From a virus, in the IMG/VR virus record IMGVR_UViG_3300031787_000724, positions 1 through 26,310 of that record: DNA of 26,310 nucleotides. The stretch is one strand, 5' to 3'. Positions 1 through 26,310 of this stretch are shown piece after piece. Position 1 is the stretch's first letter; each line of letters begins with the position of its first letter. Made by a program: the position numbers and the translations under genes. The notes under the pieces were generated by a model that saw only the letters and a program-made list of their open reading frames with translations, was not told the origin of the DNA and made no database searches.

Positions 1-385
1 GCAAGTGCGGCTTGCCTTCGAGGTAGGCCGCGACGTACTCCGCGGCGGGCTTCGCCTCCGCGCCCTGCCCGAACACCACGCGATCACCGTCGATGCGCGC
101 GCCTTTGGGGAGCACGAGGTCGGTCACGTCGTCAGGGTCGACCGCGTTCGCAGCGAGCGCTGCGTTGCGGATCGCGCTGCGGAGCTTCTCGGACGTGTAC
201 CGAGCCTCGGCCTGCTGCGCTTTCTCCTGCCACGAGAGGGCGCTCTTCTCGTGCTCGCCCAACTTGGCGCGCGCGTCAGCGAGGTCTCGCTCGAGGTTCG
301 CGATGCGCACCGAGAGTTCGCCGTCGTCCGCCGCTTGCGCGGGCTTGGAGGCGCGACGCTGTTCGATCTTCTTTGCGAGGCTCAC
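1..385 (-). CDS. Scaffold-like phage head protein, N-terminal part (runs off left edge)
   Basis: Not fully in the window: 128 codons are visible. It starts at a GTG at 385-383 that overlaps the stop of the upstream gene (GTGA), the same junction type as its neighbours. The visible protein begins VSLAKKIEQRR, continues with a charged heptad-rich stretch (about residues 22-65, rich in E, K, R, A and L) that should form a coiled coil, then reads SEKLRSAIRNAAL and AVDPDDVTDLVLPKGA, a pattern common in phage capsid scaffolding proteins of the GP20 type. Lying after portal and small head genes and presumably before the major capsid gene, a scaffold is the natural reading. The family assignment is by pattern only; another coiled-coil minor head protein is possible. 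Confidence 0.6.
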   Translation of the reverse strand, partial: MSLAKKIEQRRASKPAQAADDGELSVRIANLERDLADARAKLGEHEKSALSWQEKAQQAEARYTSEKLRSAIRNAALAANAVDPDDVTDLVLPKGARIDGDRVVFGQGAEAKPAAEYVAAYLEGKPHL

Positions 386-699
386 GCGTCGCCCTCCGCG
401 CTCGATGCCATCGTCTCGACCGCCGCGTTCATCGCGTCCATCGGGACTGCGAACGCCGCAGCGTTGCCCGCAGCATCGGTGCACTCGATGAGCACGTCGC
501 CGTCCGCGTCGAGCCCCATCACCTCGATGGAGGCGCACTCGACCGGGAGCGCGTCCTGCAACGCCACGATCGCGAGCGCGACCTGTGCAGCCGCGTCGCC
601 TTCGAGCATCTCCGGCGCGACCTCTTCGCCCGCGCTCTCACCCTCTGCCGCCGCCTCGGCCTCTGCCGCGGGCGCGTTCACATCCACTTCGACACTCAT
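382..699 (-). CDS. Small acidic Ala/Glu-rich protein of the head gene region, unknown function
   Basis: 105 residues. The ATG at 699-697 overlaps the preceding stop as ATGA and the stop overlaps the next gene as GTGA, so the frame is well supported even though a longer frame stays open upstream to 978. The first 35 residues are almost only A, E, G, V and S; the rest (LPVECASIEVMGLDADGD, then a run of Ala, Met and Asp) could form a small beta sheet plus a helix. No known motif is recognised. Its place between portal-linked genes and the scaffold-like gene suggests a minor virion or assembly protein, which is inference from context only. Confidence 0.6.
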   Translation of the reverse strand: MSVEVDVNAPAAEAEAAAEGESAGEEVAPEMLEGDAAAQVALAIVALQDALPVECASIEVMGLDADGDVLIECTDAAGNAAAFAVPMDAMNAAVETMASSAEGDA

Positions 700-1004
700 C
701 GTCGCTTCTCCTCTGCGGCGCGAGCCGCGCCCTGAACCATCGTGCGAACGTGCTGGAGGATTCGGTCCTCCGGCACGGGCAGGCTGTAGGCAGACGCCTC
801 CGAGAGCGGGCGCATGCCGAACCGCTCGAGCGTCACGGCGTACGACCCGAGCTTGCCCACCTTGCGCTCTGCCATCGCGTGTGAATCGGTCCGCAGCGGC
901 GCGACGTACGCGCGCGCTCCGAGCCTGCGAGCCTCTCCGCACACCGCCCCGCGCACGTCGTCGTGCGTCCGCAGCCACCCGTCGTCTCGTGCCGTGACCG
1001 TCAC
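696..1004 (-). CDS. Hypothetical phage protein, 102 aa
   Basis: The start chosen is the GTG at 1004-1002, which shares bases with the stop of the upstream gene at 1001-1003 (GTGA); the frame is open further upstream to 1148 but that extension reads as Arg-rich shadow sequence. The protein (TVTARDDGWLRTHDD onward) has no motif I recognise; the segment VGKLGSYAVTLERFGMRPLS looks like genuine folded sequence. It is coupled on both sides to head-region genes, so a structural or assembly role is likely but unproven. Confidence 0.55.
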   Translation of the reverse strand: MTVTARDDGWLRTHDDVRGAVCGEARRLGARAYVAPLRTDSHAMAERKVGKLGSYAVTLERFGMRPLSEASAYSLPVPEDRILQHVRTMVQGAARAAEEKRR

Positions 1005-1522
1005 CGCTTGCCTCCGCTCGTCACCGCGAACGCCCCTGCGCTGCGCACGTCTCGCAACAGCGCGCCCGTGCGTTGCCCCATCGGGCGACCGGGGTAGCGC
1101 CGCGCCTTCTCCTTCGCGTACTCGGGGCTGAGTGGGTTCTTCGCCCACTCGCCCGAGAGATCACCGCCAGCATTTGCGAGGCGCTCACGGATGACGCCGA
1201 GGGCCTCACCGTCGATCACGTCCCAGAACGCCGCCTTGGTCGGACGCGCGACACCCGCGAGCCATCGCTGACCGCGCGAGACCATGCGACCGACCATGTA
1301 CGCCGTGACCTTCGTGACGGGTCGCCCACGTCGCTCGAGCCCGTAGGTGATCTTGCGTTGCGACTCAGCCGAGATCCCGCCGAGGTCCACTGTGTGAACG
1401 CCCGAGATCGAGTCGAGCCACTTCTTCGTCGCGTCGAGCGCAGGCGTCGAGCGCGTCACGCCGCCGCGCTGCCCCGTGCGGGGCATGCCGATTGATGGGA
1501 GCCCGCCGTCAGGTGGAGGCAT
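1001..1522 (-). CDS. Virion morphogenesis / minor tail-like protein
   Basis: 173 residues. The ATG at 1522 overlaps the portal 3' end by 14 bases and has AAGG about ten bases upstream; a second ATG at 1486 is possible. The C-terminal half carries a run of the form LSPEYAKEKARR, PGRPMGQRTGALLRDV, similar to the phage virion morphogenesis (gpG / tail-completion) pattern in which a tyrosine-rich SxxYAxxK segment is followed by a Gly-rich piece and TGxL. Those proteins act when head and tail are joined. The location directly after the portal is unusual for that family, so a head protein of unrelated fold is the alternative. Confidence 0.5.
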   Translation of the reverse strand: MPPPDGGLPSIGMPRTGQRGGVTRSTPALDATKKWLDSISGVHTVDLGGISAESQRKITYGLERRGRPVTKVTAYMVGRMVSRGQRWLAGVARPTKAAFWDVIDGEALGVIRERLANAGGDLSGEWAKNPLSPEYAKEKARRYPGRPMGQRTGALLRDVRSAGAFAVTSGGKR

Positions 1523-3143
1523 TGGTGCCTGCCTTTGCGCTGCTCTCCGCAGCCACCAGCGCGAGCCCCTTCGCCTCGTTCTCAGCCCTCATGCGCTCGA
1601 CGGCCTGCTTCGCGTCGTAGGTCGTGAGGTCTCCGAGGTACATCGCGCGGAGCTGCTCGTAGATCGCGCCCAGCTCTTCGTCGCTCATCGGGATCGACGC
1701 ATCGAGCGCCACCTTGACGAGCATGGCGCGCGCCTCGGGGCCGATCTCGATGGGCGCGGCGAGCACCGTGAGCGCGCGGGCGAGGTCTTCGCCGGGGTCG
1801 CTCATCGTGATCCGCTTGGCGTACGTCACCGCGATCGGCTCGGGATCGACCCCCGCCATTCGCGCGTAGAGGCGCAGGGTCGCGACCTCCCACCGCTGCA
1901 TGTTGCGGGCGAACCGAAGCGCGCGCGACTCGAAGTCACGCGAGCGAATGCGCAACGCCTCGCCGCTCTGCACCTGCGCGGACGAGTCCGCCGCAAGCTC
2001 GAGCCCCGCGCACCGCATCGCCCACTGGAACGTAAACACACAGTGCTCGCGCAGCTCTTTCTGCGACGTGCCCGAGGGCTCGACCCACTGCGGAGCGCCA
2101 GCGCCCGAGGAGTACCCGAGCCCCTGTGCGGGGCCCAGCTTCGCCGCGGTCGATTGATCGAGCTTGCCGCCCGTGTCCTGCATCGGGACGGCGAGGAACG
2201 GGAACGCGGCCAACGCGTTCACTTCCATCGCCCACGACAGGCAGTTGTAGATCACGCGCGCGGCGTCGGCGGTGTCCGCGATGAGGCTGATTCCCATCGG
2301 GCAATCGCTCGCCTGGTCCCTGTCGTAGAACGCGAACGTCACCGGGATCTCGCCGCCGAGCACCGCGGGGAGTTCGCCGCTATCGACGATCTTCAGCCCC
2401 TTCGCGCTCTCGGCCAGCGTCGCCTTCGACGAGAGCGCGATCCCTCCCTGTCGCACTTCCCAGCCGCCTGCGACGCGAGCACCGTTGATCTTGCGGTCCG
2501 CACGCCACACGCGCAACTCCACCTCGGCGGTGCCGCTCGTGGAGAGGTCGGAGCGGAACGGCGTCGAGACGTAGGCGAACTCGACAACGCGCCCGTCCTC
2601 GCACTCGACCCACGCCCACGCGGGAGGGTGCACCGTCACGACGTACGGAGCGATTTTCTCTGCGGCGCGCTGCGCCTCGGACATGCCCGTCACGTCGCGG
2701 CGCGGGGTGTCCACGACGGTTGCGACCACGCCGTAGACGCACGCCCACTGCGCCGCGCTCTCAGCGATCTCGCCCCACGTCGAGCCCCTGCGATCCATGT
2801 CTTCGGCGAATGGCGCGAGCACGTCCACGGTGCGCGTGACGCGCGCGGTGACGCCCTCCGAGTACGCCTTCACGACGGGGCCGACGATGTTCACGTAGTT
2901 CGCGATGGCGCGGCGCGCGTCGTATCGACGATCGCTCTCGCCCTCGTGCGCGACGAGGTAGCTCGTACGCGTCGAGCGCGAGCAGATCGGCTGTCCGCTC
3001 TCGTCGATCCCCGTTTGCCACGAGAGCAACGTCGAGCCGAGCGTCGTCGCGCTCGGGGTCGCCCAGTGACGGCCCCCGAGGTGCGCGTCGCGCAGGTAGC
3101 GCCAGTGCTCACGCACGGCGTCGTATGTCTCGATGGTGCTCAT
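1509..3143 (-). CDS. Portal protein
   Basis: 544 residues, typical portal length, encoded downstream of the terminase with only an HNH gene between. Portal proteins form the dodecameric ring at one head vertex through which DNA is pumped and to which the tail attaches. The sequence fits an SPP1 gp6 / DUF4055-like portal: an N-terminal region with YDARRAIANYVNIVG followed by a long helical stretch, a WGEIAESAAQWACVYGVVAT segment, a beta-rich wing, and a C-terminal helical region ending in AMYLGDLTTYDAKQAVERMR. The ATG at 3143-3141 overlaps the stop of a stranded terminase 3' tail (ATGA), so it was originally coupled to terminase; no clear Shine-Dalgarno site precedes it. Assignment rests on position, length and general pattern. 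Confidence 0.75.
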   Translation of the reverse strand: MSTIETYDAVREHWRYLRDAHLGGRHWATPSATTLGSTLLSWQTGIDESGQPICSRSTRTSYLVAHEGESDRRYDARRAIANYVNIVGPVVKAYSEGVTARVTRTVDVLAPFAEDMDRRGSTWGEIAESAAQWACVYGVVATVVDTPRRDVTGMSEAQRAAEKIAPYVVTVHPPAWAWVECEDGRVVEFAYVSTPFRSDLSTSGTAEVELRVWRADRKINGARVAGGWEVRQGGIALSSKATLAESAKGLKIVDSGELPAVLGGEIPVTFAFYDRDQASDCPMGISLIADTADAARVIYNCLSWAMEVNALAAFPFLAVPMQDTGGKLDQSTAAKLGPAQGLGYSSGAGAPQWVEPSGTSQKELREHCVFTFQWAMRCAGLELAADSSAQVQSGEALRIRSRDFESRALRFARNMQRWEVATLRLYARMAGVDPEPIAVTYAKRITMSDPGEDLARALTVLAAPIEIGPEARAMLVKVALDASIPMSDEELGAIYEQLRAMYLGDLTTYDAKQAVERMRAENEAKGLALVAAESSAKAGTNAST

Positions 3144-3190
3144 TGAGTGGCAAGTCTCGCGACGAGGTAGCGGAGCGCGTCGCGCTTGCG
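3140..3190 (-). pseudogene. Stranded 3' tail of the large terminase gene
   Basis: Read on the minus strand, the 48-base gap between the HNH stop and the portal start encodes RKRDALRYLVARLATQ followed by TGA. The intact terminase, 700 bases upstream, ends in VDALRYLTHRLTS. DALRYL and the later RL match, and DALRYL is part of the conserved C-terminal nuclease motif of large terminases. The TGA shares bases with the portal ATG (ATGA), as at almost all other junctions here, so this looks like the original terminase end. It has no start codon and is presumably untranslated. The Arg-Lys-Arg before DALRYL does not match and marks the break. Confidence 0.8.
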
Positions 3191-3191
3191 G

Positions 3192-3818
3192 TCACTTGCC
3201 GACGCGATGGCGCGCCGCGCAGAGACGACCGCAGAACGTCTTCACGCTGTATTGGTTGACGCGGAAGGTCTTCTTGCAGCGGCGACACTCGCGGTCGACG
3301 TCATCGACGCCGGACCGCCTGCGCGCATTGGACCTGCAGTTGTTGGAGCAGAACTTAACGGTCTGGCGTGCCTTCGTCAGATACAGCACACCGCACAACT
3401 CACACGTTCTCTGCTCCGCCTCGTGGGTCTCCCACGTTGAGCGGCCGTGCTCTTTGTGCCACGCAATGCCCTCTGGCGAGGAGTGCCACGCCGCAGCCAA
3501 GTGCCTGATGCTGTCGAGGTGCTCGCGCTTGCGAGCACTGCACTCTTGGTTGCCGTGGTGCGACAGGTGCTCGGCTTCCGGGAGGCACTCCAAGTTGTCG
3601 AGGCTGTTGTTGAGCGGGTTCCCGTCGATGTGGTGAACGTGCCACCCGGGAGGGATTGGCCCACGCTCGGCCTTCCAGATCTCGCGATGGAGCGATTCAA
3701 CGCCACGCATCGCGATGTGAATCGGCGGGCGGAAGTAGTTCCTCAGAGACGCGTCCTGAGACTCTGGGTACCTGCGAAAACGAGTGCCGCCGTACTCGAT
3801 GACTTCCGACTTCGACAT
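3192..3818 (-). CDS. HNH endonuclease with two C-terminal treble-clef zinc motifs
   Basis: 208 residues. An HNH core is clear: LHREIWKAERGPIPPGWHVHH leads into HHIDGN (residues 62-67), then NNSLDNLECL and HLSHH. The C-terminal half has two four-cysteine motifs, C139/C142/C157/C161 and C178/C181/C196/C200, typical DNA-contacting zinc folds of mobile HNH enzymes. ATG at 3818 has AGG about nine bases upstream. Base composition is lower than around it: 60% G+C in 3301-3420 counted by hand against 68% in 2401-2460. It sits between large terminase and portal and is flanked by two versions of the terminase tail, which points to a homing endonuclease insertion. HNH proteins that assist cos packaging exist, but those do not normally come with a duplicated terminase end. 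Confidence 0.85.
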   Translation of the reverse strand: MSKSEVIEYGGTRFRRYPESQDASLRNYFRPPIHIAMRGVESLHREIWKAERGPIPPGWHVHHIDGNPLNNSLDNLECLPEAEHLSHHGNQECSARKREHLDSIRHLAAAWHSSPEGIAWHKEHGRSTWETHEAEQRTCELCGVLYLTKARQTVKFCSNNCRSNARRRSGVDDVDRECRRCKKTFRVNQYSVKTFCGRLCAARHRVGK

Positions 3819-3861
3819 GCGCGTTACCTAATCATCAGGCTCGCGCTCGTCAGCAAATTCA

Positions 3862-5241
3862 CTATGAAGTCAGACGATGTGTGAGATAGCGTAACGCGTC
3901 GACTGCGTGGTTATTTCGGTCCTCGGGCTCCTCGCTCGGTCCGTCAGGACCAGCGCGGTAGGAGTAGAGCTCGAGCTCGCGGATCAGGTTCTTGCAGCGG
4001 TCCGAGATCAGCAGCCGGGGCTTGCGACCCGCGCCCGTCTCGACCATCTGCAGGTGCGTCGCGATGCGGAGGATCCCCGCGGAGATCGCGTTGTCTGCGT
4101 TGTAGACCAGCGGCTCCCCGCGACTGCGGCGCAGCGCGGTGATGTATCCGGGTTCGCTCGGGTCTGCGGCGAACCAGCCGAGCTTGTGCTCGGTGCGCAT
4201 CGTGCGGGCTCGCGTGAGCCACCCGCCGTTGTCGTCGACCAGCACCCCGGACTCGTACTGTTCGTCAACGACGACGATCGTCCCTGCGCCGGTCCGGCCG
4301 CCGACGATCCACGCGGACGGGTCAGACCAGCCCCAATCGACGCCGCATCCGAGATCGTGAAGGGACCAGCGCCCACCGTGGCGGTAGAGGCGTTCGATCT
4401 CCGCGTGCGGCACGACGTGCACAGCGCGGTCGAACGTCGCGAACACCCGGCCCTTGCGGACCGTGGGGTGCTGCTGGAACAGCGAGGACCAATCGTACTC
4501 ACCGACCTCGGCGCGGCGCTTCTCGAGCTCTGCGACGGGCCAGCGTTCGGGCCACAGCGCGCGCCCTCGGACGTCGATCGCAGGGAGCGAGGTCACCTGC
4601 CACTCCTGATCCTCGGCGCTCTCGAGCCGCCCGATCAGGTCGTCACGGTGCCAACGCGTGTGCACGACAAGGGCAGAGCCTCCGGGCTCCACGCGGGTCA
4701 TCGCCGTCGATGTGAACCACGACCAGATTCGCTCGCGGATCAGCGGGCTGTCGGCCTCTTGCCTGTTCTTGTGCGGGTCGTCTACGACGAGCAGCCGCAC
4801 GCCGTGACCCGTAAGCGGGCCACCGACGCCGGTCGCGATGACGCCCCCTCCCTGCGGGGTGCGCCACTCGTGCATCGCCTTGGAGTCCTGCCGGAGCTCC
4901 ACGCCGGCGCGCGCCGCGTAGTCGCGAATCTGCCGCGACTTCGACCGAGCGATGTCGGCCGCATACGAGACGTAGGCGATCGTCCACTCAGGGTGGCGGA
5001 CGAGCACGCGAGCGATGCCGTGGAGCACCGTCTCGGTCTTGCCGTGTCGCGGCGGGACAGAGAGAGCAGCGCGCACTGGTCCGCGCTCGATCGCCTCGAA
5101 CAGCGTCAGCAGCGGCCCGAGATGCTTCGGCGCGGCGTACGCGGGAGAGACACGCGGGACGAACTCAGCGAGGCTCGCCGTCCGCAGCGTCGCCTTGTTC
5201 CGCCTCGCCTGCTCGCTCTGGATTGACCGCAACAGGTCCAC
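3862..5241 (-). CDS. terL: Terminase large subunit
   Basis: 459 residues; the ATPase and nuclease motor that pumps and cuts phage DNA. N-terminal ATPase: Walker A PPRHGKTE (residues 63-70), Walker B LLVVDDP (150-156). C-terminal RNase H-like nuclease: VDWG with D302, FAADPS with D360, and HAVDALRY with D448. The GTG at 5241 gives a 77-base overlap with the small-subunit gene; no later ATG or GTG occurs before the conserved part, although TTG codons do. The last 12 codons use TTA, TAT, ACA and CAT, unlike the G/C-ending codons of the rest, and the protein stops soon after the nuclease motif; together with the stranded tail at 3140-3190 this indicates that the 3' end was replaced when the HNH gene arrived. 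The enzyme still has all visible catalytic residues. Confidence 0.95.
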   Translation of the reverse strand: MDLLRSIQSEQARRNKATLRTASLAEFVPRVSPAYAAPKHLGPLLTLFEAIERGPVRAALSVPPRHGKTETVLHGIARVLVRHPEWTIAYVSYAADIARSKSRQIRDYAARAGVELRQDSKAMHEWRTPQGGGVIATGVGGPLTGHGVRLLVVDDPHKNRQEADSPLIRERIWSWFTSTAMTRVEPGGSALVVHTRWHRDDLIGRLESAEDQEWQVTSLPAIDVRGRALWPERWPVAELEKRRAEVGEYDWSSLFQQHPTVRKGRVFATFDRAVHVVPHAEIERLYRHGGRWSLHDLGCGVDWGWSDPSAWIVGGRTGAGTIVVVDEQYESGVLVDDNGGWLTRARTMRTEHKLGWFAADPSEPGYITALRRSRGEPLVYNADNAISAGILRIATHLQMVETGAGRKPRLLISDRCKNLIRELELYSYRAGPDGPSEEPEDRNNHAVDALRYLTHRLTS

Positions 5242-5737
5242 TGGATCGTGCTCGCTCGAGGATGGCTCGCACCGTCGCGAGTTCTTCGTCCGTCGCCCCC
5301 GACAGGTCAGCCCCGAGACCGCGCAGTGCTTCGAGCTTGGCTCGACTCAACTGGCGAGTGAGGTGCTCCTGTCGACGCGCGCCGACGCGCTCGTCACAGG
5401 CGATGATGGTCCGCACGACGTCGGCCTTCGCTCGCGCGAGGATCGCGTAGTCACGCGGCTCGCACAGCGGGGTCGACGGGTCGGGGCCCATCACAGCGGC
5501 GATGTACTGGTCACAGCGAACGAGCTCTGCCCGGATCGCACGTCGCCCCTGACGCAGCCCCGCCTCACATGCGCGGGCGTGGATTTGGCGGCGAGTGGCG
5601 ACCTGTGCCCCACGCAGCATGTCTCGCGCGGTTGTGCGCGGGACACCAGCGATGCGCGCGGCTTCGGAGACGTTGCCGGTCTGCTCGAACGCAGCAACGA
5701 GGCGGGTGAGCACGTCCGGCGGCGTTTGCCGTGGCAT
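5165..5737 (-). CDS. Terminase small subunit-like HTH protein
   Basis: 190 residues starting at ATG 5737. The N-terminus contains a helix-turn-helix, TGNVSEAARIAGVPRTTARD (about residues 15-34), of the kind found in small terminase subunits, which bind the packaging site and hand DNA to the large subunit. The middle is helical (AILARAKADVVRTIIACDER) and could drive oligomerisation; the tail is acidic. It lies immediately upstream of terL and overlaps it by 77 bases. The motif plus the position makes the assignment likely. No downstream cos or pac site could be recognised. Confidence 0.8.
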   Translation of the reverse strand: MPRQTPPDVLTRLVAAFEQTGNVSEAARIAGVPRTTARDMLRGAQVATRRQIHARACEAGLRQGRRAIRAELVRCDQYIAAVMGPDPSTPLCEPRDYAILARAKADVVRTIIACDERVGARRQEHLTRQLSRAKLEALRGLGADLSGATDEELATVRAILERARSSGPVAVNPERAGEAEQGDAADGEPR

Positions 5738-5759
5738 CGTGCAGTCCTTTGGTGCGGGG

Positions 5760-5969
5760 TCAGTTGGCGCGGCGAGAGAGCGCGTCGCGCTGCTCCCACT
5801 GCTCCGGGGAGTGCAGCCCGATCACGGGCCAGCCGGGTCCGCGGCAATACAGGATCGTCTCGCCAGCCCTGAACGCGTCGCGTGCGTACGCCTGCTCGGC
5901 GTCCACTGCGTCGCGCGTGTTGGCGAGCATGGCCTGAATCGACTCGGGCGAGTGGTTGCGTCGGGTCAT
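5760..5969 (-). CDS. Small hypothetical protein, 69 aa
   Basis: The frame is open up to 6014, but the ATG at 5969 is preferred because the upstream 38-codon gene stops two bases before it. The protein (MTRRNHSPESIQAMLANTRD onward) has a helical N-terminal half and a short beta-like C-terminal part, ETILYCRGPGWPVIGL. No family is recognised. It lies 22 bases upstream of the small terminase and is read with the late genes. Confidence 0.5.
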   Translation of the reverse strand: MTRRNHSPESIQAMLANTRDAVDAEQAYARDAFRAGETILYCRGPGWPVIGLHSPEQWEQRDALSRRAN

Positions 5970-5971
5970 GG

Positions 5972-6088
5972 TCAGCACAGCCCCGGCCCGGCCACACGTT
6001 GCGACCACCACCACGAGAGGGCGGCGAGCGCGTACGCGTGATCGCTGAGAACGAGCTCAACGCCGGTCGCGGGGCAGAAGACGTTCAC
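5972..6088 (-). CDS. Very small hypothetical protein, 38 aa
   Basis: A 39-codon frame starting with a GTG at 6088-6086 that overlaps the upstream stop (GTGA) and ending two bases before the next ATG. It encodes VNVFCPATGVELVLSDHAYA and then LAALSWWWSQRVAGPGLC, with three consecutive tryptophans. Tight packing at both ends is the main support. No function is proposed. Confidence 0.5.
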   Translation of the reverse strand: MNVFCPATGVELVLSDHAYALAALSWWWSQRVAGPGLC

Positions 6089-6384
6089 GGGAGGAGCGGG
6101 CGCTCGGACAGGTGCGACCGCACGATGGGCGCGCCAAATCCGAAACACCCGTACGCCGCATTGCGCACGTCGCGGAGTCGTCCGTCCTCGTCGCTGTGAG
6201 GCGCGCGACAGAGCAGCGGGTCGAAGCCCTCGCCGCGAGCATTCATCTCGTAGCGCTGGCCCGGCAGCTTTCCGTGCTGCGAGAACACGCGCACGGTGAA
6301 GGGTCCGAGCAGTGCGATCTCGCGGCGGCTGGACTCCTCGCGGGTCAGCCCGAGGTCGCGGTGATGGCGTCGCAGTCGGTTCAT
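6085..6384 (-). CDS. Hypothetical protein, 99 aa
   Basis: Start chosen at ATG 6384 with AGGGAGA about eight bases upstream; the frame is open to 6423 but without a better site. The N-terminus is basic (MNRLRRHHRDLGLTREESSR), followed by a beta-like stretch (LLGPFTVRVFSQHGKLPGQR) and a C-terminal segment with AYGCFGFGAPIV. No motif is recognised. It is the first gene after a 225-base non-coding gap in the leftward block and is coupled to the tiny gene downstream. Confidence 0.55.
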   Translation of the reverse strand: MNRLRRHHRDLGLTREESSRREIALLGPFTVRVFSQHGKLPGQRYEMNARGEGFDPLLCRAPHSDEDGRLRDVRNAAYGCFGFGAPIVRSHLSERPLLP

Positions 6385-6609
6385 GGTCTCTCCCTGTGCG
6401 TGTCGTCGTTGCGTGCGGCTCACTCGCCCTCGGTCGCCCGTCGCGCGTAGAGCGCGAGCGTTTCGCCGGGGGTCGTGGTGAGCACGGGTCTCAACAACCC
6501 GAGTCCGCCGCGCGCGGTTGCAGCGCGCAGGGGGAGAGACAGCGCAGCGCAGTCGCGCGACGGGCTCGGAGGGTCGAGGGAGCGCAGCCCGTGGTGGACT
6601 GCGAGAGGG
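6385..6609. other. 225-base gap with a nested inverted repeat at 6549-6602
   Basis: This is the longest gap in the leftward block. It holds GCAGTC at 6549-6554 pairing with GACTGC at 6597-6602, and inside it CGGGCT at 6561-6566 pairing with AGCCCG at 6586-6591, so an RNA of about 54 bases could fold from either strand. Nearer the downstream gene a second short hairpin can form on the minus strand (CGGGT, seven-base loop, ACCCG, near 6485-6501). No T-run follows either, so a standard intrinsic terminator is not evident. A 21-codon minus-strand frame from GTG 6485 to 6420 is possible but weak. The gap may hold a small RNA, an antitermination site or a processing site. Confidence 0.4.
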
Positions 6610-6825
6610 TCAGCGGAGGGCCGCGAGGGGGATGCGGTAGTCCCGCCCCTCACCGCCCGAGACTGCCAGGCGCAGTCCCCTGCGGTCGGGCACGGTGCCC
6701 TGCTGGCACCAACGGCGGACGGTGGAGCGGGCGAACCCGCGCGCCTCGGCGTACTCGCGCGACGAGCACCAGCCGCGGACGGTCGGGCTCGGACGGCGCT
6801 GACGTGCGTGTGGACGCGCAGACAT
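6610..6825 (-). CDS. Small HTH DNA-binding protein (MerR/excisionase-type helix-turn-helix)
   Basis: 71 residues. ATG at 6825 with GGGAGGGG about six bases upstream, which is the best ribosome site in this area; the frame is open to 6912. The core reads WCSSREYAEARGFARSTVRR, then WCQQGTVPDRRGLRL and a terminal DYRIPLAAL, the standard layout of helix-turn-helix 17 / excisionase-like proteins (helix-turn-helix, W-x-x-x-G-x-x-P wing, R/Y-x-I-P ending). Such proteins bind DNA as small regulators or recombination directionality factors. Placed ahead of the packaging genes, it could control the late operon; that is inference. Confidence 0.7.
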   Translation of the reverse strand: MSARPHARQRRPSPTVRGWCSSREYAEARGFARSTVRRWCQQGTVPDRRGLRLAVSGGEGRDYRIPLAALR

Positions 6826-6908
6826 AGTTCGCCCCTCCCAACTACCCGGAGAGTTTGGTGAGCACTTTACCACCTGTCCAGCGCGCAGGGTTGAATTCGT
6901 GGGCAGGG

Positions 6909-7361
6909 TCACGGTTCGTCCTTCGCGCAGAACGCCGCGAGACGTGCCGCAATCTCCTGGTCAATGGCTGCGGCTACCTCGTTCTCCATCGCGAACGCCC
7001 CGTTGGACAGGGCGTCAGGGAGCCCGCGCGACGAGTAGGCGAACCGCGGGAATGCCCGCTCCCTGTCGTCGTCGTGGCGCTTGCATTCGTCGGGATGGGC
7101 GAGCAGTGCGCGGGCGATGATCTGGAGGTCCTGCGCCCGGCAGAGGCGCGCGAAGAGCGCGGGGTTGACGGTGGTGAACGCCACGAAGTTGCTGCCGTGC
7201 AGCGGGTCGCTGGGATCGATCGGGGCGAAGCACGCGCGCAGCTTGTCGGCCAGCAACTCGCGGTGCAGCCCCGTGACGTGACTGCGCGGCGCGAGGTACA
7301 CGCCGCCCCGCTTGCTAACGACGGAGAACCAGACGTCTCCCTCGGGGTAGTCGTGGGTCAT
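6909..7361 (-). CDS. Hypothetical phage protein, 150 aa
   Basis: ATG 7361 shares bases with the upstream stop (ATGA). The sequence starts with a beta-rich part (GDVWFSVVSKRGGVYLAPRS), then SNFVAFTTVNPALFARLC and a helical C-terminal end (NEVAAAIDQEIAARLAAF). No known family or catalytic motif is seen. An 83-base gap follows before the small HTH gene. Confidence 0.6.
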   Translation of the reverse strand: MTHDYPEGDVWFSVVSKRGGVYLAPRSHVTGLHRELLADKLRACFAPIDPSDPLHGSNFVAFTTVNPALFARLCRAQDLQIIARALLAHPDECKRHDDDRERAFPRFAYSSRGLPDALSNGAFAMENEVAAAIDQEIAARLAAFCAKDEP

Positions 7362-7825
7362 CGGTCCCCCAACAGCGGGCGCGTCGCCTCTGCGAGCTCA
7401 CGCGCGCGGCGCTCGAGCTCGGCGCGGTGGCTCGTGCTGCGCCAGCGGCACACGTCGTGCGGTACGTACGGCGCCACCGCTGGCCCTGTGTTGAACCACC
7501 CGGATGTCTCGAGACGCATGCACGTCCCGTTCGGCAGCTGGCGCTCGAACACAGGGCCGTCGGCGCTCGGGTCGTGGGAGTACACGTCGACGTCCCACCG
7601 CGCTCGCGGGTCTGCGCCGGGCTTGATCTGCGTGCGGATCAGGTCACGAATCGACTCGTCGGATGAGGCTTGCATTGGCTGAAACCGTCGCGCCAGCGAG
7701 ACACTGAGCTCCGCGTACGCGGCCTGCATGTCCGCGAGCGTCAACGGGCGCTCATCGTCGAGCACGAGTGGGCTGCTGAACCGGACCGAGAAACCATCCT
7801 GCGAGTAGCTGCTCTCGTCGCTCAC
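7358..7825 (-). CDS. Hypothetical phage protein, 155 aa
   Basis: GTG start at 7825 overlapping the upstream stop as GTGA; the frame continues open to 8242 but the extension is Arg/Gly-rich shadow sequence. The protein begins SDESSYSQDGFSVRFSSPL, has a helical segment (LADMQAAYAELSVSLARRF) and a central beta-rich region with aromatic residues, and ends in an Arg/Glu/Ala-rich helix. Nothing points to a function. It is coupled on both sides. Confidence 0.6.
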   Translation of the reverse strand: MSDESSYSQDGFSVRFSSPLVLDDERPLTLADMQAAYAELSVSLARRFQPMQASSDESIRDLIRTQIKPGADPRARWDVDVYSHDPSADGPVFERQLPNGTCMRLETSGWFNTGPAVAPYVPHDVCRWRSTSHRAELERRARELAEATRPLLGDR

Positions 7826-8415
7826 GCTGCCTTGCCTTTCTTCGCCGCCTTCGCCCGCGCCGCCGTCGCCTCGATCGCCTGTCGCATCCTCTGCCATGCC
7901 CCCCCATTCCCGTGAAGGGCATCCGCAGCAGCGACCAGTTCCCCGAGCGCGCCCGCCCCTCCCGGCTCCTCGCTCGCGTCCTCGTACCAGCCTGTCGCGC
8001 GGCCGATGATCTGGATGCCCTCCATGGCGAGCGCCCTCTCGGTCTGCGTGTGCCACTCGCTCGCGAGACCGAGCCTCGTCGCCTCGTCGATCAGCAGCAC
8101 GCACCCGAGCTCGAGCGCGTCCGCGGGTCGCTCGCCGTACCCGTGCAGGAGCCACAGCGCGAGCGCGTAGACCCTCGACGCCCCGCCCTCGGCGTACCCT
8201 CTGCCGAGGATCCTCTGCGCCCGCTCGCTCTCGGGGCTCCACCGCGGGGGCTGCGGGTCACCACGCCCGCTCGTCTGCACCCGCTGCGAGAGAGGGAGCG
8301 CCCCGCCGACCTCGACGTGACCCGAGCGCGCGAGCGCCCCGATGTCTCTCGGCGCGCTGCGCTGGTGGTAGTCGCGCCAGACCCAGTACCCGTTGTCGTT
8401 CGCTGCGTCACTCAT
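7822..8415 (-). CDS. Hypothetical protein, 197 aa, possibly regulatory
   Basis: ATG at 8415 overlaps the upstream stop (ATGA). It starts MSDAANDNGYWVWRDYHQR; a middle part (SPESERAQRILGRGY, then ALALWLLHGYGERPADALEL) is helical, and the last 20 residues are Ala/Lys-rich (a basic tail). The position at the end of the replication block and before late genes is where late antiterminators such as Q often lie, and the helical centre vaguely resembles such proteins, but no cysteines or defining motif are present. Treat as unknown. Confidence 0.55.
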   Translation of the reverse strand: MSDAANDNGYWVWRDYHQRSAPRDIGALARSGHVEVGGALPLSQRVQTSGRGDPQPPRWSPESERAQRILGRGYAEGGASRVYALALWLLHGYGERPADALELGCVLLIDEATRLGLASEWHTQTERALAMEGIQIIGRATGWYEDASEEPGGAGALGELVAAADALHGNGGAWQRMRQAIEATAARAKAAKKGKAA

Positions 8416-8879
8416 CGTCCCTCACTCCTCTCGAACGTGATCCGTGTGATTGAAAGCCCGCGCCCCCTCGCTGCCGCGAGCGTGTGCGCTGTGCCCTTCG
8501 TGGCGCTCCATGCAGCCTCGAGCCCGAGCACCTCGACGACGGAACCGCCCATCGCTTGATGCGTGACTCCGCGCACCATCGCGGTGTTGCGGTCGAGTGG
8601 GTTGCGGCGTGTACCTGTCTCGCGCAGCGCGCTATCCCACGGGCGCAGCGGCTTGCCACCGTCGTGCACCCACCCGTCGAGTGCATAGACGCGCAGCGCG
8701 CAAGCGTGCTCTATGGCCCACGTCGCCGCCCAATCGTCAGGTCCGTCCGCGTCACCGGCGACCACGATCGAGGGCGAGAACGACGACGCGAACGCCGCGA
8801 GCAACCCCTTCGCGCGCTCCTCGTGCGTCGACGCCACGAGCACACGCGAGCCCGTCACCAACAGGATGCGCGCGCTCAT
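8412..8879 (-). CDS. SLOG-fold (DUF2493/YspA-like) nucleotide-binding protein
   Basis: 155 residues from ATG 8879, coupled to the methyltransferase gene upstream. It begins ARILLVTGSRVLVAS, a beta strand ending in the TGSR glycine-rich turn, and residues 42-55 read GDADGPDDWAATWA, matching the GxxxGxDxxAxxWA pattern of DUF2493/SLOG proteins. Later NPLDRNTAMV corresponds to the R-N-x-x-M part of the family. These Rossmann-like proteins are thought to bind nucleotides or nucleotide-derived signals and are frequent in phages. The role here is not clear. Confidence 0.75.
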   Translation of the reverse strand: MSARILLVTGSRVLVASTHEERAKGLLAAFASSFSPSIVVAGDADGPDDWAATWAIEHACALRVYALDGWVHDGGKPLRPWDSALRETGTRRNPLDRNTAMVRGVTHQAMGGSVVEVLGLEAAWSATKGTAHTLAAARGRGLSITRITFERSEGR

Positions 8880-10207
8880 CGCTCGCCCTCCGTGCCGAAC
8901 AGCGACGGCTGCACAACGGGGCGTCCTGCGGGCTTGGGCGCGGGCTCGACCGTGCGCACCACGGTCCCGCCAACCTCTGCCGCCGCGAGGCGCTTGCACG
9001 CGAGCGCGTAGTGTTCCGCGTCTTGCTCTGCGCCCGCGAACCTCATGCCCTCCAGCAACGCCGCGCAGCCCGTCGTACCGCTGCCGCCGAACGCATCGAG
9101 CACGAGCCCGCCGCGCGGGGTCACGAGCCGCACGAGCCATCTCATCAGGTCGAGATGCTTGACCGTGGGGTGACGATTCTCCCCGCCGCGCTGGCCCTTG
9201 GACTTCGCCTTGCCGAAGTAGCCGAACGGATGGAACACAGGAAAGAACCGCGACGCGCCGCCCTCGTCAGTGTACGGCGGCGGCATCTCTCGCTGCTTTC
9301 TCGGGCTGTACGTTACGCCAGTTCCCCCACGGCTCACGCGCTGAGACTTTGCCGGAACATCCCCGCGCAACGTGCTCGTCCTCGCGTCGAGCTCGCGCAC
9401 CGGACACGCAGGGTCGCACTCGTCGCCGCACGTCTCGGCGTGCGAGAGCACGACGTTTGCGGGCCAGCGTCCGAGCGGAGAGCCAGTGCGGTACTCGCGC
9501 TCAGCGCAGCCGCCGTATCCGACCGATGCTGTGTTTACACGCTCGGTGCTGTCGCTCGCCTCCACCCTGCACCCATCGACGTTGAGCGCGCCCGTCCCGT
9601 GTGCGAGGACGTTCGCAGCGACTGTGCCCACGAGCGGCTTTCGCGCGAGCACCCACCGCTCGACGGCGGGTTTCAACGCTGTCCCCCAGCCTTGCCAGCG
9701 CTTCGCGTCGTCGGTCGCGGGGGCGGTGACGCTGCGCACATCGCGCGCTGGGTCGTTGCCGTGGAACCCGACTGACTCGGCCGAGTTCTGCTCGTGACCA
9801 TCGCCGTACACCTTGCGTCCAACAACCTCACGCTCTGCGCCTGCCGCCGCGTCGATCGCCTTGCTCACGTCGAGCGACTTCGGCCAGCCCTGCGCGCACA
9901 GGTGGTACACGCCATCGCGGATCTCGAATCCGGCATCCTCGACAGCGCACGCCGTCCAGTGCTCCGTGCGAGGGAGCGACCACACGAGCGCGTGGCCCCC
10001 CGGCTTGAGCACGCGCAGGCACTCGCACATCACCGACGCGAGCCACGCGACCCACTGCGCGCGCCCTCCCTTGTGATGGTCCCATGCCGCGCCCATGAAT
10101 CCGATGCCCGCGGGCGGGTCGGTCACGATCGAGTCCACGCTCTCGCTCGGCAGCGTGCGAAGCCACGCGAGGCAATCGCCGTGGTGCAGTGTCCAGCGCC
10201 CGCTCAC
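8876..10207 (-). CDS. Beta-class DNA methyltransferase with variant DPPA motif
   Basis: 443 residues from GTG 10207 (GTGA with upstream stop); the frame is open to 10612 but upstream sequence is another gene's shadow. It should transfer a methyl group from S-adenosylmethionine to an adenine N6 or cytosine N4 in DNA. Motif order is beta class: TDPPAGIGFM (29-38) near the N-terminus and DAFGGSGTTG (371-380) near the C-terminus. The usual aromatic residue of D/N-P-P-Y/W/F is Ala here, a variant I recall from phage methylases reading TDPPAGIAFMG. The middle includes a four-cysteine segment (CGDECDPACP) and a segment of the form GRWPANVVL. It may modify phage DNA against host restriction; no restriction partner is nearby. 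Confidence 0.85.
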   Translation of the reverse strand: MSGRWTLHHGDCLAWLRTLPSESVDSIVTDPPAGIGFMGAAWDHHKGGRAQWVAWLASVMCECLRVLKPGGHALVWSLPRTEHWTACAVEDAGFEIRDGVYHLCAQGWPKSLDVSKAIDAAAGAEREVVGRKVYGDGHEQNSAESVGFHGNDPARDVRSVTAPATDDAKRWQGWGTALKPAVERWVLARKPLVGTVAANVLAHGTGALNVDGCRVEASDSTERVNTASVGYGGCAEREYRTGSPLGRWPANVVLSHAETCGDECDPACPVRELDARTSTLRGDVPAKSQRVSRGGTGVTYSPRKQREMPPPYTDEGGASRFFPVFHPFGYFGKAKSKGQRGGENRHPTVKHLDLMRWLVRLVTPRGGLVLDAFGGSGTTGCAALLEGMRFAGAEQDAEHYALACKRLAAAEVGGTVVRTVEPAPKPAGRPVVQPSLFGTEGER

Positions 10208-10458
10208 TTCGCACCCCCTGCCCGCTCGCGTCCCTCGTCGCACCCGCGACACGAGACGTACGGCGCGCTGCCATCGCCTCGCCCGCTGATCGAGTAGCCG
10301 TCGAGGCGCACCGTCGAGCGATCCTGCGCTTTGGTCCACCGAGCCACGCAGGTGCGCACGCTCACGGTGGCGCTCAGACGATCGCAGCGGATCGACTCCG
10401 AGGGCTGGATGACAGGGAGCGCCACGCGGCGTCCTCGGCGTACGGGTCGCGCGCTCAT
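10204..10458 (-). CDS. Small basic hypothetical protein, 84 aa
   Basis: ATG 10458 overlaps the upstream stop (ATGA); its stop overlaps the methyltransferase GTG. It starts MSARPVRRGRRVALPVIQPS, contains several Arg residues and ends with a cysteine pair in YVSCRGCDEG, a half zinc-knuckle. Function is unknown. The frame is secured by coupling on both sides. Confidence 0.55.
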   Translation of the reverse strand: MSARPVRRGRRVALPVIQPSESIRCDRLSATVSVRTCVARWTKAQDRSTVRLDGYSISGRGDGSAPYVSCRGCDEGRERAGGAK

Positions 10459-10745
10459 CGCGCACCGCCGAGGAGCTTGTGCGCCACGCGCAGGGCGTCG
10501 CTGAAGTCCGCGCTGTGCACCTTGGTCGTGCCAGCGGTGACGTCGACGCGACCGACAACGAACGGAGCGCCTTCGTGAGCAGCGCGGAGCGCGAGGTTCG
10601 TCTCGTGGGCATGCGCGATCATTGCGACACGCTCCCCGCGCTGGACGCGCCACACGGTGCATCCGCGCCCCGTGCGTTCCGCCTCGTCTCCGAGCATCGT
10701 GACCGTGGTCCTCACCGCGGTCTTCGTCGCCTTCGTCTTCGTCAT
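10455..10745 (-). CDS. Hypothetical protein, 96 aa
   Basis: ATG at 10745 shares one base with the upstream stop (TGATG). The N-terminal 15 residues are Lys/Thr-rich; the rest (GCTVWRVQRGERVAMIAHAH and FVVGRVDVTAGTTKVHSADF) looks like a small beta-rich domain followed by a helix (DALRVAHKLLGG). No family is recognised. Confidence 0.55.
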   Translation of the reverse strand: MTKTKATKTAVRTTVTMLGDEAERTGRGCTVWRVQRGERVAMIAHAHETNLALRAAHEGAPFVVGRVDVTAGTTKVHSADFSDALRVAHKLLGGAR

Positions 10746-11344
10746 CACGCTGCCCTCATCCGTTCGTTGCGTTGCTTGACCACGATCCCGCCGCACTTCT
10801 GCGGCAACGTCTTCGCGAACTCGTCCCACTGCTCGGGCATCAGCCGCGCGTACTCGCCGCGCTTGACGACCCCCGCCTCCATCGCGCGCTTGCGCAGCGC
10901 GATGACCCACACGTTGAGGCGCTGCGCTGCGCGGTCCGCGTACTCGCCACGCTCCCATCGGGCGAACGCCGCGTGCGCTTCGTCGAGGTCCGCGTACGTC
11001 CGCCAAAGCTTGCGCTTGCTCTCGCGGATCGTCCCGCTCGGGTGCCTGCGCACGAGGCGCGCGCCGTGCCGCTCCAAGATCCGCCGCATGGTCGCGGAAG
11101 CCACACCGAAGCGCCGCGCGAGCGCGTCGAGGGACAGCAGCCCCTGCGTCTGCGCATTGAGGATCCCGAGCTTTTCCGCGCGGGTGTGGATCGCGCGAAT
11201 CGTCCGACCCGGCAGCAGCTTGCGCAGTTGGCGCATGCTCACGAGATGCCACTCGCGGCAGAGGATCGTCGTCTCCTCCTGCGTCCACCTGCGGTGCAGC
11301 CCGTTGCCGGAGCCCGGTCCTCGGCGCTTTGCTCTGGTGCTCAT
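10745..11344 (-). CDS. Myb/SANT-like and HTH DNA-binding protein
   Basis: 199 residues from ATG 11344 (ATGA). Residues 19-59 read RRWTQEETTILCREW, LLPGRTIRAIHTRAEKLG: a tryptophan-led Myb/SANT-like or GcrA-like trihelix of the type W-x-x-E-E, L-P-x-R-T-x-x-A-I-x-x-R-A. Residues 70-95 (LSLDALARRFGVASATMRRI) form a second helix-turn-helix, and a third helical part follows around 120-165. It most likely binds DNA as a phage regulator within the replication block. The target is unknown. Confidence 0.7.
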   Translation of the reverse strand: MSTRAKRRGPGSGNGLHRRWTQEETTILCREWHLVSMRQLRKLLPGRTIRAIHTRAEKLGILNAQTQGLLSLDALARRFGVASATMRRILERHGARLVRRHPSGTIRESKRKLWRTYADLDEAHAAFARWERGEYADRAAQRLNVWVIALRKRAMEAGVVKRGEYARLMPEQWDEFAKTLPQKCGGIVVKQRNERMRAA

Positions 11345-11916
11345 CGCCCCGACTCCCGCGCGAGCGTCGTCGCCAGCGTCGCGTCGAGGGCCGCCGCATT
11401 CGCGGTGATCCACCGCTCGACCTCGCTCGGTCCCGTCTCGGTCAGCCGCAAGAGCAGCCAACGCGCGACGCACCCCGGCTCGTAAAAACGCACCTCGACG
11501 CGCTCACGCCCCCGCGCGCACTTGCTCTGCGTGTAGAGCCACGACAGCCGGTCGCGGTCGTCGTAGTGCTGCGTGCGTGGGACCGCGAAGCCAGGCGCGC
11601 GGACGTTGTGCGGGCGCGGCCCCTCGCCCTTCGGCAAGTACATCCCGAGCGAGTCGCACACCGCGTCCTGGACGTACTTGAGCGACGCTCCGAGGTTCCC
11701 GTCATCGAGCGTCCCGGTGCTGTAGCGCGTGAGCACGACGACGAGCGGGAGCCTGACGTGCTGCCACGATGCGCGGTGCGCCAGCATGAGCGCGCACACG
11801 GTGTTGCCCTGCGCTTTCGCTCGCTTCTGACGCGCCCGCCACGGCTCGTGCGACGCGCGATTCGCCTCGCTCACCGTGACGAGCGGGAGCTCGATCGTTG
11901 CCAGCGCGGGGATCAC
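11341..11916 (-). CDS. RusA-like Holliday junction resolvase
   Basis: 191 residues from GTG 11916 (GTGA with the upstream stop). Residues 69-91 carry the RusA-family core: an aspartate pair and Asn in TLDDGNLGASLKYVQDAV, with D71, D72 and D84 as the candidate metal ligands and K80 as the likely catalytic lysine, preceded by strand RLPLVVVLTRY. RusA enzymes cut four-way junctions and help phage recombination and debranching before packaging. The C-terminal 60 residues (after VEVRFYEPGCVARW) extend beyond the usual 120-140 residue family length and are of unknown role. Confidence 0.75.
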   Translation of the reverse strand: MIPALATIELPLVTVSEANRASHEPWRARQKRAKAQGNTVCALMLAHRASWQHVRLPLVVVLTRYSTGTLDDGNLGASLKYVQDAVCDSLGMYLPKGEGPRPHNVRAPGFAVPRTQHYDDRDRLSWLYTQSKCARGRERVEVRFYEPGCVARWLLLRLTETGPSEVERWITANAAALDATLATTLARESGR

Positions 11917-12782
11917 GCCGCCACCTCCTGAGACTCGAGCGCGACGCGGCGAGCGATCTCCTGCGCCGTCGTGAGCCCTCTCTTTTTGGCGGCAGACCAC
12001 AACCCCTCGCGGCCCATCCCGAGCCGGTTGCACCAGTACGTGAGGGGCTCGCTCACCCCGTCCACCGTGATCTTCGCGGCGGGCCGCCCGCGCTTCGCAG
12101 CAGCGTCGCTGCGCTGCCCGGCTCTGCACTTCTCGATCAGGCGCGCGATGCCGTCCGCCCCGTGATTCCACTGGTCGACAGTCGCGACCGACACCCCGAG
12201 CGCGAGCGCGAGCGCGGTGCGCGACAGCATCACGCCATCGAGCAAGAACCTCGGGCCGTGCGAGTACGACCCGCGCTGAATGCGTCGACGGCTCGGGTGC
12301 TCCGTGAGCTCTTGGATGACGTCGTGGAACGTCACGCCCTGACGCAACGCGCGGCGGTAGATCGCGCCCTTCGACTTGCCCACCGAGCGCGCGAGCTGCT
12401 TCACCGTCGGGCCAGCGCGGCGACGCGGGGCCTTGCGTGCGGCCTTCGCTCGCTTCACTCGACGCTCGCGCACCCCGCGCTCGTGCTCGGTGATCACGCG
12501 AGCAATCGCCTCGCGCGGCGCGAACTGCGCGTCGACGCCAGCGCGCGCACACAGCCGCTTGGCGTAGCACCCCACGTACCCGGTGAGCTTCGCGATCTCG
12601 TAGAGGCTGCGCCCGTTCGCGTCCGCGCTCCTGCGGAGTAGGTCCTCGCCGCGCAGCCCCTTGCGGATGCGCTTGTACAGCGTGTCCACAGTGACCCCCG
12701 CCATGCGCGCAGCCTCATCAACGCGCCGCGCGCCCACGCTCGCGAGAGCCTCCACCGTGCTCGCGTTCGTTCGAAATCTCAT
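11913..12782 (-). CDS. Protein with about five helix-turn-helix units
   Basis: 289 residues from ATG 12782 (TGATG with the DnaB stop). Five helix-turn-helix-like segments can be read: residues 22-46 (DEAARMAGVTVDTLYKRIRK), 59-85 (LYEIAKLTGYVGCYAKRLCA), 126-152 (VKQLARSVGKSKGAIYRRAL), 186-206 (LSRTALALALGVSVATVDQW) and 245-272 (LTYWCNRLGMGREGLWSAAK). A basic linker (about 106-123) separates the second and third. Such an array could track a long DNA site or repeated sites such as the candidate iterons, or act as a regulator. No enzymatic domain is seen. The position between DnaB and RusA ties it to replication or its control, by inference. Confidence 0.7.
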   Translation of the reverse strand: MRFRTNASTVEALASVGARRVDEAARMAGVTVDTLYKRIRKGLRGEDLLRRSADANGRSLYEIAKLTGYVGCYAKRLCARAGVDAQFAPREAIARVITEHERGVRERRVKRAKAARKAPRRRAGPTVKQLARSVGKSKGAIYRRALRQGVTFHDVIQELTEHPSRRRIQRGSYSHGPRFLLDGVMLSRTALALALGVSVATVDQWNHGADGIARLIEKCRAGQRSDAAAKRGRPAAKITVDGVSEPLTYWCNRLGMGREGLWSAAKKRGLTTAQEIARRVALESQEVAA

Positions 12783-14173
12783 CACGCTCCCTCGCTCCCT
12801 TCGTTCGTCCACTCGTCGGCGGCGTCGGACTCGACGTCGCGAAACACAGTCAGCGACCGCACGAAACGCACGCGGACCGGTCCCTTCGGCCCCTTGCGTT
12901 GCTTGCCCACGATGATCGCGACCTCGGGCTCTGGCTCCTCGTCGCCCGCCTCGCTGTGGATCATCCAAACCTTGTCGGCGTCCTGTTCGATCGCGCCCGA
13001 GCCGCGCAGGTCGCTGATGCGCGGCGCGCGCTTGTCCTTCTCGTTCGCCCGGTTGAACTGCGAGAGCAGCACGAACGGAACGCCCGCCTCGTTCGCGAGC
13101 AGTTTGCACTCGCGGGTTGCGCGCGAGATCGCCTCCTCGCGCGACTCCGCGCCGCCGTCCTCTTCGAGCAGTTGCAGGTAGTCGAGCCCGACGAACGCGA
13201 GCGGCCCGCGAGTGCGAGCCGCGAGCACGCGCGCGCGCACGTCGGCCATGCGCAACCGCGAACGCGGATCGAAGAGCACCGGCAGCCGTTCGAGCTGCGG
13301 GATGGCCTCGAGGATCGCGTTCGCATCTCGCTCCGACAGCACCCCGTCCGCGGCGCGCGCCGAGTCCACCAGAGCCCGAGCGCAGAGGGCGCGCTCCACG
13401 AGTTCGTCCACGTCCATCTCCAGCGAGAAGAGCAACACGGAGCCCTTGCCAGACGCCGCCGCGTGCAGCGCGAGTTGTAGAAACAGGCTTGTTTTCCCGA
13501 GCCCCGGCCTCCCTGCGATCACGATGAGCTGGCCCGGCAACAGCCCGCCCGGCGTCATGCGGTCGAGCGCGGAGAGTCCCGTCGACAGACCGCGCTCGGA
13601 GGTGCCCGCGCTGCGCCTGGTCGCCATGCGCTCGGCGACATGGCCCGCGCGATCACGCAACGAGAGCAGCGGAGCGGAGTCGGCGCGCGTATCGAGCGCG
13701 GTCGAGAGGCGCTTGTTCACGTCGCCGGCCCACGTCGTGCCGCCCCTGCGCGCGCGCTCGATGGCCTCGCCAGCGGCACGGATGACGCGCCTCCGCTGGG
13801 CACAGTCCGCCACGATGCGCGCGTGTGTCTCGGCGCTCGACGGCCCAGGCACCTCGTCCACGAGCGAGGCGACATACGCCATGCCGCCGACCGCGTTGAG
13901 CCTCCCCGCCGCGCGCAACTCAGCGCACGCGCTCACCGCGTCGAGCCGCTCGCCGCCAGCGCCGCCGCGCGCCGCGATCGTCGCGAAGCACCCGAAGATT
14001 GCCGCGTGCGCGGGGTGGTAGAAGTCCTCGGCGCGCAGGATCGCAGCAACGAGCGGGAGCACGGGCTCGCCCCACGCCTCGCCCATGAGCACCGCCCCGA
14101 GCACCGCTCGCTCTGCCGCAGTCTCGTGCGGATCCCGCTGCGGGTCATGCGCTGCGAGCGAGCGCTCAGCCAT
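12782..14173 (-). CDS. dnaB: Replicative DNA helicase, DnaB family
   Basis: 463 residues, normal length for DnaB. The N-terminal helical domain (residues 18-120) is followed by a linker and a RecA-like motor: Walker A GRPGLGKT (221-228), the SLEM segment after LLFS, Walker B GLDYLQLL (329-336), SQFNR (371-375), ISDLRGSGAIEQDADKV (386-402) and the arginine/lysine finger region VGKQRKGPKG. A hexamer of this protein would unwind phage DNA at the fork. Its start overlaps the initiator gene by eight bases, so loader/initiator and helicase are made together, as with lambda O and P or phage-coded DnaB systems. No separate helicase loader is seen; the initiator or host may supply it. Confidence 0.95.
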   Translation of the reverse strand: MAERSLAAHDPQRDPHETAAERAVLGAVLMGEAWGEPVLPLVAAILRAEDFYHPAHAAIFGCFATIAARGGAGGERLDAVSACAELRAAGRLNAVGGMAYVASLVDEVPGPSSAETHARIVADCAQRRRVIRAAGEAIERARRGGTTWAGDVNKRLSTALDTRADSAPLLSLRDRAGHVAERMATRRSAGTSERGLSTGLSALDRMTPGGLLPGQLIVIAGRPGLGKTSLFLQLALHAAASGKGSVLLFSLEMDVDELVERALCARALVDSARAADGVLSERDANAILEAIPQLERLPVLFDPRSRLRMADVRARVLAARTRGPLAFVGLDYLQLLEEDGGAESREEAISRATRECKLLANEAGVPFVLLSQFNRANEKDKRAPRISDLRGSGAIEQDADKVWMIHSEAGDEEPEPEVAIIVGKQRKGPKGPVRVRFVRSLTVFRDVESDAADEWTNEGSEGA

Positions 14174-15164
14174 TGGCCGCCTCCCGCGTCGCCGCTGCCT
14201 CTTCCGCGGCCCGCATCGCAGCGCGTTCGCGCCGCGCCAGCTCGATGAGTTCCTGTGCGCGCTCGGGGGTGATGAGGTCCTGCGGCGCGGGCTTCGAGGG
14301 CACTACGCGCAGCGGTGAGGGCTTCGAGGGCAACCGCTGCGAGGTCTCTTCGAGGCAGCGAATCAGCCCGTCCGCCGTGCGCCTGCCGGTCTCGTCAGGG
14401 CGTCCGAGCAGCGCGCCGATCGTGAGCGCGCCCTGCCACCACGACGCCTCCCCGCGGCCCACGAGGGTCGCCCAATGGTCGAGTTCGTCCGCGAGCCGCG
14501 GGCGCTGCGCTGCGATCGTCGCCAGCGTGCGGGACAGTTCGCGCTCGTGGCCATTCAGGGTCAGCGAGAGTTTGCCCTGCGACCGGTCGCGCAGTCGGTT
14601 CACCACCGCCCACGGGTCGAGCCACCACGCCGCGCTCGCCGGCTGCCCCTCGCGCGTACGTGCGCCCTCGTGCGTGGGCGTGGGCGCGCTCTCCTCTTTC
14701 TTATCTCTTCTTTCTGAGAGGGGGTCCGGGGGAGACTGAGTGGTGCTTGAATGGTTACGCGTGGTTGCGTTGGTTTTCGTGTTCGGTTCGTGTTCGGTTC
14801 GCGTAGCGTTCGTGTTCGGTTCGTGCGCAGTTCGTGTTCGGTTCGCGTCCGTCTCGCGCTCGGTTCGCGTCGCCTCGGGGCGCTCGTCGCACGCCACTAG
14901 CAGCCACCGCTCTCCGCGCCGCGCGAGGTACCCCGCACGCTCGAGCGAGCCGAGTTCGTCCGCGAGCCACCGGCGATCCCCTGCGGTCGCCCCGAGGCGA
15001 CGCGCGATCTCGCGCGTCAGCCCGTTGAGGTCGTGCGCGCAGGCGTCCAGCATGCCGTCTCGCTGGCGCTTCCAGAGCAGCTCATGCAGCCCGCGCGCGC
15101 GCAGCGAGAGGGCCGCAAACGGGGCCGCCTCCTCTGCCGGGCTCTTGACCCACGCGCCGCTCAC
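14166..15164 (-). CDS. Replication initiator-like protein (winged helix, linker, C-terminal domain)
   Basis: 332 residues from GTG 15164 (GTGA). N-terminal 90 residues look like a winged helix: LSLRARGLHELLWKRQRDGM, LTREIARRLGATAGDRRWLA, SLERAGYLARRGERWLLVAC. Residues 96-165 are a low-complexity linker rich in N, T, R, E, H and P. The C-terminal part (SAAWWLDPWAVVNRLRDRS onward) is helical and may contact DnaB. The gene directly precedes dnaB. This three-part plan and position match lambda O-type or DnaD-like phage initiators. The linker-coding DNA holds out-of-frame 22-base repeats (14776-14874) and a pyrimidine tract (14690-14717), a candidate origin inside the gene. Confidence 0.75.
   Translation of the reverse strand: MSGAWVKSPAEEAAPFAALSLRARGLHELLWKRQRDGMLDACAHDLNGLTREIARRLGATAGDRRWLADELGSLERAGYLARRGERWLLVACDERPEATRTERETDANRTRTAHEPNTNATRTEHEPNTKTNATTRNHSSTTQSPPDPLSERRDKKEESAPTPTHEGARTREGQPASAAWWLDPWAVVNRLRDRSQGKLSLTLNGHERELSRTLATIAAQRPRLADELDHWATLVGRGEASWWQGALTIGALLGRPDETGRRTADGLIRCLEETSQRLPSKPSPLRVVPSKPAPQDLITPERAQELIELARRERAAMRAAEEAAATREAANG
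14690..14717. other. Pyrimidine-rich, lower-G+C tract beside the iterons
   Basis: On the plus strand almost every base from 14690 to 14715 is C or T, with the T-rich core TTTCTTATCTCTTCTTTCT. It is one of the few low-G+C patches of the replication block and lies about 60 bases from the repeats, within the linker codons of the initiator gene. In lambda the origin pairs iterons with a strand-asymmetric A+T-rich region that melts first; this tract could play that part. That role is inference. Confidence 0.5.
14776..14874. repeat. Candidate replication-origin iterons inside the initiator gene
   Basis: The 15-base core TTCGTGTTCGGTTCG occurs exactly at 14776-14790, 14787-14801, 14809-14823 and 14831-14845, and with three mismatches at 14853-14867. 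Spacings are 11, 22, 22 and 22 bases, i.e. multiples of 11, placing copies on nearly the same face of the helix. Because 22 is not a multiple of three, each copy is read in a different frame (RTEHE, EPNT, NRTR all appear in the protein), so the repetition is a property of the DNA, not of the protein. Phage initiators such as lambda O bind such iterons within their own gene. Confidence 0.7.
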
Positions 15165-15373
15165 TCGTCACCTCTGCGGATCCGCTTGGCCCGAGCGCGG
15201 TGGTTCGTCGCGCGATCATCGGCAGCCATGGCCGCCGCGCTGCCTTGTGCGTCTTCGACACCGCGGAGCGACGCGGCGTAGTGCTCCTCGGCCTGCGCGA
15301 GATCGTCCTGATAGCGAGCGCGCGCGGCGCGAAGCTCGGGTGATTGGATGGCGAGAGTCGGCGTGGAAAGCAC
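15161..15373 (-). CDS. Small helical hypothetical protein, 70 aa
   Basis: GTG start at 15373 with a strong GGAGG about eight bases upstream. The sequence (LAIQSPELRAARARYQDDLA, then QAEEHYAASLRG) is a likely single long helix or coiled coil with a basic end (RARAKRIRRGDE). Its stop overlaps the initiator GTG (GTGA), so it is coupled to the replication genes. Function unknown. A 72-base gap separates it from the next gene upstream. Confidence 0.6.
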   Translation of the reverse strand: MLSTPTLAIQSPELRAARARYQDDLAQAEEHYAASLRGVEDAQGSAAAMAADDRATNHRARAKRIRRGDE

Positions 15374-15445
15374 GGTGATCCTCCGGTGATTCGTTGGCCG
15401 CTGCGCAGGGATCCGAGCCCCGGCGTCGCGCGTTTGCGCAGCGGG

Positions 15446-15703
15446 TCAGGCGGGTTCGTTGTTGGCGTTGGCGGCGTCCGCCTGAGCGATCCCCTCGACA
15501 GCCCGAGCGCTCGCCGCGAGTCGCTCGATCACCCGCAGCGCGGTCGCGTGCTGGTCCTGTTCGAGCTCGATCCCGAGCGCGCGCCCTCGATCCCGCAGGA
15601 CGTCGACGCACGCGAGTGCGAGCGCTTCGAGGTAGGTGGTCGAGAGGATCGCGTGTGACTCGCGCAGGCACTCGCGCAGGGTCTTGGCAGGGCGGACCGT
15701 CAC
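15446..15703 (-). CDS. Small hypothetical protein, 85 aa
   Basis: GTG start at 15703 shares bases with the upstream stop (GTGA). The protein is mostly helical (LRECLRESHAILSTTYLEAL, then ATALRVIERLAASARAVEGI) and ends in an Ala/Asn tail. No known motif. Early leftward genes of this kind in temperate phages often alter host processes; nothing in the sequence shows which. Confidence 0.6.
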   Translation of the reverse strand: MTVRPAKTLRECLRESHAILSTTYLEALALACVDVLRDRGRALGIELEQDQHATALRVIERLAASARAVEGIAQADAANANNEPA

Positions 15704-16026
15704 GACAGCAGCCCCTTCGCGGTGGGAGCCGCGGGCCGCGCGCTCGCGCGATCACCCTGCGACTCGACGTGATCGAGGTCGATCGCGAGCCTCTGCGCGC
15801 GGTCCCACGCGAGCGCTTCGTCGACGAACGACTGGCCGGTGTGGACGACGCGCCCCTCGACGCAATCCCCCAGCCTCGCCGCGGTGCAGTGCCCTCTCAC
15901 GAGCCAGCCCTGCGCGTTGCCGCCGAGGCGGTAGACGCTGACGACGACGAGGCCGTTGTCGCTCTCGACGGACCCGACGAGCTCGAGGATGAGTCTGTGC
16001 CCCTCGGTGAACCGGTGGGTTCTCAC
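15700..16026 (-). CDS. Small hypothetical protein, 108 aa
   Basis: The true start is the GTG at 16026, overlapping the upstream stop; an apparently longer frame to 16173 reads through the 33-base repeats of the upstream gene in the wrong frame and is rejected. The protein (RTHRFTEGHRLILELVGSVE, GLVVVSVYRLGGNAQGWLVR) looks beta-rich and compact with a Pro/Ala-rich tail. No family is recognised. Confidence 0.6.
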   Translation of the reverse strand: MRTHRFTEGHRLILELVGSVESDNGLVVVSVYRLGGNAQGWLVRGHCTAARLGDCVEGRVVHTGQSFVDEALAWDRAQRLAIDLDHVESQGDRASARPAAPTAKGLLS

Positions 16027-16436
16027 GACGCACCTCCAAGCATCGCGACGACGGCAGCGCGTACCCGCGCCTCGGCTGCGTCCAACGCCAAGCGCAGCCG
16101 CTTGCACTCCGCGTCCAACGCCAAGCGCAGCCGCTTGCACTCCGCGTCCAACGCCAAGCGCAGCCGCTTGCACTCCGAGTCTGCGGAGATCGCAGCGCGG
16201 GCCAGCGCATCTACGCTCGTGGCGTTATAGCGCCACATCTGGCTCGACAGCACGGCGTTGACCTTGGAAACGACTGTGCTTCCGGGGCGATACGTCCCGT
16301 CGACCGTGTGGGCGAGCGACGAGTACGAGACCCCCGCCGCCTTGGCCAAGGCTCTCCCTTTACGCTCGGAGAACACCGCACGCAGGCGGGAGGTGAACTC
16401 TGCAACCTCCGCGTCCGACAGGTGCTTCCCGCTCAC
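16023..16436 (-). CDS. HTH protein with a three-copy hendecad coiled coil
   Basis: 137 residues from GTG 16436 (GTGA). Residues 26-65 (KGRALAKAAGVSYSSLAHTV, then YRPGSTVVSKVNAVLSS) resemble a helix-turn-helix DNA-binding domain. Residues 88-120 are three copies of ECKRLRLALDA in tandem, followed by AEARVRAAVVAML. Eleven-residue periodicity with Leu, Leu and Ala on one face suggests a right-handed or straight coiled coil for oligomerisation, and a Cys in each copy. Located two genes from the Cro-like regulator, it is probably an early DNA-binding regulator. The exact family is not recognised. Confidence 0.65.
   Translation of the reverse strand: MSGKHLSDAEVAEFTSRLRAVFSERKGRALAKAAGVSYSSLAHTVDGTYRPGSTVVSKVNAVLSSQMWRYNATSVDALARAAISADSECKRLRLALDAECKRLRLALDAECKRLRLALDAAEARVRAAVVAMLGGAS
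16081..16179. repeat. Three 33-base tandem repeats within a coding region
   Basis: Copies at 16081-16113, 16114-16146 and 16147-16179. The first two are identical and the third differs at one base near its end (GCG to GAG). They encode the 11-residue unit ECKRLRLALDA on the minus strand. Near-perfect identity at silent positions means the copies arose recently, probably by slippage or unequal exchange, so the number of copies may vary between relatives. Spacers are absent, so this is not a CRISPR array. Confidence 0.95.
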
Positions 16437-16705
16437 GACGCACCGCCGATCACGGTCGCGATCCGACCGAGCGCCCACAGGACACCGACGACGACCGCGG
16501 CGAACCCAATCCCGACGAGCCCACCCATCACGTTGTCAGCCCACGTCGCGTCCGACTCGATGTTGCGCAGGCGCAGCTCGTGGCGCAGCCGGTCCGCCTC
16601 CGCGCGCAACGCCTGAGTCTCCTTCACGCGCTCGATGCAGCGCAGGCACACGCGCTGTGCACACGCCGCACAGCGCTGGCCGCTCTGGTCTGCGGGGGCG
16701 CTCAC
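16433..16705 (-). CDS. Small single-span membrane protein with N-terminal CxxC motifs
   Basis: 90 residues from GTG 16705 (GTGA). The N-terminus has CAACAQRVCLRC, i.e. two CxxC pairs five residues apart, possibly a small zinc site. Residues 25-50 are a charged helix (VKETQALRAEADRLRHELR) and residues 58-82 a hydrophobic segment (GGLVGIGFAAVVVGVLWALG) long enough to cross the membrane once. With no signal peptide the N-terminus is probably cytoplasmic. As the second gene of the early leftward operon it could be a superinfection-exclusion or host-interaction protein; that is a guess from context. Confidence 0.65.
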   Translation of the reverse strand: MSAPADQSGQRCAACAQRVCLRCIERVKETQALRAEADRLRHELRLRNIESDATWADNVMGGLVGIGFAAVVVGVLWALGRIATVIGGAS

Positions 16706-16965
16706 GCTGCCACCCGCGATGCCTTCGATCCCCTCGTCGCCCGCGCCCGCTTCCCCTTCGCGGGCCACAGGTCGCCGATCTCGCACCCGAAGATCGCCGC
16801 GATTCTTTGTGCGAGCAGAACGTCCGGCGTCGCCTTGGCGTTCTCGATGGTCGAATACCGGCCTTGGCTGATATCCAGTTTCGCCGCCATATCTTGCTGG
16901 CGCAGACCAGCGGCGAAACGCCTCTTGGCCAATTCACTTGGCCGTCTCCCGTGCGATGCCCTCAT
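16702..16965 (-). CDS. XRE-family regulator, Cro-like, first gene of the leftward operon
   Basis: 87 residues from ATG 16965. An XRE helix-turn-helix spans residues 18-68: RQQDMAAKLDISQGRYSTIE, then DVLLAQRIAAIFGCEIGDLW. The C-terminus is short and basic, with no peptidase or dimerisation domain, like Cro proteins. It is divergent from the repressor at 17048 across an 82-base operator region. The predicted -10 box of its promoter ends about nine bases before the ATG, so its mRNA may start almost at the start codon. It probably opposes the repressor and allows lytic growth, by analogy with lambda. Confidence 0.8.
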   Translation of the reverse strand: MRASHGRRPSELAKRRFAAGLRQQDMAAKLDISQGRYSTIENAKATPDVLLAQRIAAIFGCEIGDLWPAKGKRARATRGSKASRVAA

Positions 16966-16973
16966 GGTGGTCG

Positions 16974-17002
16974 AGAGTAGATAATCTAGATATCTACGTC
17001 AA
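16974..17002 (-). promoter_or_regulatory. Leftward early promoter with operator in the spacer
   Basis: On the minus strand: -35 TTGACG (17002-16997), 17-base spacer (16996-16980), -10 TACTCT (16979-16974). The spacer contains the perfect palindrome TAGATATCTA (16987-16996) and an overlapping near-palindrome TAGATAATCTA (16978-16988). The ten-base string ATCTAGATAT within it (16984-16993) recurs in the spacer of the rightward promoter. A repressor bound here would block RNA polymerase. Confidence 0.7.
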
Positions 17003-17011
17003 GGACCAGCG

Positions 17012-17040
17012 TTGCAATATTCTCAATCGCGATGGACTAT
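17012..17040 (+). promoter_or_regulatory. Probable repressor promoter (leaderless type)
   Basis: TTGCAA at 17012-17017, a 17-base spacer, and GACTAT at 17035-17040, which is a weak -10 box. The expected transcript start, about seven bases later, falls on or next to the ATG at 17048, and no ribosome site precedes that ATG. A weak promoter next to operators and a leaderless repressor mRNA match lambda P_RM and cI. The -10 match is poor, so this is tentative. Confidence 0.5.
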
Positions 17041-17047
17041 CCGCGGC

Positions 17048-17473
17048 ATGAGGTTGCGCGACGCGCGGAAAAAGGCAGGGCTTACGCAGGAAGAGCTGGC
17101 AGAGCGCGCGGGGCTCGCGCAGTCGGTGGTGTCGCGCGCCGAGAAGGGGCTCAGCGTCGCGAGCGACAGCCTCGCGAGACTCGCCGAAGCCGTGGGCCTC
17201 GCGGTTGCTGACCTGGAGTCAGACCCCGAGGCGGTCCCCGCTCGCACCGCGGCTCACGCGCACGAGTCATCCGTTATCCCTGTGTTGCGGAACCGCCCCG
17301 GCGCAGAAGAGGCCCTCGCGCGGGCGAAGGCGGACGACCCGTCTATCGATGACGAAACGTGGGACGTGCTGCTCCGCGCGCCGGGGTTGTTCGCGTTCGA
17401 CGTGCCGTTGACGCCCGCCCTGTTGATCGACCTCGCCAAAGTCGTGCGCCGCCATCGACCGCCGAAAAGGTGA
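17048..17473 (+). CDS. Lysogeny repressor-like XRE protein (CI/ImmR type)
   Basis: 141 residues from ATG 17048; an alternative TTG start at 17012 would add 12 residues but would overlap the predicted promoter. An XRE helix-turn-helix covers residues 4-60: LRDARKKAGLTQEELAERAG, LAQSVVSRAEKGLSVASDSL, LARLAEAVGLAVADLE. The C-terminal 80 residues lack the Ser/Lys peptidase motif of LexA/CI, so self-cleavage is not expected. It is followed 31 bases later by an ImmA-like metalloprotease, the ImmR-ImmA pairing known from ICEBs1 and phi105-type elements, in which the protease cuts the repressor to induce. It likely binds the AGATAT/ATCTA sites on both sides. Confidence 0.8.
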   Translation: MRLRDARKKAGLTQEELAERAGLAQSVVSRAEKGLSVASDSLARLAEAVGLAVADLESDPEAVPARTAAHAHESSVIPVLRNRPGAEEALARAKADDPSIDDETWDVLLRAPGLFAFDVPLTPALLIDLAKVVRRHRPPKR

Positions 17474-17504
17474 CGCGGGTCCGGGGCGGCGGGATCGTGA
17501 GGAG

Positions 17505-17960
17505 GTGGACGGGTTGCTCGCTCTAACAGTGGCGGACGAGGTGAGGGCGGGGCTGGCCCTGCTGTCAGACGAGGAGCTCGAGGCCGAGGCCGCGGGGCTG
17601 TGGAGCCAAGTCTCGGACGTGGGTGACGCGGAGGATCTCGCGCGCGTGGCGGACACCCGCGTGGAGTACGACCGCGGGCTCCCCGCCGGCGTCGACGGGA
17701 TCGCCCTGCCCCACGTCCTCGTCGTGCGTCCGAGCCGCCAGCGGGCCCTCGTGGTCCTGCGGATCCTTCACGAACTCTCGCACTACCTGCTCGGCGTCGA
17801 CAGGATGCATACCCACGCGGACGTCTGGAGGTTGACGCTCGCGCTCGCGTGGCCTGTCCCGCGGATACGCCGGGGCCGTCCACCGCTCGAAGTCCCAGCT
17901 TGGGCGGTGGAGTTGCGCGCGCTTATCGTCGCTGAATCTCGCATGATCTCCGCGGCTTAG
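17505..17960 (+). CDS. ImmA/IrrE-like zinc metallopeptidase
   Basis: 151 residues from GTG 17505; a TTG at 17514 has AGGAGG at ideal distance and may be the real start (three residues shorter). HELSH at residues 89-93 is the HExxH zinc-binding and catalytic motif, preceded by ALVVLRIL in the usual hydrophobic helix. D106 in THADVWRLTLALAWP may be the third ligand, and the -ALAWP ending resembles the A-x-x-L-L-M-P end of this family. In ICEBs1 ImmA cleaves the repressor ImmR; the gene order repressor-protease is the same here. It probably relieves repression on a host signal. Confidence 0.75.
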   Translation: MDGLLALTVADEVRAGLALLSDEELEAEAAGLWSQVSDVGDAEDLARVADTRVEYDRGLPAGVDGIALPHVLVVRPSRQRALVVLRILHELSHYLLGVDRMHTHADVWRLTLALAWPVPRIRRGRPPLEVPAWAVELRALIVAESRMISAA

Positions 17961-17970
17961 AAGAAAAGAA

Positions 17971-18025
17971 AGATATTGCGTCGACAGATATTGCAATCCA
18001 TCTAGATATGCCGTATCTCTTATCT
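17971..18025 (+). promoter_or_regulatory. Rightward promoter and operator array
   Basis: -35 TTGCAA (17991-17996), 17-base spacer, -10 TATCTC (18014-18019). ATCTAGATAT (18000-18009), identical to the element at 16984-16993, lies in the spacer. Half-sites AGATAT occur at 17971, 17986 and 18005, and inverted TATCT at 18014 and 18021; AGATATTGC is repeated directly at 17971-17979 and 17986-17994. The region is strikingly A+T-rich against its surroundings. It precedes the rightward operon, whose first ATG is at 18062. Confidence 0.7.
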
Positions 18026-18061
18026 CGCCCCCAGGGACACGGGGCAGACGGAGAGACGGCG

Positions 18062-18304
18062 ATGAGACAGACGACGCAGGGACAGGGATACCGCGGGCTG
18101 GAGATCGAGGCTGGTCACTCGCTGGTGAGCGTGTGGCGCACCGTGAGCGCGGCAGGGCTCGGTACCCGCTGGATTGCAGACGTGACCGACCTGCGCACGG
18201 GTCACACCGTGGGCGCGTACTCGCACCACGCGACCCGCGAGCGCGCCATCCGCGCGGCCAACCGGATGGCATCGACGGCCCGTCGCGTGGCAGGTGCGCT
18301 GTGA
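18062..18304 (+). CDS. First gene of the rightward operon, hypothetical, 80 aa
   Basis: ATG 18062 with GGAGAG about seven bases upstream; the frame is open to 18008 but that codon lies inside the predicted promoter. The protein (LEIEAGHSLVSVWRTVSAAG, then RWIADVTDLRTGHTVGAYSH) appears as a small beta sheet followed by a helix (RERAIRAANRMASTARR). No family is recognised. Genes at this position in temperate phages are often early regulators or host-takeover factors. Confidence 0.6.
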   Translation: MRQTTQGQGYRGLEIEAGHSLVSVWRTVSAAGLGTRWIADVTDLRTGHTVGAYSHHATRERAIRAANRMASTARRVAGAL

Positions 18305-18585
18305 GCGCGCGGACGTACAGCATCGAGATCAGCGGGATCACCTACTCGGTCGTGGCCGAGGTCGAGAGCGCAGACCGGTCGACGGGGACGCCGGAGCAAG
18401 CCGCAATCTCGTCGGTCAAGTGCCACGGCTACGAGATCGGTAGCGACGAGTTCGAAGCGATCGTCAACTACCTCGAGTCCGACGTGATCGGGCAGTACCG
18501 CGAGCGCCGTGCGGCAGAGCGCGAGGCGGTGCGCGCCGCGGAGTACGCCGACTCCGTTTACCTGCTGGCGTGCGAGGGCTGGTGA
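18301..18585 (+). CDS. Hypothetical protein, 94 aa
   Basis: GTG 18301 overlaps the upstream stop (GTGA). The N-terminal half looks beta-rich (RTYSIEISGITYSVVAEVES), the second half helical and acidic (DEFEAIVNYLESDVIGQYRE). No motif is recognised. A 91-base structured gap follows. Confidence 0.6.
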   Translation: MSARTYSIEISGITYSVVAEVESADRSTGTPEQAAISSVKCHGYEIGSDEFEAIVNYLESDVIGQYRERRAAEREAVRAAEYADSVYLLACEGW

Positions 18586-18607
18586 GGCGCTGCGCCGCGG
18601 GGGCCTG

Positions 18608-18654
18608 AGACGCGCTCACGAGCGTTGTCCGGGCCTCCACGGGGCCGCGCGTCT
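18608..18654. other. Inverted repeat in the 91-base gap of the rightward operon
   Basis: AGACGCGC at 18608-18615 is exactly complementary, inverted, to GCGCGTCT at 18647-18654, enclosing 31 bases that hold a further short GGCC...GGCC pairing. No T-run follows. A strong ribosome site (GGAGGAGAG) comes 12 bases later. The structure could be an RNA processing site, attenuator or protein binding site; a standard terminator is unlikely. Confidence 0.4.
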
Positions 18655-18676
18655 GCGGACCCACGGAGGAGAGACC

Positions 18677-19123
18677 GTGCTGACCACGATGAGACTCGAT
18701 GACAACTACACGCTGGAGATTCGCGCGTACCGCGGCACCCCGCCGCAGGGCGTGACCCCGGTCCGCGAGGGTGTCGACGTGATCGACGCCACGGGCGAGA
18801 GCGTGGACAACGGCGAGCTTTTCGCCCTCGCTCACGACCTGTGCGACTACGATGGCGAGTGCGTCGAGGGCGCTCTGGACGCGCTCCTCGGGTACGCTGA
18901 CGAGCTCGCCGAAGCGGAGCGCCACGTTGCCGCGGCTGACGCCGCGGACGCTGGCGTCGAGTTGTGGGAGACCGCGTTCGCTGCGGATCCCGAGGCTCCC
19001 GACGCGGGACAGTTGAGCGAGTACGACGTCGACGCGTTCGCGCGCAGTGAGGCCGTGCGCCTCTCGACGCTGACGGGCCAACTGCTCGTGACTCTGGACT
19101 TTGCCGCAGGTGGCTCGCGATGA
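18677..19123 (+). CDS. Acidic hypothetical protein, 148 aa
   Basis: GTG 18677 is chosen because GGAGGAGAG lies about eight bases upstream; ATG 18689 is the alternative. The protein starts with a beta-rich part (LDDNYTLEIRAYRGTPPQGV), then is strongly acidic and helical, with LFALAHDLCDYDGECVEGAL and LLGYADELAEAERHVAAADA. The high Asp/Glu content would suit a DNA-mimic or a binding partner of a basic protein, but no family is recognised. Confidence 0.6.
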   Translation: MLTTMRLDDNYTLEIRAYRGTPPQGVTPVREGVDVIDATGESVDNGELFALAHDLCDYDGECVEGALDALLGYADELAEAERHVAAADAADAGVELWETAFAADPEAPDAGQLSEYDVDAFARSEAVRLSTLTGQLLVTLDFAAGGSR

Positions 19124-19395
19124 CCGCCGTGATCGTCGCCTCGCGCGTCCGAGTCTCGGGCTCGGCTCCGATCACTGGCGAGTGGCCCGTCTATCACGCG
19201 CGCCGCGCTGACCCGCTGACGGCGTGGGCGCGCGACGTGTCCCGCCTGACCGAGTGGGACGCCGAGCGCGTCCGACCGAGCGAACACGGCTACGTCTACG
19301 CGCTGCGCTCGCGACGCGGCAAGCGGTCGATTCGGTTTCACGTTGCGGTCGAGACCACGCTGATCGGGATCGTCTCGGCTCGGGTGTCGCTGTGA
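19120..19395 (+). CDS. Hypothetical protein, 91 aa
   Basis: ATG 19120 overlaps the upstream stop (ATGA). Basic, with beta-like stretches (AVIVASRVRVSGSAPITGEW, HGYVYALRSRRGKRSIRFHV) and a C-terminal hydrophobic strand. No motif is recognised. Coupling to the gene upstream secures the frame. Confidence 0.55.
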   Translation: MTAVIVASRVRVSGSAPITGEWPVYHARRADPLTAWARDVSRLTEWDAERVRPSEHGYVYALRSRRGKRSIRFHVAVETTLIGIVSARVSL

Positions 19396-19469
19396 GTGCG
19401 CTCGGTACGGCCAGTGATGACGCGCTGAGAAGACCCGTCCCGCCCGAGAGGGTGACGAGAAGACGGTAG
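19392..19469 (+). CDS. Possible 25-codon leader-type ORF
   Basis: GTG 19392 overlaps the preceding stop (GTGA) and the frame ends with TAG at 19467-19469. It would encode VSALGTASDDALRRPVPPER plus five residues. Its stop coincides with the base of an 11-base-pair hairpin, as in leader peptides that control a following structure. Composition alone gives no proof that it is translated. Confidence 0.3.
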   Translation: MSALGTASDDALRRPVPPERVTRRR

Positions 19470-19538
19470 GCAGCGGGCGATGAAGTGCTCGGCAGGCCCG
19501 CTGCCTCGATTGGGACCACACGCGGGGAGTGGTCGCAA
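19468..19538. other. Two consecutive RNA hairpins in a 186-base operon gap
   Basis: AGGCAGCGGGC (19468-19478) pairs perfectly with GCCCGCTGCCT (19496-19506) around a 17-base loop. Directly after it GACCAC (19514-19519) pairs with GTGGTC (19529-19534), and the flanking TTG/CAA can extend this stem past one mismatch. Neither is followed by a T-run. The next gene starts at 19582 behind a good ribosome site. The pair may attenuate or protect the transcript between the first and second halves of the rightward operon. Confidence 0.5.
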
Positions 19539-19581
19539 CCGACGCAGGGAGTCGAACGGGAACCCAACGGAGGAGTGAACG

Positions 19582-20040
19582 GTGAAGGTCGTAATCAACA
19601 ACCGCTACGGCGGATTCGGGCTGAGCGAGGAGGCGCTCGCGTGGCTGCGCGAGCACGAGTGGAAGCACTGCGCGCGCCCGGAAGACGCGCCCCGGCACGA
19701 CCCGCTATTGGTCAAGTGCGTCGAGGCACTTGGCGAGAAGGCCAGCGATCGATACGCGAGCCTCTCCATCGTGGACGCGGGCTGCGCGTACAGGATCAGC
19801 GAGTACGACGGCCTCGAGCGCATCGAGCACGTCAGCGGGGACGCGATCACGATCACCGATGCGGAGGTGACGCAGGCCGTCGCCGACGTCGTTGCAGCCG
19901 AGCGTGCGGTGTGCCTCGAGATCGTGGGGAAGCTCGCGCGGCACGCGTACATCAACAGCTACACGCGCGGTCGCTCGGATGCCGCAGCGGAGATCGCGCA
20001 GGCCATTGCCTCGCGTTCGAAGGGCGAGGTCTCACGATGA
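19582..20040 (+). CDS. Conserved-type phage protein beginning MKVVINNRYGGFGLS
   Basis: 152 residues from GTG 19582 with GGAGGAG about nine bases upstream. The N-terminus MKVVINNRYGGFGLSEEALA is a pattern I recall from many phage and prophage proteins of unknown function (MKVVIN.CYGGFSLS). The central part (KASDRYASLSIVDAGCAYRI, EYDGLERI) is a mixed alpha/beta fold; the C-terminal 40 residues after TQAVADVVAAE are helical. Function is unknown. It is coupled to the ASCH-like gene downstream. Confidence 0.7.
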   Translation: MKVVINNRYGGFGLSEEALAWLREHEWKHCARPEDAPRHDPLLVKCVEALGEKASDRYASLSIVDAGCAYRISEYDGLERIEHVSGDAITITDAEVTQAVADVVAAERAVCLEIVGKLARHAYINSYTRGRSDAAAEIAQAIASRSKGEVSR

Positions 20041-20318
20041 CTACCCACGAGCTGAAGACCCACCCCGCGCACTTCGCCGCCGTTCAGAGCGGTGCGAAGC
20101 GAGCGGAGATTCGCAGGGACGACCGCGGGTTCGCAGTCGGCGACGTGCTGGTGTTGCGCGAGTACGACCCGACCACGAACGAGCACACGGGGCGCTTCGT
20201 CGAGGTGCGCGTGACGCATGTCCTCAAGGGTTTCGAGGGTCTCGCGGAGGGTTGGGTCTCGCTGAGCGTGGAGCCGCTGCAGCCGTCGTTGTTCAACGGG
20301 ATTGCGGGGATGTTCTGA
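20037..20318 (+). CDS. ASCH/PUA-like protein (DUF3850 type)
   Basis: 93 residues from ATG 20037 (ATGA). It reads HELKTHPAHFAAVQSGAKRA, EIRRDDRGFAVGDVLVLREY and VRVTHVLKGFEGLAEGWVSL, which is the DUF3850 pattern (HxLK, F.AV..G.K..EIR.NDR.F.VGD.L.L.EY, VT..L.GF.GL..G...L). ASCH/PUA folds bind RNA or modified nucleic acid. In phages these small proteins are common, with unknown targets. Next to several DNA-modification genes it might recognise modified bases, but that is inference. Confidence 0.85.
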   Translation: MTTHELKTHPAHFAAVQSGAKRAEIRRDDRGFAVGDVLVLREYDPTTNEHTGRFVEVRVTHVLKGFEGLAEGWVSLSVEPLQPSLFNGIAGMF

Positions 20319-20644
20319 TGAGTCGCGACAGGATCAGATTCAGGGTGCGGGCCACGGACGGGCGCTATGAGTGCGAGGCGCGCGCGGAGTGGGTCTCGAC
20401 CGAGAGCGGAGCGGAGGTGCTGGTCGCTGGGCTCCGCCGTCACGACGGGTACGAGGTCTCGGACGCGGAGGCAGCGCAGGCGCTCGCGCTGACGGTGAGC
20501 GAGCTTCGGGTGCAGCTCCGGGCGTGCGCGATCGAGGCGCAGGGAGCGCGGGAGAGGGAGCCGGGGGTTTGTCCGCTGGTGTGGTTGACGCCTGGCCGCA
20601 CGCGGTCTGCGCTGCCTGTGCTCGAGGGGAGGCTGGCCTCGTGA
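20318..20644 (+). CDS. Hypothetical protein, 108 aa
   Basis: ATG 20318 shares one base with the upstream stop (TGATG), and the stop overlaps the next GTG (GTGA). The first half is beta-rich (RIRFRVRATDGRYECEARAE), the middle helical (VSDAEAAQALALTVSELRVQ). No motif is recognised. A longer frame starting at 19892 is shadow sequence upstream of this ATG. Confidence 0.55.
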   Translation: MSRDRIRFRVRATDGRYECEARAEWVSTESGAEVLVAGLRRHDGYEVSDAEAAQALALTVSELRVQLRACAIEAQGAREREPGVCPLVWLTPGRTRSALPVLEGRLAS

Positions 20645-21597
20645 TCGCCCTCCCGAAGCACCACGAAAGCGATCTGGTGATCGCGTCTATCAGCGGCGGC
20701 AAGGACTCGGCAGCACTCGCGATCGCTCTGCAGGAGGCCGGTATCCCGTTCGTCGCCGTGTTCGCTGACACGGGCTGGGAAGCGCCAGAGACCTACGCTC
20801 ACCTTGGCACGATTGAGCGCGTGCTCGGGATCGCGATTCACCGCGTCGGATTCCCTGGAGGGATGCGGGCGAAGGTCATGGGGCGCTCAGGGTTCCCATC
20901 TCGGATGGCGCGATGGTGCACGGCAGAGTTGAAGGTCAAGCCGCTTGACGCGTTCGCTCACGAGATGGGCGAGCGCGAAGGACGCGCAGTGCTGCAAGCC
21001 GTTGGCATCCGCGCGGACGAGAGCGAGTCGCGCTCGGCGATGACAGAGGTGGAGCACGACGACTCGCGCGATCTGACCGTGTGGCGTCCGTTGCTGCGAT
21101 GGACCGTCGAGGATGTGATCGGGGCGCACCATCGCGCCGGGTTGCCGATGCACCCTCACTACCTGCGCGGGCACTCGCGCGTCGGGTGTTGGCCCTGCAT
21201 CTACTCCAGCAAGTCAGAAATCGCGCTGTGGGCTGAGCACGACCCCGAAGGCGTGAAGGCGCTCGCGGAGTTGGAGCTCGAAGCAGAGCGCGAGCGCGCT
21301 CGCCGAAACGCCGAGACGCCGGGGCGCTACTCGCACGAAACCGCCTCGTTCTTTCAGGCCCGCGAGGTGACGAAGCTGCCCGACGGAAAACGCGTCTACC
21401 TGCCGGTCCACGTTGAGCAGGTCGTCGAGTGGGCGCGCACAGACCGAGGCGGGAAGCAGATGCCACTGATCCGAGAGCAGCCCGCGGGTGGGTGCTTCCG
21501 CTGGGGGATGTGCGAGCCGCCTGCGGCCGACAAGCCTGCGGATGAAGAGCCCGCGGCAGCCAACGACAACGCCGACAGCACCGAGGTGGCCTCGTGA
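20641..21597 (+). CDS. PAPS reductase-family (adenine nucleotide alpha-hydrolase) protein
   Basis: 318 residues from GTG 20641 (GTGA). The PP-loop SGGKDS is at residues 18-23, followed by VAVFADTGWEAPETYAHL. Further family marks are MARWCTAELKVKPLD (C93), VGIRADES (121-128), WRPLLRWTVEDVI and the Cys pair GCWPC (C183, C186), with later C285 and C291. The family activates a substrate with ATP and includes PAPS reductases, DndC of DNA phosphorothioation and tRNA thiolases. The C183/C186/C285/C291 set could hold an iron-sulfur cluster or zinc. No other Dnd genes are visible. It precedes a cytosine methyltransferase and overlaps it, so a role in DNA or nucleotide modification is possible. Confidence 0.85.
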   Translation: MIALPKHHESDLVIASISGGKDSAALAIALQEAGIPFVAVFADTGWEAPETYAHLGTIERVLGIAIHRVGFPGGMRAKVMGRSGFPSRMARWCTAELKVKPLDAFAHEMGEREGRAVLQAVGIRADESESRSAMTEVEHDDSRDLTVWRPLLRWTVEDVIGAHHRAGLPMHPHYLRGHSRVGCWPCIYSSKSEIALWAEHDPEGVKALAELELEAERERARRNAETPGRYSHETASFFQAREVTKLPDGKRVYLPVHVEQVVEWARTDRGGKQMPLIREQPAGGCFRWGMCEPPAADKPADEEPAAANDNADSTEVAS

Positions 21598-22514
21598 TTC
21601 GCGCGGTCGACCTCTTCGCGGGCGCTGGTGGCTGGTCGTGCGGTGCAGAGCGCGCGGGCGTGCGCGTTGTTGCTGGTGCGAACCACTGGCCGCGCGCGGT
21701 CGAGACGTTCCGCGCGGCGCACCCGCAGGCCGTCGCCCGCTGCCAAGACGTGACGATCATGGACCCGCGCGACCTGCCTTCGTTCGACCTGTTGCTCGCC
21801 TCGCCCGCGTGTCAGGGGCACAGCCGAGCGCGCGGGACAGACCAGCCTCACCACGATGTGCAGCGCGCGACAGCGTGGGCTGTGGTGCAGGTGGCCGAGG
21901 TCTGCCGGCCGCGATGGCTCGCGGTCGAGAACGTCCCTGAGTTCGCGCGCTGGCCGCTGTATCGGCACTGGCGCGCGGCGCTCTCGACGCTGGGCTACCG
22001 ACTCACCGAGCGCGTGCTCGATGCCGCAGAGCACGGCGTCCCGCAGGAGCGTCGCAGGCTGTTCGTTGTCGGGTCGCTCGATGGGCTCCCGTCCCTGTCG
22101 AGCGCGGGTCTCGAGCCCGTGCCCGCGAGTTCGTTCGTGCGGTTCGATGGTGGCTCGTGGTCCCCGGTTCGCCGTGAGGGTCGAGCGCCGAGGACGCTCA
22201 CGCGCATCGAGGCTGCGCAGCGCGAGCATGGCGAGCGGGTGCTCGTGCCCTACTACGGCAGCGCTCGCGGCGGACGTCCGCTATCTCGCCCTGTCGGGAC
22301 GATCACGACGCACGATCGGTACGCGGTGGTCGACGGCGACCGCATGCGAATGTTGAGCGTCGAGGAGCTGCGCGCGGCGATGGGATTCCCTGCGTCGTAC
22401 CCACTGACAGGCACGCGAGCGGAGCAAGTCCACCAACTTGGAAACGCCTGCGTCCCAGCGGTGGCCGCACACGTCGTGCAGCAGTTGATCGCGACGAGGC
22501 GAGGCGCAGCATGA
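21594..22514 (+). CDS. DNA cytosine-5 methyltransferase
   Basis: 306 residues from GTG 21594 (GTGA). Conserved motifs are present in order: I DLFAGAGGWSCG (6-17), IV SPACQGHS with catalytic C73 (the usual PPCQ is PACQ), VI VENVPEF (111-117), VIII VPQERRRLFVVG (149-160), and X HQLGNACVP near the C-terminus. The target-recognition part lies between VIII and IX. At 306 residues it is near minimal length. It would transfer a methyl group to C5 of cytosine in a short DNA site, protecting the phage from host restriction; no matching nuclease is visible nearby. It is expressed together with the PAPS-reductase-like gene. Confidence 0.9.
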   Translation: MIRAVDLFAGAGGWSCGAERAGVRVVAGANHWPRAVETFRAAHPQAVARCQDVTIMDPRDLPSFDLLLASPACQGHSRARGTDQPHHDVQRATAWAVVQVAEVCRPRWLAVENVPEFARWPLYRHWRAALSTLGYRLTERVLDAAEHGVPQERRRLFVVGSLDGLPSLSSAGLEPVPASSFVRFDGGSWSPVRREGRAPRTLTRIEAAQREHGERVLVPYYGSARGGRPLSRPVGTITTHDRYAVVDGDRMRMLSVEELRAAMGFPASYPLTGTRAEQVHQLGNACVPAVAAHVVQQLIATRRGAA

Positions 22515-23098
22515 GCGCCCTCTATCTCGAGCCCCAATCCCTCGTCGTCGTCTGCCCCGACTGCGGCCAGCGATACGACCCAGCCAAGGCCGCGAGGGTC
22601 GCTCGCGTTCGCACCCGCGACGGTCGCACCATCAAGCCTGGTCGCGTCGAAGCGCAGGACGTTCGAGAGCCTGGGCACCGCAACGGGCGGCATCACTTCG
22701 CACACGCAATGGTCACCGCGCAGGCGCTCGACGGTTGGTCTCTGCTGACGGATGCGCTAGCGGTCGGAGCGCGTCAGTTCGGCGTCGAGGTGGAGTGGAC
22801 ACGGATCGACGCGCCTACGTCGCTCCGGTTCATTCGGACGTGGGATCTCGACTGCCTCATCGCTGAGATGGACGAGTGCGCAAAGCGCGAAACAGCGCGT
22901 CGAATCTGGCGCGCTTCGATGGCGGTTCGTGTTGATCACCCGTGGTGGCGTGCCTATCTGCACGAGGTGGGAGCGAGCGCAGAGGAGATCGCGCGAGGGC
23001 TCACGGTTGGCGCGAACAACCGCGCCGACGTGTTGTTTCGGCAGCGAGTGCAGACGGTGACGACACCCGCAGAGGCGTCGTTGCCGGGGCTGACGTGA
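22511..23098 (+). CDS. Hypothetical protein with CxxC, 195 aa
   Basis: ATG 22511 overlaps the methyltransferase stop (ATGA). The N-terminus has VVVCPDCGQRYDPAKAARVA, one zinc-ribbon-like CxxC, then a His-rich patch (NGRHHFAHAMVT) and a helical region with RTWDLDCLIAEMDECAKRET. The tail resembles a DNA-binding helical region (GASAEEIARGLTVGANN). The single CxxC with histidines could bind zinc. No family is recognised. Confidence 0.6.
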   Translation: MSALYLEPQSLVVVCPDCGQRYDPAKAARVARVRTRDGRTIKPGRVEAQDVREPGHRNGRHHFAHAMVTAQALDGWSLLTDALAVGARQFGVEVEWTRIDAPTSLRFIRTWDLDCLIAEMDECAKRETARRIWRASMAVRVDHPWWRAYLHEVGASAEEIARGLTVGANNRADVLFRQRVQTVTTPAEASLPGLT

Positions 23099-23199
23099 CC
23101 ACAAGCGGCACGGCCCGCTGCCTCGACTGCGGTCGCGCGTGCGCGGTCGATCTCGCGGCAGGCGAGCACAGGTATTCAACGAGAGGACACGGACGATGA
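23095..23199 (+). CDS. Very small CxxC protein, 34 aa
   Basis: GTG 23095 overlaps the upstream stop and the TGA at 23197-23199 overlaps the next ATG (ATGA); being locked at both ends supports a real gene. It encodes VTTSGTARCLDCGRACAVDL and 14 more residues, with Cys at 9, 12 and 16. A tiny zinc-binding peptide is possible. No function is proposed. Confidence 0.5.
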   Translation: MTTSGTARCLDCGRACAVDLAAGEHRYSTRGHGR

Positions 23200-23834
23200 A
23201 TGACATTGAGGTAGAAGACGATCGCCGACACGACCGAGATCACGAGATCCCAGGCGACCACGACGACCGGAACGTGCACGGCGACTACGACGCGTATGCG
23301 CGGGACCTCGAAGAGCAAGATGACCGGCGACTTGAGATCGAGGCTGCAGTCGACAAGGCGGTCGCCGCCGAGCGCGAGCGTGCGGCTGCCGAGCTCGCGG
23401 TGCTCACGGAGCGCATGGAGGCTGCGATTGCCGAGGCGTGCGCAGCGGTGCGGGTGCGGACGATCGAGGAGTGCCTCGCGGTTGCGGGTGCGGAGGTCGG
23501 CGCTCACGAGTCGAAGCTCTGCCTCTACTCCGAGGAGGACTCCCGCTGGGTCGACTGCAACGGGCGCGCGAACGAGGCGGTCGAGATCTACAACGCAATC
23601 CGCGCCCTCGCTGCGCCCACGCCCACCACCGCTCGCGAGGAGCACTACACGTGCCCTCGGTGCGGCGTGTGCGTCGAGTTGATTTGCCACTGCGGCGACG
23701 GGCCGAACGACGCGAGCCACACGGCGAGCGGGTACACGCACGAATTCACGCCGTACAACCCGTGCGCGTGCGCCGCGCCCTCGCCCACCACCGAGCCCGC
23801 CCCTGTCGACCCTGCCGCGGGGGCGCGGCGATGA
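23196..23834 (+). CDS. Acidic coiled-coil protein with C-terminal cysteine cluster, 212 aa
   Basis: ATG 23196 (ATGA). Three regions: an Asp/His/Arg-rich N-terminal 45 residues (DDRRHDRDHEIPGDHDDRNV), a long Ala/Glu coiled coil (about 48-95: AVDKAVAAERERAAAELAVL, TERMEAAIAEACAAVRVR), and a C-terminal cysteine/His cluster (YTCPRCGVCVELICHCGDG) that may bind zinc, followed by a Pro/Thr/Ala tail. A metal-binding scaffold is a guess. No family is recognised. Confidence 0.6.
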   Translation: MNDIEVEDDRRHDRDHEIPGDHDDRNVHGDYDAYARDLEEQDDRRLEIEAAVDKAVAAERERAAAELAVLTERMEAAIAEACAAVRVRTIEECLAVAGAEVGAHESKLCLYSEEDSRWVDCNGRANEAVEIYNAIRALAAPTPTTAREEHYTCPRCGVCVELICHCGDGPNDASHTASGYTHEFTPYNPCACAAPSPTTEPAPVDPAAGARR

Positions 23835-24040
23835 GCAACGAGGAGCGGCTTCTCGGCGAGCGCATCCGAATCGCGCACGCGCTCGACCGTCTCAGCGGCG
23901 CACTCAGCGCGGCGAGGATTGCCCTTCGCAGCGGAGACCCGTTCGCCGAAACGGGCGACGCGCTGGTGTCGATCGCGGTCGAACTGGCGAAACACATGGC
24001 CGTGAGCGACGCGCTGGACCACGACAGGAGGAAGCGATGA
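23831..24040 (+). CDS. Small helical hypothetical protein, 69 aa
   Basis: ATG 23831 overlaps the upstream stop (ATGA) and its stop overlaps the next ATG. It is predicted to be nearly all helical (LGERIRIAHALDRLSGALSA, ALVSIAVELAKHMAVSDALD) with a basic end. No motif is recognised. Confidence 0.6.
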   Translation: MSNEERLLGERIRIAHALDRLSGALSAARIALRSGDPFAETGDALVSIAVELAKHMAVSDALDHDRRKR

Positions 24041-24441
24041 CCGCCCGACGCTGCACACGATGCGGGGCGCACAACGTCGCGACGAGCGGCACGCTATGCT
24101 CGCTGTGCGAGTGGTCGCATCTCACGCCCCAGGCTCGCGCAGCCCGCGCACACGCCGACGCCCTCGCCGCCCTCGATGCGCTCGGCGTGGCGGTCGCGAC
24201 CGTCGCGCGAGCCACGCTCATCGCGCGCGTTGCGATCGGTCGCACGATCACCGTCCGCACCGAGGTTGATGGCGTCGAGCGCGGGCTCGAGCTGTGGCAG
24301 CGCGGCTCGTCGCTGTGCCTGTCGGAGTACGCGCACAACCGCGCGCCGCGTCGACTGTGGCAGATCGAGGGCCAGCCGGAGGACAACGCGGCAGAGGCGG
24401 TCGCGCGGTTGATCGAGTTGGTGGAGGAGCGGACGCGATGA
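24037..24441 (+). CDS. Zinc-ribbon protein, 134 aa
   Basis: ATG 24037 (ATGA). The N-terminus has CTRCGAHNVATSGTLCSLC, two CxxC pairs 12 residues apart, a good zinc ribbon. The rest is Ala-rich helical followed by a beta-like part (IGRTITVRTEVDGVERGLEL). It is translationally coupled to the permuted methyltransferase gene, so it may be a partner or specificity helper for it; this is inference. No family is recognised. Confidence 0.65.
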   Translation: MTARRCTRCGAHNVATSGTLCSLCEWSHLTPQARAARAHADALAALDALGVAVATVARATLIARVAIGRTITVRTEVDGVERGLELWQRGSSLCLSEYAHNRAPRRLWQIEGQPEDNAAEAVARLIELVEERTR

Positions 24442-25799
24442 TCGACGAGATTCTCGACGGGGCCGCGGACGTCGTGCTGGCGAATCCTCCGTACATCGTC
24501 GACCCGGACCCTGCGCGACGCGAGGCGGTTCGAGCCCGATACGAGAGTGCGGTTGCTCGCTACGGTCTCGGCGTGCCGTTTACCGAGCGGCTGTTTCAGC
24601 TCGCCCGAGAGGGCGGTTGGATCGCGCAGATCACGAGCAACGCGTTCATGAAGCGCGAGCACGGCAAGGCGCTCGTCGAGACGGTGCTCCCGCGCTGGGA
24701 CATGACGCACGTCATCGACGCCGCGGGCGCGTTCATCCCCGGACACGGGACGCCGACGGTGATCCTCGCGGCGCGCGCTCGCGCTCCGCAGTCGCGCCAC
24801 GTGCTCACGGTCATGGGCAAGTGCGGCGAGAAGACCACGCCCGCTCCGGGCGAGCCAGGGCAGGCGTGGCGCTCGATTTTGCGCGCGCTCGACGTACCGC
24901 AGGCCAACGACCCGCCGCGGGCGTACGGCATCGAGGGGGCGCGCGTGCTCGCAGACGTGCTGCGGCAGAGCAGACCGTCGAAGCTCGAGCGCAGGCTCGG
25001 CCCTCGTCTCGGCCCTGCGCTGCTCGGCGCTGCGCTCGTGCTCGCGTTCTCATCGCGTCAGTGGATTCGCGGTCTCGCGATCGGCGACGGGCTCAACGAG
25101 ATCGAGGACGCGACGGGCATCGACCCGCTCGTGCGCGTCGAACTCACGGAGTCCGAGAGCGCCGAGGTGTTCGCGTTCGTCCGCAGCGTCACGCCGCCTC
25201 GCGGTCTCGCATCAACGGCGACGGCGATCGACGCCGGGCGCGCGGGCTGGGCGACGCGCGATACTGATTGGATCGGCGATCTGTACCAGGCCACGCACGA
25301 GGGCACCGTGAAGCGCGACGCATTGTGCCAAACGCCGTGGTTCGTCCGTGACCTCCTGATCCAACTCGCGCTCGATCCTGCGATCAATGAGCAGGGGCTC
25401 GACGTGCGCGTACTTGATCCGGCCTGCGGCACGGGGCACTTGCTCTGCGGCGCGTTCTGGCGGCTGTTCGATGCGCGAATGGAGTCGGGCGAACACACCG
25501 TCTACGGCGCGGCAGACGCGGCCCTCCGCTCCGTCGAGGGCATCGAACTCACACCGGAGACAGCAGCGCTCGCGCGTCTGCGCCTCGTGCTCGCGTGGGC
25601 TGACGCGACGGGGCACGGGCTCGCGCGCCTCGGACCGCGCGACGTGGCCGGCGACCGGCACACGCTGCACAACGCAGCCGAGCGCGTGCGCGTTGCGGTC
25701 GGCAACTCGCTGCTGAGCGGGTGCGCTGGTCGTCGGTTCCCAGCACCCGCGCTCGTGCCCGCGGAGCCGTTCCGTTTGACGATGGCGAGGGCGTCATGA
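24438..25799 (+). CDS. PglX-like N6-adenine DNA methyltransferase with circularly permuted motif order
   Basis: 453 residues from ATG 24438 (ATGA). Motif IV NPPY (residues 16-19) comes first, followed by MKREHGK (71-77) and IPGHGTPTVIL (100-110), all in the order and with the wording seen in the second half of PglX-type (BREX) methyltransferases. Only later come DLYQ (281-284), QTPWFVRDLL (298-307), motif I DPACGTGHLL (327-336), GIEL (368-371) and VGNSLLSG (421-428), which in normal PglX lie before NPPY. The natural joint GNSLL...NPPY is thus the present C- and N-terminus. It is far shorter than the roughly 1200-residue BREX PglX. All catalytic motifs are intact, so it may be active and could mimic a BREX-type protective mark; that function is inference. 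Confidence 0.8.
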   Translation: MIDEILDGAADVVLANPPYIVDPDPARREAVRARYESAVARYGLGVPFTERLFQLAREGGWIAQITSNAFMKREHGKALVETVLPRWDMTHVIDAAGAFIPGHGTPTVILAARARAPQSRHVLTVMGKCGEKTTPAPGEPGQAWRSILRALDVPQANDPPRAYGIEGARVLADVLRQSRPSKLERRLGPRLGPALLGAALVLAFSSRQWIRGLAIGDGLNEIEDATGIDPLVRVELTESESAEVFAFVRSVTPPRGLASTATAIDAGRAGWATRDTDWIGDLYQATHEGTVKRDALCQTPWFVRDLLIQLALDPAINEQGLDVRVLDPACGTGHLLCGAFWRLFDARMESGEHTVYGAADAALRSVEGIELTPETAALARLRLVLAWADATGHGLARLGPRDVAGDRHTLHNAAERVRVAVGNSLLSGCAGRRFPAPALVPAEPFRLTMARAS

Positions 25800-26176
25800 C
25801 CGCCGCGCGCGTGGTGGCGCTCCCGTCGCTGCTGAGTCCGCGGGACATCGAGGCACGCCTCGGGTGTTCGCGCAGCACGGCGTACGCTCACGCAGAGGCG
25901 TGCGCCGTGCTGCACCACGGGCGCCCTCGAGGGTGCGGCGGGCTGTTGCGGGTTACGCGCGAGGCGTGGGACAGGTACGAGCGAGAGGTGATCCTGTGCG
26001 GCTGTGGCGACGCGACGATTCCGGGTACTGGTACGCGTCGATCCGCGACGCGAGCGGGCGCAGGGTCAAGCGCTCGACGGGCTACACCGATCGCAAGGCC
26101 GCAGAGGCAATCGCCCGCGAGTGGGAGCGCGAACTCGCCGATCCCGACGCCGCGGCGCTACGGGCCGAGACCGTAG
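25796..26176 (+). CDS. Excisionase-like HTH protein overlapping the integrase gene
   Basis: ATG 25796 (ATGA). The first 70 residues fit a small HTH/excisionase protein: LLSPRDIEARLGCSRSTAYA, then LRVTREAWDRYEREVI. The frame has no stop until 26174-26176, so it overlaps the integrase by 181 bases; the part after about residue 70 has the Arg/Ser/Pro-rich look of out-of-frame sequence. In lambda xis and int also overlap, though by only about 20 codons. The functional domain is probably the first 70 residues; whether the long tail is made is unknown. Confidence 0.65.
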   Translation: MTAARVVALPSLLSPRDIEARLGCSRSTAYAHAEACAVLHHGRPRGCGGLLRVTREAWDRYEREVILCGCGDATIPGTGTRRSATRAGAGSSARRATPIARPQRQSPASGSANSPIPTPRRYGPRP

Positions 26177-26310
26177 CGACGTGCCTCGAACGGTTCGTAC
26201 TCGCGACCCGCAACGAGCGCACGAGGTCGTTCTACGCGCAGAAGAGCGGGCATCTCGTCGCGATCCTCGGCGCGGACACGCGGCTCTCTGACCTGCGCCC
26301 CGCGCACCTC
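25996..26310 (+). CDS. int: Tyrosine integrase, N-terminal part (runs off right edge)
   Basis: 105 codons visible from GTG 25996, which has GAGAGGTGA about five bases upstream. The sequence VRLWRRDDSGYWYASIRDAS, then KRSTGYTDRKAAEAIAREW, matches the N-terminal arm-binding domain (beta sheet then helix) of phage tyrosine recombinases, and FVLATRNERTRSFYAQKSGH, LVAILGADTRLSDLRPAHL the start of the core-binding (SAM-like) domain. The catalytic R-H-R-Y part is beyond the window. It should integrate the phage at an attachment site that would lie near here; none is visible in the available sequence. Confidence 0.85.
   Translation, partial: MRLWRRDDSGYWYASIRDASGRRVKRSTGYTDRKAAEAIAREWERELADPDAAALRAETVATCLERFVLATRNERTRSFYAQKSGHLVAILGADTRLSDLRPAHL

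Follow-up and report, generated by a model that had tools for sequence, protein, structure and literature searches.

A candidate natural circular permutation of the BREX-2 PglX-type methyltransferase core in a temperate phage

Beta and gamma methyltransferases are thought to be linked by circular permutation, and the events themselves are usually too old to be seen. The two classes differ at motif IV, which reads DPPY or SPPY in the beta class, whereas NPPY is the gamma signature. Beta-class enzymes are arranged as motifs IV-VIII, a target-recognition domain (TRD) and motifs X-I-III (PMC2890505). Natural circular permutation has been described in C5-methyltransferases of the M.BssHII and M.Alw26I type, and duplication with truncation has been proposed as the route to permuted methyltransferases such as M.BssHII (PMC5944983). 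BREX-2 PglX is a protein of about 1200 aa in which the SAM-binding half precedes the catalytic half, and the catalytic domain is followed by a TRD and a C-terminal domain. Full-length E. coli BrxX is inactive alone and requires BrxB, BrxC and BrxZ, and the authors of that work speculate that the NTD or the CTD restrains it (PMC11842806; architecture also in PMC12839542). Here we describe a phage protein of 453 aa in which the two halves of the PglX core stand in the swapped order. It is encoded in the window, by which we mean the whole stretch of 26,310 nucleotides analysed, IMG/VR record IMGVR_UViG_3300031787_000724.

Swapped motif order within the BREX-2 PglX family

The gene is a single open reading frame preceded by a Shine-Dalgarno-like GGAGGAG at 24423-24429, 8 nt 5' of its ATG. 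Its start overlaps the stop of the upstream gene and its stop overlaps the start of the downstream ORF, in both cases as ATGA. The parts of the gene are as follows.

24438..25799, + strand: putative permuted PglX-core N6-adenine methyltransferase, 453 aa, one ORF
24438..24902, + strand: new N-terminal half, residues 1-155, with motif IV (NPPY) and the catalytic motifs that follow it; corresponds to PglX profile positions 353-512
24903..25262, + strand: spacer, approximately residues 156-275, largely helical in the structure model
25263..25727, + strand: new C-terminal half, residues about 276-430; corresponds to PglX profile positions 176-318

In the translation, NPPY (residues 16-19), FMKREHGK (70-77) and GHGTPTVIL (102-110) lie in the N-terminal half, and DLYQ (281-284), TPWFV (299-303), DPACGTGHLL (327-336) and GNSLL (422-426) in the C-terminal half, where TPWFV corresponds to motif X, DPACGTGH to motif I, GIEL to motif II and GNSLL to motif III. 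This is the order that a sequence-only reading had reported, with the NPPY set N-terminal and the DPACGTGHLL/GNSLL set C-terminal. Pfam placed Eco57I, the motif IV half, at residues 8-94 and N6_Mtase, the motif I half, at residues 298-386. The NCBIfam profile for BREX-2 PglX, NF033451, matched the whole protein in two stretches with 270.7 bits (E 2.4e-80), below its curated whole-protein cut-off of 400 bits. When each half was searched separately, as the sequence-only reading had proposed, residues 5-156 matched profile positions 353-512 (166.3 bits, E 7.6e-49) and the C-terminal half matched positions 176-318 (103 bits, E 1e-29), both far beyond chance, and the PADLOC PglX model PDLC02529 gave the same swapped order. 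Both halves match one profile, with the second half of the profile coming first, and therefore represent one family in swapped order; a fusion of two unrelated halves was ruled out because both match the same family.

The profile matches thus bear out the suggestion of a true circular permutation reduced to the catalytic domain: the halves come from one family, the other relatives with both halves are unpermuted and the ends lie at the joint between motifs III and IV. We regard a natural circular permutation of a BREX-2 PglX-type catalytic core as well supported. The sequence-only reading had further held that GNSLL runs directly into NPPY in PglX and that the present ends fall exactly there. 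The new termini do lie in the linker that joins motif III (GNSLL) to motif IV (NPPY), but the two motifs do not abut: in PglX, about 20-60 residues separate GDSLL from NPPY. Neither the TRD nor the C-terminal domain of PglX was recognised, with no match in the 453-aa protein past profile position about 513.

A cut at this joint would separate strands 3 and 4 of the Rossmann fold and place the catalytic half (motif IV onwards) ahead of the half that binds SAM (X, I, II, III), converting a gamma-type into a beta-type order. The resulting arrangement, IV-VIII, spacer and X-I-III, equals the beta-class order (PMC2890505) and is already known from other families. At residues 16-19, however, the protein carries NPPY rather than DPPY or SPPY, and by sequence it is a PglX; the beta-type order therefore appears to have been reached independently. 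The M.BssHII and M.Alw26I type differs in comprising C5-cytosine enzymes whose cut lies in the variable region that separates motifs VIII and IX, whereas the phage protein is of the N6-adenine type and is cut between III and IV.

An AlphaFold2 model, for which 55 unmodified half-fragments were supplied as unpaired rows, reached a pTM of 0.72 and a mean pLDDT of 71.9, with both halves mostly confident and residues 153-272 poorly predicted, and placed strands beta4-7 in the N-terminal half and beta1-3 in the C-terminal half. Foldseek searches with this model returned the gamma N6-adenine enzymes CamA, M.TaqI, M.BseCI, BrxX and PglX over about 110-150 columns each time, as expected of a sequential aligner facing a permutation; parts of CamA, M.TaqI, M.BseCI and BrxX resemble the model, whereas their halves stand in sequential order. 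The best match among viral models, A0A411BDK2, covered 503 columns but at an rmsd of 24 and 14% identity, and is not interpretable.

Relatives, origin and search for further permuted members

Identity to Myxococcota BREX-2 PglX reached about 53% in the N-terminal half and 45% in the C-terminal half, and neither half requires a different source. Trees placed the protein with Myxococcota BREX-2 PglX (SH-aLRT 98) on a long branch (1.1-1.4), and an AU test did not reject a grouping with short actinophage cores (p 0.54); given this branch and this test, a firm Myxococcota BREX-2 PglX origin was set aside. As to the host, an 872-aa protein of the phage had no match in 379 Myxococcota genomes or in known phages. 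The most likely route to the permutation would be a duplication with bidirectional truncation, in the course of which the PglX TRD and C-terminal domain were lost; neither leftover half-copies nor remnants of a duplicated copy were found near the gene.

IMG/VR was scanned with the whole protein, the N-terminal half, the C-terminal half and full rotated alignments, and these scans yielded 11 distinct phage contigs in which both halves occur, all in normal order. A genome scan returned at least 80 loci; among the matches listed, every ORF with two halves was normal (at least 86 including repeats of phage loci), and about 75 bacterial loci carried both halves in one ORF in that order. Matches occurred in 31 of the 379 Myxococcota genomes, and all 26 half-match pairs located on one contig were normal by coordinates. 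A DNA pattern of Shine-Dalgarno sequence, ATG and NPPY revealed no other NPPY-starting methyltransferase in IMG/VR, at an allowed spacing of 4-9 that misses the window's own gene (10, from GAGG to ATG), which makes this a weak negative. Across IMG/VR, GenBank phages, the 379 Myxococcota genomes and the genome-scan matches listed, no permuted member was found beyond a second copy of the same phage, and among the relatives sampled the gene is so far a singleton.

The reduction in size is shared more widely than the swapped order. Short PglX cores found in phages of actinobacteria and on Streptomyces plasmids (L005, L008, L015-L022) show the same reduction, to about 440-475 aa, and likewise reside on mobile elements, but their order is normal. 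A reduced PglX core that lacks the TRD already exists unpermuted, then, in several actinobacterial phages and plasmids. Several of the short actinophage cores end in a sliding-clamp-type QxxLF, whereas the permuted protein lacks it. The sliding-clamp motif has the consensus QL[S/D]LF or QxxLF (PMC12309361). A C-terminal QxxLF occurs in 12 of the 14 listed actinophage PglX-core methylases (shuffle rate 0.0005), eight of them with strict QLxLF; among 69 relatives longer than 1000 aa, the latter is absent. The carriers, not all phylogenetically independent, are six short cores (L015, L016, L017, L018, L019 and L022) and six half forms (L038, L039, L041, L046, L047 and L048). This tail suggests that the actinophage methylases may be tethered to the replication clamp; some of the short cores also lie near DnaB helicase genes.

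Half-methyltransferases (L038, L039, L041, L042, L046, L047 and L048) consist of the PglX N-terminal region with motifs X and I-III and end after GDSLL; no NPPY half for them was found in the ORF or anywhere in their 24-104 kb contigs. Separately, a BREX-2 PglX at L137:3900-8726 is interrupted by an in-frame stop (about 5697) that lies between the halves, at the same joint as the cut of the window protein, and that may be a sequencing error or mark a pseudogene.

Putative modification genes near the permuted gene

The phage is temperate, and the following genes surround the permuted one.

20371..21597, + strand: PAPS-reductase-like gene related to SspD/BrxP/DndC (phrog_424 E 3e-53, PF01507, PADLOC SspD 108 bits)
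21594..22514, + strand: C5-cytosine DNA methyltransferase (PF00145 E 4e-40, phrog_116)
24037..24441, + strand: upstream gene, 134 aa, possible zinc ribbon with N-terminal CxxC...CxxC, overlapping the methyltransferase start
25796..26176, + strand: downstream ORF, possible small DNA-binding protein (phrog_664 E 0.031 only)
25864..26310, + strand: start of a phage integrase ORF (phrog_1 integrase E 7e-39, PF00589)

The integrase ORF runs past the window end in the sister contig (L001:6427-7833). The sequence-only reading had suggested the 134-aa protein as a possible partner in specificity; its zinc-ribbon matches were weak and below the cut-off, and no relatives of it were found beside other PglX cores. 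The SspD-like and C5-methyltransferase genes lie 2-4 kb upstream of the permuted gene and overlap each other (20371-22514), forming a possible phage DNA-modification pair; by its matches, the product of the former is possibly involved in DNA sulfur modification. None of the BREX core genes pglW, pglZ and brxC was found beside the permuted gene among the ten proteins of the window and flank, the only related product being the BrxP/SspD-like sulfur protein. Rfam, tRNA and promoter scans returned nothing relevant. On the Streptomyces linear plasmids (L005:2345-5044 and L008:2264-4960), a short PglX core lies directly 3' of a PAPS-reductase-like gene (phrog_424, tested for L005); in the window phage, such a gene lies 3 kb upstream of the PglX core.

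Predicted function and alternative readings

Of the 60 near-invariant columns (conservation in at least 95% of relatives), 53 are retained (36/40 in the N-terminal half and 17/20 in the C-terminal half), and NPPY and DPACGTGH are intact. Two near-invariant acids are changed: D370E, a conservative replacement of the motif II acid, and D423N in motif III. Together with the long branch, D423N could mean a lowered activity. The sequence-only reading had also proposed that the phage may imitate the BREX methyl mark, which the data do not support. With the PglX TRD and C-terminal domain absent, BREX specificity cannot be carried in the known way, and full-length E. coli BrxX is itself inactive alone (PMC11842806). 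The permuted core could, however, be free of the restraint proposed for BrxX.

We favour the reading that the protein is probably a TRD-less N6-adenine methyltransferase that modifies phage DNA with low or borrowed specificity. Its two halves would come together in a single active site, bind SAM there and transfer the methyl group to adenine N6, and the stand-alone enzyme would most likely act on the phage's own DNA as part of a modification-gene cluster, lowering sensitivity to host restriction and so serving self-protection.

The spacer is where another reading of the specificity finds its footing. Residues about 156-275 are predicted to be mostly helical, with pLDDT mostly 30-50, and no relatives of residues 155-272 were found, leaving this segment without alignment depth. 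In context, the profile match continues on the N-terminal side of motif X as far as about residue 228; an equally high score was reached by 38 of 3000 shuffled spacers, and by 491 of 3000 when a Myxococcota-only profile was used. Residues about 228-275 may represent the PglX stretch that directly precedes motif X, and the case for homology between the spacer and the PglX N-terminal region is weak. Lying between motifs VIII and X, where beta-class enzymes carry their TRD (PMC2890505), and being unrelated to anything found, the 120 residues could be a small TRD of their own, which would make the protein an active, site-specific methyltransferase. We consider this unlikely, as the segment is predicted to be all-helical at low confidence, matches no TRD family and may in part, at residues 228-275, belong to PglX itself.

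The changed motif III residue is open to yet another interpretation, in which the permuted protein folds but is inactive and acts as a PglX-derived decoy, binding SAM or host BREX partners and poisoning the BREX complex. Besides D423N, this would fit the missing TRD and the dependence of BrxX on partners for activity (PMC11842806), the nearest identities to Myxococcota BREX-2 PglX and the occurrence in actinophages of PglX pieces without the NPPY half. A pure decoy, however, would have no need of NPPY, DPACGTGH and 53 of 60 near-invariant positions, and no counterpart of the helical N-terminal domain, for which contacts with BREX partners have been suggested (PMC12839542), can be recognised here, which makes this role quite improbable.

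A second contig, IMGVR_UViG_3300031951_000250, represents the same phage and carries an identical methyltransferase gene, far from the contig ends. It overlaps the window at both ends (window positions 10050-26310 and 1-5778), which implies that the genome map is circular, at about 54 kb, with the two contigs starting at different points; the two differ by two adjacent SNPs across 16.3 kb. A third record, IMGVR_UViG_3300032050_008276, holds another portion of this phage. Since the gene is identical in the second contig, lies far from its ends and the SNPs fall elsewhere, mis-assembly is an unlikely source of the swapped order. Although only a single permuted sequence is known, and GC-rich frames stay open by chance, with many shadow ORFs in the window, the idea of mis-joined halves or of a decaying relic ORF is already largely refuted, and very improbable, given this different start point, the Shine-Dalgarno sequence and gene overlap at the new start, the conserved residues in both halves and the absence of half-copies nearby.

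Returning to the TRD-less modifying enzyme, a broader version of this reading would hold that permutation, along with removal of the TRD and C-terminal domain, freed the PglX core from BREX and produced a stand-alone adenine methyltransferase of broad action, shielding the phage against BREX as well as other m6A-sensitive restriction; we regard this version as rather unlikely. On that version, the gene would represent a young natural conversion from gamma to beta order caught inside an otherwise unpermuted family. With one permuted, intact-looking member and the other sampled members normal, such a conversion becomes testable on close relatives. Because BrxX shows no activity by itself (PMC11842806), a minimal mobile core with possible activity outside the complex would also be directly informative about how PglX is kept inactive.
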